This document shows positions 1 to 64,000 of a stretch of DNA of 64,000 bases, piece by piece. Below the pieces are notes generated by a model. That model was not told the origin of the DNA. It saw nothing but the letters and a program-made list of their open reading frames with translations, and made no database searches. The stretch lies in IMG/VR virus record IMGVR_UViG_3300020183_000015, positions 1-64,000 of that record; one strand, given 5' to 3'. Numbering within the stretch: the first letter of the stretch is position 1; every line of letters begins with the position of its first letter. The stretch is from a virus. Made by a program: the position numbers and the translations under genes.

Positions 1-6
1 TCATAA

Positions 7-372
7 TTAATTATTTAATCCGTTTGGTCCGCCCAATGCCACCGCGTTTAGTTGAGTTACAGCAGTTCCGTATTCATTTGTCCAAACAGGATGAGGAAAA
101 AATAACTCTACAACATTACCATCACAATCTTTCACACACAAAGTATATTCAGGATTCACAGCCTGAGGAGTACATGCCTCGCAAGTATCATATGGTAATA
201 GTACTGTATAACTTGGGACACCAGGTTCTGTATTAGTCACAGTGGCACAAAAAGTGTTACCGTTTTCGTCTTGAATTGAATAAACGTCTCCAGTACTTGG
301 GGTAATACCTCCAAAATCTACAGTAACCTCAATCAAAGGGTAACCACATATCACCATATTAAAATTTGCCAT
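7..372 (-). CDS. Small Cys-containing protein, probably virion-associated
   Basis: 121 residues, beta-strand rich and acidic, with no signal peptide or membrane segment. It has a CEAC pair near residues 64-67 and a CVKDC pair near residues 79-83, resembling the CxxC-rich style of the fibre-tip domains elsewhere in the window. I do not recognise the family. It is the last full gene of a leftward virion-gene run, 24 bases after the 487-residue gene, and has its own AGTATTTATA element upstream of the ATG. Another leftward ATG at position 4 opens a gene that leaves the window. A role as a small tail or fibre accessory protein is inferred only from context and composition. Confidence 0.6.
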   Translation of the reverse strand: MANFNMVICGYPLIEVTVDFGGITPSTGDVYSIQDENGNTFCATVTNTEPGVPSYTVLLPYDTCEACTPQAVNPEYTLCVKDCDGNVVELFFPHPVWTNEYGTAVTQLNAVALGGPNGLNN

Positions 373-384
373 TTTAGTTTTTTA

Positions 385-395
385 TTATAAATACT
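385..395 (-). promoter_or_regulatory. Candidate late promoter element (AGTATTTATA)
   Basis: On the minus strand AGTATTTATA lies about 13 bases before the ATG at 372. The same element precedes many virion genes on both strands. Function as a late promoter is inferred from recurrence and from the gp55-type sigma factor in the window. Confidence 0.45.
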
Positions 396-396
396 T

Positions 397-1860
397 TTAT
401 TTTTTGTTTACGATCTGAAATTGGATTTGTTTTTTATATGTATTTGTTTGACCCATCATTTTTACCTGTATGTCAACAAAATATTCATTAGGAATTTTGT
501 CTCTTGTGTCAAACATAAAATAGTATTCATTTGGTGTTCTATTTATGTTTGTCCAATCTTGAACTATAACTTCGGTCTGACCTTCTCGAACGTAAACTCT
601 ATATTTGGCATCAACATTGGGTAACATCTTATTTGTTGTATATGCCTCTTTTATGATAACACCAACTTTTCTAATATCACTACTCAATATTTTTTCATTT
701 TGTAAAATACCGTAATACTCAAACCCAAACTTTGACGGGTCAAAAGTTGCTGTTCCTATCTGAATAGATTTTTTTATGCCGTACAAAGTGAAATCGTTAA
801 TTACATCAGGTAATGAAAATCCGTTTAATTGAATTTGTGACCAAGTATCTGTAAATTGACAAGGTACTTTATACCCCATAAAGGCCGGTAACGTAATTTC
901 ATAAACACCTCTTGTTCTTCTACAAGAAGGTAGATTAACTAAACCTGTTATTGGATTTCCTGCCGGATCTTTAATTGTAACAAGAGGGTTTTGATCTAAA
1001 TTTACAAAATCACCATCTTCATATACATAAAGATATAGTTTGTTTGCTTTACCCATAGAAAAGTAATTTCTATCATCTTCAATCAAATCATTGTAAGTGG
1101 TTTCTAAAAATGGTTCGTAAAAAGTTTGAGTATGTCTTGTAAAAAATCCTACAGAATACATCGCATCCGTACCTGTTAAATTTTCTACTTGAGGTAAGTA
1201 TGCAATTCCCCAAGTTGTTTCTTCGGGTGTTACTCCATTTAAAATATCGTTTATTTCACTTGACATATCAAATTCAATGTTTTCATCACCAAATTCAAAA
1301 TGTTGTATGTCGATGATTGTAATGGCAGAAAAAGGGTATGCCCCAATGTTCATATTATTATATGTACCGGGTTCACCCCACTTATTAATTGTTGTGGTTT
1401 GATACCAATTTGATGGTCTTATTGAGTAGTTTCGATCACTTTCAATTGGATCTTTAACATCGTAAAAATCATATCCAACACCTTCGTCCCAAAGTTGTGG
1501 TGTAGTTGGGTCGTCATTCAAATATGGTACACGAAACAAAATCAAATCAAAAGAAGTTGATCTTTGTCTACCATCAGGATTAGACGTATTAAGTAAGTCC
1601 TTATCAAAATAAGAAGTGTTGGTCATCTTTAATACATGAGTCATGTATGCGTCTGCACAACTCATTGATATTGTACCGTCTAATAATTTTTCTTTGACCA
1701 AATCCAAATTAAGACCAAAGATAAATCTCGAATAACCAACAGGCTCAGAAATACCCCCATCACCGTATAAAAGTTGCATGACAGGATTTCTACCAGTGTT
1801 TACATAACTGTTTGAGAGAATAGTATTATTTTTACTATAATAGGAATTGTTTATTGACAT
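397..1860 (-). CDS. Virion protein of unknown family, likely baseplate or tail-fibre
   Basis: 487 residues, beta-rich throughout, with few charged helices and many Asn, Thr, Tyr and Asp residues, a composition typical of phage tail proteins. The C-terminal quarter (about residues 375-487) reads like an Ig-like or fibronectin-like strand set. No catalytic motif, signal peptide or membrane segment is visible. It lies directly downstream of the gp5-type hub gene and has a GATATTTATA element 12 bases before its ATG, so late expression as a structural gene is likely. I do not recognise a named family; baseplate wedge or fibre-attachment are both possible. Confidence 0.65.
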   Translation of the reverse strand: MSINNSYYSKNNTILSNSYVNTGRNPVMQLLYGDGGISEPVGYSRFIFGLNLDLVKEKLLDGTISMSCADAYMTHVLKMTNTSYFDKDLLNTSNPDGRQRSTSFDLILFRVPYLNDDPTTPQLWDEGVGYDFYDVKDPIESDRNYSIRPSNWYQTTTINKWGEPGTYNNMNIGAYPFSAITIIDIQHFEFGDENIEFDMSSEINDILNGVTPEETTWGIAYLPQVENLTGTDAMYSVGFFTRHTQTFYEPFLETTYNDLIEDDRNYFSMGKANKLYLYVYEDGDFVNLDQNPLVTIKDPAGNPITGLVNLPSCRRTRGVYEITLPAFMGYKVPCQFTDTWSQIQLNGFSLPDVINDFTLYGIKKSIQIGTATFDPSKFGFEYYGILQNEKILSSDIRKVGVIIKEAYTTNKMLPNVDAKYRVYVREGQTEVIVQDWTNINRTPNEYYFMFDTRDKIPNEYFVDIQVKMMGQTNTYKKQIQFQIVNKK

Positions 1861-1872
1861 TTACTTTTTATT

Positions 1873-1882
1873 TATAAATATC
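1873..1882 (-). promoter_or_regulatory. Candidate late promoter element (GATATTTATA)
   Basis: Minus-strand GATATTTATA, 12 bases before the ATG at 1860. It overlaps the stop codon of the upstream gene. Confidence 0.45.
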
Positions 1883-3440
1883 AATTAAGTCGAATATTTT
1901 GATTTAAAATAGTTGCGTCTGCGTCTTGTAAGATTTTTCTAATTTCTACTAACTCAGTGCCGTCAGTTCCAATACCAATAGGAGCTTCATTTGGGTTATG
2001 AACATGTGAACCTAAAAAGTCCACAATTTTATTTAAAAGTTTCATTAATTCTTCACCCCTAACCATAGGATCCGTTCGATCTAAGATTTCTTCTGTATAT
2101 TGAAGTTGTGTTATTCCATATAAAGACTCCTGTAAATTTACTTTGTCTCCTTTAGATGGAATTTGACTTTTATGAGAAATTAAATAAACGTTATCAGCAA
2201 CTAAAGATCCAAACGATACAGGTTTTGCTTTATACTCCGTTCTTTCTACGGTGTTTTCTCTAACTGTTGTTTGTTGACCAATTACACCTCTTGACCACAC
2301 CAAAAAGTTTCCATATTCTGATTCTGATTGGTTCAATTTTATTTTTTGATTAAACAAAGAAACCAAATTAAAATCTGTAGCCCCTGTTGAGTTCAATTTA
2401 GTTAATGTTGAATAGTTAGGTTTTACATAAAAAGGAAATTGATTTAAAATTATATCATCGTTTGTTGGTGGGTATTGTGGATATCCGTTAATATTAATTT
2501 TACTGTCATTTACGTTTTGAATAAACGTATTGATAATGTTCAACGAATCATTGAAATTCAACCCCGAAAAACAAATCGAGTAGTCTACAGTTGATAAGTA
2601 TTGGTTAATTGGTGTGTCAAGATCAATTGTTGTTGAAAGTGCGACAGAGTTTGGAATCATAGAATAAAGGTAAATACAACCCTTATAAAATGTGTCTCCT
2701 GTTACCGTGTTGAATGATGTAATTCCTGAAATATATTGTGACCCGTCGATTGACCACTCAATTACCTTTTTTATTTGAAGTGGTTCTTGAATAGATTCCT
2801 CTAATGTTAGAGGTTCTAACAAAACCCTTTCTTGGTCAAATGTTGAAATTTGTAAAAATCCCCAATTTGGATTTTTTTTTGGTATGTTAAAATTAGCAGT
2901 TTGGGTTGTAATATTTTTTCCTGATCTAATTAAAACGGTATCTTTTTTCAAAACCATGTCAGTGGTACCTCTACTAAGAATTGCGTTGTCGCCTGGTTCA
3001 GGGTAAATTCCATAAACACTTGGAAGTGTAGATCCTGTAATATCCCTCAATTTGTTCGAAAGTTTCATGTACTCACCACTGGCCAATATAGACTCAGAAT
3101 TATTATTAATCTCATAAGCATTGTTTTGTGGTCTAGTAATTGGTCCTTGAATATAGAATTTACTATTATTTGTTCTTTCTTTTACATTGTAATACAATAA
3201 GTGTACATACTCATCTATTTCGGGAACTTGACTAACGTAGTAAGGTATCAAAGGTAAAAAAATAAACGGGTCTTCTGAAGTCCATTTCCATATAGATTCA
3301 GGAATTGGTTTTCCTTTTACATCCTTAGGAACCAAATCATCTTTAGTTTCATGTCGAGGAAATACCCTGAGTCTTCCTAAAAAAAGAGGATCTTTGTTAT
3401 CTAAGACATAACCAAAAAATATTAACTTATTATCAAACAT
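1881..3440 (-). CDS. gp5: Baseplate hub protein, T4 gp5-like OB-fold spike protein
   Basis: 519 residues. The N-terminus has the classic gp5/VgrG-type OB-fold opening, FFGYVLDNKDPLFLGRLRV (about residues 8-26), where a strand reading GxVxxxxDPxxxGRxRV starts the OB barrel of contractile-tail spikes. The C-terminal section has an RGEELMKLLNKIVDFL helix followed by SHVHNP (about residues 463-487), also common in baseplate hub proteins. I see no lysozyme catalytic Glu-Asp-Thr arrangement like that inside T4 gp5, so a muralytic domain may be absent or encoded elsewhere. It overlaps the next upstream gene by 8 bases, indicating co-translation with 3433-3663. The hub assignment is fairly strong; the exact T4 equivalence is inferred. 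Confidence 0.75.
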   Translation of the reverse strand: MFDNKLIFFGYVLDNKDPLFLGRLRVFPRHETKDDLVPKDVKGKPIPESIWKWTSEDPFIFLPLIPYYVSQVPEIDEYVHLLYYNVKERTNNSKFYIQGPITRPQNNAYEINNNSESILASGEYMKLSNKLRDITGSTLPSVYGIYPEPGDNAILSRGTTDMVLKKDTVLIRSGKNITTQTANFNIPKKNPNWGFLQISTFDQERVLLEPLTLEESIQEPLQIKKVIEWSIDGSQYISGITSFNTVTGDTFYKGCIYLYSMIPNSVALSTTIDLDTPINQYLSTVDYSICFSGLNFNDSLNIINTFIQNVNDSKININGYPQYPPTNDDIILNQFPFYVKPNYSTLTKLNSTGATDFNLVSLFNQKIKLNQSESEYGNFLVWSRGVIGQQTTVRENTVERTEYKAKPVSFGSLVADNVYLISHKSQIPSKGDKVNLQESLYGITQLQYTEEILDRTDPMVRGEELMKLLNKIVDFLGSHVHNPNEAPIGIGTDGTELVEIRKILQDADATILNQNIRLN

Positions 3441-3663
3441 TTCTAGACATGTATTCTTTATGTAATAAATTATAAGTGCTTTCCAATTTATCTAAATGTT
3501 CACTCATTTTGAGTAACATATTTTTTGTATACTCAAAGTCTTTTTGAATAAATTGTAATGCCAAATTCAAATCTTTGTTCGATGAATTTTCATAGTCATG
3601 AACAATTTCTATAATTTTTTTAGGATCAATTTTTTCCCTTTCGAATTTAAAATGATTTTCCAT
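3433..3663 (-). CDS. Small helical protein between baseplate genes
   Basis: 76 residues, almost entirely predicted alpha-helix with heptad-like Leu and Met spacing from about residue 30 to 70 (FIQKDFEYTKNMLLKM and onward), so a short coiled coil is likely. It overlaps the 640-residue gene upstream by 17 bases and the gp5-like gene downstream by 8 bases, so the three are translated as one unit. I do not recognise the family. A chaperone-like or tape-linked role in hub assembly is possible but not shown by the sequence. Confidence 0.6.
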   Translation of the reverse strand: MENHFKFEREKIDPKKIIEIVHDYENSSNKDLNLALQFIQKDFEYTKNMLLKMSEHLDKLESTYNLLHKEYMSRNV

Positions 3664-5569
3664 ACGCTTTTTGTGGTGTTGTAGTGAATAATGGTGTTAC
3701 CGTGAGTGGACCAATCGCAACAACTGACTTACCATTTTCATCATTTTCTTTCGCAATCCCGTCTATTATTGCCGATATTGATGCAAGAAATTTATTGGGA
3801 CTTCCATCAGGCATAGGAGATGTCGGTATCCCTAATTCTTCTAATCTTTGTATTGTATTAATATAAGACCTTGTTGGGGAAGCCCCTTCTAATAGTTTTG
3901 CGGCAAACAAAAGTGGAAGTGGTATATCAGCATTTGGGTTAGCCTTAAGAGCACTAATTTTTCTTTCAATAACTAAACTTAAAATTTTTGTTAGATCATC
4001 TACAATACTTTTACAATCTCTGAAATCTTTCAATATTTTTATAGACGCCCCTAAACCAAGTAAAGTCAGTGGAAGTATCATTCTTTTGGTTTTCGTTTTT
4101 TGTTCTTTTGATATATCACTTAAAACTTCCTTTAACAATTTTTTGATATCTTTTTTTACTATTTCGAAAATTATTCTTGTGTATACCGCACCTAATTGAG
4201 ACATAAATTCAATTAAGAAAGTTTTACAGTTTTTTTGAAAATCTTCTAAGGTTGTTGTATTATCTACAAAAGATTGTGAGAGTGACTTTGCGGTTGCCAT
4301 AAAAGGTAGGATTATCTTTGGGGAAAGAATTGCCGTTGCCAAAGCTTTTGGGAATTCATTAATCCACGCGTCATCATATGCCAATTTAAACTTTTGATTA
4401 GTCACGTTGTTAATTACATTAGATGTTTGATTAATTACGTTATTTTCATTTACACCCTCATTAAAAACCAATTCACTTAACGCATCAATTACTGCGGCCG
4501 TATTCATTGTAAGTTTTATATTGTCACATTCCTCGAATTGTAAAACCCCCAATTTTATATCAGATACTTTTTCTTCAATCAATCTCAAATCCAAATTACT
4601 TAATTCAAAAAAGTCGTCAGATAGGTCGTCTCTTTCTGAAATTTTGGCAACACCACTAACATCAATTTCAGGAGTTTGATCGTAACATAACCCTAATATC
4701 CTTTGTAAAATTTTTAGAAATTTTTGAAACCCTGTAATTTCACCATCACCACTTTGTTTTGAAACAGAAAAGGCACCAGTAATAATGTTTATAAGTTGAG
4801 TGAAAACATTTAATGGATCAAACAGGTCTAAGGTATCAAAATAATCACTTAAGAATTCATCCACTGTAAGTGGGGTTGATCTGGAAGAGAATGTAAACTT
4901 AAAAAAATTTCCTTGTACCACACCCAATGGAGTATTGTATTGTTGTACATACTCAATGTCAAAAATATTCTGTGTCGATTTACCCACATACGGTGTACCA
5001 GCAACCACAGAAAGTGGTTGGTTTAAGTTTTGTATTCTGTTATACAACAACCTATTCATTGCAAACGGATATGAAAAGTAATTTATGTCAGGTTTTTCAT
5101 AAATTAATTTTCCTAACTGTGTATCCGCACTTAACGTAAGGTAATTGAAAAAATCTATCGATTGTACTTTAATGAAAATAGGTGTGTTTGCCGGAAGAAT
5201 GAAATCTGAAGAACAACCTAAAGTTTTTTTAATCGCGTCAATGAGAATTGATTTTAATTTTGGTTGTAATTCTTTTAATGATTTAATAAAAACTTTTTTT
5301 AAATAAGAATTTGTATCAGCACCACTACCATTGATTAATTTTGATAATTTAACCAACTCAGTAAAGGCGGTTTTGACATCGTCTTGGAAATCTTGTTTTT
5401 TTTCTGACCACTCAGATAATTGAGTTTTTAGTTTGTTTTCATATTTATCAAACGAGTCAGAAACCTTTTTTTCTAATTTTTTTTGATCTTCCCTTAACTG
5501 TTTGTATATGGGAAATATTTGTGCCTCTTTATCAACTTTCTGAAAACTACTTTGAACGTCTATTGGCAT
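3647..5569 (-). CDS. Large helical virion protein, baseplate or tape-measure-like candidate
   Basis: 640 residues. Residues 15-110 are highly charged and helical with coiled-coil character (LREDQKKLEKKV, KLKTQLSEWSEKKQ). The middle is mixed, and residues about 440-590 are again helical with a hydrophobic stretch near LPLTLLGLGASIKIL (about residues 500-515). No enzyme motif is seen. Length is close to that of the T4 tail tape measure gp29 (590 residues), and the gene sits beside the gp5-like hub, but the hydrophobic content is lower than in most tape measures. A minus-strand GCATAAATAATA sequence precedes its ATG. I call it a structural protein and leave the precise role open. Confidence 0.6.
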   Translation of the reverse strand: MPIDVQSSFQKVDKEAQIFPIYKQLREDQKKLEKKVSDSFDKYENKLKTQLSEWSEKKQDFQDDVKTAFTELVKLSKLINGSGADTNSYLKKVFIKSLKELQPKLKSILIDAIKKTLGCSSDFILPANTPIFIKVQSIDFFNYLTLSADTQLGKLIYEKPDINYFSYPFAMNRLLYNRIQNLNQPLSVVAGTPYVGKSTQNIFDIEYVQQYNTPLGVVQGNFFKFTFSSRSTPLTVDEFLSDYFDTLDLFDPLNVFTQLINIITGAFSVSKQSGDGEITGFQKFLKILQRILGLCYDQTPEIDVSGVAKISERDDLSDDFFELSNLDLRLIEEKVSDIKLGVLQFEECDNIKLTMNTAAVIDALSELVFNEGVNENNVINQTSNVINNVTNQKFKLAYDDAWINEFPKALATAILSPKIILPFMATAKSLSQSFVDNTTTLEDFQKNCKTFLIEFMSQLGAVYTRIIFEIVKKDIKKLLKEVLSDISKEQKTKTKRMILPLTLLGLGASIKILKDFRDCKSIVDDLTKILSLVIERKISALKANPNADIPLPLLFAAKLLEGASPTRSYINTIQRLEELGIPTSPMPDGSPNKFLASISAIIDGIAKENDENGKSVVAIGPLTVTPLFTTTPQKAYGKSF

Positions 5570-5575
5570 TTTTTA

Positions 5576-5947
5576 TTATTTATGCATTTTATATTTGTAG
5601 TCAGAATTCGCGTCTTTTTTTAATAAATTCTGAATTGTATCATCGTCAATTTCTAAATCTGATAACGTAAAATCCTCTTCTTTTTCTGTGTTTTTTTGCC
5701 ACATTTGAGCCTGTAGCTTAGAAAGAGTAAGTTTTTTTTCAACACAGTCGTTTATAATTTTTTGTTGTTTCTCAATAACAGGACCTATAATAATCATATC
5801 TTCAGGTTCTTTCATCATTGTTAACATTTTATTTTGAATTCTAATCGCCGTGTTTTTTTGTTCAACAAGTTCATTATAGATTTCTTGCATCAAAGACAAC
5901 ATTGATTCTTTTGATAAATTGATTTGTTTTTTTGATGGTCTTGGCAT
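5576..5947 (-). CDS. Small helical protein next to the late sigma factor
   Basis: 123 residues. A basic N-terminus (MPRPSKKQ) is followed by a long helix from about residue 12 to 95, then an acidic tail (EEDFTLSDLEIDDD) and a short helix. It lies immediately downstream of the gp55-type sigma gene. T4 gp33, the late-transcription co-activator, is of similar size and also ends in a short acidic or hydrophobic segment, so a gp33-like role is conceivable. A small terminase subunit is a second possibility. Neither is demonstrated. AATATTTATA lies only three bases before the ATG, so any transcript starting there would be nearly leaderless. Confidence 0.55.
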   Translation of the reverse strand: MPRPSKKQINLSKESMLSLMQEIYNELVEQKNTAIRIQNKMLTMMKEPEDMIIIGPVIEKQQKIINDCVEKKLTLSKLQAQMWQKNTEKEEDFTLSDLEIDDDTIQNLLKKDANSDYKYKMHK

Positions 5948-5950
5948 ATC

Positions 5951-5960
5951 TATAAATATT
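5951..5960 (-). promoter_or_regulatory. Candidate late promoter element (AATATTTATA)
   Basis: Minus-strand AATATTTATA three bases before the ATG at 5947, overlapping the end of the sigma gene. The very short distance would imply an almost leaderless mRNA or a translational role. Confidence 0.35.
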
Positions 5961-6702
5961 ATTTTTTTAAAATTTCTTGAACTAACTCAAAGTATATCTT
6001 TTTATATTTTTTCAAAGACGTTCTAATTTCCTTAGTTGATAGGTTTGTCATTTCCCTAAGCTCAAATAAAATAATGTTTTTATTGAACTTATTGTTGTTT
6101 GAATCAGGAAATATTGTACCGTAATTTTCAAACAAATCGTGTATTGCCGAGCCTAATTTGTACTCTTGTTCATTTACATTATCATCCTCCAAAGTTTCTT
6201 TCAATTTATCTAAAAACTTTTTAATTATAACTTCAGAACCAACCTCATCTGAATCTATGTAATAGGACATGTTCATGTTATTACTGAGATCCCCAGAAAT
6301 ATCTTCGTAAGAAATTTTACGATTTATTTCTTTCTGATCTTTCATAATTTGACCCATAAGGTAATTTTTACAAATAGTACCAAAGTAAGAATAAGCCTTC
6401 TTTTCTTTAGAAGGCTTAAACTTTTCTATTTTTGTCATCAAAAAAGAATGTGTGTCATTATGAATTTCTTCATAATTCATATCCTTCCTATACAATTTAT
6501 ATCTTCGGATTATGGAAGATATCATTTTGTCCAAAGGGTGTCTCAAAAACTCATTGTAAATTTTATTTCTTTCATAATCCGAATCGGTAACTAAAAAAAG
6601 TTTGACCGCATTTTCCTCACGTTCATCGAAATAGTTGTTTGTTTTTGGTTTTCTTCCTTTCTTTTTCTTTTCTATTTGATCTGAGTAATCATTTTCAAAC
6701 AT
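5959..6702 (-). CDS. gp55: Late-transcription sigma factor, T4 gp55-like
   Basis: 247 residues. After a basic, Lys-rich start (KKKKGRKPKTN) the protein shows a sigma region-2-like block: FLRHPLDKMISSIIRRYKLY, then FLMTKIEKFKPSKEKKAYSY and FGTICKNYLMGQIMKD (about residues 88-139). The segment ending in KFxPxxxxxAYSYFxTICKNYL is the hallmark of gp55-type phage sigma factors. The last 60 residues form helices that could replace region 4. gp55 directs host RNA polymerase to TATA-like late promoters with help from gp33 and the sliding clamp. Its stop is followed at once by the 123-residue gene, and its ATG overlaps the stop of the upstream glycosyltransferase gene by one base. It is the likely reader of the RRTATTTATA elements found before virion genes. 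Confidence 0.82.
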   Translation of the reverse strand: MFENDYSDQIEKKKKGRKPKTNNYFDEREENAVKLFLVTDSDYERNKIYNEFLRHPLDKMISSIIRRYKLYRKDMNYEEIHNDTHSFLMTKIEKFKPSKEKKAYSYFGTICKNYLMGQIMKDQKEINRKISYEDISGDLSNNMNMSYYIDSDEVGSEVIIKKFLDKLKETLEDDNVNEQEYKLGSAIHDLFENYGTIFPDSNNNKFNKNIILFELREMTNLSTKEIRTSLKKYKKIYFELVQEILKK

Positions 6703-7508
6703 TAAACAGTTTGCGGTTCATATTTTATATCTCTCTCAACATTATAAAAAGATTCTTTTTTTGCCGACTCAATCCAAAAACGGGCCTCATCTTCGGTAAT
6801 TTGATTTTGACCATTTTTGTAATTCCAAAAAATTGATCCTTCTCTAAGGTTCATATGTTTGTAACCAACTCTTGGTATGCTCATAATTTTTGAAGAGTTT
6901 TGTGTTAATCTCAAAAACAACTCATAGTTAAAAGTTAATTTTATATTTTGTTTTAAACCACCCAATCTTTCGAAAACTTCTTTTTTGAACACACAGCCAG
7001 AGAATTGGAAATTTTGAAAGTTTTGTAAAGTTTCATTTGTTAAAATACCAATTTCAGAAGAAATGTTTGCAGCGAAAGTCGCCTCGTTTGTAAATCCAGC
7101 AAAAACCGCTTTATCATCTACGTCTACCACAATTGGTAAAAACACATCAACTTCAGGATAATATCCCATGTATTTTTTAGAGTTTTTAAACCAAATATTA
7201 GAGTATTCATCATCGAACTCTAACACACTTACCCAATTTGAAGTTGCTACACTTACACCATAGTTGACTTGTGATTGAAAACTTGGTGTTTGATCGTAGG
7301 AAACTAAGTTTACATTGAGATCACCAAAATCATAAGACTTTAGATGACTTTCTAAATTTGTGTCGTTACAATAAACAATTACTAGTTCATCTACAAATTC
7401 ATTTTGATACTGTACTGATTTAATACTTTTGTCAAAGAAATCCTCGAAACCAATTGCGGAAGAGGTTTTGAGTGGTAATACCACTGATATTTTATTCACA
7501 TTTTCCAT
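6702..7508 (-). CDS. Family 2-like (GT-A) glycosyltransferase
   Basis: 268 residues. It starts with the typical GT2 strand KISVVLPLKTSSAIGFEDF, followed by VDELVIVYCND (about residues 40-50) and SNWVSVLEFDDEYSN (about residues 90-104), where FDDEY supplies the acidic, metal-binding DxD-like motif. The C-terminal part (about residues 165-230) has the acceptor-side layout of GT2 enzymes. It should transfer a sugar from a nucleotide-sugar donor in the host cytoplasm; the acceptor is not visible from sequence. It is joined by one-base overlap to the sigma gene downstream and follows the GT4 gene by one base, so the two transferases probably form one unit. Confidence 0.8.
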   Translation of the reverse strand: MENVNKISVVLPLKTSSAIGFEDFFDKSIKSVQYQNEFVDELVIVYCNDTNLESHLKSYDFGDLNVNLVSYDQTPSFQSQVNYGVSVATSNWVSVLEFDDEYSNIWFKNSKKYMGYYPEVDVFLPIVVDVDDKAVFAGFTNEATFAANISSEIGILTNETLQNFQNFQFSGCVFKKEVFERLGGLKQNIKLTFNYELFLRLTQNSSKIMSIPRVGYKHMNLREGSIFWNYKNGQNQITEDEARFWIESAKKESFYNVERDIKYEPQTV

Positions 7509-7509
7509 A

Positions 7510-8571
7510 TTATTCTTCTATTGTTTGAAATTTATCTAATTGTATAACAAAGTTTCCTTTTCTAACTTCGAACATTCTCGAAAATAAGTCCAAGACTTCT
7601 TTCTCAAAAAATTCTTTAGTTGGTAAGGTTTTAACTGTATCCTCCATTGATTCGAACAATGTAGGATTTAAATTGTCCTCTAACCAATTTTGTATAAAAT
7701 CAGAAAGTACGTCAGTGACCATCAATTTGTTGTTGATCCAAATTCCATTATTTTCATTCATCCATGAAGGAACCAAATCGGGAACCAAACCAATTACAGG
7801 AACACCCAATTTCATTGACTCCAATGGGAATGTACCATAAGAACTTTGTTGATCTATCCATATAGAAACAAAACTTTCTTTCATTGCTTTAGCAAATTGA
7901 GCTTCTGATAGACCTCTCAAATCTCTGAAAGTAATCCATCTATATTGAGGAAATTTCGCATAAAAATGTTTTATAAGGTTTACAGTATCTCTATGTTCTC
8001 TTGTGTGAATGTTTACTATGGTTTTACTAGGAAACTGACTTTTAGTAAAATTATCAGAAATGTAAGGTGTAATTATGTCAAAAGATACGTTTCTCATACC
8101 CCCCTCTAAATACTCTTTTTGTTTTTCACTTGTGGTAATACACTTCAAAAACCCAAGGTTACTCCATGTTTGACCTGGTTGTAAAGTTTCGAAAATGTGG
8201 TCATAACACTGACTCAATACAATTTTACCACAAGGTAATTTTGTTATTTGATCCATCACAAAACCATAAAGTTCAGGAACAACAATTAAATCGTCTGGCG
8301 ATATTTCTAAATTTGTACCCTCAATCGGTTGGTGTTCAATTTCCATGTACTCTTCACCCAACCATGTAGAGACTCCAAAATAATCAGGTTTCTCGTGTAA
8401 AATTATGGAATTATATCCGTTGTCTTTAAGTGTTTTAGCCATCTGATAGATATACCTCACTGACGCTTTAGCGTTACCTTTGGTATCCTGAACTAAAAAA
8501 TAAATTCGTGATTTTTTTTGTTCCATGTTAAGAATAGCCGTTTCTAATTTGGAAATCTGTTCGTTAGTCAT
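7510..8571 (-). CDS. GT-B fold glycosyltransferase (GT4-like)
   Basis: 353 residues. The N-terminal half has a Rossmann-like opening (SRIYFLVQDTKGNAKASVRY, about residues 20-39). The C-terminal half carries the retaining GT4 signature SSYGTFPLESMKLGVPVIGL (about residues 243-262), with the Glu of PLE in the position that contacts the nucleotide sugar, followed by the WMNENNGIWI strand. There is no membrane segment. It probably adds a sugar to a phage or host glycan or protein in the cytoplasm. It is part of the leftward glycan island; the next gene starts one base after its stop. TATAAATA lies four bases before the ATG. Confidence 0.82.
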   Translation of the reverse strand: MTNEQISKLETAILNMEQKKSRIYFLVQDTKGNAKASVRYIYQMAKTLKDNGYNSIILHEKPDYFGVSTWLGEEYMEIEHQPIEGTNLEISPDDLIVVPELYGFVMDQITKLPCGKIVLSQCYDHIFETLQPGQTWSNLGFLKCITTSEKQKEYLEGGMRNVSFDIITPYISDNFTKSQFPSKTIVNIHTREHRDTVNLIKHFYAKFPQYRWITFRDLRGLSEAQFAKAMKESFVSIWIDQQSSYGTFPLESMKLGVPVIGLVPDLVPSWMNENNGIWINNKLMVTDVLSDFIQNWLEDNLNPTLFESMEDTVKTLPTKEFFEKEVLDLFSRMFEVRKGNFVIQLDKFQTIEE

Positions 8572-8575
8572 TTTT

Positions 8576-8583
8576 TATTTATA
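8576..8583 (-). promoter_or_regulatory. TATAAATA box before the GT4 gene
   Basis: Minus-strand TATAAATA, identical to the T4 late promoter consensus, but only four bases before the ATG at 8571 and overlapping the end of the upstream gene. It differs from the TATTTATA form used at virion genes, so it may be chance in AT-rich DNA. Confidence 0.25.
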
Positions 8584-8833
8584 TTTTGTTTATTATTTTT
8601 TTGAAAAGTAATGTATTAAATGCCAACTTAAAGGGTATTGTTAGTTCACTACTTTTCATTCCCATGTTTTCATCTATCTGATCTACTTCAGTTATAATTG
8701 TTTCGATCATCATTTTTACAATTTCATATTTCACTAAATGAATTTGTGTTTCTCCTGAGGTGGGTTGTATTTGTAATTCAGAGTCTAATTTGTCTAAATC
8801 TAAATAGTAATTTTCACCTAATATTTTAATCAT
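8579..8833 (-). CDS. Small protein of unknown function
   Basis: 84 residues. It begins with a strand (MIKILGENYYLDLDKLDSEL) and continues as two helices from about residue 32. The end is hydrophobic and basic (FKLAFNTLLFKKIINKI), possibly amphipathic. No motif is recognised. It lies between the HAD-like gene (two bases upstream) and the GT4 gene (seven bases downstream) in the same leftward run. A role linked to neighbouring enzymes is a guess; it could equally be an independent phage regulator. Confidence 0.55.
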   Translation of the reverse strand: MIKILGENYYLDLDKLDSELQIQPTSGETQIHLVKYEIVKMMIETIITEVDQIDENMGMKSSELTIPFKLAFNTLLFKKIINKI

Positions 8834-8835
8834 AT

Positions 8836-9489
8836 TTATAATATTTTTTTAATTATTTGACCAAACTCAGATAAAGAGGTAATCTCGAAATCATTTTTTA
8901 TTTCTTTGTTATAATTTGTAATAAATTTTATTACAACTTTATCTTTAGGTTTTTCTAATAATAGGGTAGGATCTGCGGTAAGTAAAATATCAACTTCATA
9001 CCACATGGATTTTCTTGTATATTCACTGAAAAAAAAGATTTTTTCCAATAAACAACCAAACTTAGAAACAAAAAACAGTGTTGCCGGTTTTGATTTACCA
9101 ATTTCATTTGAAACCAACAATAATTGATTATTTTCCCTTAATTCAAAGTATATGTCATTTAATATATTAAAGGTGTTCATTTCCGTTGAAGGTGCATGTC
9201 CAAATAACTCCATTGAATATTCCTCGTACATAAAATTGAATAATTCTTCTTTGTTATTGAATGAGAAGTGTTTCATTAAATCTAAAGAGTTTACCTCAGA
9301 TAGGACCCTATATTCAAAATTTGTAACTTGAGATTCAATAGGTTCAGTATTTCCTGACGAATCAATCTCATAGGTTTGTCCCATATATTGATCTTCATCA
9401 GACTCTATTAAATATTTTTCATAAAGTTGCGTAAATTTACCAATAGTATCTCTAAGTACCCCATTAATATCAATCCCGATCCTCTTCAT
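8836..9489 (-). CDS. HAD-superfamily-like protein with altered catalytic motif
   Basis: 217 residues. The N-terminus GIDINGVLRDT (residues 5-15) matches HAD motif I, which in phosphatases reads DxDGT/V. Here the second Asp is Asn (D7-I-N9), so the usual general acid is missing. LLLVSNEIGKSKPATLFFV (about residues 128-146) fits motifs II and III, with Ser and Lys, and DILLTADPTLL (about residues 167-177) fits motif IV. Related phage HAD proteins act on nucleotides or nucleic acid 3' ends, but the D-to-N change could make this one non-catalytic or shift its chemistry. It overlaps the PhoH gene by 20 bases, so the two are probably coupled. Confidence 0.7.
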   Translation of the reverse strand: MKRIGIDINGVLRDTIGKFTQLYEKYLIESDEDQYMGQTYEIDSSGNTEPIESQVTNFEYRVLSEVNSLDLMKHFSFNNKEELFNFMYEEYSMELFGHAPSTEMNTFNILNDIYFELRENNQLLLVSNEIGKSKPATLFFVSKFGCLLEKIFFFSEYTRKSMWYEVDILLTADPTLLLEKPKDKVVIKFITNYNKEIKNDFEITSLSEFGQIIKKIL

Positions 9490-10204
9490 ACCTTTTTAGT
9501 ATTTTTGTTATTATAGGATTTCTAACCCCATCTTTATCACCAAACTCAAAGATACCAATACCCCCGATTCCATCGAATTTGGTTATCGCATCATACAACC
9601 CCGAATGTTTTTTGTCTTTGTATCTATCCGTTTGTTCAATATCTCCTGAAATAAAGAATTTACTATTACTTCCAATTCTTGTTAATAATAATTTCATTTG
9701 TTTTGGTGTGGCGTTTTGAGCTTCCTCAAAAATTAAAATAGAATTATCAATTGTCATTCCTCTAATATATGCCAAAGCAAAAACCTCTACCACCTCGGCC
9801 TCTTTTAATTTTTCTCTTGCTTCTTTACCGATAATTTTATTTAACAAATAGTAAGAAGGAAAGATATAAGGGTCTAATTTTTCTTCTAAATTTCCTGGAA
9901 GTGCCCCTAATTTTTCTTCAGCCTCAACAGCGGGTCTTACAATAATAATTTTATCATATCCATTGTCTTCATCAAGAAGTAAATCCACAGCGGTTTTCAT
10001 TGCTATGTAACTCTTACCAACACCGGCAGGTCCCGAACAAATTGTAATTTGGTTGTTAAGTAATGTTTCATAATAAACTTTTTGGTTTTCTGTGAGAAAT
10101 TTACTTTTTGGTCTTTTTTTAACTACTTGGGAGATAATATCTCTTTTGTGATTTGGGGAATCTACAGACTCCTCTGTTGTGTTAATTTTTCTTCTTTGTG
10201 ACAT
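9470..10204 (-). CDS. phoH: PhoH-like P-loop ATPase
   Basis: 244 residues. The Walker A motif GPAGVGKS (residues 58-65), Walker B ILIFEEAQNATP (about residues 156-167) and SGDIEQTD (about residues 186-193) are the PhoH-family signatures, in the expected order. The block VRPAVEAEEKLGALPGNLEE is also diagnostic. PhoH proteins are NTPases related to helicase domains and are common in T4-type phages, where the role is unsettled (RNA metabolism or phosphate stress have been proposed). The first 35 residues are a basic, disordered extension. The gene is embedded among glycosyltransferase genes and overlaps the HAD-like gene. Confidence 0.92.
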   Translation of the reverse strand: MSQRRKINTTEESVDSPNHKRDIISQVVKKRPKSKFLTENQKVYYETLLNNQITICSGPAGVGKSYIAMKTAVDLLLDEDNGYDKIIIVRPAVEAEEKLGALPGNLEEKLDPYIFPSYYLLNKIIGKEAREKLKEAEVVEVFALAYIRGMTIDNSILIFEEAQNATPKQMKLLLTRIGSNSKFFISGDIEQTDRYKDKKHSGLYDAITKFDGIGGIGIFEFGDKDGVRNPIITKILKRYEEDRD

Positions 10205-10207
10205 ATT

Positions 10208-10879
10208 TTAACCCCATTTTAGGTATTTATTATTGAACAGTTGAAAGTCAAATGTTCTGTATTTTGGTTTGTGTTTATGTAAAAGGTACGGAAAAGATAT
10301 TTGGTCTTGTATTGACCAATAACAGTTATGAAAAAACCAATCGGTCATCAAATTATTATCTCTGTTTTTTATTAAATTTTTTGAATAAACAAAAAATCCC
10401 ATGGAATAGAAACCATAATCAACAAAGTTTGGGTCTTTAAGATAAAACTGATATTGTTCTTTTGTTCTTTCACCTTCATATCTGTCAATTAAATATGTGT
10501 TGTTTGATCTATACATTTCATTTTCTAAATACTCAAGTTCAGATTTGATGTTTTTTCTTTGTGGGTGTTTAAAGATTTGTATATCAAAATCCCCCAACGA
10601 ATCTACAACATCTTCAACAAGGTTGTTACTGACTATTTTAAATTTAGAATCGAACCAAATATAATAATCTGCAGGATTTTCAATCCAATCTAACATTTTT
10701 GGTATTTTAGCCCTTGTTCTTGGATGTAAAGATAGTGATCTTGATTCAGTATTTTGATCTGTGTAACACATGTACTCAACCTCATACTTTTTTGTGATTT
10801 GGTAAGGAAGTTGATAATTAAAATTATTGATATGATTACCAAAATCTGCAGTTACAACACGAACTTTTGGTTTTATCAT
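10208..10879 (-). CDS. DUF616/TOD1-MUCI70-like glycosyltransferase
   Basis: 223 residues. The order of features fits the DUF616 (TOD1/MUCI70) family: an opening strand VRVVTADFGNHINN, an R-rich block followed by KIPKMLDW, the YYIWFDSKFKI motif (about residues 73-83) with the key WFD acidic site, and a late FFHNCYWSIQDQISFPYLLH block (about residues 182-201). In plants this family is linked to cell-wall polysaccharide or protein-linked glycans. Here it probably adds a sugar to a phage- or host-derived acceptor. It lies four bases upstream of PhoH and six bases downstream of the TylF-like gene. Confidence 0.7.
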   Translation of the reverse strand: MIKPKVRVVTADFGNHINNFNYQLPYQITKKYEVEYMCYTDQNTESRSLSLHPRTRAKIPKMLDWIENPADYYIWFDSKFKIVSNNLVEDVVDSLGDFDIQIFKHPQRKNIKSELEYLENEMYRSNNTYLIDRYEGERTKEQYQFYLKDPNFVDYGFYSMGFFVYSKNLIKNRDNNLMTDWFFHNCYWSIQDQISFPYLLHKHKPKYRTFDFQLFNNKYLKWG

Positions 10880-10885
10880 AATAAA

Positions 10886-11668
10886 TTAAGATTCATTATT
10901 TTTAATCCAATAAACACCACAAACATCAATTTGATTTATTGGATCGTTAATATTTTTTTCTGTTCTATAATCGTGAGTACAAATTCTTGCACCACCAAGA
11001 CAATAGTCGTCAATTATACACACCCCTTTATCGGATAGTTTATCATAACAAGAATGAAAAACATCATGAGTCGACTCGTACATGTCACCATCCATTCTTA
11101 AAATAGACAATTTGCCAATCTGATTATTATTTGGTAGAGTATCACTAAAGAATCCCTCCACAAAAATTACATTTTCATCTAAACAATTCATTGATTCAAA
11201 ATTTGATTTTACCTCATCGAGTGATATTGCAAGTTCGGTATACGTGTGATGAATATCTCCTCGATCCATAGGGTATTTGTCACTTGGTTTTGGCAGTCCT
11301 TGGAAAGAATCACAAACAAACACTCTCTTTTTCAAATTATAAATGTCTGAATATAGTTTCATAAAAATTGTTGCTCCCCCTTTCCAAACACCTGTTTCAA
11401 TAAAATCACCCTCAATATTGTTTTTTCTAACGTAATCTAACATGTCATGAAGATTGTTCATTCTTTTCAAACCAATCATAGTCATGGCGTCTGTGGGCCA
11501 ATCTAAACCTTCAAGTCTTGCGGGGTCCATTTCTTGTGAAATTATCGAATCCACTTCCTTTTCAGATGGGTACTGATTCTTGTCTTTCCAATTTTGGATA
11601 AAGTCCGTGTTTGAAACTCTACCGATCAAAATGTATTTGATAAATTCTATTTTTTTTCTATTGTTCAT
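10886..11668 (-). CDS. TylF/macrocin O-methyltransferase family protein
   Basis: 260 residues from the ATG at 11668 (a TTG lies one codon upstream). The SAM-binding motif is EGDFIETGVWKGGATIFM (about residues 88-105). It is followed by VFVCDSFQGLPKPS and LSILRMDGDMYESTHDV, then KGVCIIDDYCLGGAR, where the Asp residues bind the metal and SAM. This is the TylF (macrocin O-methyltransferase) layout, which methylates sugar hydroxyls on glycosides. In a glycosyltransferase island it most likely caps or decorates the phage glycan. The start overlaps the end of the neighbouring methyltransferase gene by 11 bases. Confidence 0.85.
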   Translation of the reverse strand: MNNRKKIEFIKYILIGRVSNTDFIQNWKDKNQYPSEKEVDSIISQEMDPARLEGLDWPTDAMTMIGLKRMNNLHDMLDYVRKNNIEGDFIETGVWKGGATIFMKLYSDIYNLKKRVFVCDSFQGLPKPSDKYPMDRGDIHHTYTELAISLDEVKSNFESMNCLDENVIFVEGFFSDTLPNNNQIGKLSILRMDGDMYESTHDVFHSCYDKLSDKGVCIIDDYCLGGARICTHDYRTEKNINDPINQIDVCGVYWIKNNES

Positions 11669-12248
11669 CAATCTTATCGTTTCTTTTTAAGATAGTTAGT
11701 CCATTATTATTTGTAAATCTTTTTTCTATGACCCATTGACCATCATCTAATAACTCTTGTATTGCTGGCCAAATACCAATTTTTTCTGTTGATAAAGGTC
11801 TAACGTCTTTGTATAGTTCACCCCAACTTGGTTCATCGGTAAATTCATAACTTTCAGTGTCATGAAAAATTAAATATTTTTTTACTTTATCTGAATGTAA
11901 TGATAATTCTTCTTTTAGTTGTCCATACTTATGCCAAGTATCAATAAATAATAAATCAGTCTCTTCGATCTCAACCTCTAAAACATTTTTTTTATTGAAC
12001 TTGAAATTTACGTTTTCCTTAATTGATAGATTTATTGCGTTTAAAATATTTTCTGACATATTAATGTCATAGCTAACAAACTTTTTTGGGTTTGCATGTA
12101 AAAATGCAAAAGTTGAACATCCCCATCTAGCACCCATTTCAGTAACGTGATCACATAGTTTTGCATACTCTACTAACGTATCAATATGTTCATTTATATC
12201 ACCAGGAGTTAATTTGAAATTATTATAATAGTGTTCTATTGTTATCAT
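11658..12248 (-). CDS. Class I SAM-dependent methyltransferase-like protein
   Basis: 196 residues from the ATG at 12248, which overlaps the upstream stop as ATGA; an earlier in-frame ATG at 12266 adds six residues. The SAM loop reads CDHVTEMGARWGCSTFAFLH (about residues 32-51), followed by KFVSYDINM, ETDLLFIDTWHKYGQLKEEL and YLIFHDTESYEF. This is the small Methyltransf_24 or CmcI-like pattern with the acidic Asp after each strand. It probably modifies a sugar hydroxyl or amine, acting with the adjoining TylF-like enzyme. It is flanked directly by GT2 and TylF genes. Confidence 0.7.
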   Translation of the reverse strand: MITIEHYYNNFKLTPGDINEHIDTLVEYAKLCDHVTEMGARWGCSTFAFLHANPKKFVSYDINMSENILNAINLSIKENVNFKFNKKNVLEVEIEETDLLFIDTWHKYGQLKEELSLHSDKVKKYLIFHDTESYEFTDEPSWGELYKDVRPLSTEKIGIWPAIQELLDDGQWVIEKRFTNNNGLTILKRNDKIDEQ

Positions 12249-12934
12249 TTTTTTTGTGTATACCATTTATTTTTAAAATCATTAATCATACCATCAGTCA
12301 TCTGAAACTTTTTACCTGGCTCTATAAGATTATGACTTTTACTTAAAAGATGAGTAACTTTAGAGTTGGTAATTAGGGCGTGTTTTAATTTGTATTTTTG
12401 TAAAGTCAGTGCGTAGTCGTTATCTTGGTACCAAAATTTAAATTTTTCATCGAACCCATTCATTCTTTTTAATATATCCCTTTTAACAAAGATTGACCAT
12501 CCGGCAATTTCATATGAAGTTCTATGACCATAGTATATTGGTGTTGTTTTTTTGAATAACTTGTGTCTGTGCCAATCATCATCCATAGGTGACATTGAAA
12601 ATAATTCAGGATCTTGTTCATGAGCTTTTAACATTTCTTCTAAAAAACCTTTATGGTATATTGTATCATTGTTGGAAATTAACACCCAATCGTTGGTAGA
12701 ATGTTCTAAACCAATGTTTAAATATTTGTTGTAGTTAAATTCTTCTTGTGGTTGTATAACTTTACAAGTCTCACACCCTTCATAAACAAATTCTTTTTCT
12801 TTGTTGGTTTCTATCAAATAGATTTGGAATTTATGTTCAGTCGAACTTTCATAAATACTTTTCATACAATTGAGATTCATTTTCTCAAATGATGGGTCTT
12901 TAGCGTAACTTAATATTATAACATCTACTACCAT
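12245..12934 (-). CDS. Family 2 (GT-A) glycosyltransferase
   Basis: 229 residues. VDVIILSYAKDPSFEKMN is the GT2 N-terminal strand. NDWVLISNNDTIYHKGFLEE (about residues 80-99) carries the acidic metal site. EIAGWSIFVKRDILKRMNGF and KFWYQDNDYALTLQKY (about residues 165-180) give the acceptor loop and the QDND general-base region. The layout matches rhamnosyl- or GalNAc-type GT2 enzymes without membrane anchors. It lies one base after the two-domain GT2 gene and overlaps the methyltransferase gene by four bases, so the three are translated together. Confidence 0.85.
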   Translation of the reverse strand: MVVDVIILSYAKDPSFEKMNLNCMKSIYESSTEHKFQIYLIETNKEKEFVYEGCETCKVIQPQEEFNYNKYLNIGLEHSTNDWVLISNNDTIYHKGFLEEMLKAHEQDPELFSMSPMDDDWHRHKLFKKTTPIYYGHRTSYEIAGWSIFVKRDILKRMNGFDEKFKFWYQDNDYALTLQKYKLKHALITNSKVTHLLSKSHNLIEPGKKFQMTDGMINDFKNKWYTQKK

Positions 12935-12935
12935 T

Positions 12936-14456
12936 TTATCTTAAAGCATATAATTTTGAGATTATTTGTTGGGCACTTTTAGGTTCCATTAAAGGTATAT
13001 CAGTTGGTACATACCCGTGTTTTTTCTTATACCATAAAGTTCCTTTTTTATAGTTTTCACTCCATTCAGGGGTTCTTGAAATTGTTGAGTTTTCAATTGA
13101 GTTTGGTATATCCGTTAAATACTCCCAGCTTTTAGGAATGTCAGCAAAGTACCAAAAAGGAGGATGAAAATTATGTTTTACCGCCTGATATGTATGGTCA
13201 ACATGTTCCCAAGCGTTTTTAAATGCAGGATCGAATAAACCAATTTTTTCAATTACAGATCTGTGATAGTATGAAAAAGCCCCAACACAGTTAGGGTAAA
13301 AAACCATTTCAATACCATCTGGATATGGAATAATCATTCTTGGATTAGGATCTCCGTCAGTATCTTTTCTTTCCGAAAGAGTTCTAAAGCCAGTTGACCC
13401 TTTCTTGTTTGCGGGACCGTGAAGCGCAAAATTTAAATGTTTAATTCCTGACAATGCTGAATGTCTGATATATTCTTTGAATACGTTTTCGTCTTGAATT
13501 AATATATCGTCTTCCATTATAAAAATGTGTTCACACCCTTGTTCCATCAAATATTTAATTGCCGTACTTTTTGCGGCCCCAACACATTGGTTTTTTTCGT
13601 GTTGGATAATTTTTGCATGTTCGGGGTAACAGTTTTCAGGGTAAGGAGTCCCATCGTTAACAATTACAAAGTTTTTAATCCACTTTGGAACCGTAAATGC
13701 ACTTTTAACTATTCTATGTGGAGAGTTATATGTCACAAGACCTAAACCAACTTTGTCAATATCCATAAAAGTTTTTTCCTCTATGGTTTTGTTCGTTGAT
13801 AATCTTATCGGAAGGTCTTTATCATATTTCTTTTCAAAAAAAGTTTTATTATTTTCCCACTGATCATTGGTCATACCTATTGATTTGTGAGTGACTCTAA
13901 CCATTGTTGTTACACCTAATTTAACTCCCTCTAAGTAATTTGAAAAACAGAAAGGTATTTCATAAAAGTGAAATCCTTTGAATTCTTCGTCAAAAGTTTT
14001 TTTGATTTTAGATTTATCAACAACAAAAAACAAACCGTCTAATACAACCACTTCCTTTATTTTGTTTCCTTGATCGGGTGAATAAGTGTTGGTCCATTTT
14101 TTTCCTTCATGTTTGTGAGATACTATTCCTGTCATGGATTCACGCAAAGTCCACCATCTACCATCAATCATATCGGTAGTTCCTGCGATTCCCAAAATAC
14201 CATATTCTTCATTTCTTTTAAATAATTTGATAATTTTATCCCCCCAATTTTTTGTATCATACTCAATGTCATCATGACAAAAAACTACAAGATTATTTTC
14301 CGACTCATTTAGTATTTCATTATAAACTTGAGCCAAAGACTTTTCACCGTTATTAATTTTTTCTATTATTTGAACTTTTTTAATCCCACAAGATTTTCTT
14401 AAATGTTCTAAAAATTCAGGATTAGTCTTTCTTGTCGAGAATCCTATTGTTATCAT
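12936..14456 (-). CDS. Two-domain family 2 glycosyltransferase
   Basis: 506 residues with two GT-A-like domains in tandem. Domain 1 (about residues 1-225) starts MITIGFSTRKTNPEFLEHL and has NNLVVFCHDDIEYDTKNW (about residues 54-71), with HDDIE as the metal site. Domain 2 (about residues 232-506) starts VGLGLVTYNSPHRIVKSA and has CEHIFIMEDDILIQDENV (about residues 313-330), with MEDD as the metal site, and an acceptor loop NCVGAFSYYHRSVIEKIGLF. Two active sites in one chain suggest addition of two sugars in sequence, or a catalytic and a binding domain. Its ATG lies inside the small 58-residue gene upstream, which overlaps it by 35 bases. Confidence 0.85.
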   Translation of the reverse strand: MITIGFSTRKTNPEFLEHLRKSCGIKKVQIIEKINNGEKSLAQVYNEILNESENNLVVFCHDDIEYDTKNWGDKIIKLFKRNEEYGILGIAGTTDMIDGRWWTLRESMTGIVSHKHEGKKWTNTYSPDQGNKIKEVVVLDGLFFVVDKSKIKKTFDEEFKGFHFYEIPFCFSNYLEGVKLGVTTMVRVTHKSIGMTNDQWENNKTFFEKKYDKDLPIRLSTNKTIEEKTFMDIDKVGLGLVTYNSPHRIVKSAFTVPKWIKNFVIVNDGTPYPENCYPEHAKIIQHEKNQCVGAAKSTAIKYLMEQGCEHIFIMEDDILIQDENVFKEYIRHSALSGIKHLNFALHGPANKKGSTGFRTLSERKDTDGDPNPRMIIPYPDGIEMVFYPNCVGAFSYYHRSVIEKIGLFDPAFKNAWEHVDHTYQAVKHNFHPPFWYFADIPKSWEYLTDIPNSIENSTISRTPEWSENYKKGTLWYKKKHGYVPTDIPLMEPKSAQQIISKLYALR

Positions 14457-14598
14457 TGTTTAATTCTTTTAGTTTATCCTCAAGAGTTATTAATTTTTCT
14501 TCCATGTATTTGTTCCACCAACCATCACTACAACCAGACATAATTAACTCAACTCGAGTTCTATTAATTTCTTCTTTTATTTTTTCTATTTCTGTCAT
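14422..14598 (-). CDS. Small coiled-coil protein overlapping two genes
   Basis: 58 residues, starting at the ATG at 14598 that overlaps the dUTPase stop as ATGA, and ending 35 bases inside the two-domain glycosyltransferase gene in another frame. It reads MTEIEKIKEEINRTRVELIM, then a CSDGWWNKYMEEK turn, then ITLEDKLKELN: two charged helices around a Cys-Trp-Trp turn. This helical hairpin is a common form of small phage protein of unknown role. The coupled start and the clean frame through the only sizeable gap in this region support it being real. Confidence 0.6.
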   Translation of the reverse strand: MTEIEKIKEEINRTRVELIMSGCSDGWWNKYMEEKLITLEDKLKELNNDNNRILDKKD

Positions 14599-15188
14599 AC
14601 ACCTGTAGAACCGAAACCATTTTCATTTCTGTCTTTAGATAGAATGTTCTCTATCTCAACAAACTTGATCCATTTACCACTAACTACAGGACACAACACT
14701 GCTTGTGCAATTTTTTGTCCTTTTTCTATTTTGATTTTTTGATCAGTGGTGTTGAAAAGAATTACTTGAATTTCTCCCGTATATCCTTCATCCACAGTTC
14801 CTGGAGAATTCAAAACAAACAATCCTTGTTTTGAAGCCAATCCACTTTTTGATCTAATTTGAACTTCGTATCCTTCAGGTATGTCCAAATGGATTCCTGT
14901 TGGTATTAGTTTACGGTCAGAAGCATGAATCCATACATCTTCTGTTGAACATAAATCAAATCCAGAGTCTGACGTGTAAGCGTATTTTGGGTTGACCGCA
15001 TCAGGATGCGACTTAGAAAATTTAAATTCCAAAGTATCTTGGAAATCATCCATATCTTTTTCTAATCCAAAAATATCAAACCCAAAATAATCATTCAGTT
15101 GATCAAGGTCCAAATTCTCAGCATCTTCAATTTGTAAACTTTCAAACAGATCGTCCAAGTCATCTTTTTCTAAATTTTGTTCACTCAT
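14595..15188 (-). CDS. dut: dUTPase (trimeric type) with acidic N-terminal extension
   Basis: 197 residues. All five dUTPase motifs are present in order: SDSGFDL (residues 73-79), RSKSGLA (112-118), GTVDEGYTGEI (130-140), GQKIAQAVL (157-165) and RNENGFGSTGV (187-197), the last being the Phe/Gly-rich arm that closes over the neighbouring active site. It hydrolyses dUTP to dUMP, limiting uracil in phage DNA and feeding thymidylate synthesis. The first 55 residues form an acidic, Leu/Asp-rich extension (LEKDDLDDLFESLQ) absent from compact dUTPases of about 150 residues. Its stop overlaps the start of the small coiled-coil gene, and its start overlaps the exonuclease stop. Confidence 0.95.
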   Translation of the reverse strand: MSEQNLEKDDLDDLFESLQIEDAENLDLDQLNDYFGFDIFGLEKDMDDFQDTLEFKFSKSHPDAVNPKYAYTSDSGFDLCSTEDVWIHASDRKLIPTGIHLDIPEGYEVQIRSKSGLASKQGLFVLNSPGTVDEGYTGEIQVILFNTTDQKIKIEKGQKIAQAVLCPVVSGKWIKFVEIENILSKDRNENGFGSTGV

Positions 15189-15913
15189 TATTTTAAACTT
15201 TTTAATTTCATTATTGCGTCAACTAAAACGTCAACATCTTTTTCACAGTATTCGGCAATTTCTTTAAGACGATTATGACTCCAATAAGTCTCATGTACCA
15301 AACTACCGTTGATTGGTCCGTCTTTTGGTGTTGGTATGTCTAAACATGCACACATTAAATCTAAAGAACCGATCGCAGTGTAAGCTCCATATTGCCAAAT
15401 TTCTTTTGTGTCAATGGCCTTAACTTCCCAAGGTTTAGTATCGTATGACGGGAGTATTTTAGCCGGCATGATCCCATTTACAATCATACGTTTTGCTAAC
15501 ATGGGGATGTCAAAGTTTTTTAAATTGTGACCACACATGTAGAAATCTAATTTGTGACAACGGTTTAAAAGGTCTCTTACATCAATTAGTAGTTTATATT
15601 CATCATCACTTGAAAAAGTTTGTTTTTTAACTTCTCCACTATCTAAAACGAACGCCATCGATACACAAACTATCTTTGCAAACTCTGGAACTAACGCTGC
15701 CCGTTTCCTAAAAACAATGTCCATATGTTCTTCTGTCGATCTATCAGTTGCCAATTCTTTGTCTTCAGGAAATCTTTTCAAAAACCAATCAAAATATTTG
15801 TCGAATTGGTCTGCAACTCTTGGGTTAGATTTTATACACTGTTGATAGTCAGGACAACCACCAACGGTTTCAATGTCTAAAAATAAAATTTTTGTTAAAG
15901 GAATATTGACCAT
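15188..15913 (-). CDS. DEDDy-type 3'-5' exonuclease (DnaQ-like)
   Basis: 241 residues. Exo I is FLDIET (catalytic D13 and E15), Exo II is GHNLKNFDIPML (D135) and Exo III is YCEKDVDVL (Y222 and D226), a full DEDDy set as in the proofreading domain of family B polymerases. Length and the insert between Exo I and Exo II (about residues 20-75) fit the stand-alone PolB-like exonuclease family found in bacteria and phages. It probably trims or proofreads DNA 3' ends alongside the phage polymerase, which also has its own Exo domain. It overlaps the dUTPase gene by one base, a nucleic-acid metabolism pair. Confidence 0.88.
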   Translation of the reverse strand: MVNIPLTKILFLDIETVGGCPDYQQCIKSNPRVADQFDKYFDWFLKRFPEDKELATDRSTEEHMDIVFRKRAALVPEFAKIVCVSMAFVLDSGEVKKQTFSSDDEYKLLIDVRDLLNRCHKLDFYMCGHNLKNFDIPMLAKRMIVNGIMPAKILPSYDTKPWEVKAIDTKEIWQYGAYTAIGSLDLMCACLDIPTPKDGPINGSLVHETYWSHNRLKEIAEYCEKDVDVLVDAIMKLKSLK

Positions 15914-15915
15914 AA

Positions 15916-17130
15916 TTATTTAATTAAAGATTTGTAAAATTCAGCTCTGTTTTGTGATACTCTGTTTAGGTCATAGGTATCTTTTACCGTTTCGTATAAT
16001 TTCTCACCAAGATCGGTAATCATATTTGGATTTTCGACTAATTTTTTAATGCTTTTAGCCCAATCACTATGATTTCTAAAATCTTCTACTAATAACGCAT
16101 TACCGTCAACGAATTTTCCTTCTCGCATTGCATGTTTTAGGTCAATGGTATAAGGACCTACGTTTGATGCGATTATCGTTTTTTTATAGAAACCCGCCTC
16201 GATTATTTTTAGTTGAGATTTTAACCTATTAAATACGTGGTTTTTTATGGGCGCTAATGAAATATCAAACTTAGCGTAATTTCTAGCGTAAGACTCCACA
16301 GGTTTAGTCCAAACCCTGACGTAGTTTTCATTTTCAATTGCGGGAAAATCTCCATCAACAAACTTATCTAAATATTCTTTATACTCTTTGGTGATTATTT
16401 TGTAGTTGTCTGTAAAAATCTTTTCATATTGTGACCAAACAGTTTCTTCAGGTTTAATTGGTCTTTGTTTTTTTTCTCCTGTTTGTTGGTTTATTTCAGT
16501 AACCACACCTCTTGTATCAAAACCACACAAGTAATATTGAAGTTTGTTTTGAAGAGGACTTAGTTTACCCACCATCGTATCTAACAACTTTAAATCGTGT
16601 AAGTGGGATGATCCACCTAGCCAACCAACTCTAATTTTTTCTGAGGGTAATGTTGGTTCATTAAATTGAGGTTCTTTAGGATCTATTGCGTTTGGAAAAA
16701 CAACTACGTTTTTATTGAACTTTCTAATTTCATGAGCAAAAAGACTTGTCGTTGTTGTTACATAATGACAAGCTTTGAGATTTGCTATAATTTTTTGATT
16801 CATTTTAGTAGAAACAATTAATTGATGAATTGGGTGCTCTTTAGTTGGTAACCAATAGTCGTCAATATCCCCAATAACTATAACCCCTATTTTTTTTAAT
16901 TTTTCAATCAACGCCAAACATTGATCAAAGTCTTGACCAATTGACCTATGAAAATGAACAATATCATATTGTTTCCAATAATTTTCATCTTCCATTTTTG
17001 GTTCGTAATCAATATCAATTTGAAAATCTTGAGGAAAATTATTTTGTAAATTAACGTGGGGATCTACCGATCTGTATCTACCAACACCTGCCCTATCTGA
17101 TGGTAAGACTAAAATTTTGATTTTTTTCAT
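15916..17130 (-). CDS. GT-B fold glycosyltransferase (GT4-like)
   Basis: 404 residues. The N-terminal domain opens with KIKILVLPSDRAGVGRYRSV and contains YDIVHFHRSIGQDFDQ. The linker holds VVVFPNAIDPKEPQF, the PNxID motif of GT4 enzymes. The C-terminal domain begins KIRVGWLGGSSHLHDLKLLD and has FDISLAPIKNHVFNRLKSQL followed by KIIEAGFYKKTIIASNVGPY (about residues 290-325), the retaining transferase site in which the Glu contacts the donor. It should transfer a hexose or similar sugar in the cytoplasm. It is the first gene after the terminator at 17184-17208, so it needs its own promoter within 17131-17187, where I see no clear late element. Confidence 0.88.
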   Translation of the reverse strand: MKKIKILVLPSDRAGVGRYRSVDPHVNLQNNFPQDFQIDIDYEPKMEDENYWKQYDIVHFHRSIGQDFDQCLALIEKLKKIGVIVIGDIDDYWLPTKEHPIHQLIVSTKMNQKIIANLKACHYVTTTTSLFAHEIRKFNKNVVVFPNAIDPKEPQFNEPTLPSEKIRVGWLGGSSHLHDLKLLDTMVGKLSPLQNKLQYYLCGFDTRGVVTEINQQTGEKKQRPIKPEETVWSQYEKIFTDNYKIITKEYKEYLDKFVDGDFPAIENENYVRVWTKPVESYARNYAKFDISLAPIKNHVFNRLKSQLKIIEAGFYKKTIIASNVGPYTIDLKHAMREGKFVDGNALLVEDFRNHSDWAKSIKKLVENPNMITDLGEKLYETVKDTYDLNRVSQNRAEFYKSLIK

Positions 17131-17183
17131 TATGATTAAACAAGTTTACAAGAAATATAAACCTATTTATTGATAATATCAAC

Positions 17184-17208
17184 AAAAAACCCACCTCAAG
17201 GGTGGGTT
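17184..17208 (-). terminator. Rho-independent terminator for the 17213-19857 operon
   Basis: Minus strand: AACCCACC, loop CTTGA, GGTGGGTT, followed by a run of Ts. The 8-bp stem is perfect. It begins five bases after the stop codon of the 198-residue gene and separates the small virion-like genes from the glycosyltransferase downstream. Confidence 0.85.
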
Positions 17209-17212
17209 ATAA

Positions 17213-17809
17213 TTATTTAGTTACCTTTTTAATTTTGGTGACTTTACCCTCGAATATATGATCTCCGACTCTGAATTTAAAAATGTCGTTAGATTTAGTT
17301 TCTGACTCAATTAGTAAACCATTTTCATGTAAAACATCTTCAATTACTTCCCTAATTATCTCTTTTAGACTTTCGTTATTGTTTGTAGATTCTTGAACCA
17401 AATTTTTTATTTTAGGAATATCAGAAACTTGTTTTCCACTGGCGTCAACACTCATTAATCTAGCGGCTTTATCAACCAATTCGTTAGATAATGTTGGCCC
17501 ATTCATACCCATATTAGGTTTTTCTATTGGGTGTTCCATCATTAATTTTTTAATCTCATCGGGTAACTTAGAGTTTGCTATTTTATCCGCTGTGATTGTG
17601 GCGTTTTGTTGTTGAGGTCTCGATTGGATTTGTTGTTCTTGTAAAATATCGTTCGGTAAATTATATTTTGCATTTACAGGTTGGTAGTCCTCTAACATTG
17701 GGGTGTTGAATGATGTCTGAGGTGTTTTACCTCGTTCCATCTGATCATGTCTTTCCATAATTTTTTTGGAAACCATTAATCTTTGTATTAAATCATTTTC
17801 TGTATTCAT
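17213..17809 (-). CDS. Unknown protein, Gln/Asn-rich, possibly virion-associated
   Basis: 198 residues. The N-terminal half is polar and probably disordered, with a Gln-rich stretch (QEQQIQSRPQQQ, about residues 57-68). Around residues 146-160 an amphipathic helix reads SLKEIIREVIEDVLHENG, and the end (FKFRVGDHIFEGKVTKIKK) looks like a small beta-barrel strand set. A similar short helix (LVRGIISEIIQD) opens the HAD protein at 62479, and such helices are seen in head proteins of T4-type phages, but a targeting role is speculation. It is the last gene before a strong terminator. Confidence 0.55.
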   Translation of the reverse strand: MNTENDLIQRLMVSKKIMERHDQMERGKTPQTSFNTPMLEDYQPVNAKYNLPNDILQEQQIQSRPQQQNATITADKIANSKLPDEIKKLMMEHPIEKPNMGMNGPTLSNELVDKAARLMSVDASGKQVSDIPKIKNLVQESTNNNESLKEIIREVIEDVLHENGLLIESETKSNDIFKFRVGDHIFEGKVTKIKKVTK

Positions 17810-17810
17810 C

Positions 17811-18209
17811 TTACGTATTTGTTACATTATCAAAATTGGCATTTACTACAACTCTTGCCATACTTCTATCTCCGTTAGGATTGTAATTTGGTCTGACCTC
17901 ATCAAATGTTTCGGCCGTTGGTTGTAGATATGTTATTTTATCTAACCTGAACAACCTCCAACCAGGTAAAGGTTTTTCTCCTAAGTATGCCGTGTGTGAT
18001 GCACCTTCATAGTCCCAAGCCCTTAGTACAGGATTTTCTCTTTTACTATAACCAAAACACACAGGTTCTATAGTTCTTAATCCTTTACCTCCAGGTTCGT
18101 CCCCATCATAATAAATTACAATTTTTTTTTTATTTCTTATCGCATCAACAACACTGTTGACAGATGCTACCTCAACGATAAGACTTCTAAAAGTATTGTA
18201 AAGTTTCAT
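17811..18209 (-). CDS. Stand-alone WYL-domain-like protein
   Basis: 132 residues. Residues 21-100 fit the WYL fold: VDAIRNKKKIVIYYDGDEPG, GLRTIEPVCFGYSKRENPVL and GWRLFRLDKITYLQPT, with the typical IxYxG, RxIEP and RxFRLDKI signatures. WYL domains usually follow a helix-turn-helix and sense nucleic acids or small ligands in regulators such as those of defence systems. Here there is no HTH, so the protein may bind a ligand, act as an anti-regulator or serve in the virion. Its start overlaps the stop of the 95-residue gene by one base. Confidence 0.65.
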   Translation of the reverse strand: MKLYNTFRSLIVEVASVNSVVDAIRNKKKIVIYYDGDEPGGKGLRTIEPVCFGYSKRENPVLRAWDYEGASHTAYLGEKPLPGWRLFRLDKITYLQPTAETFDEVRPNYNPNGDRSMARVVVNANFDNVTNT

Positions 18210-18496
18210 TATGCGGATGGCGTTGTGTAAGGTTTGTTGGGTTGGTACTCATTCAATTTTATTTCATTAATTCTTTCTGAGAAATCAACTTTTGACCCAC
18301 CGTTTGCGGTATCCAAAAAGATTCCCGTACCCTTACCAAATTCATCACCGTCAGAAATTGCATCCTTATTAACGGCACTATATTGATTAGTGGTTAGATA
18401 ATCATTTTTTACTGTAAGTCTTTTTCTTTCGATATCGGCAATTGCAGTCAAATCATTAGCGGGTTGACTAAAATCTAATCTTTCTACTTCAGGCAT
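18209..18496 (-). CDS. Small protein of unknown function, virion-like composition
   Basis: 95 residues, polar, with GDEFGKGTGIFLDTANGG in the middle and a Pro/Thr-containing end (NKPYTTPSA). It has no Cys, membrane segment or signal peptide. It lies one base after the 156-residue gene and overlaps the WYL gene start, within a five-gene leftward operon. No family is recognised; a minor capsid or internal protein is possible. Confidence 0.55.
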   Translation of the reverse strand: MPEVERLDFSQPANDLTAIADIERKRLTVKNDYLTTNQYSAVNKDAISDGDEFGKGTGIFLDTANGGSKVDFSERINEIKLNEYQPNKPYTTPSA

Positions 18497-18497
18497 T

Positions 18498-18968
18498 TTA
18501 AATTATTTTTTTCATTATTTGGTTTATCCTTTCGAGGTCTTCAGTAATTTTAACGTCTTGTACAAATGTGCTGTGTTCTTTTGACGGTCTATTCATATCC
18601 GCTAACCAACCCATTTTATCTGCTAAATCCTGTTTCACATCGTCTGGCATATATTCTTTATTAACACTTTTTTTGAAGTTGTCCCCTTTTCTCATTAAAT
18701 CCAATGTAGAGTCAACCCATTTTCTAACATAATCCGCACCATTCAAAATATAAGGAGCGTCTTTACCATCTCCTTGATAATTATCGAACCAATTTTTCAT
18801 CCTCCCAAGTTGTTGATAGGTTACATAACCCGAATTCCTTAACTCCTCATTTCTTTTATGACCCTCAACAGAAGGATCTGAGTTTGGAACCGTATCAAAA
18901 CAAGACTGTAGGTATTCAGTTACTTCTTTTGGTAGCTCGATTGTTTTATTATAAAGGTCTTTATTCAC
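18498..18968 (-). CDS. Unknown helical protein
   Basis: 156 residues starting at a GTG (18968) that overlaps the stop of the 298-residue gene by eight bases; no nearby ATG fits better. It is mostly helical with WFDNYQGDGKDAPYILNG (about residues 61-78) as a distinct turn. Conserved-looking Trp and Asp residues and the lack of motifs suggest a folded non-enzymatic protein. It sits mid-operon between two other unknown genes. Confidence 0.55.
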   Translation of the reverse strand: MNKDLYNKTIELPKEVTEYLQSCFDTVPNSDPSVEGHKRNEELRNSGYVTYQQLGRMKNWFDNYQGDGKDAPYILNGADYVRKWVDSTLDLMRKGDNFKKSVNKEYMPDDVKQDLADKMGWLADMNRPSKEHSTFVQDVKITEDLERINQIMKKII

Positions 18969-19857
18969 TTTTATTTATTTTTTTTAAAAGATCATTTAAT
19001 TCCAAACCTTGTTTGTCTGCTAACTTTTTAATTGATTGTAAATTTCTAATTAATAATTTTTCCATAACGTCGGTAGATTCATTGTCTTTTTTTGAAATAA
19101 CGTCGGTGTTTTTATTTTTTTTACCTAAAATAATTTCATCAATCATTTTTTGCATTTTTCCTTTCTCTAATTCTGACAATCTTCTTTTTGACACGCAATT
19201 TTTACAATGACCATTATTTTTGTAGTTTCGAAGTTGTTTATCGTACTCGGGATCGAATCCCATAACCTCTAATCTTTCATGTCTTTCAAAAGGATCCTCA
19301 ACACCCATATCTTTTAGTATTTGGGATGCTTCCTTGTAACTTTTTGCGTCTTTTGTTTCTTCGTAACCAAATGCCTCTGATTGATCAACCTCATCAATTA
19401 AATTATCTCTTTCATCTTCAGATTCTCCGTAATATACTCGAATGAATGGGAATTGATTGGCTCTTGTCATGTGAACCGTTTGGTCAGTTGTACTTTTTGC
19501 GATCTGCCTTTGATTTAACATCGGTATGTTAGATTTCATAAATGATCCATCAGCACCCACAAACTCTTGTATCTCACCCTCTTTTTTTTCGGTTTTTTTA
19601 ATTGGTTTTCTTTTTTTGAACCAATTTAATATTTTTTTTATTTGTTCTTTTGTGAACTTATATCCTTTGGTAAAAAGATTTTTTATAAATTTTTTAACCT
19701 TTGTTAAACTTTCTTTAAGAAGTACAACTTCTTCATCACTTTTTCTTGATTCGTTTAATGTCTCTGAAACAGAAAAATACACGCTAAATGTATTACCTCT
19801 ATCCTTCAAATAAAAATAATATGGCTTGTTGAAATATTCTTTCCCGAATTCTATCAT
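18961..19857 (-). CDS. Unknown protein with CxxC motif
   Basis: 298 residues. Residues 40-95 are very Lys-rich (KKFIKNLFTKGYKFTKEQIK) and may bind nucleic acid. A CKNC motif lies near residue 220, followed by basic residues (VSKRRLSELEKGKM) that could form a small metal-binding site with a nearby His (NGHCKNC). The C-terminus is helical. It is the first gene of the leftward operon and is preceded by AGTATTTATTTATA on the minus strand, so it is probably a late gene. A DNA-binding or packaging-related virion role is possible. Confidence 0.55.
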   Translation of the reverse strand: MIEFGKEYFNKPYYFYLKDRGNTFSVYFSVSETLNESRKSDEEVVLLKESLTKVKKFIKNLFTKGYKFTKEQIKKILNWFKKRKPIKKTEKKEGEIQEFVGADGSFMKSNIPMLNQRQIAKSTTDQTVHMTRANQFPFIRVYYGESEDERDNLIDEVDQSEAFGYEETKDAKSYKEASQILKDMGVEDPFERHERLEVMGFDPEYDKQLRNYKNNGHCKNCVSKRRLSELEKGKMQKMIDEIILGKKNKNTDVISKKDNESTDVMEKLLIRNLQSIKKLADKQGLELNDLLKKINKSE

Positions 19858-19868
19858 GTCAGTTTTTT

Positions 19869-19900
19869 ATAAATAAATACTTTGATGTATGGTATTTATA
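19869..19900. promoter_or_regulatory. Divergent pair of candidate late promoter elements
   Basis: Minus-strand AGTATTTATTTATA (19882-19869) faces the leftward operon starting at 19857, and plus-strand GGTATTTATA (19891-19900) lies nine bases before the ATG at 19910. Both match the RRTATTTAT element and are placed back to back in the only divergent control region of the left half. Confidence 0.5.
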
Positions 19901-19909
19901 TTTAAAAAG

Positions 19910-22900
19910 ATGGCGTATCAAAATATAAATCAATATAACTACCCCAAATTAAAATTACAACTTGTTTATGATGGACAAGACATGTCGCTTGCATCAGACG
20001 AAAAAAATTTTAATGAGGAAGTTGTTTTTTCGCCTTATTTGATTGCACAAACATACGGTAAAAAATTACCTGTATATTTTGATATTGATAACCCATTAAC
20101 ATGGATTCCAAAAGAACTTACCTATAAAAATTACGATCAAACAAATATTTTTGTTTCTCAAAATTATTACGAACCTGATGGTTTAGATTTAGATTGTTTT
20201 AAAGTTGATACCGCCTGTGATATTGGTTTGACAGGAATTGACAATGGTCTTGTTAACCAAATGACAGGAAAAACCATAACTTTTACAAACGGACTCTTTA
20301 ATGATTTTCTAAAATTTCAAAGATTATATTTTGACAGACGTTTAAAAATGTTCCAAGTTACTGGATATACTGGAACTTACAACAGATTTTCTGCCATAAC
20401 TCAACAAACTTTATATGAGGTTGTATCAAAAGACAACATTGCGGTTGGAAAATACCATGAATTATATGGTGGGTTTTATCAAGGATTTCACAAACTTTTT
20501 GGATATGATTATGACATTTTACCGAATCGTGTAAACAAAGGTTGGACTGTAGAAATGTTATTAAAACCAAGGTTGTTTGAAGAATATCAACCTGGACCTG
20601 GTGAGACCACTTTGAACGAGATCTATCCTCGAAATAAAAATATGTTTTTTTATTGGGGAACAAGAGCTGAAAATAAATTTTATCACCACGCTAATGGTAG
20701 TCCTTGGAATTATAGCGGGTACACAAGAGTAACTAGTCCATTGTATAATTGTATTGAGACATGTGCTTGTTGTAATACAGGAGTTACTAATAGTAGATGT
20801 ATTTACGTTTACCCACCAAGATCTCAAAACAATCAACATGACCCACATGTTAATTATGGTTGTAATGTTTGTAATGGAAACCCAACACCACAATGTGGTT
20901 GTAGTTGTGGTCAGTTACCTTGTTTAGAATGTGGTTGGGAATGCCAAACCCATACTTGCGCACCTGCGTCACCAACACCAACACCAACCCCAACACCGAC
21001 GACAGTACCGGTTTCTTGCGAGAATTGTGAAAATCAAATAAATTTACCATTACCAGGTAACAGTATTTCTTATGTTAGCGGGATCACAATTTCGGCTTCA
21101 GGAAGTGGAGACATTACTACAAACGGACTACCAACAGGTTTCATTGATGATTGTGGTTTTATAAATTTACAAAACTCAATAGCTTTAGGTCAAAATGTTC
21201 CGTTCGGATCCCCTTATACATACACTTTGACTTTTAGTCAACCTGTTAATAATATTTCAATTGTTTTACTTGGATATAACATTGCTTTTGGTCCAAGTCC
21301 TACTGAATATTTCGTAATTACAACCAATACAGGTAATAATACACCTGAAATCACATTATGTTCTGGATGTTGCGCTTCAATATCAGGTAATGTTATAACC
21401 GCTAGTAATGTTAATGGTGATTGTGTTCCTGAGACTAATAGCGGTGCGGGACAATTCAACATAAGAAATTCACAACCTTTTACATCATTAACTATATCAG
21501 GAAATGGAGGATCTTCAGGTTCTTTAATCACAATTTGTGACCATACTCCACTTGAAATTAATAACGCTATAATAACTCAAGATGGTTATTACTTAATAGT
21601 TGGCGATAATCAATATCTATCTTTCAGTGGATCAAATACAATTGTACCTGAAAATTTATCTGAAAATTTTTATAATGACAATTGGACTGAAGAGGTATAT
21701 GTGGTCGATAAACTTGATTTCCCAAACCCAAGCCCAACGCCAACACCTACGCCAACTTTACCTCCCTATGAGTTTGTTTGTCCACCTGATAAACCAAGTC
21801 CAACATGTAGTCCTCAAGCGAATATATGTAATAGTTGTGGTTTCCCTATTGATGATTGTGACGGTGGAACATGTAGTTCATGTGGTTGTGGATGTAATCA
21901 ACCAAAACCAAACCCTTGGTCTTCGGTTGAGGATACTTGCGAAAAAGATCCAAAATACGATACCATATCTAATAATCTTGCGTTCAAATTAGGTGGAGAC
22001 CCTAAAAACCCAACAATTTGTGTAAGAGTACTTAAAATAACAGGGGCATGTGAGGTGTCAGGAACTTGTGTCACTGGAGTGACTTATGAGACAGGTTGTA
22101 CTATTACTGAAATTTGTACTCCACCTATCTACCCATACTGTTTGGAAGTGAATCCTGCATGGTTAGAACTTGAACATTGGTTCCAAATAGATGCCGTTTG
22201 GGAGAGGTATACCTATATTGAATCTTGCGATTTATTTTGGTATGGTGGTTTAGGTGTATTGACAAGAGAAGAATATCTTCAGTCTTTGGCAAACAACGCA
22301 CCTTCTTTGATTGCACCTCCATATACAAATGATAGAGCGGTTGCAGAAAAAATTACATTGATTCAAATGAATAACTTGTGGTTAGAACAAGAAAAATTCA
22401 GAAGAGGTCGATTAAAAATTTATGTCAACGGTAGAAAATTCTTCACAATAGAAAATTTTGAAGAAATGATTCCAAGGGCTTTAAGTACGGATAAGGAAAG
22501 ACAACTTGGTGTACCATTTAACATGTCTTGGGGTGGAGGAACACAAGGATTACACGAGAACCTTACATTCTCTGCTTGTACGGATCTGTTAGGAAACTAT
22601 ATTCAAGATCCTGAATGTTTCCCAACAAACATTTTAGACCAATCTTCTTTGTCTGGTATGACTACAAATATTTTATTGGAAGAAAATTTTGGTGGTACTT
22701 TTGACGGAGGTATTTCTCAGTTTAGATTTTATGTAGAACCTTTAGGTGCTGATGAGGTAAAACACAATTTCAAGTTATTGAAGGATAAATTTTTGATGTT
22801 TGATCCTGATTGTCCTGTTTGTGATACAGAGTTCTGTGAACCAAATGACTTTACTAGTATTGTTATACCTGTTTCGCCAACACCAACACCAACAACAACT

Positions 22901-23617
22901 CCAGCTCCTTCAGTAACACCAACACCAACACCTACTATGACCGTGACACCTACGGTCACACCAAGCCCTATTCCTGGTTTAACACCAACGCCAACACCTA
23001 CAATTACAGTAACTGCAACAATTACACCTACACCAACACCTTCCGCGGCGGCAGCAAAAACATCATATCTATTCATAGAGCCTGTAACAGGAGCAACAAA
23101 TATTGGTCAATGGATGTTCGACGGAGGAAGAGACTTCTTTGGATTTACAAATTATAGTCAACCTACTCAAAATGTACCATTATTTAATTTAGATATGAAC
23201 AGATATGTTGACTTTACAGGATGGACTTCAGGTTTATTCCCAACAATAATAACTCAAAATGTTCCTATTTCATCTGGAGGGTTAGATTCTTTTGGGAACT
23301 CAATAGTTGCATTTAACTTCACAACAACCGAAGTTCTTGAAAATACGGTACCTGTTGATGCTTGGTATACTTGGATTATACCAGTGGCGGCTACTAATTT
23401 TGAAAGGCAAATAATAATTGATCTAAATGACAATGGAAATCCTAATCTTTTAACTGCCGTTCACACAGAAGATACAATAAATTATTATACGTTTACGTAT
23501 ACAGGAACGACACTTCCGACCGCAACTTACCGTGTTTATACAACTTACCCAAGTCCGATATTTAAAATATTGAACAACAAAACTATTTATTTTAGAGGAA
23601 ACGAAGTAGAACCGTAA
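19910..23617 (+). CDS. Large stalked tail-fibre protein with Pro-Thr linkers and Cys-rich knots
   Basis: 1235 residues from the ATG at 19910; an in-frame ATG at 19889 adds seven residues but overlaps the candidate promoter. Residues 1-275 form a beta-rich head domain. A Cys-dense knot (about residues 285-350) leads into a Pro-Thr linker (about 353-368). A beta domain follows, then a second Pro-Thr linker (about 607-620), a second Cys-dense knot (about 625-665), a large lectin-like region with a WGGGTQGLHEN loop (about residues 870-880), and a third linker (about 989-1046) ending [12 protein letters not shown] before a C-terminal beta domain. It is probably an adhesin-type fibre. Its stop overlaps the start of the collagen-like gene (TAATG), so the two are co-translated. 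Confidence 0.75.
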   Translation: MAYQNINQYNYPKLKLQLVYDGQDMSLASDEKNFNEEVVFSPYLIAQTYGKKLPVYFDIDNPLTWIPKELTYKNYDQTNIFVSQNYYEPDGLDLDCFKVDTACDIGLTGIDNGLVNQMTGKTITFTNGLFNDFLKFQRLYFDRRLKMFQVTGYTGTYNRFSAITQQTLYEVVSKDNIAVGKYHELYGGFYQGFHKLFGYDYDILPNRVNKGWTVEMLLKPRLFEEYQPGPGETTLNEIYPRNKNMFFYWGTRAENKFYHHANGSPWNYSGYTRVTSPLYNCIETCACCNTGVTNSRCIYVYPPRSQNNQHDPHVNYGCNVCNGNPTPQCGCSCGQLPCLECGWECQTHTCAPASPTPTPTPTPTTVPVSCENCENQINLPLPGNSISYVSGITISASGSGDITTNGLPTGFIDDCGFINLQNSIALGQNVPFGSPYTYTLTFSQPVNNISIVLLGYNIAFGPSPTEYFVITTNTGNNTPEITLCSGCCASISGNVITASNVNGDCVPETNSGAGQFNIRNSQPFTSLTISGNGGSSGSLITICDHTPLEINNAIITQDGYYLIVGDNQYLSFSGSNTIVPENLSENFYNDNWTEEVYVVDKLDFPNPSPTPTPTPTLPPYEFVCPPDKPSPTCSPQANICNSCGFPIDDCDGGTCSSCGCGCNQPKPNPWSSVEDTCEKDPKYDTISNNLAFKLGGDPKNPTICVRVLKITGACEVSGTCVTGVTYETGCTITEICTPPIYPYCLEVNPAWLELEHWFQIDAVWERYTYIESCDLFWYGGLGVLTREEYLQSLANNAPSLIAPPYTNDRAVAEKITLIQMNNLWLEQEKFRRGRLKIYVNGRKFFTIENFEEMIPRALSTDKERQLGVPFNMSWGGGTQGLHENLTFSACTDLLGNYIQDPECFPTNILDQSSLSGMTTNILLEENFGGTFDGGISQFRFYVEPLGADEVKHNFKLLKDKFLMFDPDCPVCDTEFCEPNDFTSIVIPVSPTPTPTTTPAPSVTPTPTPTMTVTPTVTPSPIPGLTPTPTPTITVTATITPTPTPSAAAAKTSYLFIEPVTGATNIGQWMFDGGRDFFGFTNYSQPTQNVPLFNLDMNRYVDFTGWTSGLFPTIITQNVPISSGGLDSFGNSIVAFNFTTTEVLENTVPVDAWYTWIIPVAATNFERQIIIDLNDNGNPNLLTAVHTEDTINYYTFTYTGTTLPTATYRVYTTYPSPIFKILNNKTIYFRGNEVEP

Positions 23618-26600
23618 TGTCAGGATTATATCAAAACCCAATCACACCTATATCAGTATTAGGACCAAGTTCGGTACCTAGAATAAAACCTTTTGGCACC
23701 AATTTTAGCGTTGTAGGGGTTGGTGGATACATGGAGGTTTACAATTTAAGTGATCTTTATTTTACCGTTCCACTGTCAACAACAGGAAGTATAGAAAACA
23801 GCGGAAATACTATTCCAATACAATTTTCAAAAGGTACAGGTTCTTCATTTTCTCCTGATGTATTAACATTAAACTCCGATAATATTTCTTCCGGTAGAAG
23901 GCGATTGGGTATGTTGGTGTACGTTTATGAAACAGATACATTTTATCAATATCATATAAACAATTATCAAACTTTATGGTCAAATGCTACGGGATCCACA
24001 GGTCTTGGTGGACCAACTGTTGTAATATCAAATTTTGGCACCACAATAAAATCAAATTCACCAAGTGGAATTCAATTTATAAATCAATGGTTATCTAACA
24101 AAATTGAGGGTATAAGTGGTGAAACCGCATCAACTGCTGTTTGGAGGCTTTTTGGTGTGTCGGGAGCAACGGGTACAAGTGGTACTTCAGGTACTAATGG
24201 GTCGAGCGGAACTTCAGGTACTAATGGAACAAGTGGTACTTCAGGCACAAACGGAACTTCAGGTACTAACGGCACAAACGGAACTTCAGGTATAGATGGA
24301 TTTAGCGGAACTTCAGGAACTAATGGTACTTCAGGAACCAACGGAACTTCAGGTATAGATGGATTTAGCGGAACTTCAGGAACTAATGGTACTTCAGGAA
24401 CCAACGGAACTTCAGGTACTAACGGTACAAATGGATCATCGGGTACTAATGGAGCTAGCGGTACAAACGGAACTTCGGGTATTAACGGCACAAACGGAAC
24501 TTCGGGTACTAACGGAACTTCAGGTACTAATGGAACTTCAGGTATAGATGGATTTAGCGGAACTTCAGGAACTAACGGAACTTCGGGTATAAATGGGACA
24601 TCAGGAACTAACGGAACAAATGGTACTAGCGGTACGAATGGAACCTCGGGAACTAACGGTACATCAGGAACTAACGGAACAAATGGTTCTAGCGGTATAA
24701 ATGGCACAAATGGTTCAAGTGGAACTAGCGGAACAAATGGTACGAGCGGGACCAACGGTACATCAGGAACCAACGGAACTAGCGGTACTAGCGGTACAAA
24801 TGGAACTTCAGGGACTAATGGTACTAACGGAACTTCAGGAACAAATGGAACTTCAGGTACAAATGGAACCTCAGGAACGAACGGTACAAGTGGTACTAGC
24901 GGCACCAACGGTACATCAGGAACCAATGGTACTAGTGGAACTAACGGTACATCAGGTACAAACGGAACTTCAGGAACCAATGGTACAAGCGGAACCAATG
25001 GTACAAACGGTACCTCAGGAACTAATGGGACTAATGGAACGAATGGTACATCAGGCACAAATGGTACTAGCGGAACTAACGGTACAAGTGGAACGAGCGG
25101 GTCATCAGGGACAAATGGTACTAGTGGAACTAACGGTACAAATGGAACCAGCGGAATAAATGGTACTAACGGGACAAGCGGTACCAACGGTACTAACGGA
25201 ACGTCGGGAACAAATGGTACTAACGGTACTTCAGGTACTAACGGGACAAGCGGTACCAACGGTACTAACGGAACGTCAGGAACAAATGGTACTAACGGTA
25301 CTTCAGGTACTAATGGAACAAGTGGTACGAATGGAACAAGTGGAAGTTCAGGGACTAACGGGACTAGCGGTACGAATGGAACTTCCGGATCAAGTGGTAC
25401 AAACGGAACAAGTGGAAGTTCAGGGACTAACGGGACTAGCGGTACGAATGGAACATCGGGAACAAGTGGATCTTCAGGTACTAATGGTACAAGTGGAACT
25501 AATGGAACATCAGGTACAAATGGTACTAGTGGAACAAATGGTACGAATGGAACTAGCGGTACTAATGGAACTTCAGGAACAAATGGAACTAACGGGACTA
25601 GTGGAACTAACGGTACTTCAGGAACAAATGGTACTAACGGAACTTCAGGATCAAGTGGAACCAATGGTACCAGTGGAACTAATGGTACTAGTGGGGCAAA
25701 CGGAACTTCAGGAACAAATGGTACAAATGGCACTTCGGGAACAAATGGGACTTCAGGTACAAATGGTACTTCGGGAACCAATGGAACCAATGGGACTTCA
25801 GGTACAAATGGAACCAACGGCACAAGCGGCACCAATGGGACTTCAGGAACAAACGGTACTAGTGGAACGAACGGAACTAATGGTACCTCAGGTACTAATG
25901 GAACTTCAGGAACCAATGGTACGAATGGAACAAGTGGAACTAACGGTACGTCAGGTACAAATGGGACTTCAGGGACTAACGGAACTAATGGAACTTCAGG
26001 AACCAATGGTACGAATGGAACAAGTGGAACCAACGGGACTTCAGGAACCAACGGAACAAGTGGTACGAATGGTACTTCAGGTACAAACGGAACATCAGGT
26101 TCTAGTGGAACAAATGGTACAAGCGGTTCATCAGGAACTAACGGTACTAGCGGTACAAACGGGACTAGCGGAAGTTCAGGATCTTCGGGTACAAATGGTA
26201 CATCAGGATCAAGTGGAATTAGCGGTTCTTCAGGAACTAACGGAACAAATGGAACATCAGGTTCAAGTGGTACGAATGGTACTAGCGGTACAAACGGAAC
26301 AAGTGGATCTTCAGGAACAAATGGAACTAGCGGAACTAATGGGACATCGGGTTCATCAGGAACTAATGGTACATCAGGAACTAACGGAACTTCAGGTACA
26401 AACGGTACGAGCGGTTCGTCAGGGTCAAGTGGAATAAATGGAACTTCAGGCACAAACGGTACCTCAGGATCAAGTGGAACTAACGGTACTAGCGGTACTA
26501 ATGGTACAAGCGGTTCTTCAGGAACTAATGGTACTAGTGGTACAAACGGTACAAGTGGGTCTTCAGGTACAAATGGCACATCAGGTACTAACGGAACATC

Positions 26601-29600
26601 GGGAACGAACGGTACAAATGGAACGTCAGGAACTAATGGTACATCAGGTACTAACGGAACAAACGGCTCAAGCGGAACTGATGGAACATCTGGTACAAAC
26701 GGAACTTCGGGAACAAACGGTACATCAGGAACTAATGGAACCAACGGTACATCGGGTACAAACGGAACTAATGGGACTTCAGGGACTAATGGAACTAACG
26801 GTACTAGCGGAACGAACGGGACTTCAGGAACTAATGGTACAAATGGATCAAGTGGAACAAACGGAACTAGTGGTACGAATGGTACATCAGGAACTAATGG
26901 AACTAATGGAACAAGTGGCACTAACGGAACTTCAGGTACTAACGGAACCAATGGTACAAGTGGAACTAATGGTACAGATGGTACTAGCGGAACGTCGGGT
27001 ACAAACGGAACTAATGGTACTAGCGGTACTAATGGAACGTCGGGTACAAACGGAACATCAGGATCTAGCGGTACTAATGGAAGTTCAGGTACAAACGGAA
27101 CGTCGGGTACTAATGGAACAAACGGTACTAGCGGGACAAATGGCACAAGTGGAACAAATGGAACATCGGGTGTAAATGGTACAAGTGGGACTAATGGCAC
27201 ATCAGGTAGTAGTGGTACAAACGGAACATCAGGTTCAAGCGGAACCAATGGGACATCAGGTACAAATGGAACTTCAGGATCTAGCGGAACAAATGGAACA
27301 AGCGGAACGGATGGAACAAGTGGTACATCAGGGACTAACGGAACAAGCGGAACGAATGGAACAAGTGGTTCTTCAGGAACCAATGGGACATCTGGATCTT
27401 CGGGCACAAACGGAACTAGTGGTACAAATGGAACCAACGGGACTTCAGGAACTAACGGAACTAATGGTACCTCAGGAACAAATGGTACAAACGGAACATC
27501 GGGAACAAATGGCACCAATGGAACAAATGGTTCAAGCGGCACGAATGGAACTAACGGTACAAATGGTACGTCCGGAACTAATGGAACCAACGGAACATCG
27601 GGTACCAACGGTACGTCAGGTACAAATGGAACTAATGGAACAAGTGGCACTAACGGAACTTCAGGTACTAACGGAACCAACGGGACTTCAGGGACTAATG
27701 GAACAAATGGTACTTCAGGTACTAATGGATCATCAGGAACTAATGGCACAAACGGAACTTCAGGGACAAATGGGACTAACGGGACAAATGGATCAAGTGG
27801 AACGAATGGTACTAGTGGAACAAATGGAACATCAGGAACAAATGGAACTTCTGGTACAAATGGTACAAGCGGCACAAATGGAACCAACGGGACTAGTGGA
27901 ACAAATGGTACATCAGGAACTAATGGTACAAATGGTTCAAGCGGAACTAATGGAACTAGCGGTAATAATGGAACTTCAGGAACAAACGGTACTAACGGAA
28001 CAAGTGGTACAAATGGAACAAATGGTACGAATGGTACTTCGGGGACTAATGGAACCTCAGGTACAAACGGAACAAACGGTACTAGCGGGACAAATGGCAC
28101 AAGTGGAACTAATGGGACAAATGGTTCAAGTGGTACCAACGGGACTTCAGGGACTAATGGAACAAGTGGTTCGTCAGGAACTAACGGTACTAATGGAACT
28201 TCTGGATCTTCAGGTACAAATGGAACTAGCGGAACTAATGGGACATCGGGTTCATCAGGAACAAATGGTACTAGCGGTTCTTCAGGAACTAACGGTACTA
28301 GCGGATCATCAGGATCAAGTGGTACTAATGGTACTAGCGGATCATCAGGAACTAACGGAACATCAGGATCAAGCGGTACTAATGGAACCTCTGGTACAAA
28401 CGGTACAAGTGGTACTAATGGAACCAATGGTACTTCGGGGACTAATGGAACAAATGGTACTTCGGGGACTAATGGTACTAGCGGAACAAATGGTACAAAT
28501 GGTACTAGTGGAACGAACGGAACAAACGGCACTTCAGGCACAAACGGGACATCAGGCACCAATGGAACTTCTGGAACTAACGGGACTAATGGAACCAACG
28601 GTACTAGCGGAACAAATGGAACTTCAGGTACAAATGGCACGTCAGGGACTAATGGGACAAACGGAACTTCAGGGACTAATGGAACATCGGGAACAAATGG
28701 TACGAACGGTACTAGCGGGACTAATGGAACATCAGGTACAAATGGTACTTCAGGGACTAATGGGACAAACGGAACTTCAGGGACTAATGGTACCAGCGGA
28801 ACTAATGGAACCAGCGGAATAAATGGTACTTCAGGAACAAATGGTACAAATGGTACTAGCGGAACCAATGGAACAAACGGAACGAATGGGACTTCAGGAA
28901 CCAACGGAACTTCAGGTACGAATGGAACAAACGGAACGAATGGTACTTCAGGAACAAATGGTACAAATGGTACAAGTGGAACTAATGGAACTTCGGGTAC
29001 AAATGGTACTAGCGGAACAAATGGTACATCAGGAACAAATGGAACTAATGGAACCTCAGGAACGAACGGTACGAATGGTACTTCAGGAACAAATGGTACC
29101 AGCGGAACAAATGGTACATCAGGAACAAATGGAACATCAGGTACTAATGGAACAAATGGTACTAGCGGTACAAATGGAACATCAGGTACAAACGGAACAA
29201 ATGGAACATCAGGTACAAACGGAGCATCAGGTACCAACGGTACTAGTGGAACGTCGGGAACAAATGGAACTAACGGAACTAGTGGTACAAACGGAACTAG
29301 TGGTACAAACGGAACAAATGGTACCAGCGGAACAAATGGTACATCAGGTACTAATGGAACAAATGGTACTAGCGGTACAAATGGTACTTCGGGAACCAAT
29401 GGAACCAATGGGACTTCAGGTACAAATGGAACCAACGGCACAAGCGGCACCAATGGGACTTCAGGAACAAATGGTACATCAGGTACTAATGGAACAAATG
29501 GTACTAGCGGTACAAATGGAACATCGGGCACAAACGGAACCTCAGGAACAAATGGAACCAACGGTACAAGCGGTACCAATGGTACAAGTGGAACCAACGG

Positions 29601-31788
29601 AACTTCAGGTACAAACGGGACAAATGGTACTAGCGGAACTAACGGTACTTCAGGTGTTAACGGAACAAGTGGTACAAATGGAACTAGCGGAACGTCAGGA
29701 ACAAATGGTACTTCAGGTGTTAACGGAACAAGTGGTACTAATGGTACATCAGGAACGAATGGAACCAGCGGAATGAATGGTACTTCAGGAACAAATGGTA
29801 CAAATGGAACTAGCGGAACAAATGGTACATCAGGAACGAATGGAACTAGCGGAACTAACGGTACTTCAGGTGTTAACGGAACAAGTGGTACAAATGGAAC
29901 CAACGGTACAAATGGATCTTCAGGAACAAGTGGTGGAGGTGGAGGTGGTTGTTTAACCGAAAATACTTTAATTGCATCAAATTCAGGTAGTTTCAATATT
30001 CGTATACAAGATGATCGTAGTACGGAATTTCTTTTTATGGGAAATTCGGAATGTGGTTGGAATGGTTGTTATTGGGACAACGGATCTTCATTTGGTTTAG
30101 CACCAAGACCTATTAGAGGTTCGGAAAGTTGGTTTGGTGTACCTTCACCAGTTGACGTAAGATCAGGAGATAGTATTAGATTATGTGGAAACATATATTG
30201 GGAAACCCCTTCTGAAACAAGTTATACACCTTCGTTTGTCGTTTCTTTATATTATTACCAATGTAATGATTTAGGAGACTTTATACCACTTACCTCAGTT
30301 ATATCACCAACATATTATACTTGGACTTCGGATTGGTTATGTTTTGATGTTTCACATACTTTTACGGAATATAAAAATGCTTGTGATGTATTTTTTGTTG
30401 TAGGGTTTAATATGATACAAGATAGTCCTGATGCAGCAAACCCAAGATTCACATATACATTAAATTATGAAAAAGATTGTTCAATTCCTGATGGTGAATT
30501 TTATGTTTTAAGAAACTGTTGTGAACCTACTGTAACAGAAATTATAGTAGGAAACGGTCTTACACTTGGTACTTTTTGGAGTGACGCTCAAGGTAACTGT
30601 TGGGAAATAGAAAGTACTAGTTTCACGGCACCAAATAGTTTTAGAACATTAGTTAATAATTACGCAAGTTGTGCGGATTGTATTTCTTCTAATGAATGTC
30701 CTGATAATGCAGTTATAAGTAGTTGTTGTGTTGAGGGAGTAGAATTTGTGACAGGATCTTTAGGTTTAACAATAGGTGACACTTTTGTTGATGATGACGG
30801 TTTATGTTGGGAAGTACTTACAGGGACAACCGCACCTGTAACTGCACCAACAATTACAATTGGAACAACTGGATATACCGATTGTGATGATTGTGAGGTT
30901 ACAAACCCTTGTCCTGAATTTTGGCTAATTGAGTCTTGTTGTAAAAATCTACCATCTGAAGTCATATCAATTCCTGCAGGAACTGTTTCGAATAGTCAAA
31001 CATGGATAGACTCAGATGGATACTGTTGGGCAATTGGTAGCAAAACAAATTCATTACCAACAAATTACGACATAACTTTAGTAACACAATATTCGTCTGT
31101 TCGTGATTGTACGGAATGTAATGATGATAACCCTTGTCCTGAAGTTATTTACACAACAATAAGACAATGTTGTGACCCGCTTCAAGTTGAAACTTTTTCA
31201 GCATATACAACTATTTCAGTAGGTTCAATAATCCAAGATATTAATGGTATTTGTTGGGAAGTAGTCGGGTGGGCATTTACTGGAACAATAACAATTGAAC
31301 CACCTTTAGTTTTCAAAAGTTATTCTACTTGTGAAAATTGCTTAATAACGGTAAACGGATGTCCTGATTATTATTTATTCTCAGCATGTTGTGAAACAGG
31401 ATTTACAGAAATTGCATACGGTGTGTTTATTACAGGTGCAACATACCAAGCATTTCCAAGTAGTAACTGTTATACTTGTGTATCTCTAACTACTGGTACA
31501 CCTACAATGAATTTTTGGTTTAGCCTGCATTTTGAATCTTGTGAGGATTGTATCGAAACATATCCATGTTCTTATGTTGAGATTTCAGATTGTTGTGGAT
31601 TATTACCCAATAAAATAGTCTATAATGATGGAAATTCTATTTTAAATGGTACTTTCTACGACAGTACAAGTGATAATTGTTGGTCTTTTGTTAGTTACAC
31701 TACAGGGCCTGCAACTTTAACTTTAGGTACGATTACTCCATATCTTGATTGTGATGTATGTATTTCTTTTAACGCATGTACAGCATAG
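23617..31788 (+). CDS. Giant collagen-like fibre protein with Cys-rich tip repeats
   Basis: 2723 residues. Residues 1-179 are a globular attachment domain. Residues 180-2105 are 642 near-perfect Gly-X-Y triplets, almost all GTS or GTN with some GSS, GIN and GID, and no proline in the array. A GGGGGG hinge leads to a beta domain (about residues 2110-2295) and six Cys-rich repeats of about 70 residues (2300-2723), each with CC, CW, CxxC and CP elements. The triplet pattern and length suggest a trimeric collagen-like rod; at the usual rise per residue this would be several hundred nanometres long. Thr makes up about a third of the rod, giving hundreds of possible O-glycosylation sites. It is coupled to the upstream fibre gene and followed by a terminator. 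Confidence 0.85.
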   Translation: MSGLYQNPITPISVLGPSSVPRIKPFGTNFSVVGVGGYMEVYNLSDLYFTVPLSTTGSIENSGNTIPIQFSKGTGSSFSPDVLTLNSDNISSGRRRLGMLVYVYETDTFYQYHINNYQTLWSNATGSTGLGGPTVVISNFGTTIKSNSPSGIQFINQWLSNKIEGISGETASTAVWRLFGVSGATGTSGTSGTNGSSGTSGTNGTSGTSGTNGTSGTNGTNGTSGIDGFSGTSGTNGTSGTNGTSGIDGFSGTSGTNGTSGTNGTSGTNGTNGSSGTNGASGTNGTSGINGTNGTSGTNGTSGTNGTSGIDGFSGTSGTNGTSGINGTSGTNGTNGTSGTNGTSGTNGTSGTNGTNGSSGINGTNGSSGTSGTNGTSGTNGTSGTNGTSGTSGTNGTSGTNGTNGTSGTNGTSGTNGTSGTNGTSGTSGTNGTSGTNGTSGTNGTSGTNGTSGTNGTSGTNGTNGTSGTNGTNGTNGTSGTNGTSGTNGTSGTSGSSGTNGTSGTNGTNGTSGINGTNGTSGTNGTNGTSGTNGTNGTSGTNGTSGTNGTNGTSGTNGTNGTSGTNGTSGTNGTSGSSGTNGTSGTNGTSGSSGTNGTSGSSGTNGTSGTNGTSGTSGSSGTNGTSGTNGTSGTNGTSGTNGTNGTSGTNGTSGTNGTNGTSGTNGTSGTNGTNGTSGSSGTNGTSGTNGTSGANGTSGTNGTNGTSGTNGTSGTNGTSGTNGTNGTSGTNGTNGTSGTNGTSGTNGTSGTNGTNGTSGTNGTSGTNGTNGTSGTNGTSGTNGTSGTNGTNGTSGTNGTNGTSGTNGTSGTNGTSGTNGTSGTNGTSGSSGTNGTSGSSGTNGTSGTNGTSGSSGSSGTNGTSGSSGISGSSGTNGTNGTSGSSGTNGTSGTNGTSGSSGTNGTSGTNGTSGSSGTNGTSGTNGTSGTNGTSGSSGSSGINGTSGTNGTSGSSGTNGTSGTNGTSGSSGTNGTSGTNGTSGSSGTNGTSGTNGTSGTNGTNGTSGTNGTSGTNGTNGSSGTDGTSGTNGTSGTNGTSGTNGTNGTSGTNGTNGTSGTNGTNGTSGTNGTSGTNGTNGSSGTNGTSGTNGTSGTNGTNGTSGTNGTSGTNGTNGTSGTNGTDGTSGTSGTNGTNGTSGTNGTSGTNGTSGSSGTNGSSGTNGTSGTNGTNGTSGTNGTSGTNGTSGVNGTSGTNGTSGSSGTNGTSGSSGTNGTSGTNGTSGSSGTNGTSGTDGTSGTSGTNGTSGTNGTSGSSGTNGTSGSSGTNGTSGTNGTNGTSGTNGTNGTSGTNGTNGTSGTNGTNGTNGSSGTNGTNGTNGTSGTNGTNGTSGTNGTSGTNGTNGTSGTNGTSGTNGTNGTSGTNGTNGTSGTNGSSGTNGTNGTSGTNGTNGTNGSSGTNGTSGTNGTSGTNGTSGTNGTSGTNGTNGTSGTNGTSGTNGTNGSSGTNGTSGNNGTSGTNGTNGTSGTNGTNGTNGTSGTNGTSGTNGTNGTSGTNGTSGTNGTNGSSGTNGTSGTNGTSGSSGTNGTNGTSGSSGTNGTSGTNGTSGSSGTNGTSGSSGTNGTSGSSGSSGTNGTSGSSGTNGTSGSSGTNGTSGTNGTSGTNGTNGTSGTNGTNGTSGTNGTSGTNGTNGTSGTNGTNGTSGTNGTSGTNGTSGTNGTNGTNGTSGTNGTSGTNGTSGTNGTNGTSGTNGTSGTNGTNGTSGTNGTSGTNGTSGTNGTNGTSGTNGTSGTNGTSGINGTSGTNGTNGTSGTNGTNGTNGTSGTNGTSGTNGTNGTNGTSGTNGTNGTSGTNGTSGTNGTSGTNGTSGTNGTNGTSGTNGTNGTSGTNGTSGTNGTSGTNGTSGTNGTNGTSGTNGTSGTNGTNGTSGTNGASGTNGTSGTSGTNGTNGTSGTNGTSGTNGTNGTSGTNGTSGTNGTNGTSGTNGTSGTNGTNGTSGTNGTNGTSGTNGTSGTNGTSGTNGTNGTSGTNGTSGTNGTSGTNGTNGTSGTNGTSGTNGTSGTNGTNGTSGTNGTSGVNGTSGTNGTSGTSGTNGTSGVNGTSGTNGTSGTNGTSGMNGTSGTNGTNGTSGTNGTSGTNGTSGTNGTSGVNGTSGTNGTNGTNGSSGTSGGGGGGCLTENTLIASNSGSFNIRIQDDRSTEFLFMGNSECGWNGCYWDNGSSFGLAPRPIRGSESWFGVPSPVDVRSGDSIRLCGNIYWETPSETSYTPSFVVSLYYYQCNDLGDFIPLTSVISPTYYTWTSDWLCFDVSHTFTEYKNACDVFFVVGFNMIQDSPDAANPRFTYTLNYEKDCSIPDGEFYVLRNCCEPTVTEIIVGNGLTLGTFWSDAQGNCWEIESTSFTAPNSFRTLVNNYASCADCISSNECPDNAVISSCCVEGVEFVTGSLGLTIGDTFVDDDGLCWEVLTGTTAPVTAPTITIGTTGYTDCDDCEVTNPCPEFWLIESCCKNLPSEVISIPAGTVSNSQTWIDSDGYCWAIGSKTNSLPTNYDITLVTQYSSVRDCTECNDDNPCPEVIYTTIRQCCDPLQVETFSAYTTISVGSIIQDINGICWEVVGWAFTGTITIEPPLVFKSYSTCENCLITVNGCPDYYLFSACCETGFTEIAYGVFITGATYQAFPSSNCYTCVSLTTGTPTMNFWFSLHFESCEDCIETYPCSYVEISDCCGLLPNKIVYNDGNSILNGTFYDSTSDNCWSFVSYTTGPATLTLGTITPYLDCDVCISFNACTA
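25162..25305 (+). repeat. Tandem 72-bp duplication inside the triplet array
   Basis: 25162-25233 and 25234-25305 are identical apart from one synonymous Ser codon difference (TCG versus TCA). This is direct evidence of recent in-frame expansion of the array. Confidence 0.85.
25756..25853 (+). repeat. 98-bp perfect direct repeat, copy 1
   Basis: Identical base for base to 29374-29471, 3.6 kb away in the same gene, despite general codon scrambling around it. This suggests a recent long-range duplication or gene conversion. Confidence 0.85.
29374..29471 (+). repeat. 98-bp perfect direct repeat, copy 2
   Basis: Second copy of the sequence at 25756-25853, in the same frame of the collagen-like gene. 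Confidence 0.85.
30514..31788 (+). repeat. Six Cys-rich protein repeats at the fibre tip
   Basis: Six units of about 70 residues. Each has CC near the start, a CW (CYTC in unit 5) near the centre, a CxxC motif and usually a CP at the end, for example SCCVE, LCWEV, CDDC, PCPE. A related single unit, ending YVDCGTC, closes the protease at 47935-49899. The Cys density suggests disulphides or metal binding in an exposed tip. Confidence 0.85.
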
Positions 31789-31792
31789 AAAT

Positions 31793-31823
31793 AAAAAACC
31801 TCACCTTTTAAGTTGGGTTTTTT
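31793..31823. terminator. Bidirectional terminator between convergent genes
   Basis: A run of As, CC, an imperfect loop region, then GGG and a run of Ts forms a hairpin usable on both strands. It sits between the rightward fibre gene ending at 31788 and the leftward three-domain transferase gene ending at 31827. Confidence 0.6.
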
Positions 31824-31826
31824 ATT

Positions 31827-34751
31827 TTATTTTCTATTATCAATATAAATTATGACTTCACAATACCACTCAATAAAATGTTCATTCCATAAATCCCATT
31901 TTATATCTACACCATCTACTGAGTAAACTTCATAGTTATCAAATAGTGGTAAGATGTTATCTCTGAACCATCTGAATTTACATTTGTGAAAATTCTCATC
32001 ATCTCTTAAATGAAACTCAGTAACTATTTTTGGTACAGTTTTTAAAAACTCAATGTTTGATGGTTGAAAAACATCATACTCACCTCCCTCACAATCACAT
32101 TTCAAAAAATCGATTTTTTCAATGTTATTGTCATCTAAGAATTCTTTAAAACTAAATGTTGGTACACTTTCAGAAATGTTGTCCCAACTGATTTCTATTT
32201 TCTTTTTATCTGTAATTGCCCCTTGAATTATTTTTACATTTTCTCGACCAACATTTTTTTTCAATACCTCAACTTGATATGATAAAGGTTCCACAACAAA
32301 ACATTGTTTAGGATTTTTTGGTAATATTGAATATGTAAACGGCCCTAAAGAAGCCCCCAAATCTACAACAACATCCCCCTCCTCAACCTGAAAAATTCTT
32401 TCATAGATATTACCCTCAAATATTTCTTTGGTTACGGCATTTACATACCATTCACTTTTCTTTCCCCAATCAAATGAATGGTCGTTAAAATTTTTGTTCA
32501 TTAATTTTTTATTTATTATTTTGTTTATTTCAAAAATAACCATTTCGGATGTTATTTGTTTTGTACATTCAAACATCCTTTCAGTTTCTTTATGTAATGG
32601 ACACCAATTCCAGTCACCCGCGTCTAATCTTTCTTTATTGAAACATCCATGACAGACGTTTTCATTTATTACCCGATAAGTGTCCAAAGTAGTTTCTGTC
32701 CATTTTTCACTAAAACCTGAAATCAAAACAATTGGTAGTTCGCAAGCCCATGCTAACCATGACAACCCTGACCCAAGACCAACAAAAAATTCACAAGTTG
32801 ACAGATCGTCAATAACTTCTTGTAAATCACCTCCTTTGAATATTTTTACACCTTTTGGGTAATTGTTATTCATGTAACTATCTCCTTCTCTTGAGTAAAT
32901 CATACATTCATATCCTTGTAATGTGAGATAATCAACAACTTCTTGCCAACCATTTGGGTTGTTCCAATATTTTGCCTGTGCCGTTGAGTGAAATCCAATA
33001 CCAACCTTTTTTTGTTTTTTTACTTTTGGTAAATTTAATTTGGGTCTAATTTCTGTATAATCTAATCCTAAGATGTCACTAGCTGTTTTTTGAAGTGGGT
33101 GACTTTTAACATCGAATTTGTGATTATTTAAATTAATTTCCCCGTCGTCTTTATAAAACCACCCTAATTTGTATTGTGCATAAACGTTATAAACAAGTTC
33201 ACCAGGTTCTACAAATTCAATATCGGGGTATTGATCTTCAAACAAGAAGTTCATAAATGTAGAAACTATTAGTTCACAGTCGTGTTTTTTTCTAAACTCC
33301 TCACAATATGGAAACCAAGCCATTGTATCACCCAATGATTTAGAACCAAATGAAATATAAACCCTACGACCTTTTAAATCTAAAGTGTTTTCATAAATCA
33401 ATTCATTGTTCTCTCTAATTTCAGTTTTCCATTTTGTGTAATATTCTCTATTAAGTTTTACCCAATGATTTATTTTTGATTTATTGTAATATATTAAATC
33501 TTCTCCATCAAAATATTTAATTTCAAAATCATTGTCACTTTCACCTAAGACTTCTAAAAATGGATTAACAACAAAATGTTGATTAATCACATAATCATTT
33601 TTTATTTTAAAATTTGAAACAAACGGTGACTCCATAACTTTATTATAGAAACTCAACAATTGAGTACCAAAATCTTTTTCTATTTTCAACTTGTAACTAT
33701 TAGTTTCTGAAATTAAATTTAATAAGTCGTTTTTAATTTGTTCGGGATTATTACTAGATATTGGATAAATGTAATTTGAAAACATATTCACATACTGAGG
33801 AAGATCTCTTGCTAATATCTTCAAACCATAATTTATTGATTCTCTAATAACTAAAGGATTACATTCCCAAGTAGAATTAAACATTAAAGCGTCAGACGCA
33901 ATCATAAATTTCTCAACGTCATTTCTTTCGCCCCAAACAGTTACATTACTTGGTAAACTATCCATTATAGGTTTCCAATAATCTTCAAAATTTGGCGCTT
34001 GATTTCCAATGAAATGAAAATGAATATCAGGATGAGAATTTTCTAAAAGTCTTGCAACCTCAACTCCTTCTTTTTGATTTTTACCTGATGTCCATAACCC
34101 AACATTTATTATGTGTGTTTTCATAGAGTCCAATCCCAATTCATTTCTTACCTCAATTTTTTTCAAAAGTGGAACTTTATGATCGTCATAAAATATTTCT
34201 AATTCATTCAGAATTGGTTTAACCTTATCTTCATATGGATAAATTATTAAATCTTTAGGTGATACCGTATTTTTAAATGAAACTTCGCCGTGGTAAGGTG
34301 TTACAAAACAATAATAATCAGGATTTAATCTTTTGTTGTTGTTACCATCAAACCAAATGTTATGACATGTCTCAACAATTTTATATGATCTTGAGTTATC
34401 ATAAAGTTCATTTAACAACTCAAAAGGTATTTTATTAAAACTCTCAAACGCCTCAGGTAATTCTTCTGAATGAACAATATCAATATTATTTTCTTTTATA
34501 ATTTTTATAAGATTATATTTTTTTTCGGTTTCTGTTGTACCACCCAACGAATAAAAATGATCTTTACCCAATAACTCTATGATTTTATTTCTTTGGACAA
34601 TGTATGTGTCACTAAATTGTGAATATTCGATCAAAAAAATCTCAATCTCATCTTTGTATTTTTGTAGTAATTCAATTCTTTTTAAAACAAATTGTGGCAT
34701 TCCACCAGTTGATAGGTGGGGTGTTAAGTATAACAATCTAATCTTTTTCAT
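31827..34751 (-). CDS. Three-domain enzyme: GT4 + TibC-like O-heptosyltransferase + FkbM methyltransferase
   Basis: 974 residues. Residues 1-390 are a GT4 domain (LLYLTPHLSTGGMPQFVLKR; THIINVGLWTSGKNQKEGVE; NSTWECNPLVIRESINYGLK with the donor-binding Glu). Residues about 395-745 match the GT9-related TibC/Aah family of autotransporter protein O-heptosyltransferases: VYISFGSKSLGDTMAWFPYC, GIGFHSTAQAKYWNNPNGWQ, FVGLGSGLSWLAWACELP, and the four-Cys iron motif at C700, C703, C717 and C729 with the DWNWCPLH core. Residues about 785-974 are an FkbM methyltransferase (VVVDLGASLGPFTYS; DFLKCDCEGGEYDVFQ). TibC/Aah enzymes add heptose to Ser/Thr of repeat adhesins, so this enzyme beside a 642-triplet Thr/Ser rod suggests it acts on phage fibres. 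No membrane segment is seen. Confidence 0.8.
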   Translation of the reverse strand: MKKIRLLYLTPHLSTGGMPQFVLKRIELLQKYKDEIEIFLIEYSQFSDTYIVQRNKIIELLGKDHFYSLGGTTETEKKYNLIKIIKENNIDIVHSEELPEAFESFNKIPFELLNELYDNSRSYKIVETCHNIWFDGNNNKRLNPDYYCFVTPYHGEVSFKNTVSPKDLIIYPYEDKVKPILNELEIFYDDHKVPLLKKIEVRNELGLDSMKTHIINVGLWTSGKNQKEGVEVARLLENSHPDIHFHFIGNQAPNFEDYWKPIMDSLPSNVTVWGERNDVEKFMIASDALMFNSTWECNPLVIRESINYGLKILARDLPQYVNMFSNYIYPISSNNPEQIKNDLLNLISETNSYKLKIEKDFGTQLLSFYNKVMESPFVSNFKIKNDYVINQHFVVNPFLEVLGESDNDFEIKYFDGEDLIYYNKSKINHWVKLNREYYTKWKTEIRENNELIYENTLDLKGRRVYISFGSKSLGDTMAWFPYCEEFRKKHDCELIVSTFMNFLFEDQYPDIEFVEPGELVYNVYAQYKLGWFYKDDGEINLNNHKFDVKSHPLQKTASDILGLDYTEIRPKLNLPKVKKQKKVGIGFHSTAQAKYWNNPNGWQEVVDYLTLQGYECMIYSREGDSYMNNNYPKGVKIFKGGDLQEVIDDLSTCEFFVGLGSGLSWLAWACELPIVLISGFSEKWTETTLDTYRVINENVCHGCFNKERLDAGDWNWCPLHKETERMFECTKQITSEMVIFEINKIINKKLMNKNFNDHSFDWGKKSEWYVNAVTKEIFEGNIYERIFQVEEGDVVVDLGASLGPFTYSILPKNPKQCFVVEPLSYQVEVLKKNVGRENVKIIQGAITDKKKIEISWDNISESVPTFSFKEFLDDNNIEKIDFLKCDCEGGEYDVFQPSNIEFLKTVPKIVTEFHLRDDENFHKCKFRWFRDNILPLFDNYEVYSVDGVDIKWDLWNEHFIEWYCEVIIYIDNRK

Positions 34752-34784
34752 GGATAAAAAATAAGTTTATAGTTGGTAAACTAA

Positions 34785-34794
34785 AGTATTTATA
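34785..34794 (+). promoter_or_regulatory. Candidate late promoter element (AGTATTTATA)
   Basis: Plus-strand AGTATTTATA, 12 bases before the ATG at 34807 of the LamG fibre gene. An A-rich leader (AGAATAAAGAAAA) follows. Confidence 0.5.
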
Positions 34795-34806
34795 GAATAA
34801 AGAAAA

Positions 34807-35808
34807 ATGCCAAATTCAATAAAATACTCTACAACAGGAGATACCCAATCAATAAAAAAGGGTAATTTATATTTTGGTGTTGGGGATGTTCCAAAAGGGC
34901 CAAGTGCCGACACCAACTATTACAATGGTATTACTCCTGCAACTAATGGGTATACTGTTTATAGATATGAACCAACTGAAAATAGTAAATTGGCATTTTA
35001 TATCAACCCAACATGATCTGATTTGGTGACGTACACAAACAATTTTTTAAATCAAGATTTCTCAACGGCAACTGAATGTGTTAATTAGTTTAACACTCAA
35101 ACTAATTACGTATGTGTCAACAAAGATTATGACCCAATTATAACTTCAGGTTTGACTCTTTGTTTAGATGCTTCATTTACACCATCATATTTTACATCAG
35201 GGAATACATGTTACGATTTATCATATAATTCTTTATCCACAACATTAGTCAATGGGCCAACTTTTGATTCGGCTAATGGGGGATCTTTGTTGTTTGATGG
35301 TACTAATGATCAATGTGTTGTTACCTCAAATGGTTTTGGGACATTCAATAATCAAAAATACACAATAGAAGCTTGAGTAAAATTCACAAGTAATAGTGGT
35401 GACATCCCAATCTTTAGTTATGACTTCACAAGTTTTAACCCACCATATTACTCAGTACACCTTAGAAACACAGGAACAGGTCAGATTTTTTTGGGTTGGA
35501 ATATGGGTGGATTTGGTTCGAGTATTCAAACAGGAGGTACCGTAATTACTGCAGGTAATTGGTATTATGTTGTCGGTGTAGTTGAAAGTGGTAGACAACA
35601 AATTTATGTAAACAACGGTTTGTATGCTTTCGGATCTCAAACAGGGACAATAACTTATTATAACACCCCAGTATATGTTGGTTATTTCCCAAACGCACCT
35701 TTGGTTATGTATGGAAACATTGCGGTGGTTAGAGTTTATAATAGAGCATTTTTATCATCTGAAGTGGCACAAAATTGGAATGCACAAAAATCAAGGTTTG
35801 GATATTAA
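34807..35808 (+). pseudogene. LamG/ConA-like fibre gene interrupted by three in-frame stops
   Basis: One continuous frame of 333 codons carries TGA at 35014-35016, TAG at 35086-35088 and TGA at 35374-35376 and no frameshift. The last stop lies in YTIEA-stop-VKF, where LamG-type lectin domains have a near-invariant Trp, so it looks like TGG changed to TGA. The other two could also be Trp (NPT-stop-SDL, CVN-stop-FNT), but a different residue is possible there. Segment 1 (34807-35016) is a phage fibre head domain, segment 2 (35017-35373) the first half of the LamG fold (LTLCLDASF, TCYDLSYN, GSLLFDGTND) and segment 3 its second half (AGNWYYVVGVVESGRQQIYV; VRVYNRAFLSSEV). Three intact TGG codons remain near the end. 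It could be a decaying gene, stop readthrough, or population variation fixed by assembly. Other genes in the window use TGA and TAG as true stops. Confidence 0.8.
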
Positions 35809-35850
35809 AAAAGATAGATTTTATACCATTTTGATTTATATTTTTTTATA

Positions 35851-36783
35851 ATGAAAAATATTTGTATTGATGTTACGGGTTGTAGAGCTTTGGGAGATAC
35901 TTTATGCGTTACACCAGTTGTTAGAAAAATATGTCAAACTTATGATAAAAAAGTCACGGTAATATCTCACCACCCTGAATTATTCTCCAACTCTCCTTAT
36001 GTTGAAAACAGCTTCGGGTATGACACAACTATATTGAATTGGCTAAAAGACAATTGCGAAGTTCTTTCAACTTTTGATGTTTCATACAAAGAAAATGGTG
36101 TTTGTAACAAACATAATGTTATGGACATCAGACAACTTCACGCAATAAATTTAGGATTCATGTTAACAAAACATGAAATGACCTTAGATTATTTCCCGAA
36201 AGATGTGATACTTCTAGATCTACCAAAAAAATATGTTTTAATACATCCTGTACAAAATTGGAACTCAAGAACTTGGTCTACCAAAAATTGGCAAATATTA
36301 ACCCAACTTTTAAATGAAAAAGGAATTCATGTTATTTCTATTGGAAAAGATTCTTCTGAGTTAGGAGGGTCAAATGTTGATAAACCAGTTTTCAACTTCC
36401 CAATTAAACTCGGATATAACTTAATGAATCAAACTACTTTGGATCAAACTTGGCACCTCATAAATAATTCGTCTTGTTTTGTTACCATGGATTCAGGTCT
36501 TTTACATTTAGCAGGAACAACTGACTGTGAAATATTACAATTAGGTAGCTCAATAAATCCTGAGTTTAGGTCACCATATCGAAACGGATCTCAAGAATAC
36601 AAATATCGTTACGTAATAGGTGGGTGTCAACTACATTGCGCTTCTGACATGAAGTACGGAGTTAGAGAATGGGGTTCCATTCAAGGGGTGCCTTCATTGG
36701 TTGATTGTTTAGAAAAAAAAGAATCGTTCGAGTGTCATCCTCAAGTAATACAAGTTTATAAAAAAATATTAGAGATAATTTAA
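35851..36783 (+). CDS. GT9-like (heptosyltransferase-type) glycosyltransferase with four-Cys end
   Basis: 310 residues. CRALGDTLCVTPVVRKICQT (about residues 11-30) is the GT9 N-terminal loop. VLIHPVQNWNSRTWSTKNWQ (about residues 129-148) and CFVTMDSGLLHLAGTTDC (about residues 210-227) are the GT9 donor-domain signatures. The C-terminus has C259, C263, C286 and C295 in a spacing that recalls the iron-binding Cys set of TibC-like heptosyltransferases, although the match is looser than in the 974-residue enzyme. It likely adds a heptose or similar sugar, possibly to protein. It follows the broken LamG gene and precedes a stalked fibre gene. Confidence 0.82.
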   Translation: MKNICIDVTGCRALGDTLCVTPVVRKICQTYDKKVTVISHHPELFSNSPYVENSFGYDTTILNWLKDNCEVLSTFDVSYKENGVCNKHNVMDIRQLHAINLGFMLTKHEMTLDYFPKDVILLDLPKKYVLIHPVQNWNSRTWSTKNWQILTQLLNEKGIHVISIGKDSSELGGSNVDKPVFNFPIKLGYNLMNQTTLDQTWHLINNSSCFVTMDSGLLHLAGTTDCEILQLGSSINPEFRSPYRNGSQEYKYRYVIGGCQLHCASDMKYGVREWGSIQGVPSLVDCLEKKESFECHPQVIQVYKKILEII

Positions 36784-36797
36784 TAAGGACCAAATTA

Positions 36798-36821
36798 CTT
36801 TACAAAGTATTTATTGTAAAG
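36798..36821 (+). promoter_or_regulatory. Inverted repeat enclosing a late-type element
   Basis: CTTTACAA (36798-36805), spacer AGTATTTA, TTGTAAAG (36814-36821): a perfect 8-bp inverted repeat around the AGTATTTATT element (36806-36815) that lies 10 bases before the ATG at 36826. It may be an operator, a hairpin, or the end of the upstream transcript. Confidence 0.45.
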
Positions 36822-36825
36822 TTGT

Positions 36826-38967
36826 ATGGATTGTTCCGCATTAATTATTGAAAGTGTTAATTACGATGGTGAGTTGGCTAATATTATATTTACGCCAGAC
36901 AATGAAGATATCTCAATAAATTTAGGAGATGTTGTGTTACCCTTTTTATTTGAGCCTTGTAATCTTGTACCTCCAAGAGAAAGATTCGGATTCTATACAA
37001 TTTTGACATATAACCCAAGATGTACAAACTTCCTTAGAGTACCAAGAACAACCCCAACACCTACACCGACACCAACACCGACTCATACTCAGACACCAAC
37101 CCCTACACCAACAATGACCCCTACACCTACGTTTGATCCTTGTTTGGTACCAACACCCACACCAACAGTTACTGTTACTGCAACAATAACCCCAACTCCT
37201 ACACCAACCCCAACAGAAACTTGTACAAACCCTTGTGGGTGTCCAAACCCATCACAAACACCCGTACCAACAAATTCACCTTTACCTCCACCTCCACCAC
37301 CTACATGTACAAACCCTTGTGGGTGTACTTTAACCCCAACGGTAACACCAACTCATACACCAACTCCCACACCAACTAACACACCAACTCCCACACCAAC
37401 CCCAACAGAAACAACTGACGCTGCCTCTCTATGTGTACCATTATTTTTAGACAGAGACAATGCAACATCATCATCAAATTTATATTCTTATAACCCAACA
37501 ACAAATATCACAACTTCGCTAGCACTACCTTTGTCTTCAGGATTTTTTGGTTTAATAATGGCTCAAACATCTAATAAATTGTGGATTTGTGAAAATTCAA
37601 CTTACACAATTCGAGAATGGGACATAACAATTAACCCTTGGTCGGCAGTTTTTTCAAGAGACATTACATCACCTAGCGGGGTTCCAAGTTTGGGGGCCTT
37701 GGCAGGGGCTCTTTGTGTTTATAGAGATCCGATAACAAACATTGTAAATCCAAATCTTTTAGTATCCATGGGATTCCGTAGTGGCGGTGGTTTTGAACTT
37801 GTTTTAGTTGATATAAGTGGATCTGTATGGAGTAAAATACCAATATTCAATTTAACAACGTTGAGTGCCGATAGACAAGTAAGTGCTATTGTTATGAATA
37901 CTAATTCTAAAATGATAACATTAAATTTTGATACAACTTTATCTCAAAAATATGTAACTCAATTTAAATATGTTTCGGGTTCTTGGCAAGTGGATATTGA
38001 CATATTGATTCCAGTACCAACTTTAATTCATTCATTATTTCAATGGAATAATGATTTTTATATTGGTTCATATACCCCTTTAGGTTTTGGGGCTCTTAAT
38101 TTAATACAAACTTCACAACCATATACTACCACATTTCTTGGAAATCTTTTACAATCTGAAACAATAGAGTCTTCTCAAATACCCGGTTGTGTAACATTGG
38201 AGTTTGATCCAGTTCAATTAAGTTGTGCGGTTTACAGTAGAGGTATTAATGGTTACATTGAAACTTACGATTTAATCAACAACACTTTAACACAAGTTAC
38301 ATTACCAAATGATAGTTTTAGTAATTTTCCTATAACACATACATCTACTAAATTGTGGAAAGCCGATCAGGCCAATAAACTAATAAATGAATGGACGACA
38401 TCAACTCCGGCTTCTATGTCATTTGTAAGAACAATAACGGTTACGGCAACCTTACCAGGAAATGGTTGGTTATGGCCTATGGGATCAATTACAGACACAA
38501 GATTAATTATGTTTACAACAAATTTAGTTAATAGTATAAATGTAATTGAGATGGATATCACATTCAATACCGTCACAAACTCAGAAATTACACAATTGTT
38601 TCAAGTACAAGCACTTAATTTAGGTGAGTCAATAATGTATACCTCGAACAATAAAATCATATTAATGGCAAGAAAAAACTCGGCCCCTTATACGGATTTA
38701 TATTTTATACAACAATATTCATACCCTAACGGTGTTTTGGAATTCGACATAAGTACTTTACCTCTCGGAGTTCCAAGTATATCGAGATATTATTCTTTAT
38801 TTGAAGAATCTAATCGAATTTATATTGTTAGAATGGACTCAACAGGGACTTCTATTTTCTTGGTTGGTTTAACTCCGCCTCACACATTTACACCTGTTTG
38901 GTCATCAACAAGTACAAATTACGGAGTTTGGTCAGCATCAAGAACATGTAACACAGTTAATTTTTAA
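36826..38967 (+). CDS. Stalked fibre protein with C-terminal beta-propeller-like domain
   Basis: 713 residues. Residues 1-72 form a small head ([20 protein letters not shown]) that may dock to the virion. Residues about 76-197 are Pro-Thr linkers interrupted by two CTNPCGC turns (about 125 and 162). Residues about 205-713 repeat a strand pattern such as [17 protein letters not shown] and [16 protein letters not shown], suggesting a beta-propeller built from KLW-type blades, a common carbohydrate-binding or surface-display fold. No enzymatic site is seen. The long Thr-rich linker is a natural O-glycosylation target. It is flanked by a GT9 gene and a small fibre gene and has its own late-type element. 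Confidence 0.7.
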
Positions 38968-38970
38968 AAA

Positions 38971-39267
38971 ATGCCACAAATACAACTATCAGGAATAACA
39001 GGATGCTCACCTTACAATATTATAGTTTGTGATGTTACATATTCTTTGTGTATTTTGGTTTATTCTTCAATCACACTACCTCCTTTAATTTCATTTGTAC
39101 CACCACCACCACTTGATGTTGCCGAGAGTATTATTTTGGAAATACAAGATTCCTGTGGGTGTTCATCTTTTGTTGTACTAGAATGTCCTGACAAAGCAAA
39201 ACTATTCCAAGACAGTACAATTTTATTGATGATGGATGGTGATGTCTATCTATTTCAGAATCAATAA
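38971..39267 (+). CDS. Small Cys-rich fibre-region protein
   Basis: 98 residues: QLSGITGCSPYNIIVCDVTY, a PPLISFVPPPPLDV turn (about residues 40-53), then SCGCSSFVVLECPDK. Strand-rich with Cys pairs, it resembles other small proteins of the fibre region (compare the 121-residue protein at 7-372). It probably assembles with the neighbouring fibres, but no family can be named. It begins four bases after the propeller gene stop. Confidence 0.6.
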   Translation: MPQIQLSGITGCSPYNIIVCDVTYSLCILVYSSITLPPLISFVPPPPLDVAESIILEIQDSCGCSSFVVLECPDKAKLFQDSTILLMMDGDVYLFQNQ

Positions 39268-39275
39268 TATTTATA
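39266..39275 (+). promoter_or_regulatory. Candidate late promoter element (AATATTTATA)
   Basis: AATATTTATA seven bases before the ATG at 39283, overlapping the previous stop codon. A-rich leader AAATAAA follows. Confidence 0.45.
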
Positions 39276-39282
39276 AAATAAA

Positions 39283-41274
39283 ATGCCAAACTACGCTTTT
39301 CTTACGGATCAATTACCAGCACCTCCTTTGACATCAACGGATTTAATTCACGTTGTAATACCAACTGACTTGTCTCAAGGTAACCCTGCTGGTTCGTCCT
39401 ACAAGGCAACTTTGGCACAAGTTGCTACGGCAATTGGTAGTGGGACATCAGGTACATCAGGGACATCAGGTACATCGGGAGCGAATGGAACTTCAGGTAC
39501 AAATGGTACGTCAGGTATCAATGGAACTTCAGGTACAAATGGTACAAATGGAACTTCAGGTGCTAGTGGAACATCGGGTACTAACGGAACTAACGGTTCT
39601 TCAGGTACTTCGGGAACCAACGGTTCTTCAGGTGTGAATGGAACGTCGGGTACAAATGGAACTTCAGGCGTAAATGGTACTTCAGGTACAAATGGAACTT
39701 CAGGCGTAAATGGAACGTCGGGTACAAATGGAACAAATGGGACTTCGGGTACAAATGGAACAAATGGGACGAGCGGAACCTCTGCATTGGGGACAAGTGG
39801 TACTAATGGAACTTCAGGTACTAACGGGACAAGTGGTGCTAATGGTACTTCAGGTACTAACGGGACAAGTGGTGCTAATGGGACTAGCGGTTCTAATGGA
39901 ACTTCAGGTACTGACGGAATTAATGGGACATCAGGTACTGACGGAATTAATGGGACATCAGGTACCAACGGTACTAATGGAAGTAGTGGGACATCAGCCG
40001 TAGGTACAAGTGGTACCGATGGAACATCAGGTATTAATGGAACTAGCGGTGTGAACGGTACTTCTGGTATCAACGGTACTAGTGGAATAAATGGAACATC
40101 AGGAACTAATGGTTTTGATGGGACTTCTGGAACAAATGGAACTTCAGGTACTGATGGAACTTCAGGTACTGATGGAACTTCGGGTGTAAATGGGACATCG
40201 GGTACAAACGGAACAAATGGGACATCGGGTACAAACGGAACTTCAGGTACAAATGGAACATCGGGTACAAACGGAACTTCAGGTACAAATGGAACAAATG
40301 GGACGAGCGGAACCTCTGCTTTGGGGACAAGTGGTACTAATGGAACTTCAGGTACTAATGGGACTGACGGGATTAATGGAACTTCGGGCACCAACGGTAC
40401 TAATGGAACATCAGGTATTAATGGGACTAGTGGTACAAACGGTACAAACGGTACTTCTGGTATCAACGGTTCTAGTGGAATAAATGGAACATCAGGAACT
40501 AATGGTTTTGATGGGACTTCTGGAACAAGTGGAACTGATGGGACTTCAGGTAAAGATGGATCCGCCGGTACTAACGGAACATCAGGTACTACACCATTAC
40601 CTTCTCAAGTAGATACGGTTACAAACAACAATGACCAAACATTTTTTCCTACATTTGTTGATTCCAATAACCCTACCGCTGTTCAAGAGTTTTTATACAC
40701 AGACGTTGGATTTACATATAATCCATCAACAAATACTTTACAGGTTGACGGCTATGTTCGAACAGGTAATGGTAGTGTTTCTTTACCAAGTTTTTCTTTT
40801 AGTTCGGACACCAATTTGGGTCTTTATAGAATAGCACAAGATACCGTTGGTGTAACAACGGGTGGTCTTAGAAGAATGTCTATTGATAATGTTGGTACTG
40901 TCAATTTGGGTGCGGGGGCTTCAGGTTCAATGAATTTTGATTTAGAGGGGGGGGTTACAACAACTAACGCAACACCAACTACTTTAGTTACAATAACAAC
41001 AAGTAATAATAGAAGATATACAGTCGAAGGTTGGGTAATTGGTGGGGCAATAAACCATACAATCGGTGGAAAAGTTTTAGGGGTTTTTGAACATGTAGGA
41101 GGTGTTTTAGCTGTTGTGGGAAGTCCAGTGACCACGTTGTTTGAAGATTTTCCTGGTCCCCCAACCTTTACCTTAGACACCAGCGGAACAACAATACGTT
41201 TAAGAGTTACAGGACAAGCGGGGACAAACATTTCTTGGTACGGTAAACTAGTTTATGTTATGTCGAAGGAGTAG
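39283..41274 (+). CDS. Second collagen-like tail-fibre protein
   Basis: 663 residues. Residues 1-53 form an attachment domain (FLTDQLPAPPLTSTDLIHVV). Residues about 54-437 are about 128 collagen-like triplets (GTS, GTN, GAN, GVN, GID), broken in phase by three SALG or SAVG steps. Residues about 440-663 form a tail-fibre knob that includes FSFSSDTNLGLYRIAQDTVG, the motif of many phage fibre shafts in which a GLYR or GMYR strand precedes a triple beta-helix, and a final beta domain after NFDLEGGVTT. It is a receptor-binding fibre candidate with a Thr-rich rod like that of the giant gene. It stands just upstream of the GT60-led glycan operon, which makes it a likely substrate. Confidence 0.8.
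   Translation: MPNYAFLTDQLPAPPLTSTDLIHVVIPTDLSQGNPAGSSYKATLAQVATAIGSGTSGTSGTSGTSGANGTSGTNGTSGINGTSGTNGTNGTSGASGTSGTNGTNGSSGTSGTNGSSGVNGTSGTNGTSGVNGTSGTNGTSGVNGTSGTNGTNGTSGTNGTNGTSGTSALGTSGTNGTSGTNGTSGANGTSGTNGTSGANGTSGSNGTSGTDGINGTSGTDGINGTSGTNGTNGSSGTSAVGTSGTDGTSGINGTSGVNGTSGINGTSGINGTSGTNGFDGTSGTNGTSGTDGTSGTDGTSGVNGTSGTNGTNGTSGTNGTSGTNGTSGTNGTSGTNGTNGTSGTSALGTSGTNGTSGTNGTDGINGTSGTNGTNGTSGINGTSGTNGTNGTSGINGSSGINGTSGTNGFDGTSGTSGTDGTSGKDGSAGTNGTSGTTPLPSQVDTVTNNNDQTFFPTFVDSNNPTAVQEFLYTDVGFTYNPSTNTLQVDGYVRTGNGSVSLPSFSFSSDTNLGLYRIAQDTVGVTTGGLRRMSIDNVGTVNLGAGASGSMNFDLEGGVTTTNATPTTLVTITTSNNRRYTVEGWVIGGAINHTIGGKVLGVFEHVGGVLAVVGSPVTTLFEDFPGPPTFTLDTSGTTIRLRVTGQAGTNISWYGKLVYVMSKE
39442..40593 (+). repeat. 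Collagen-like triplet array with interruptions
   Basis: About 128 G-X-Y triplets with three interruptions (SALG near 39780 and 40315, SAVG near 39995). A 27-bp unit is duplicated exactly in tandem at 39907-39933 and 39934-39960. Confidence 0.9.
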
Positions 41275-41366
41275 ACTCGGTGAACGTGTATTTTGTATCA
41301 TGTTTACCTGGATACCTCAGCTTAAAACAATTTACATTTCTTGTATTTTACAATATTTTTATTTTT

Positions 41367-42611
41367 ATGAAAATATTTGTACAAATTGCGTCTTATAGAG
41401 ACCCACAGTTAATACCAACAATTCAAAACATGTTGGAAAATGCTAAAAATCCAAATAATTTAGTCATATCAATTGCAAGACAATTTAATCCTGAGGATAA
41501 ATTTGATGACCTTTCGGAGTATGAAAATGACAAAAGATTTAAAATTTTAAACATAGATTATAAAGAATCAAAAGGTGTTTGTTGGGCAAGATACCTCACT
41601 CAACAACAATATGATGGAGAAGAGTATACATTACAAATAGACTCTCACATGAGATTTGAAAAAAATTGGGACAAAACTTTGATTGATATGATAAAAGATC
41701 TACAATCAAAAGGACACAAAAAACCTTTGTTGACAGGTTACGTGTCATCTTTTGACCCTGACAATGACCCAAAAGGTAGGGTTATGGAGCCTTGGAGAAT
41801 GGCCTTTGACAGGTTCACACCTGAAGGTGTGGTTTTCTTTCTACCTGAAGTCATTCCAAATTGGAAAAAACTTGATGGTCCTATACCTGCAAGATTCTAT
41901 TCGGCACACTTCTGTTTTACTTTAGGTGAATTTTCTAAAGAAGTACAACATGATCCCGAATTTTATTTCCACGGCGAAGAAATATCAATTACTGTAAGAT
42001 CATTTACTCATGGTTATGATTTATTTCACCCACACAAAGTTGTTATATGGCACGAATACACACGAAAAGGAAGGACTAAACAATGGGACGATGACAAAAA
42101 TTGGTATAAAAAAAATGAGGCGTGTCATATAAAAAACAGACAGTTGTTAGGCGTTGACGGTGAAATTTATAGTGGAGACACTAATGAGTGGTTTGGTACT
42201 GAAAGAAGTATACGTGACTATGAAAAGTATTCGGGGTTGTTGTTTGAAAAAAGAGCAATACAACAATATACATTAGATAAAAGTTATCCACCAAATCCAT
42301 ATGATTATAATACTGAAGATGAGTGGAAAGAAACTTTTTTATCAATATTCAAACATTGTATTGACGTTGACTTAAATAGACTACCTGAAACTGATTATGA
42401 TTTTTGGGTTGTTGCATTTCACGACAAAAACGATGAAACAATATACAGACAAGACGCAGGTCTTGACGAAATAAACCGATTGAAAACAGATCCTGACGGT
42501 GTTGCTAAAATATGGAGAGAATTTAATACCCAAGAAAGACCAACTTATTGGGTAGTTTGGCCACACTCAACATCCAAAGGATGGTGTGAAAGAATTGTAG
42601 GAGCACTTTAA
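41367..42611 (+). CDS. GT60-type polypeptide GlcNAc-transferase-like enzyme
   Basis: 414 residues from the ATG at 41367; an upstream in-frame GTG at 41280 is less likely because the added residues are atypical. The family signatures are clear: IFVQIASYRDPQLIPTIQNM (residues 3-22), LQIDSHMRFEKNWDKTLIDM (about residues 90-109) with the DxH metal site, ARFYSAHFCFTLGEF, FYFHGEEISITVRSFTHGYD (about residues 199-218) and VVIWHEYTRKGR. GT60 members include Skp1 hydroxyproline GlcNAc-transferase and trypanosome mucin Thr GlcNAc-transferases, which start O-glycans on protein side chains. Residues about 315-414 are an extra C-terminal domain. It heads a five-gene operon and follows a Thr-rich collagen-like fibre, so a fibre-directed role is plausible. 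Confidence 0.85.
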   Translation: MKIFVQIASYRDPQLIPTIQNMLENAKNPNNLVISIARQFNPEDKFDDLSEYENDKRFKILNIDYKESKGVCWARYLTQQQYDGEEYTLQIDSHMRFEKNWDKTLIDMIKDLQSKGHKKPLLTGYVSSFDPDNDPKGRVMEPWRMAFDRFTPEGVVFFLPEVIPNWKKLDGPIPARFYSAHFCFTLGEFSKEVQHDPEFYFHGEEISITVRSFTHGYDLFHPHKVVIWHEYTRKGRTKQWDDDKNWYKKNEACHIKNRQLLGVDGEIYSGDTNEWFGTERSIRDYEKYSGLLFEKRAIQQYTLDKSYPPNPYDYNTEDEWKETFLSIFKHCIDVDLNRLPETDYDFWVVAFHDKNDETIYRQDAGLDEINRLKTDPDGVAKIWREFNTQERPTYWVVWPHSTSKGWCERIVGAL

Positions 42612-42615
42612 TAAT

Positions 42616-43374
42616 ATGAATAAATTTTGTTTTTTATCTGAAGCTAATTACCCTAACTATACCAAAAGACTCAAGGACTACAACCTAAAACGTTATTTAG
42701 ATTTGGGGCTTGATATACCATTTTATATCTCAACAAATCGACCTTACGATTTTTTAGAGTATGAAAATCACCCATTGATAAAAGTTTTTGATATTGAGGA
42801 TTTAAGAAAAAATAATAAAAATTCACAACTTAATGAACCTTTACCAACGGACCCTAAAGGAATTTATCCCGCAAGGTACCCATGGAATCTTAGGCGTTTT
42901 ATATTAAGAAAGGCAATCGAGGACGGATTCAATGGACTATTTTTTTTAGAGTGTGATACAAAAATATCTGATCACACAACAAAAGAAGATTTGATTTCTT
43001 TTATGAATGAAATTTATGAACCAAACACAGTTAAAACTTCTTCTGCTAGATTTGTATACAAAGATAGGCAACCAAATCAAGAGTTATTTTACTATCACCC
43101 AACTTACATAACGGACTTACAATTAAATTTTAATGATGATCAATACGACACTTTAGACGGTACTAATCAATTATTTTTTGGTGATTCTCAGAATTCTCTT
43201 TTAAAATTTTTAGATAATTGGGATTTTATTTGTGACTACGGTTATCAAAAAGGTTACGGTTATAAAACAGGATACTTATCTAATCTTTCATTTATAATAC
43301 CAATGTCGGGATTTAGACTAATTCATAGACACACACCATTTGTTACGGATCATAAATTTGAAGATAGGTACTAA
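42616..43374 (+). CDS. Probable GT-A-like glycosyltransferase
   Basis: 252 residues. NKFCFLSEANYPNYTKRLKD opens the protein; IPFYISTNRPYDFLEYENHP and FNGLFFLECDTKISDHTTKE (about residues 112-131) follow, where ECDTK could be the acidic metal site of a GT-A fold. WNLRRFILRKAIEDG precedes it, as in several small glycan-modifying transferases. No closer family can be named. It begins four bases after the GT60 gene and overlaps the next gene by one base, so it is part of the glycan operon. Confidence 0.6.
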   Translation: MNKFCFLSEANYPNYTKRLKDYNLKRYLDLGLDIPFYISTNRPYDFLEYENHPLIKVFDIEDLRKNNKNSQLNEPLPTDPKGIYPARYPWNLRRFILRKAIEDGFNGLFFLECDTKISDHTTKEDLISFMNEIYEPNTVKTSSARFVYKDRQPNQELFYYHPTYITDLQLNFNDDQYDTLDGTNQLFFGDSQNSLLKFLDNWDFICDYGYQKGYGYKTGYLSNLSFIIPMSGFRLIHRHTPFVTDHKFEDRY

Positions 43375-44189
43375 TGGAGAAAAAACTAACGGTAGTTATT
43401 GTCGGTCATCTGCTTGATAACTTTATTTTTTATTTAAAATATCTAATACATAGCTTACCTGAAAGTCTTAAAGATTGTAAGTTTATTGTACATTATGATA
43501 ATAGTGACGGGTTTGATGAAACGAAATCTCGTAATGAAATAGAAGGTTTGTTAAACTCCAAAAATTTAAATTACAAATTAAGTTTTAGTTTTGGTGGTTT
43601 AATTTCCTCAATAAAAAAATGTTTGGAAAAAATTGAAACCGATTATTATTTGTTTTTAGAACATGATTGGGTTTTCTTAAACAAAACTAATATAGAGTTT
43701 AATAAAGTTGTTGAGGTTTTTGACAAATATAATTTTGTTAATTGTGTATGGTTTAGTAAAGACGACAACACCCAACGTGGGTTTGAAATTTGTCAGGATC
43801 TTACGGGAAATATTACTCCGTTTGCTTTAGAAAAAAGAATTAAAGAATTAAATTTAATTACAACATGTCGATGGTCTAACAACCCTGTAGTATTTCGGAC
43901 TTCAAAAATGAAAAAATGGTTTAGTGATTTTATAAATAATGAACACGTGGGCAAACTAAATCAAAGACAAGGTAATGTTGAGGAAAAAATGATTTCTGTT
44001 TATAGAGAATATATTTCTAAAAATAAATGGGACGAGATCAAAGATGATTGGGGTACTTACTTGTATGGTAACTTTAATGAAGGTCCTTATGTTGGTCATA
44101 CCGACGCATCAAAAAGATATCAAGGATTAAGTAAAAGCCAACCAGAAATAAATGGAGAAAATTACATAAAAAAATATAAAAATGTTTAG
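43374..44189 (+). CDS. Family 2-like glycosyltransferase
   Basis: 271 residues. KKLTVVIVGHLLDNFIFYLK is the opening strand; CKFIVHYDNSDGFDETKSRN and YYLFLEHDWVFLNKTNIEFN (about residues 91-110) give the nucleotide- and metal-binding region with the EHDW motif. NNPVVFRTSKMKKWFSDF is a typical acceptor-side helix. It is probably an inverting GT-A enzyme. It shares one base with the preceding gene and eight bases with the GT25 gene that follows. Confidence 0.72.
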   Translation: MEKKLTVVIVGHLLDNFIFYLKYLIHSLPESLKDCKFIVHYDNSDGFDETKSRNEIEGLLNSKNLNYKLSFSFGGLISSIKKCLEKIETDYYLFLEHDWVFLNKTNIEFNKVVEVFDKYNFVNCVWFSKDDNTQRGFEICQDLTGNITPFALEKRIKELNLITTCRWSNNPVVFRTSKMKKWFSDFINNEHVGKLNQRQGNVEEKMISVYREYISKNKWDEIKDDWGTYLYGNFNEGPYVGHTDASKRYQGLSKSQPEINGENYIKKYKNV

Positions 44190-44919
44190 TATTTTAGGAT
44201 TGAATTTTGCTAACAAGGGTTATTTTATAAATCTACCTCAAAGTACTGATAGGTTGAAAAACGTTCGTAATTTAGAAAAAAAATACAACATCAAAGGTTT
44301 AGAAAGATTTGAAGCACTAACGGATGAATTACATGCCTATTCTTGTACTAAAAGTCATTTGAAAATATTTCAAAATTCCAAAGAACAAAATTTAGAAACT
44401 ATTTTTGTTGCAGAAGACGATTTTAACATTGAAGACACTTCTTACTATCCCGGTCAACGTAAACACTTAAAACCAACTCTACAACAAGTCCACAAAGATT
44501 TACAAAAAGTTCATTGGGACGTTTTATTATTTGGTTGTAATCCGAAAGAAACTATGGTTAAAGTAACTGATTGTCTTTACACAATACCAAAAAGTACTGG
44601 AGCTTGGGCTTATATTATTAAAAAAAATGCTTATGAATACATTTTAGATAATTTGAATTATAGAAAAGATTACATAGCAATTGACGATTATTTACCTTTA
44701 TTAAATTCCAAAGGTTTTACAACATTAACGACGGTACCCCTATTAATCAATCATGCGGTTGGTTTTGTATCTACATTACAACCAAGAGGTCCAGTAAATT
44801 ACGATGTATGGATACAAGGGAACTATCATAATTTTGTGTACGACACAGAACAATTTAAAATAAAAAAAGTAGAACCAAATAAAATTCAAATACACCAATT
44901 AAAAAAAGTTTTTAAATAA
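44182..44919 (+). CDS. GT25 family glycosyltransferase
   Basis: 245 residues. GYFINLPQSTDRLKNVRNLE (about residues 13-32) is the GT25 N-terminal signature, HAYSCTKSHLKIFQNSKEQN the second (about residues 52-71), and TIFVAEDDFNIED (about residues 74-86) carries the EDD metal site. STGAWAYIIKKNAYEYIL and IAIDDYLPLL are typical late blocks. GT25 includes LPS beta-galactosyltransferases of Gram-negative bacteria and the animal collagen galactosyltransferases. Here, beside collagen-like fibre genes, either a lipopolysaccharide-type or a protein-linked acceptor is possible. The rods lack lysine, so hydroxylysine is not the target. Confidence 0.85.
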   Translation: MFSILGLNFANKGYFINLPQSTDRLKNVRNLEKKYNIKGLERFEALTDELHAYSCTKSHLKIFQNSKEQNLETIFVAEDDFNIEDTSYYPGQRKHLKPTLQQVHKDLQKVHWDVLLFGCNPKETMVKVTDCLYTIPKSTGAWAYIIKKNAYEYILDNLNYRKDYIAIDDYLPLLNSKGFTTLTTVPLLINHAVGFVSTLQPRGPVNYDVWIQGNYHNFVYDTEQFKIKKVEPNKIQIHQLKKVFK

Positions 44920-44920
44920 T

Positions 44921-47239
44921 ATGAAAAACATAATAAAATCAATATTAAATTTTGAAAACAACAAAATTGACGCTTCAATTATTAGTAGTGAACAAATTTC
45001 TCATATTGTAAAAAACTTAACTGAAGTTTTACAAAAAAATCTTGAAGGGGATGTGGTTGAATTGGGTTGTTATGTTGGAGAATCATCCAAATATATTAGA
45101 AAAACATTGGATGTATTCGAATCTTCAAAAACCCTAACTGTGTTTGATTCTTTTGAGGGTTTACCTCCTTTGAGTGAGTATGAAATTAATACAGGATGGA
45201 AACCATCAACGTTAAAAACCACAGAAGACGTACTTAGAGGAAACTTTGAAAATAATGGGTTGACACCACCAAAAATAGTAAAAGGGTGGTTCAAAGACAT
45301 TAATGAAGAAGATTTACCTGAAAAAATTTGTTTTGCTTTTTTAGACGGAGATTTTTACGATTCAATATACGATAGTTTGAAAAAGATATATGATAGAATG
45401 GTTGACGGTGGAGTTATTCTTTTTCACGATTTTAAAAGATTTGATTTGCCAGGTGTTGACGCTGCAATTAAAGTTTTTTTCAAACAAAAAAATATTCCAT
45501 ATAATTTAGAAGTTGTGTGTAGTCAATTAGGCAGACACGTTGTTGGCGGACCAATACCTGTTGTAAAAAGTAAAAAAATTACTTTGGTTACAGGTCTTTG
45601 GAATATAGGTCGAGATTCATTAAAAGAAGGTTGGTCAAGAAGTTATGATCACTATCTAAACAAATTTTCAGATTTATTAGATATCGATTGTAATTTGATA
45701 ATTTTTGGTGACGAAGAATTAGAAAAATTTGTGTTCAATAAAAGAGAGCCCGATAACACACAATTTATTCTCAGAGATATAAGTTGGTTTAAAAACAATG
45801 AGTTTTATAATCAAATTCAACAAATAAGAAAAAACCCTAATTGGTATAGTTTAGCGGGTTGGCTTGGGGACTCAACACAAGCAAAATTAGAGATGTATAA
45901 CCCATTGGTTATGTCAAAAATGTATTTATTAAACGATGCTAGAATATTAGACAAGTTCGATTCTGAAAGTTTATATTGGATTGATGCCGGTCTGTCCAAC
46001 ACGGTAAGTATGAACTATTTCACTCATGATAATGTTTTAGATAAAATAGAATCTTTTGATAAGTTTTTCTTTGTTTGTTTTCCATACAACGCGCACAATG
46101 AGATTCATGGATTCGAGTATTCAAAAATGAATGATTATACCAATCAAAAAATTGACAAAGTTGCAAGAGGAGGTTTTTTTGGTGGTCCAAAAAAAACGAT
46201 CGAGATTCTAAATACGATGTATTATTCTTTAATGCAAGATAGTTTAAACAAAGGATTAATGGGTACTGAGGAAAGTTTATTTACAATCCTACTTTATAAT
46301 AACCCAACTTTGATTGACTACTTTGAAATATTACCTGATGGTTTATTATACACATTTTTTGAAAATTTAAAAAACGGTTCTGCGGTTTTAAAAAACGCAT
46401 CCAAAATAAAAGTTGTGAGTAATAATACAAATGGTGAAGTAGGGTTATATGTAATAACATTTAATAGTCCCGAACAATTTGAATTTTTATTAAAATCAAT
46501 GGATGACTATGATGAAAATATACTGTTGAAAACAAAAAAATATTTATTAAACAATTCTACAGACCCTAACACATTTTCAAGATATCAATCATTATGTGAC
46601 CAATACGGGTTTGAACACATAAAAAAAGATAACATTGGTATTACAGGAGGTAGGGTTTTTGTTGCAGAACATTTTGACCAATCAGAAATGTCATATTATA
46701 TGTTTTTTGAAGACGATATGTCTTTTTATTCTGGAAGAAAAGGGGTTTGTAAAAATGGATTTAATCGTTACGTTGAAAACTTTTACAACAAAATGTTATC
46801 TATAGTAAAAAAAGAAAATCTCGATTTTTTAAAATTTAACTATACCGAATTTTATGGCAGTCACGAAAAACAATGGTCTTGGTATAACGTACCTCAAACT
46901 TTCAGATCTAAACATTGGCCACAGAATCAAAATTTACCAACCCACGGACAAGACCCGAATTCTCCATCGTTAGAATTTAAAAACATTAAATCTGTAGAAG
47001 GAATTCCTTATGCGACTGGAGAAATATATCTCTCGAATTGGCCAATTATAATGAGTAAAGAAGGTAATTATAAATGTTACTTGGAAACAAAATTTGCAAA
47101 TCCTTACGAACAAACCCTAATGTCTCATTGTTACCAAGAAACCGTCAAAGGAAGAATAAAATCGGGGGTTCTTTTGATGACACCAACTGAACATAACAGA
47201 TTTGACTTTTATGCTGCAGAATTGCGAAAAGAATGTTAG
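44921..47239 (+). CDS. Three-domain enzyme: TylF methyltransferase + HtrL/YibB-like + GT2-like
   Basis: 772 residues. Residues 1-210 are a TylF/macrocin O-methyltransferase domain (EGDVVELGCYVGESSKYIRK; VFDSFEGLPPLSEY; FAFLDGDFYDSIYDSLKKIY; GGVILFHDFKRFD). Residues about 217-490 match HtrL/YibB-type proteins (KKITLVTGLWNIGRDSLKEG; ESLYWIDAGLSNTVSM; MGTEESLFTILLYNNP), a family linked to surface glycan synthesis. Residues about 505-772 are a GT-A-like domain (VGLYVITFNSPEQFEFLLKS; YYMFFEDDMSFYSGRKGV with the EDD site). The gene starts one base after the GT25 stop and ends the glycan operon. A single chain that both adds and methylates sugars is likely. It is distinct from the 974-residue enzyme but built on the same principle. 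Confidence 0.82.
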   Translation: MKNIIKSILNFENNKIDASIISSEQISHIVKNLTEVLQKNLEGDVVELGCYVGESSKYIRKTLDVFESSKTLTVFDSFEGLPPLSEYEINTGWKPSTLKTTEDVLRGNFENNGLTPPKIVKGWFKDINEEDLPEKICFAFLDGDFYDSIYDSLKKIYDRMVDGGVILFHDFKRFDLPGVDAAIKVFFKQKNIPYNLEVVCSQLGRHVVGGPIPVVKSKKITLVTGLWNIGRDSLKEGWSRSYDHYLNKFSDLLDIDCNLIIFGDEELEKFVFNKREPDNTQFILRDISWFKNNEFYNQIQQIRKNPNWYSLAGWLGDSTQAKLEMYNPLVMSKMYLLNDARILDKFDSESLYWIDAGLSNTVSMNYFTHDNVLDKIESFDKFFFVCFPYNAHNEIHGFEYSKMNDYTNQKIDKVARGGFFGGPKKTIEILNTMYYSLMQDSLNKGLMGTEESLFTILLYNNPTLIDYFEILPDGLLYTFFENLKNGSAVLKNASKIKVVSNNTNGEVGLYVITFNSPEQFEFLLKSMDDYDENILLKTKKYLLNNSTDPNTFSRYQSLCDQYGFEHIKKDNIGITGGRVFVAEHFDQSEMSYYMFFEDDMSFYSGRKGVCKNGFNRYVENFYNKMLSIVKKENLDFLKFNYTEFYGSHEKQWSWYNVPQTFRSKHWPQNQNLPTHGQDPNSPSLEFKNIKSVEGIPYATGEIYLSNWPIIMSKEGNYKCYLETKFANPYEQTLMSHCYQETVKGRIKSGVLLMTPTEHNRFDFYAAELRKEC

Positions 47240-47243
47240 TTGT

Positions 47244-47253
47244 TATATTTATA
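47244..47253 (+). promoter_or_regulatory. Candidate late promoter element (TATATTTATA)
   Basis: TATATTTATA 13 bases before the ATG at 47267, right after the glycan operon, marking the switch back to virion genes. Confidence 0.45.
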
Positions 47254-47266
47254 AAGAAAACTGTTA

Positions 47267-47941
47267 ATGGATTTCTTTATAAAGAAAAATGCTACGCTTC
47301 CTCTTTTAAAAATGCAAGTTATAAAAGATGGGAGAAGTGATTACAACAACATGATGGATTTCATCGAAGAGTCTGCAATATTCTTTTCGATGGTTAACAC
47401 AGAGACAGGTATTCCAAAGATATCAACAAGACCTTGCGGTTTTGTAGAAAAAATTCTTATCGAGCCAAACGCAAGTCCTGAGTATTATGTTTACTACCAA
47501 TTTACACCACGAGATACTAGTACTACAGGAAGATACGAAGGTCAATTTTTATTCAGAAATGACCAAGGTACCCTACTTCTTCCAATAAGAGAAAGGTTAT
47601 ACATAAATGTACAAGAAAGTTTCATAGCTGACGATTTGCCTTGGGAAAGTTGTTATGTTATTGAATTCCCTTGTTGTATCGGACCTGGACCACTACCACC
47701 ATCAATTACGCCTTCACCAACGCCAACACCTGAACCTTCAGTACCTGTACCAACACCAACTCCAAGTGTTTCTCCTGATACAAACCCAACACCGACACCA
47801 ACGCCAACACAAACTTCAGGATTAACACCAACACCGACACCAACAAGAGGTTTAATACCTACTCCAACACCAACCCCAAGTGCTGCGGTAGCTGGTGTCT
47901 CAACAATTTATATGACATTTAAAACTAAACCGATATGTTAA
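47267..47941 (+). CDS. Stalked virion protein with beta head and Pro-Thr tail
   Basis: 224 residues. Residues 1-140 form a beta domain ([52 protein letters not shown]) that resembles baseplate-attachment domains at the start of many stalked phage proteins. Residues about 145-207 are Pro-Thr linkers, and the chain ends soon after [10 protein letters not shown] with a short strand. The stop overlaps the protease start in the -1 frame (ATGTTAA), so the two proteins are coupled. The stalk has almost no domain after it, so it may serve as a short spike or act together with the protease. Confidence 0.68.
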
Positions 47942-49899
47942 ATAGTGAAATACAAAAGTTAATCAATGACTTATACATAACTACACCTGATTATGTGGGT
48001 GTAGGTTATGGTCATAAAATAAAAAATGGAGAAATGACAGGGGAAATGGCAATTGTTTTTACAGTCCCAACAAAGTTCCCTGTTGATGTTATACCACAAA
48101 ATGAACTACTACCAAACGATGATTTTATTGTAAATGGTGAAGTTTTAAAAGTAGACGTTGTTGAGGTGGGTGAAATTAAAACAATGGCTTGTAACCCGAC
48201 TTGTCTTTTTTGTCATACATTATCAAATCCCTGTCCTAATAGACAATACATAAGACCAATATTAGGTGGAACTATGATTGCTAGTAAAGGTATTGCTCAG
48301 TCACTTCCTGCCGGTTCTTATTCTTTGGGTACTTTGGGGTTTGTTGCCGTTGACAATCAAACTCAGGCTTTAGTTGGTGTAACAAATAACCACGTTGTTA
48401 TACGTGATGCTTTTTATACAAGTCAAAGAAATTTGTCAGGTGTAATTCAAAATGAGTATGATTTAGGTAATACAGGATCAAGAGATGAGGATTTTGTTTA
48501 TAGTCCATCTAATTCTCCTTGGCCTATCCCGAATGCTTGGAAAATTGGTGAGGTTGTAAGGTATGTGCCAATGTTCTTGACTGGTGGTGTAAATAAAGTA
48601 GATGGGGCATTAATATCTTTGGACTGTGCTCCTGTTGTAAGTATACCTGGTTCTTCACAACAATTTGGGATAAGTTATGGGTCTCCCTATCCCTTTGCAA
48701 CAACCTCTGAAATAAACAATCTCTTATCTACAAATCCGATGTTGTTTAGTTCTGGTGCTAGAACCGGTGTTAAACAAGGATTACCGTGCCCTTTGAGGGT
48801 TTTTGCAGTTGGTGTTACCATACCTGTTGGGGGTTTTAAATTACAAGGTAGTGTACAGACTGTAACATTTACAGATGTAATACAGTTTGTTAGACCAGAA
48901 AATGACCCGAATTTAGCAACTGTATGTCCACACCCAATTGACGGTGGAGACTCAGGTTCAGCACTAATTGCCAACTTTTCGGGGGTTCAAAAAATAATTG
49001 GTTTAGTTTTTGCCGGTGGGTATACTGTTGGGTTTGCGTGTAGAATTGATCACGTTGCCGCAGAACTTAACATTTCTTCTTGGGACGGTACAAGTAAACC
49101 GTTAGTTGACCCTGACACTATAGATTATATTACGGTTGCGGGAGGTAATAGTATTAAAACCCAAATATGTTCAGGAACAACTTATTGGCAAGTCGGAGCA
49201 AGTAATTTGTCAAATACTTGTGCTAATGCCGTGTCTTTAACTTTATATGCAAATTACACCGAAGGTTCGGTTGTCTGTGATTATGTTTTAGAAGCTTCAA
49301 GCGCTGTTAATTTTGATTACATTTTCAGTTGTTCCAATGTTTTGACCACTATAAATGGTGAACCAATTGTGATCAACCCAACTATCGAAATTAAAAGTAA
49401 CACTACGGTTGGAACTTACAAAGAAACTGTTGCCAGAAATTATGATGATTTAACAAAACAAACGGATTTTGGAACTTTCCAATTGAATTACCCGCCTCTT
49501 GAAGAGTTGGAAATCACATTGGAAATTATTTCTTTCTTTGGTCCCGAAACCACACCTACACCAACACCAACAAAATCTGCAACGCCAACCCCAACACCAA
49601 CCAAAACACCAACTAAGACGCCGACACCAACACCAACTCCCACACCTACAATGACTCCAGAGCCTCTGTTTGTTTATTATAGTGTTTCAAGTTGTGCTGA
49701 TTTTGAAATTAGGGTTGCAAAGTTTTCTTTAACTCCACCTTATTTTGTACCAATAGTTGGTTACACTTATTATTTAACAACAGACTTTGCTGATTTTGAT
49801 GCTTGTTATAATATTCTTAACATTACGACAGGTCCAGAAACTTTCACCGTTACAAACATGTCCACAGAATATGTTGATTGTGGAACTTGTCAATCATAA
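47935..49899 (+). CDS. Virion-type trypsin-like serine protease on a Pro-Thr stalk
   Basis: 654 residues. After an N-terminal domain ([20 protein letters not shown]) that often precedes bacterial trypsin-like proteases, the catalytic triad is visible: H153 in [10 protein letters not shown]223 in NKVDGALIS and S340 in GGDSGSALI. Residues about 400-530 form an Ig-like region. Residues about 538-580 are a Pro-Thr stalk, and the end (about 585-654) is one Cys-rich unit similar to those of the giant fibre tip (YVDCGTC). There is no signal peptide. It could cut host surface proteins during adsorption or mature phage fibres. It lies between the stalked protein and DNA polymerase genes. Confidence 0.82.
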
Positions 49900-49988
49900 T
49901 TTGACAAGAGTAATTTTTACTCCTATATTTATTTACGAAGGTAAATGCCGACCTTATTCGGTAGCTAATACACCAAAAGTAAATAACT

Positions 49989-52802
49989 ATGATATCACAA
50001 GAAGAAATTGAACAATTTCTTCAGGGAAATGATCCTGAAGAATTCATCGTATCGGTAGAATACGATTACTTATCCGACAAGATTTTTAAAATTAAAGAAG
50101 TTCCTGAAAAAGGAAAACAGATCCAACGAGATACATTGATATCTTTTGCTTGGGTAGGAGATCTACGTAATCTTAACTTCTATTCAAAATCCAAAGCATT
50201 ACAAAAAGAAGCCATGACAAAACATGGTATTATTATAGAAAAACTACGAACTGATGGTAATGATCGTTTAGAACGTGGTTTAACATTTCTTGTTAAGTCC
50301 ATGAAAGGTTATAGAAACCTGATTCAGTTCTTTAGAGAAGGTGGGGTAGATCCTTGGGGTGAAAATGTAAGAGACCTCATCATGGTATTACCTCCCGTTG
50401 AACAATACCTCATCTCAAAAGAAAAAAGATTATTCAAAGGTTTTGAGGAATACAACGACATTACGAGGATGGTATTTGACCTTGAGACGACCTCACTTGA
50501 GCCCAAGGATGGTCGTATCTTCATGATCGGAATCAAAACAAACAAAGGATTCAAAAAAGTTATTGAGTGTACCAACGAAGACGAAGAACGTAGAGGTATT
50601 ACGGAGTTCTTTAATATTATTGAGGAACAAAAACCTTCCATTCTTTCAGGGTACAACTCATTTAACTTTGACTGGTATTGGATTTATGAAAGATGTAAAA
50701 TTTTAAATCTTGATATTAAACGAGTTGCAAAATCTCTTAACACTGAGAAATCTATTTCACAAAAAGAGTCAATGTTGAAACTTGCAAACGAGGTAGAGAA
50801 ATTCACTCAAACTCAAATGTGGGGTTACAATATTATTGATATTCTACATTCAGTTAGAAGAGCTCAGGCGATTAACTCAAACATCAAAGAAGCTGGTTTG
50901 AAGTATATTACCAAATATATTGAGGCTGAGGCTACTGATCGTATTTATGTTGAGCATAACAAAATTGGGTCAATGTATCGTGAGAAAGAAGAGTATTGGT
51001 TAAATATTGAAAATGGTAAATATAAAAAAGTTGGGGTAGACCCAAAGATTGATGATATCTGTGGTAGACATTCTAAAGTGTATATCAAAACAACTGGGGA
51101 CGACATTATTGAGCGTTATCTTGACGATGACTTGGAAGAAACTCTATTGGTTGATGAAGAATTCAACCAAGGTTCATTCTTGTTGGCATCACTTCTTCCA
51201 ACAACATATGAAAGAGTTTCAACGATGGGTACTGCAACATTATGGAAAATGTTGATGTTAGCTTGGTCTTATAAACATGGACTTGCAATTCCTTCTAAAA
51301 ACGACAAAGGGAACTTCGTAGGAGGACTTTCTCGTCTAATTCGAACAGGATACTCAAAGAATGTATTAAAACTTGACTACTCGTCTCTATACCCGTGTAT
51401 TCAGTTGGTACATGATGTATTCCCCGAGTGTGATGTCACAGGTGCGATGAAAGGTTTACTATCCTACTTCCGTAACACTCGTATCAAATACAAACAATTA
51501 TCTGAGGAATATGCGACTATTGACAAAAAGAAATCAACTTCTTATGACCGTAAACAATTACCAATTAAGATTTTCATCAACTCGATGTTCGGTGCGTTGT
51601 CAGCTCCACAAGTTTTTCATTGGGGTGACATGGATAAAGGTGAGATGATTACTTGTACAGGTCGTCAGTATCTTCGTATGATGATTAATTTCTTTATGGA
51701 TCGTGGTTATACACCTTTGGTAATGGACACGGACGGTATTAACTTCTCGGTTCCTGAAAGGGTAGAGGAAAGAAAGTATGTTGGTAAAGGTCTGAATTGG
51801 AAAGTTGTTGAGGGTAAAGAATATGTAGGTGAAGAAGCTGATGTGATGGAGTTTAACGATCTTGCGATGAGGGGTGAGATGGCTCTTGATACTGATGGTC
51901 AATGGCCGGCGTGTATTAACTTGTCACGTAAGAACTACGCTCTTATCACTGCAAAAGGTAAAATCAAACTTACAGGAAACTCAATTAAATCTAAAAAAAT
52001 GCCAATCTATATTGAAAAGTTCTTGGATAAAGGTATTAAATTACTCCTTGATGGTAAAGGACAAGAGTTTGTTGAATGGTATTACGAGTATGTACAACAA
52101 ATTTTTGACTTACAAATTCCTTTGATGGATATTGCAAACAAGGCAAAAGTAAAACAAAGTATTGATGACTACATTATTCGTAGTAAACAAACAACAAGGG
52201 CAGGAAGTTTAATGTCTCGTCAGGCACACATGGAACTTGCAATTAGGGAAGGTCTTAATGTTAATCTTGGTGATGTAATTTTTTATGTTAACAACGGAAC
52301 TAAAGTATCCCACGGAGATGTTCAGAAAGTTAACAAACCAAAGAAAGGTTGGTCCCAAGAACATATTGACACTTACGGTGGAACTATTCCTAATAACTTA
52401 GATTCTATAATTCAGTTGAACTGCTACCGTATTGACCCTTTGGATTTAGAAAATAACCCAACAATGAAAGGCCAGTACAACATCCAAAGAGCAATTGCAA
52501 CATTTAACAAAAGGGTGGAGCCATTACTTGTCGTATTCAAACAAGAAGTAAGAAACGGATTGTTAGTTAAGAATCCTGAAGACAGACCTTTTTTTACTAA
52601 AGATCAGTGTGAACTAATCAATGGACAACCTTTCGATGAAAGTGATCAAGATAAGTTGGAAGACGTGATGGAAATCTCAGATGAAGAAATGTTGTTTTGG
52701 AATAGGGTCGGTGAAACTCCATACCACATGTACAAAAATGCCGATGAGTTTATGTGGAAATATCTACCTGACCAAAAATTATTCAAGCTTGAGTCCGTCT
52801 GA
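49989..52802 (+). CDS. gp43: Family B DNA polymerase, T4 gp43-like
   Basis: 937 residues, close to the 898 of T4 gp43. Exo I is FDLETTS (D164, E166); Exo II is LSGYNSFNFDWYWIYERC. The polymerase A motif is KLDYSSLYPCIQL (D463), motif B is KIFINSMFGALSAPQVF, and motif C is VMDTDGINFS (D580, D582), which reads DTDG instead of the usual DTDS. INLSRKNYALI is the KxY motif that binds the primer. It replicates phage DNA with built-in proofreading. Its last 24 bases overlap the tail of a leftward gene; TGA ends it, with TAG two codons later. An 89-base gap with a TATATTTATT element precedes it. Confidence 0.95.
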   Translation: MISQEEIEQFLQGNDPEEFIVSVEYDYLSDKIFKIKEVPEKGKQIQRDTLISFAWVGDLRNLNFYSKSKALQKEAMTKHGIIIEKLRTDGNDRLERGLTFLVKSMKGYRNLIQFFREGGVDPWGENVRDLIMVLPPVEQYLISKEKRLFKGFEEYNDITRMVFDLETTSLEPKDGRIFMIGIKTNKGFKKVIECTNEDEERRGITEFFNIIEEQKPSILSGYNSFNFDWYWIYERCKILNLDIKRVAKSLNTEKSISQKESMLKLANEVEKFTQTQMWGYNIIDILHSVRRAQAINSNIKEAGLKYITKYIEAEATDRIYVEHNKIGSMYREKEEYWLNIENGKYKKVGVDPKIDDICGRHSKVYIKTTGDDIIERYLDDDLEETLLVDEEFNQGSFLLASLLPTTYERVSTMGTATLWKMLMLAWSYKHGLAIPSKNDKGNFVGGLSRLIRTGYSKNVLKLDYSSLYPCIQLVHDVFPECDVTGAMKGLLSYFRNTRIKYKQLSEEYATIDKKKSTSYDRKQLPIKIFINSMFGALSAPQVFHWGDMDKGEMITCTGRQYLRMMINFFMDRGYTPLVMDTDGINFSVPERVEERKYVGKGLNWKVVEGKEYVGEEADVMEFNDLAMRGEMALDTDGQWPACINLSRKNYALITAKGKIKLTGNSIKSKKMPIYIEKFLDKGIKLLLDGKGQEFVEWYYEYVQQIFDLQIPLMDIANKAKVKQSIDDYIIRSKQTTRAGSLMSRQAHMELAIREGLNVNLGDVIFYVNNGTKVSHGDVQKVNKPKKGWSQEHIDTYGGTIPNNLDSIIQLNCYRIDPLDLENNPTMKGQYNIQRAIATFNKRVEPLLVVFKQEVRNGLLVKNPEDRPFFTKDQCELINGQPFDESDQDKLEDVMEISDEEMLFWNRVGETPYHMYKNADEFMWKYLPDQKLFKLESV

Positions 52803-53120
52803 AGATAGTATGTACCAAACGTTCTCTACAACTTGGAAGGTCACACAAGCCCCTTTTGAAAGTAATATTTCATCCCACTCTTCGTCAATTTTGTTTTGAT
52901 CGGGTATGACTTTACAATTGGTTAATGTTTTAATTGTTATTTTTTGATTTTTTTCAGAGTTGAGTAAAAATTCACAAAAATCAATTTCTTTTATTATTGT
53001 TAACTCCTCACCATTACTTTGATAATGTGATTGTTTAACAATTGAGGTAAAAGTTGATTTCAAGGTTTCAGGTATATCCCCCTTTATTATTACTTTTCTA
53101 TGTGGTTTTCGACCTTTCAT
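52779..53120 (-). CDS. Small unknown protein convergent with DNA polymerase
   Basis: 113 residues. A basic start (MKGRKPHRKVIIKG) is followed by mixed strands and helices with four scattered Cys residues. No motif is recognised. Its stop lies inside the end of the DNA polymerase gene on the other strand (24-base tail-to-tail overlap) and its ATG is three bases after the neck-protein stop, so it is translated with the neck gene. A regulatory or replication-linked role is possible but unsupported. Confidence 0.55.
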   Translation of the reverse strand: MKGRKPHRKVIIKGDIPETLKSTFTSIVKQSHYQSNGEELTIIKEIDFCEFLLNSEKNQKITIKTLTNCKVIPDQNKIDEEWDEILLSKGACVTFQVVENVWYILSSDGLKLE

Positions 53121-53123
53121 ATT

Positions 53124-54248
53124 TCAAATTACATATATCTGTCTTGGCATTGCCCTAAATTTAAGTTGTTTGTTAAGATTTTCTGCCAACAACGCTTCTC
53201 TTTCCATAACCTTTTCAGGTTTCAACCTTGTTAATCTACCTTCTGCACCTGTTAGTTCTTCAATTAATTTAGTTTTTTCGTCTTTTGCCTCAGTACCCAA
53301 TGACGTATAATCCATGGTCAAATCACCTTCGGGTGTTTTGAGACTTCCGCTAAATTTACCCCTTACTCTAGAAAGGGTTTCTTTACAATATGCAGTGAAC
53401 CATCTTCTAACCCAAATCTGTGCAGGGTTATTTAGTTCGTACCAACTAATTTTTTCGAATGGTATGTCGGAAGGTAATTTAATTATATCAGGATTGTCTT
53501 TTAAACATTGATCTCTGTCACCATCACCTATATCATAGTACCAATACCAAACTCTACCTTGCATCAATTCTGCATTACCAAAGTCAAATTTACCGCCAGG
53601 TGTGTTCATTAGATGTAGTGCTTTTTTACCTTCAGGTAGTGCTGTAATTCTATAGGTCATTTCACCCGCTATGATTCTTCTTTGAATGTTAATCTCTTGC
53701 ATTCTAAGTAACATGTCAAATGCCGGCATCAAAAAATAACTACCTGACATGTTTCCCATTTGTGCGTAACCTGCAGGACCTGAAATACCACCACCTGCAA
53801 TACCACCGAATGCCCAAGGGTCAAACATTAAATTATTTAATGTTGGTGGTGTGAACCATAAAATTTCATTTAATTCTCTGTTTGCTGGAATTTCATAAAT
53901 TTGTTGGTTTGGTACTAATTGGACATAATCTTTTTTCATAACCCAATCTCCGCCGGCTTGTAGACCAACAATTTTAGAATATGCGTAAGTGTATCTTGTT
54001 TCATAATCTAAACTTTTTGTAAGAAACGCTCTTGATAAAGATTGTGTATCCAAGTTTAAATTATAAAGTGATGTCCATTGTGATTCTATCAACCAATCTT
54101 GTACGTATTGTGAATAATCGTCAATAGAATATTCTAAAAGAGTATCCATCATTTCGTCCTCTAACTCAACTGATCTAAGAGGGGCACCTAATAAATGTCT
54201 CACTTTTTGATAAAATTCTGATCTTTCTGGTTCGTTGATTACTGCCAT
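53124..54248 (-). CDS. Neck protein, T4 gp13-like candidate
   Basis: 374 residues. The layout (N-terminal helices with EFYQKVRHLLGAPLRSVELE, then YVQLVPNQQIYEIPANRELN, a Gly-rich loop near residues 145-170, and a C-terminal AQIWVRRWFTAYCKETLSRV followed by RGKFSGSLKTPEGDL) fits the gp13-type head-tail connector of T4-like phages, which joins the portal ring to the tail terminator. It is longer than T4 gp13 (309 residues). Unlike T4, it is on the opposite strand from the gp14/gp15-like genes at 57227 and 57742, with a superoxide dismutase and a helicase gene between. Confidence 0.65.
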   Translation of the reverse strand: MAVINEPERSEFYQKVRHLLGAPLRSVELEDEMMDTLLEYSIDDYSQYVQDWLIESQWTSLYNLNLDTQSLSRAFLTKSLDYETRYTYAYSKIVGLQAGGDWVMKKDYVQLVPNQQIYEIPANRELNEILWFTPPTLNNLMFDPWAFGGIAGGGISGPAGYAQMGNMSGSYFLMPAFDMLLRMQEINIQRRIIAGEMTYRITALPEGKKALHLMNTPGGKFDFGNAELMQGRVWYWYYDIGDGDRDQCLKDNPDIIKLPSDIPFEKISWYELNNPAQIWVRRWFTAYCKETLSRVRGKFSGSLKTPEGDLTMDYTSLGTEAKDEKTKLIEELTGAEGRLTRLKPEKVMEREALLAENLNKQLKFRAMPRQIYVI

Positions 54249-54258
54249 CGCTTTTTTC

Positions 54259-54268
54259 TATAAATATC
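54259..54268 (-). promoter_or_regulatory. Candidate late promoter element (GATATTTATA)
   Basis: Minus-strand GATATTTATA ten bases before the ATG at 54248 of the neck gene. Confidence 0.5.
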
Positions 54269-54282
54269 TTTTACTTAAAAAA

Positions 54283-55386
54283 TCAATTTTTGTTTTTTTC
54301 TTTTGAAATTTTAGTGGTGTATAGTTCATCCACAAATTCCCAATTTACTGAATCCCAAAATTTTTTGATGTACTCATCTCTTTTATTTTGGTATTTCAAA
54401 TAATATGCGTGTTCCCAAACGTCCAATCCCAATAATGGGTATCCACCGCCTTTTACGATGTTCATCAAAGGATTATCTTGATTAGGTGTCGACATAATTT
54501 TCAACTTATTATCATTACCAAGATATAACCACGCCCACCCCGAACCGAATCTGTCTTTAGCGGCTTCGTTGAACTCATCTTTCATTTTTTTTATGTTACC
54601 AAAATCTTGATTTATTTTTTTCAAAATTTCACCTTTGGGTAGTTGTTTTGTTGGTGACAACATTTTCCAAAATAAAGCATGATTAAAGGCACCGCCAGCA
54701 TTATTTCTGACTTTATCGTCAAATTTATTAATCGATTTAATGATTTCCTCTAAACTCAAATCCCCTTTTTTGTCCTTTAAGAATTTGTTTAGTTTGTCCA
54801 CATAACCTTTGTAATGTTTATTATAGTGAACGTTCATGGTTTTGGAATCAATAAAACGTGATAAAGAAGAATAAGAGTATGGTAGTTTTTCGATCCCTAT
54901 TTTTTTCATTTCAACTATTAAATTTTCTTTAATAGTTTCCCTTTCCTCGAAAAGAATTTGTTCTTGGAGTATTCCTAATTTGGTGTTTATAGTTTTAGAC
55001 TCATACATCATATGTTCTAAATCAGGATACTTTTTTTCAAACTTTTTAATTAATTGTCCCGCAAATGCGTTTGCTTCATCTTCATTTTGACCACCAATAT
55101 CTGGCCCTTTTTTTCTGTTTAGAATTAAGCGTTGGTGTTCATGAACCCACTCATGAGACAGGGTTCTCATTATGTCTCTGTTTAGTCTTCCTTTTGCTAA
55201 AACTTTTATTTCTGATCCTTCAGTTCTTGATCCAGTCGACATTTGACCTTCTCTGTCACCCAAAAATCGCACCTTGATGTCTTTTTTTAATGGGTACTCG
55301 GATTGCAAAAACTTTAAAAATTTTTCAATAAATTCTTTATCCGAATCTTTAAATTTTGTGTCTTTGAATAAAATAGATACTTTCAT
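54283..55386 (-). CDS. Fusion of HExxH metalloprotease-like domain and Mn-type superoxide dismutase
   Basis: 367 residues. Residues 1-130 contain SHEWVHEHQ (H78, E79, H82), an HExxH zinc site, with a possible third ligand at E102 or E104 in GGQNEDEANAF. Residues about 168-360 form a complete Fe/Mn superoxide dismutase domain: ligands H187 (MNVHYNKHY), H236 (GGAFNHALFW), D322 and H326 (LGLDVWEHAYYL), the GSGWAWL strand and Q303 in PNQDNPL, the pattern of Mn-preferring enzymes. SOD turns superoxide into H2O2 and O2. Whether the protease half cuts anything is unknown; it resembles virion-associated HExxH domains. The gene lies between the neck protein and helicase genes with a GATATTTATC element just upstream. 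Confidence 0.88.
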   Translation of the reverse strand: MKVSILFKDTKFKDSDKEFIEKFLKFLQSEYPLKKDIKVRFLGDREGQMSTGSRTEGSEIKVLAKGRLNRDIMRTLSHEWVHEHQRLILNRKKGPDIGGQNEDEANAFAGQLIKKFEKKYPDLEHMMYESKTINTKLGILQEQILFEERETIKENLIVEMKKIGIEKLPYSYSSLSRFIDSKTMNVHYNKHYKGYVDKLNKFLKDKKGDLSLEEIIKSINKFDDKVRNNAGGAFNHALFWKMLSPTKQLPKGEILKKINQDFGNIKKMKDEFNEAAKDRFGSGWAWLYLGNDNKLKIMSTPNQDNPLMNIVKGGGYPLLGLDVWEHAYYLKYQNKRDEYIKKFWDSVNWEFVDELYTTKISKEKNKN

Positions 55387-55390
55387 TAAT

Positions 55391-55400
55391 GATAAATATC
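55391..55400 (-). promoter_or_regulatory. Candidate late promoter element (GATATTTATC)
   Basis: Minus-strand GATATTTATC four bases before the ATG at 55386. Nearly palindromic (GATAAATATC on the other strand). Confidence 0.4.
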
Positions 55401-55401
55401 A

Positions 55402-57171
55402 TCAACGTGACTTATTGATAAGAAATAGTATTTCCTCAACAACATCACCACTATTTTCCATTTGTTGATCTCCCATTACGGTTCGAATAATTTCTTTCTT
55501 TTTATTTAAAATGTCGTAGATTGCCGCTTCAATTGTGTTGTCAAAAAGTGGATAGTAAACTAAAACATTCGATTTTTGACCATAACGATAAGCTCTGTCT
55601 TCTGCCTGTGAATGTTCTGCAGGTACAAAAGATAGGTCATTCATAATTACAACTTCAGCCGAAGTTAAAGTAAGACCTACACCTGCGGCTTTTAAATTAC
55701 CAACAAATACTTTTATTTTTTCATCGTTTTGAAAAGAATCAACCGCTTGTTGACGCATCGCATTGGTACAACTACCGTCAAGATAAACCGCTTGTTTACC
55801 AAAGTGTTGGTAAATTGTTTGTAATGAGTCCGTGAAATTAGTAAAAATTATAACTTTTTTTCCCTGATCGATAATGTTCTCGACAAATTCGATAGTTTGG
55901 TTTACCTTCTCGTTCGCTATTACTTTTCTAACTTTCATTAGTTTTGAAAACTGAACTGTAAGAGAAGAAGACTCGTCGGGGTTTTTATCATACCAATCGT
56001 AATATTCACCCATTAACTCTTCATATTGTTTTGATTGTAATCTTAAATAAATTGGTGTAATGATTTTGTCAGGTAGATCTAAAACCTCTTCTTTCAGTCT
56101 TCGTATAATTTGTTTTGATGTTCTCTCCCTTAACTCCTCTAAATTCGAGGCTCCCGTTACGTTCCAAACTTTTCTGTTACCAGCTTTGAATTGATATCCT
56201 TGACAGTATCGAATTGCGTACGCCATCCAATTTTGAGCAACAGGACTTTCGATTATATTTAGAAGATTATAATAATTCATAGGTCTTGATGTCATTGGAG
56301 TTCCAGTCAACAACCATACTCTATTAATTTTTTTTACAAAACTATTAATTAACTTCGTTCTTTGTGCCTGAACATTAGAGATCATGTGTGCCTCATCTAA
56401 AATTACTAAATCAAAATTTGATTTTAACAATAAAGATTCATCTTTTTTCTTAGGGTCAGTTGTGTGAAAATTTTTCAGTATGTCATAGTTAACAATAACA
56501 AAATCTGATTCTGTTGAATATTTTTTACCTTCCGAAATAAAAACGGGTCTGTCTGAATAGTTTGAAATTTCTCTTTGCCAATTAATTTTAAGAGATGCTG
56601 GACAAACTATTAATATTTTTTTTGCTCCTGTTTCTAAAGCGGCAATAATTGTTGAGGTTGTTTTTCCAAGACCCATGTCATCTGCCAATATAAATCTTTT
56701 TGATCTTACCAACTTTTCAATTGCTTCTTTTTGGTGATTTAATGGAGGTCTATGACTATATTTCGAGTAGTCTATTTCCACTTTTTCTACTGTATGTGTT
56801 TTAATCAAAGCAGATTTAGGAACCCAAAATTCAGACAAAGGATCATTTTCAAAAAACTTACCCCAAACATGATAAGATTTTTCTTTTTCAACTAACAACT
56901 TTTCGATAAAGATCTTATCAGGAGTTTCTATAAGATATTTTTCTTCAGCAAACTTTTTTGCAAAGTAACTATCCAAGTCAACCCACTTTCTCGCAACTTT
57001 AGGTCTGGTATCATGATAGGTTATGATGTAGTCCGCTTGTGATCTTGTAAGGTAAAACTTTTTGGAAACTAATTTTTTATTTTTTAGGTATAGGATATAG
57101 TTATTTGCCCCCGAGTATGACTCGAGCATTTCCAATGATTTGTGTTCTAAAAGTGTTTGTATATTTTCCAA
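55402..57171 (-). CDS. SNF2-family DNA helicase/translocase
   Basis: Up to 589 residues from a TTG at 57171; an ATG at 57129 would give 575 residues, and I cannot decide between them. Motif I is ADDMGLGKTTSTIIAA (about residues 163-178), motif II is LVILDEAHMIS (about 255-265), motif III is WLLTGTPMTS, and the C-terminal half has VFVGNLKAAGVGLTLTSAEV followed by AEDRAYRYGQ (motif VI). The order and the DEAH box mark a SMARCAL1/HepA-like SNF2 protein, which in phages can remodel forks or dislodge bound proteins. The first 140 residues are an extra domain. It follows the SOD gene on the leftward strand and is divergent from the gp14-like gene. Confidence 0.9.
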   Translation of the reverse strand: MENIQTLLEHKSLEMLESYSGANNYILYLKNKKLVSKKFYLTRSQADYIITYHDTRPKVARKWVDLDSYFAKKFAEEKYLIETPDKIFIEKLLVEKEKSYHVWGKFFENDPLSEFWVPKSALIKTHTVEKVEIDYSKYSHRPPLNHQKEAIEKLVRSKRFILADDMGLGKTTSTIIAALETGAKKILIVCPASLKINWQREISNYSDRPVFISEGKKYSTESDFVIVNYDILKNFHTTDPKKKDESLLLKSNFDLVILDEAHMISNVQAQRTKLINSFVKKINRVWLLTGTPMTSRPMNYYNLLNIIESPVAQNWMAYAIRYCQGYQFKAGNRKVWNVTGASNLEELRERTSKQIIRRLKEEVLDLPDKIITPIYLRLQSKQYEELMGEYYDWYDKNPDESSSLTVQFSKLMKVRKVIANEKVNQTIEFVENIIDQGKKVIIFTNFTDSLQTIYQHFGKQAVYLDGSCTNAMRQQAVDSFQNDEKIKVFVGNLKAAGVGLTLTSAEVVIMNDLSFVPAEHSQAEDRAYRYGQKSNVLVYYPLFDNTIEAAIYDILNKKKEIIRTVMGDQQMENSGDVVEEILFLINKSR

Positions 57172-57203
57172 TACTACTTTTTAATAAAAATACTAAAAAA
57201 AAA

Positions 57204-57213
57204 GATATTTATC
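57204..57213 (+). promoter_or_regulatory. Candidate late promoter element (GATATTTATC)
   Basis: GATATTTATC 13 bases before the ATG at 57227, in the divergent gap between helicase and neck genes. Confidence 0.45.
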
Positions 57214-57226
57214 AATAAATGAGTTT

Positions 57227-57739
57227 ATGAACGGTAAAGTTCCTATTACAAGGTTAGGTAAATTTTTTGGGAGTCAGGACTTTGATTTAGAAATAGATAT
57301 GGGTCAAGAGTGGTTAATAGGTGATATGAATTTCACTTGTGTACTATATCGTGTTGATAAAAACAAAACCAAAGTAGACGACGTTTATGGTGAGGCTTTA
57401 GAGGATGGAATTAAATTTCTACCCCCTGTAGAGTTTAATGCCTACATAACAATCGCTCAACCAACTTCTGCGAAAATTGGATCTTCAAAAATACAACAAT
57501 CGGAACCTGGAAACATTTCAATTTACGTTTACATTAAAACTTTAGAAGATCTAGAGATTGATGTAAATTTAGGTGATTACATAGGTTATTACGATTCAGA
57601 AAATTTTGTTAGATATTACACAGTTGTAGACGACGGACGTGTATACTCTGACTTGAAACACACTTATAAAGGGTATAAACCTTTCTACAGATCAATAATT
57701 GGTTCATACGTTGGTCCGAATGAATTTCAATCAATTTAA
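57227..57739 (+). CDS. Head-tail connector candidate (gp14-like position)
   Basis: 170 residues, beta-rich: GKFFGSQDFDLEIDMGQEWL, KFLPPVEFNAYITIAQPTSA, ISIYVYIKTLEDLEIDVNLG. The pattern of an early QEWLIGDMN turn and paired strands recalls head-completion and neck proteins that seal the portal. In T4 the order is gp13, gp14, gp15, then gp18 and gp19; here this gene is followed by the 346-residue gene, sheath and tube, so gp14 is the positional match. T4 gp14 is longer (256 residues), which weakens the identity. Confidence 0.55.
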   Translation: MNGKVPITRLGKFFGSQDFDLEIDMGQEWLIGDMNFTCVLYRVDKNKTKVDDVYGEALEDGIKFLPPVEFNAYITIAQPTSAKIGSSKIQQSEPGNISIYVYIKTLEDLEIDVNLGDYIGYYDSENFVRYYTVVDDGRVYSDLKHTYKGYKPFYRSIIGSYVGPNEFQSI

Positions 57740-57741
57740 TT

Positions 57742-58782
57742 ATGGCGTTACCAAATAAAAAAGTTAAACCTTATTTACCAATAAAATATCCAAAAACCCT
57801 TTTGGCGAGAAGATACCAAATGGCGGATATGATTTCTGAAGATGGTACTTATCTTCCCAAATCACTTTTACATGCCGATTTAGATAGAGGGTTTTTAGAT
57901 TTTGTCAAAGGTTCTTTGGAGACAATAGTTGAAGGACAAAAAATTCCTGTGGTTGATATATTGATAACTTCACAAAATTGGTCTCAGTTTGTTGAAACTT
58001 GGGATTTTCAAAATATTGATAAAAACGTTGAGCCCCCATTTATTACAACCATAAGAATTCCTGAAGTGAAATATGGTAATAATCCATCTGTGACTTATAA
58101 TATCCCAAACAGAAGAACTTATTATTATATGCAAGTTCCTACTTGGGATGGTCAGAGAAACGGGATGAACATTTATAAAATTCCACAACCAGTCCCAATT
58201 GACATCAAGTTCCAAGTGGCTATTGTTTGTAATCGAATGAGAGAAATAAATAAATTTAATCAAATTGTTAATCAAACTTTTGCATCTCGTCAGGCTTATC
58301 AAGTAATTAAGGGTCATTATATTCCAATTATTAATGATGGTATTACTGACGAATCAGTTATGGATGTTGACAAAAGAAAGTATTACATACAAAAATATGA
58401 TTTTACTATGATGGGATTTTTGATGGACGAAGATGACTTTGAAGTATCTCCCGCAATATCAAGAACATTTACAATGATTGAAACAGACCTTAGAAACCAA
58501 GTGAAAAACAAAAGAAGACCTGTATCAAACACACCAAAAGAAACAATATTCAATTACCAAGTTTCTGCAGTCACCGCATCTACAATATTTGAATATACTT
58601 GTGATTTGAACTTGATTGAGTCGACTAACGTATCTTCCTTTGATGTTTACATTAATAACCTGTATTATGGGTTAGACCAAGAATACATTCAAATCAATAC
58701 TAAAGACGAGTTAAAAATTGAAATCGTTCCTTCGGTTATATCCTCAGAATCAAAGTTAATCTTTAATGAAAATTTGCTTTAA
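57742..58782 (+). CDS. Tail completion/terminator candidate (gp15-like)
   Basis: 346 residues. VVDILITSQNWSQFVETWDF, RRTYYYMQVPTWDGQRNGMN, FQVAIVCNRMREINKFNQIV and FTMMGFLMDEDDFEVSPAIS form the body of what looks like a tail terminator fold, with a 75-residue beta extension at the end. It begins two bases after the gp14-like gene and lies just upstream of the tail sheath, the same place as T4 gp15, which caps the finished tail and joins it to the neck. The length (T4 gp15 is 272) and lack of an obvious signature leave this as a candidate. Its stop overlaps the end of the leftward small regulator gene. Confidence 0.6.
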   Translation: MALPNKKVKPYLPIKYPKTLLARRYQMADMISEDGTYLPKSLLHADLDRGFLDFVKGSLETIVEGQKIPVVDILITSQNWSQFVETWDFQNIDKNVEPPFITTIRIPEVKYGNNPSVTYNIPNRRTYYYMQVPTWDGQRNGMNIYKIPQPVPIDIKFQVAIVCNRMREINKFNQIVNQTFASRQAYQVIKGHYIPIINDGITDESVMDVDKRKYYIQKYDFTMMGFLMDEDDFEVSPAISRTFTMIETDLRNQVKNKRRPVSNTPKETIFNYQVSAVTASTIFEYTCDLNLIESTNVSSFDVYINNLYYGLDQEYIQINTKDELKIEIVPSVISSESKLIFNENLL

Positions 58783-58943
58783 TTTTCTCCGTAGATATCT
58801 TTTTTATCTTTACACTTTTCCAATATAAGAGATTCTAAAAATCTATACATTTTTATTCCTCTTTTATCACAATATTTTTTCAGGACTTCGTGAACTTCGG
58901 AGTCAATCTTAAGGTTTTTTATCTTCTTGTTATCTTTGGACAT
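58779..58943 (-). CDS. Small ribbon-helix-helix (CopG/Arc-like) regulator
   Basis: 54 residues from the ATG at 58943: MSKDNKKIKNLKIDSEVHEV, LKKYCDKRGIKMYRFLESLI, LEKCKDKKDIYGEN. IKNLKIDSEVHEVLKKYCD would be the DNA-contacting strand and first helix, and KMYRFLESLILEKC the second, with the GIK turn between, as in small RHH repressors that act as dimers. It is the only gene in the 281-base gap before the tail sheath, reads leftward against its neighbours and overlaps the gp15-like stop by four bases. It could switch transcription of the sheath or neck genes. Confidence 0.72.
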   Translation of the reverse strand: MSKDNKKIKNLKIDSEVHEVLKKYCDKRGIKMYRFLESLILEKCKDKKDIYGEN

Positions 58944-59021
58944 AGGGCAGAAAAAAGGCAGAATAAAATCTTACCAAAATATAAATAGTTTTTATTATGT
59001 AAAGTTTTTACAGAAACTGTG

Positions 59022-59031
59022 AATATTTATT
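59022..59031 (+). promoter_or_regulatory. Candidate late promoter element (AATATTTATT) for tail sheath
   Basis: AATATTTATT with an A-rich leader of 32 bases before the ATG at 59064. The longer leader here and at the tail tube gene may suit these abundant proteins. Confidence 0.5.
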
Positions 59032-59063
59032 AAAGAAAATAAATAAAAATTTGAATTAAAATT

Positions 59064-62000
59064 ATGGCTACTTCATCTAACAGTAAGGTTTTTGTCTCAC
59101 CAGGAGTCTATACATCAGAAGTTGATCTAAGTTTTGTTGCTCAAAGTGTTGGTGTTACCACACTTGGTGTTGTAGGGGAAACTATTATCGGACCTGCTTT
59201 CGAACCAATTTTCATAACGAACTATGATGAGTTTACAACTTATTTTGGGGGTGTATCTCCTGAAAAATTTGTTAACACACAAATACCAAAATATGAAGCT
59301 GGATACATTGCTAAAGCTTATCTACAACAATCCAATCAATTGTTCGTTACAAGAATATTAGGACTTTCTGGGTATGACGGAGGACCATCTTGGTCAATTA
59401 CCACAACGGCAAATGTTGATTGCTCAACAATCGACGTTTGGTGTTTATCAGGAGCAACAATTGATTGTGTTCCTGTTTGTCTATCCGCTAAAACTGAAAC
59501 ATTTATCATCCCTTTTACGGCATGTTCTAACTCAGTCACAACAGTTGAGTTCCAAGGAACCTTCCCTTCGGAAATCGCAAACTTATTGAATACTCCATAT
59601 ACAACTGGTGATGGAGGAACTTCAACAATTGGAACACAACTTCAAGACTTGGTTTTTGATGTGATCACCGATCCACTACCTTTTGATGCTGAAGATCATA
59701 CAATTTCTTATTTTGGTTCGATTGAAGATGGTGATTATAATACATTGGATGCTATTTTCACAGCTTCTACAAATGTTTACAATGTACCAAATATTGGTTT
59801 CTCAGCAAACACTTTGTGTTCAGGATTCAATGATCCTTGGTATTACTCACAATTCGAACACGAATTAAACGGAAATGGGTATACAGGATTCTCTTTCTTT
59901 TCAATTGTACAGAATCTTCAGTATTTGTATCCTACACCAACATCAACACCGTTGGCTTCAGTAACACCTACACCAACACCATCTCCTCAGAACCCATGTA
60001 TTACACCATCGGCTCATGTTAACCCAACACCAACACCATCTCCAGTCCCTGTAAACTGTTACTCAGGTGAGCTACACATTAAAGTGTACTATTACACAGG
60101 AACTTCATATACACAATATGATGATGTTGTAGTTGGAACTTTCAGATCGAGAGGTATTTCATACTACACAAGTTCTGAAAACCCAACTTATGAGATTACT
60201 GGTCTTACCAATGTTAACATTGATATGACAGGACAGTATGTTTCAGTATTAAAAAATCCTTATGAGAAATTTGCAATTAACTGTACTAATAGATATGGAC
60301 AACAATATACTTTTGAAACTTCATTCTCTCAAAATGACCCAAGTTATGTTACAAAAGTATTTGGAGTTACAAACTTCCAAAAACCTCGTTTAGAAGTTCC
60401 ATTATTCTGTGAAGAAAGATTCCAATCATGGTTGAACTACGGGTGGAAAAAAGGATACATCAGAGGTTTGAACCCAAGTCTTGTAAGATTAGATTCAGCA
60501 CAAAGTGGAAATGTGCACTCAATCGGATGGTACTTAGACAGATACCAAACTCCGAGTTCTCCATGGGTTGTGTCCGAACTTAGAGGTAATAAAGTATTCG
60601 ACTTATTTAAAGTTTATACTATCTCTGATGGTGATGGAGCAAATACTCTACTTAAAGTGTCGATCGCAGACGTATCTTTCTCTAATAACAACTTTACACT
60701 ATTAGTAAGAGATTATTTCGATACAGATTCTAACCCTGTTGTGTTAGAAAAATTTACAAATTGTTCTATGGATCCAAATCAAAACAACTTTATTGGTGTT
60801 AAAATTGGTACGGTAGATGGTGAGTATAATTTAAACTCTAAATACATTATGATTGAGATTCATGAGGACGCTCCTATTGATGCTCTTCCATGTGGATTTA
60901 ACGGTTACAATTTCAAATTGTATCAAGGAGGAAAACCACCGTTCCCAATTATCAAAGCAAAATATGACTTTCCTGGTGAAGTTATTTGGAATCCGCCCTT
61001 TGGTTTGAGTACTGGAGTTGACGATGTTATCGTTAGTTCCGGTGACAACATCAGAAGGACTTACTTAGGTATTGGAAACTTCTATGGTTGGGATCCAAGT
61101 TATTATGAGTATATTGGAAAGAGAAATCCGAACAATACTTGTGATATTGACGGAATTGATTGGAACTACAGATCATCAGGTTTCCACATGGACAAAAACG
61201 CTTCTGGTATTACATTAGGTGCAGCATTCAGTACAAGTGGTGACCCAAGATTTATCTGTGGTAGTTCAACTTTCGATCAAGAACCTCAATTACCAACAAA
61301 TGATTATTACAGATTGTTCTCAAGAAAATTCACATTCTTGGTTCAAGGAGGGTTCGATGGATGGGATATTTATAGAGAATATAGAACTAACTCAGACCGA
61401 TTCGAATTGGGAAGAACAGGATACCTTTACGGAGCATGTCCTGACAACAGATATCCGAATGCAACTGGTTGGGGAGCATTCAAACAAATCGCAATTGGTG
61501 ATGGTACACAAGACTATGCAAACACTGACTTCTACGCATATCTTTTAGGTCAACAAACATTTGCAAACCCTGAATCAGTTAATATAAATGTTTTCACAAC
61601 TCCAGGTATTGATTTCTCAAACAATAGTAACTTGATAGAAAGAGCAATTAATATGATTGAGTTTAACAGAGCGGATTCACTTTATGTAACTACATGTCCT
61701 GATTACAACTTGTTCTTACCAACTACAACTGGTGTTGATGGATTAATTTACCCTCAAGAAGCGGTTAACTTGTTAGAAGATACAGGTATCGACTCTAACT
61801 ATACCGCAACTTATTACCCCTGGGTATTAACAAGAGACAGTGTTAACAACACTCAAATCTACATCCCACCAACTGCTGAGGTAACAAGAAACTTGGCATT
61901 GACAGACAACATTGCGTTCCCATGGTTCGCTGCGGCGGGTTACACTCGTGGTATTGTTAATTGTATCAAGGCTCGTAAGAAGTTGACACAAGAAGATAGA

Positions 62001-62414
62001 GATGTTCTTTATACAGGTAGAATAAACCCAATCGCAACTTTCTCTGATGTTGGTTGTGTAATTTGGGGTAACAAAACTCTACAAATTAGAGAATCAGCTC
62101 TTGATAGAATCAATGTTAGAAGATTATTGTTACAAGCACGTAAGTTGATTTCAGCAGTATCTGTAAGATTATTGTTTGAACAAAACGACGCACAAGTAAG
62201 ACAAGACTTCTTAAACGCTGTAAACCCAATCTTAGATTCGATTAGAAGAGACCGAGGTCTATATGACTTTAGAGTTACACTTTCTAGTGATCCACAAGAT
62301 ATCGACAGAAACCAAATGACAGGTAAAATTTATATTAAACCTACACGTTCACTTGAGTTTATCGATATTACGTTCTTTATTACACCGACTGGAGCTTCTT
62401 TCGAGAACATCTAA
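59064..62414 (+). CDS. gp18: Contractile tail sheath protein with very large insertion and Pro-Thr linkers
   Basis: 1116 residues, against about 659 for T4 gp18. The N-terminus (KVFVSPGVYTSEVDLSFVAQ; LGVVGETIIGPAFEPIFITN; DEFTTYFGGV) and the C-terminal third (PWFAAAGYTRGIVNCIKARK; LLLQARKLISAVSVRLLFEQ; LSSDPQDIDRNQMTGKIYIK) are clearly sheath. Between them, from about residue 115 to 840, lies an enlarged region with a Pro-Thr linker pair (residues about 289-332, YPTPTSTPLA and NPTPTPSPVP) and several Cys residues, then further beta domains. The sheath contracts to drive the tube through the cell envelope. Decoration domains on it may protrude from the tail and could be glycosylated. A strong terminator follows the gene. 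Confidence 0.93.
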   Translation: MATSSNSKVFVSPGVYTSEVDLSFVAQSVGVTTLGVVGETIIGPAFEPIFITNYDEFTTYFGGVSPEKFVNTQIPKYEAGYIAKAYLQQSNQLFVTRILGLSGYDGGPSWSITTTANVDCSTIDVWCLSGATIDCVPVCLSAKTETFIIPFTACSNSVTTVEFQGTFPSEIANLLNTPYTTGDGGTSTIGTQLQDLVFDVITDPLPFDAEDHTISYFGSIEDGDYNTLDAIFTASTNVYNVPNIGFSANTLCSGFNDPWYYSQFEHELNGNGYTGFSFFSIVQNLQYLYPTPTSTPLASVTPTPTPSPQNPCITPSAHVNPTPTPSPVPVNCYSGELHIKVYYYTGTSYTQYDDVVVGTFRSRGISYYTSSENPTYEITGLTNVNIDMTGQYVSVLKNPYEKFAINCTNRYGQQYTFETSFSQNDPSYVTKVFGVTNFQKPRLEVPLFCEERFQSWLNYGWKKGYIRGLNPSLVRLDSAQSGNVHSIGWYLDRYQTPSSPWVVSELRGNKVFDLFKVYTISDGDGANTLLKVSIADVSFSNNNFTLLVRDYFDTDSNPVVLEKFTNCSMDPNQNNFIGVKIGTVDGEYNLNSKYIMIEIHEDAPIDALPCGFNGYNFKLYQGGKPPFPIIKAKYDFPGEVIWNPPFGLSTGVDDVIVSSGDNIRRTYLGIGNFYGWDPSYYEYIGKRNPNNTCDIDGIDWNYRSSGFHMDKNASGITLGAAFSTSGDPRFICGSSTFDQEPQLPTNDYYRLFSRKFTFLVQGGFDGWDIYREYRTNSDRFELGRTGYLYGACPDNRYPNATGWGAFKQIAIGDGTQDYANTDFYAYLLGQQTFANPESVNINVFTTPGIDFSNNSNLIERAINMIEFNRADSLYVTTCPDYNLFLPTTTGVDGLIYPQEAVNLLEDTGIDSNYTATYYPWVLTRDSVNNTQIYIPPTAEVTRNLALTDNIAFPWFAAAGYTRGIVNCIKARKKLTQEDRDVLYTGRINPIATFSDVGCVIWGNKTLQIRESALDRINVRRLLLQARKLISAVSVRLLFEQNDAQVRQDFLNAVNPILDSIRRDRGLYDFRVTLSSDPQDIDRNQMTGKIYIKPTRSLEFIDITFFITPTGASFENI

Positions 62415-62430
62415 AAAACAATGAAAAAGG

Positions 62431-62457
62431 AAAAAGGGGGGTCTTCCCCCTTTTTTT
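62431..62457 (+). terminator. Strong rho-independent terminator after tail sheath
   Basis: Five As and five Gs, loop GTCTT, five Cs and a run of seven Ts, beginning 16 bases after the sheath stop. It limits read-through from the sheath into the HAD gene. Confidence 0.9.
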
Positions 62458-62465
62458 ATTTATAG

Positions 62466-62475
62466 GATATTTATT
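62466..62475 (+). promoter_or_regulatory. Candidate late promoter element (GATATTTATT)
   Basis: GATATTTATT three bases before the ATG at 62479, directly after the sheath terminator; a promoter is needed here, which supports the element being functional. Confidence 0.5.
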
Positions 62476-62478
62476 ATT

Positions 62479-63306
62479 ATGGATTATAAAAAATTAGTAA
62501 GAGGTATTATATCAGAAATAATACAAGACCAACTGACACCAACAATGAAGTATTATGCATTTGATTGGGATGATAATCTTATGTATATGCCAACAAAGAT
62601 TTACTTAAAAGATGACAATGGTCAAAGTGTTGGTATGTCCACGGATGATTTTGCGGAGTATAGAACTGAAATTGGAAAAGAACCTTTTGATTACGATGGA
62701 CATACCATTGTTGGTTTCGATAACGACGCATTTCGTGACTTTACGGTAACGGGTGATAAAAAATTTTTAGTGGATTCTATGAAAGCCCCAACGGGTCCAG
62801 CATGGAGTGATTTTGTGGAGGCAGTAAATGATGGATCAATTTTTGCAATAATTACCGCAAGAGGACATACACCAAGTATATTAAAAACTGCAATATATCA
62901 ACTTATTAAAAAAAATATGCACGGATTAAATAAAGATGAGTTAGTAAAAAACCTTCGAAAGTATCGTGAAATGAATGACGAGGAAGATTTGTCTGATGAA
63001 GAATTAATCCAATCTTATTTAGAAATGTGTAAGTATCATCCTGTTAGTTTCGGTGAGGGTTCGGCCGCCAATCCCGAAGAACTTAAAGTAAGTGCGATGA
63101 AACAGTTCATGGAATATGTTAGAACACTATCTCAAAGACTACAAGAAAAGGCTTACCTTAAGAACAAAATAAGTAATTACTTTGTACCTTATGTTGGTTT
63201 TTCAGATGACGACTTAAAGAATGTACAAGCAATGAAGAAACATTTTGATGACGAATCTGGTTTAGATATCTATCATACAGGAGGAGGTAAAAAAACTAAA
63301 TTTTAA
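62479..63306 (+). CDS. HAD-like phosphatase-type protein between sheath and tube
   Basis: 275 residues. A short N-terminal helix (LVRGIISEIIQD) precedes YYAFDWDDNLMYMPTKIYLK (about residues 25-44), which is HAD motif I with D29 and D31. SIFAIITARGHTPSILKTAI (about residues 117-136) carries motif II, and VGFSDDDLKNVQAMKKHF (about residues 236-253) has the acidic motif IV, so this HAD protein, unlike the one at 8836, keeps its catalytic residues. Phage HAD enzymes of this type can remove 3' phosphates or nucleotides. Being placed between sheath and tube genes, it may be packaged or act late. It is preceded by its own late-type element. Confidence 0.72.
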   Translation: MDYKKLVRGIISEIIQDQLTPTMKYYAFDWDDNLMYMPTKIYLKDDNGQSVGMSTDDFAEYRTEIGKEPFDYDGHTIVGFDNDAFRDFTVTGDKKFLVDSMKAPTGPAWSDFVEAVNDGSIFAIITARGHTPSILKTAIYQLIKKNMHGLNKDELVKNLRKYREMNDEEDLSDEELIQSYLEMCKYHPVSFGEGSAANPEELKVSAMKQFMEYVRTLSQRLQEKAYLKNKISNYFVPYVGFSDDDLKNVQAMKKHFDDESGLDIYHTGGGKKTKF

Positions 63307-63375
63307 TTAAAACTAGGCTTATAAAAGTTATAACTTTAAAAATTATTGAAGTAAATAGAAAAAATTTAAAATGAA

Positions 63376-63385
63376 TATATTTATA
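63376..63385 (+). promoter_or_regulatory. Candidate late promoter element (TATATTTATA) for tail tube
   Basis: TATATTTATA with a 33-base A-rich leader before the ATG at 63419, in an otherwise empty 112-base AT-rich gap. Confidence 0.5.
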
Positions 63386-63418
63386 ATAAAAATAAAAAGA
63401 AAAATTAAAAAATAAGAC

Positions 63419-63907
63419 ATGGCTGATTTACTAATGAAAATGCCGATTCCCTACGAACCGAAAAGGGAGAACCGTTGGATTCTAAGATTCCCTTCATCAC
63501 TTGGTATTAATGAGTGGTACGTTGAAACAACATCAAGACCGAAACTTACAATCGGTTCGACAGAGATACAGTTTTTAAATACTTCAACATATGTTGCTGG
63601 TAGATTTAATTGGCAAGAGTTAGGGGTGACATTTAGGGATCCAATTGGACCTTCAGCTTCACAAGCGGTTATGGAATGGATCCGTTTATGTGCTGAATCA
63701 GTTACAGGTCGTATGGGTTATGCAGCAGGTTACAAAAAAAATGTTGACCTTGAAATGTTGGACCCAACAGGAGTTGTTGTTGAAAAATGGATTTTAGAAG
63801 GATGTTTTCTTCTTGGTTACGATGGGGGTTCATTGTCTTATGCAACAGATGGTATTGCAAAAATTACTTGTAATATGAGAATGGACCGTTGTATTTTAGT
63901 TTATTAA
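63419..63907 (+). CDS. gp19: Tail tube protein
   Basis: 162 residues, the size of T4 gp19 (163). ENRWILRFPSSLGINEWYVE, RPKLTIGSTEIQFLNTSTYV, FRDPIGPSASQAVMEWIRLC and YKKNVDLEMLDPTGVVVEKW, followed by LEGCFLLGYDGGSLSYATDG, are in the order of gp19-type tubes. The proteins stack in hexameric rings inside the sheath to form the DNA channel. Its position right after the sheath and HAD genes is conserved in T4-type phages apart from the HAD insert. A strong terminator follows, indicating a short, highly expressed transcript. Confidence 0.95.
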   Translation: MADLLMKMPIPYEPKRENRWILRFPSSLGINEWYVETTSRPKLTIGSTEIQFLNTSTYVAGRFNWQELGVTFRDPIGPSASQAVMEWIRLCAESVTGRMGYAAGYKKNVDLEMLDPTGVVVEKWILEGCFLLGYDGGSLSYATDGIAKITCNMRMDRCILVY

Positions 63908-63927
63908 TAAATTAATATAATAATATA

Positions 63928-63960
63928 AACCGTATACTTTACAGTGTACGGTTTTTTTTT
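63928..63960 (+). terminator. Rho-independent terminator after tail tube
   Basis: AACCGTATAC, loop TTTACA, GTGTACGGTT and a run of Ts: a 10-bp stem with a single G-T pair, starting 20 bases after the tube stop. Confidence 0.9.
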
Positions 63961-63979
63961 ACCTTTTAAAAAAAAAACT

Positions 63980-64000
63980 ATGGAAACATCAGACGAATAC
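63980..64000 (+). CDS. Start of a truncated gene at the window edge
   Basis: ATG at 63980 after an A-rich leader opens METSDEY and runs off the window. In T4-type gene order the portal gene (gp20) follows the tube, so a portal is possible, but seven residues cannot show it. Confidence 0.4.

Follow-up and report, generated by a model that had tools for sequence, protein, structure and literature searches.

Collagen-like fibers in phages

Among described systems, the side-tail fibers EPclA and EPclB come closest to the fiber analyzed here. EPclA, from a prophage of E. coli O157:H7, is a trimeric fiber with a collagen stalk measured at ~0.29 nm per residue (PMC3368898), and the EPclA/EPclB family contains length variants that differ in multiples of three residues (Ghosh et al. 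2012, PMC3368898). The fiber described below is encoded in a window of 64,000 nucleotides that opens a virus record of 133,946 bases, and has the same layout of an N-terminal domain, a Gly-X-Y rod and a C-terminal domain, with modular exchange of the parts. The EPclA/EPclB rod is 111 residues long, Pro-rich at X and charged, with a coiled coil beside it, whereas the rod in the window spans 1926 residues, contains no Pro and is almost uncharged; unlike those of EPclA/EPclB, its end domains match no known family.

We read this gene as encoding a modular tail or baseplate fiber of a contractile-tailed phage, in which rod length evolves by duplication and slippage, and give this explanation as a whole a probability of roughly 0.7. 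The reading follows from an anchor domain that precedes varied shafts, often after baseplate genes, and from a head that is common to other fibers.

Table 1. Coordinates of the fiber and of associated features in the window
Feature	Position	Strand	Remarks
Upstream gene, 1242 aa	19889..23617	+	phrog_15511, unknown function
N-terminal anchor domain, 179 aa	23617..24153	+	116 viral loci carry relatives
Rod, 642 Gly-X-Y triplets (GTN/GTS/GSS)	24154..29931	+	followed by GGGGGG linker to 29949
C-terminal head, first part, ~184 aa, Cys-containing	29950..30501	+	homology is of the head as a whole
C-terminal head, end: six tandem ~70-aa Cys modules (CC...CW...CxxC)	30502..31788	+	
Second collagen-like fiber ORF, 663 aa	39283..41274	+	Pfam Collagen E 2e-53; PHROG tail fiber phrog_5073 E 3.6e-48
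Contractile tail sheath	59064..62414	+	phrog_23 E 6.8e-55; tblastn to sheath genes of cultured phages

The fiber gene and its triplet array

The fiber open reading frame (23617-31788, + strand) encodes 2723 residues without an internal stop. Its start codon shares its first base with the final base of the upstream gene, homologues of which (often only ~300-400 aa) lie directly 5' of the anchor in most members of the family. Glycine recurs at each third residue from 24154 to 29949, giving 644 triplets, 642 of them unbroken up to 29931, before the GGG GGG linker. The preliminary description had reported a near-perfect amino-acid repeat with mixed synonymous codons at 24154-29931, and so it proved: over the 644 triplets, GTN (320), GTS (248) and GSS (47) together make up 96%, with 29 others, and the units are spelled by 113 distinct 9-mers. 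Position X is occupied by Thr (571) or Ser (47) in 96% of cases, and position Y by Asn (333) or Ser (302) in 99%. Pfam Collagen (PF01391) matches the rod with an E-value of 6.8e-260. Pro and/or charged residues usually stabilize a collagen triple helix, although they are not strictly defining; these usual stabilizers are missing from the rod, which has 0 Pro, 0 Lys/Arg and 6 Asp/Glu.

Several other long open frames overlie the collagen arrays, because the triplets yield no stops in those frames. The antisense frame at 24084-29996 (-) and the +1-frame ORFs at 24701-29776 are forced by triplet composition, and the frame at 39399-40466 (-), over the second collagen array, by codon composition; all were rejected as genes. 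The abutting TAA/ATG junctions in the +1 frame exist because GIN triplets create them.

An array of this kind could in principle be a shorter repeat mis-assembled into a long one. Several related contigs do stop inside their arrays, among them two (L012 and L013) that are identical to the window up to that point and carry a 50-nt repeat near their ends. However, an independent contig (L014, IMGVR_UViG_3300020220_003659) holds the same 18.6 kb, complete array included, with zero differences; the longest exact repeat inside the array is 98 bp, below common read lengths; and the reading frame is kept across 5.8 kb. Likewise, the contigs L039-L044, which carry the array of the relative L042, agree base for base. 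We consider an assembly artifact very improbable, although repeats longer than 98 bp may have collapsed unseen.

A shared anchor with exchangeable shafts

The anchor domain has relatives in at least 116 uncultivated phage loci, with 54-100% identity among the 80 that were kept and 28 invariant columns in 44 sequences. What stands behind it varies: collagen rods of 35 to 1022 triplets, some of them truncated where the contig stops, other repeats or non-collagen shafts, and short tips. The 116 loci thus present a conserved N-terminal domain with exchangeable shafts and tips. This domain probably attaches the fiber to the virion. Searches of cultured phages, PDB sequences and PDB folds returned no match to the anchor, and BFVD returned one relative at 63% identity. 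An AF2 model of the anchor reached a pLDDT of just 70 and matched no solved fold, so no fold was assigned on this basis. In bacterial and archaeal genomes the anchor was found on just one 3-kb contig, labelled as a Euryarchaeota MAG, which is probably mis-binned and therefore gives no host.

Individual relatives illustrate the range of the family. One of them, L047, ends in a Peptidase_S74 fiber chaperone, which is typical of phage fibers. L042 (record G010) has an open frame of 4426 aa whose array reaches 1022 triplets, so 642 is not the maximum, and L034 (record G007) encodes 3993 aa with triplets of another style, GLS/GIS/GDS. Arrays in the GTN style are common in uncultivated phages, with at least 118 stretches found.

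A head found on other rods

The Cys-rich C-terminal head measures 612 aa as a whole. Over 563 aa it shares 32% identity (E 4.6e-65) with the head of fibers of 3313 and 3394 aa in phages of 291 and 274 kb, which carry 877 and 904 GTN/GTS/GTD triplets behind an N-terminus that is different from, and much shorter than, that of the window fiber. Head homologues were found in 24 loci by a single-protein search with L216, the Cys-module alignment being too little conserved for a profile search of viral contigs; they sit on the 877-904-triplet GTN rods, on GIQ/GSQ/GTQ collagen rods in proteins whose N-termini are unrelated, or on proteins free of a rod. Because the same head occurs on differing rods and with differing N-termini, the anchor, rod and head recombine as modules, each exchanged between phages independently of the others, and a spacer is the best reading of the rod.

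The head has no Pfam match, and hence there is no Peptidase_S74 at the C-terminus of the window fiber; it also matches no PHROG, and no relatives were found in cultured phages. A single Cys module was modeled by AF2 with a pLDDT of 81 and had no match among PDB folds, leaving its fold unassigned by this route. One copy of the ~70-aa Cys module also terminates (49678-49899) a protease-like protein encoded at 47935-49899.

Genomic context

The window encodes a contractile tail sheath (Table 1), and the record is therefore that of a myovirus-type phage; DNA polymerase, helicase and many glycosyltransferase genes are also present. Outside the window, the record (L094/L095) contains a baseplate cluster that includes gp25-like and gp6-like wedge genes; the fiber gene does not adjoin it. 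In one other branch of the family, three genes stand immediately ahead of the fiber gene, and their counterparts in the baseplate cluster of the present phage (80%, 51% and 35% identity) adjoin the gp25-like and gp6-like wedge genes. Linkage of the fiber to baseplate or tail genes is thus seen in many relatives, while in the window itself the fiber stands apart.

A second collagen-like fiber ORF (Table 1) contains four runs of 38+23+35+30 Gly-X-Y triplets in the GTN/GTS style. This ORF strongly matches the PHROG ‘tail fiber’ and ‘collagen like minor tail’ families (phrog_5073, phrog_1806, phrog_6320), whereas in the 642-triplet fiber the head is unmatched, the anchor had no counterpart in cultured phages, and the matches of the rod to these families may be compositional.

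Other genes of the record are worth recording in their own right. Thr-Pro-rich, mucin-like stretches occur at 36826-38967, 47267-47941, 47935-49899 and 59064-62414, the last of these being inserted into the tail sheath. The gene at 54283-55386 (-) encodes an Fe/Mn superoxide dismutase (PF02777, E 8.8e-41), ahead of which ~165 aa resemble a metallopeptidase with an HEWVH motif. In the baseplate cluster, L095:96-2018 encodes a protein with SprB-type repeats, and a phage DnaJ lies at L096:8833-9744. SprB-type repeats occur in gliding adhesins of Bacteroidota. Aquatic phages carrying DnaK/DnaJ have been reported with Bacteroidota hosts (PMC12619734). The SprB-type repeats and the DnaJ gene together hint at a Bacteroidota host.

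The fold of the rod

By the precedent of EPclA, whose stalk has Pro and charge, the rod is likely a collagen-type triple helix. At 0.29 nm per residue, arithmetic on this assumed fold would make the rod ~550-560 nm long, and that of L042 ~890 nm.

The unusual composition brings two other structures into consideration. The rod might be a mucin-like or glyco-collagen-like spacer, in which Thr or the N-G-T/S sites are coated with sugars by phage glycosyltransferases, lending stiffness or shielding. The window contains at least eight glycosyltransferase-like genes, including members of PF11397 and PF01755 (GT25); the rod offers 331 N-G-[ST] motifs and 96% Thr/Ser at X, and it is devoid of the Pro and charge that stabilize bare bacterial and phage collagens. 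The PF11397 family is otherwise known from protists. In the window, its gene begins 6 bp after the second collagen ORF (39283-42611 for the pair), a position that makes glycosylation a live rival, and close relatives of the gene are common in related phages. The family comprises polypeptide GlcNAc-transferases (CAZy GT60; PMC8724618). Yet over 43 related records, which are fragments, PF11397 was not associated with collagen, which was present in 9/15 records with the gene and in 19/28 without it. The gene also occurs beside fibers having no collagen, many rods of the family do not have the N-G-T motif (GLS/GIS/GDS, GSS/GTS), and phage glycosyltransferases also modify DNA and host surfaces. A dedicated glycosyltransferase that goes with the rod was sought in PF11397, the family tested, and this candidate was set aside on the same counts. 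A sugar-coated rod therefore seems unlikely, if worth keeping in mind. In a separate 974-aa protein at 31827-34751 (-), two glycosyltransferase domains, of group 1 and family 9, are fused to an FkbM methyltransferase domain.

Alternatively, the chains might form bundles of the polyglycine-II type, known from the snow-flea antifreeze protein and some phage adhesins, or be largely disordered, instead of winding into an intermolecular triple helix. Asn and Ser at Y are poor triple-helix formers in collagen host-guest peptides, and the rod has no Pro, no Hyp and almost no charge. Against a folded-back bundle, 642 unbroken triplets leave no turns. In addition, indels preserve the triplet register, the head also occurs on GxQ collagen-like rods of the ordinary kind, and other long shafts follow the same anchor. 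We judge bundles or disorder somewhat less plausible still than a sugar coat, and retain the collagen-type helix as the working fold.

Rod length changes in whole triplets

Pairs of near-identical strains, separated by one substitution at most, have arrays that differ in length by 1, 1, 7 and 27 whole triplets. L052 and L053 are one triplet apart at a 14-nt exact repeat, with 0 substitutions over 1375 codons, and L106 and L145 are one triplet apart at a 15-nt repeat, with 469 units identical. L062 and L066 differ by seven triplets within a 128-bp exact repeat, a location that, with short reads, may mean assembly collapse. L216 and L215 are separated by a single clean indel of 243 bp (27 triplets) between ORFs of 3313 and 3394 aa that are otherwise identical. 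Because strains this similar differ by whole triplets, array length evolves fast, and rod length is the fastest-changing property of the fiber. The proposal that codon scrambling limits loss of the array fared poorly in this light: the array is not frozen.

The contigs comparable to the window array are identical to it, and synonymous and nonsynonymous changes were consequently compared in relatives. An alignment of the L042 and L046 arrays has gaps only in multiples of a triplet, and the rod gives a pN/pS of about 0.23. These values support the strong selection on the protein postulated earlier: judged from relatives, the Gly-X-Y pattern is under purifying selection.

Neighboring units are spelled differently

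Codon identity between adjacent units was compared with a null in which whole 9-nt units are shuffled within their tripeptide type. In the window array it is 0.307 against 0.373 expected (z -5.0). The deficit is present in 16/16 arrays (pooled, 4440 observed versus 5242 expected, ratio 0.847, z -15.7) and in a further 17/17 arrays located by their sequence pattern, most of them behind unrelated N-termini, which makes 33/33 arrays, not all phylogenetically independent. The second collagen ORF shows it too, and ordinary control genes of the window do not. In the pooled data the effect fades with distance, from a ratio of 0.941 (z -6.6) at lag 2 to 0.994 at lag 3 and slightly above 1 at lags 4-5. 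Thr-Pro tracts, considered as a second test of neighbor-codon avoidance, were too few.

The lengths of exact matches locate the effect further. Across 30 arrays, matches between neighbors of up to 6 nt are near expectation, whereas runs of 7, 8 and 11 nt occur at 0.66, 0.55 and 0.42 of it; runs of 7-14 nt are depleted, with an onset at 7-8 nt, and more weakly with distance. At lags of 18 and 27 nt, just the runs of 8-14 nt are clearly depleted, to a lesser degree, and those of 18-24 nt or longer are more frequent than expected. Long exact repeats were set against a second null, codons shuffled within amino acids, whose maximum is ~34 bp; the window array exceeds it with repeats of 98 bp (25756/29374), 79 bp (24277/24340) and several of 47-56 bp, which are recent block duplications. 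The avoidance of exact DNA repeats suggested by the preliminary description thus holds at short range, where neighbors match codons 15% below chance and 7-14-nt runs are depleted, but not at long range, where repeats of 98, 79 and 56 bp surpass the null maximum.

Neutral synonymous drift under purifying selection might scramble the codons with no avoidance of repeats at all. The codon usage of the array, which is close to that of the genes flanking it, would suit such drift, as would the identity at a lag of three units, which equals the shuffle. Drift does not, however, account for deficits at lag 1 (0.85) and lag 2 that are absent from control genes, the former seen in every array, and a threshold at 7-8 nt is not a drift signature; we hold it to be highly unlikely as the full account. 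Such a spectrum would be expected if replication slippage required a minimum microhomology and duplication balanced it. The deficit apparently reflects either purging by slippage or selection against slippage-prone neighbors, for both of which the pattern is alike.

A model for a rod of changing length

A fiber of this design might work as follows. The 179-aa N-terminal domain would plug the fiber into the baseplate, as its conservation and gene order suggest. The 642-triplet Gly-Thr-Asn/Ser rod would then extend as a long, thin, trimeric spacer of collagen type, and the 612-aa Cys-rich head at its far end may trimerize the chains and contact the host surface. The rod would gain and lose whole triplets through block duplication and through replication slippage between adjacent units, the mechanism that the pattern of length differences suggests. 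Neighbors matching over at least 7 nt would be lost or selected against, leaving locally diversified codons beside scattered recent long duplications, while purifying selection would keep the amino-acid pattern of the rod. A bolder and tentative extension holds that Pro-free Gly-Thr-Asn/Ser rods with a contour length of 0.5-0.9 µm give adhesins a reach that evolves fast and can be tuned and that neighboring codons are selected specifically against slippage; if true, a DNA-level stability code would be laid over a protein repeat.

The model offers a measurable account of how a gene built of a single tiny repeat survives: duplication lengthens it, slippage alters it, and the survivors are spelled unlike their neighbors. 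Metagenomes would also become a source from which to read how mutation alters the length of phage fibers. The current rules of triple-helix stability would be put to the test by a collagen-like rod of such length that is Pro-free and almost uncharged, which is also a possible biomaterial.

Comparison with known repeat proteins

The Bacillus collagens of the BclA type, whose rods are glycosylated (PMC8968730), resemble the window rod in using a Thr-rich Gly-X-Y stalk that holds a head away from the particle. Bacterial collagens, however, mostly place Thr at Y and Pro at X, whereas the phage rod has Thr at X and Asn or Ser at Y. Spider silk genes (PMC3933166) likewise consist of long coding tandem repeats, but silk repeats are homogenized within the gene at the DNA level (PMC3933166), and neighboring units of the window array are less alike than chance. 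Collagen-like phage fibers as such are already known; what seems new, relative to the open-licence literature, is the extreme length of a Pro-free and nearly uncharged rod, together with a quantified, local anti-repeat spelling that sets in at a threshold of 7-8 nt.
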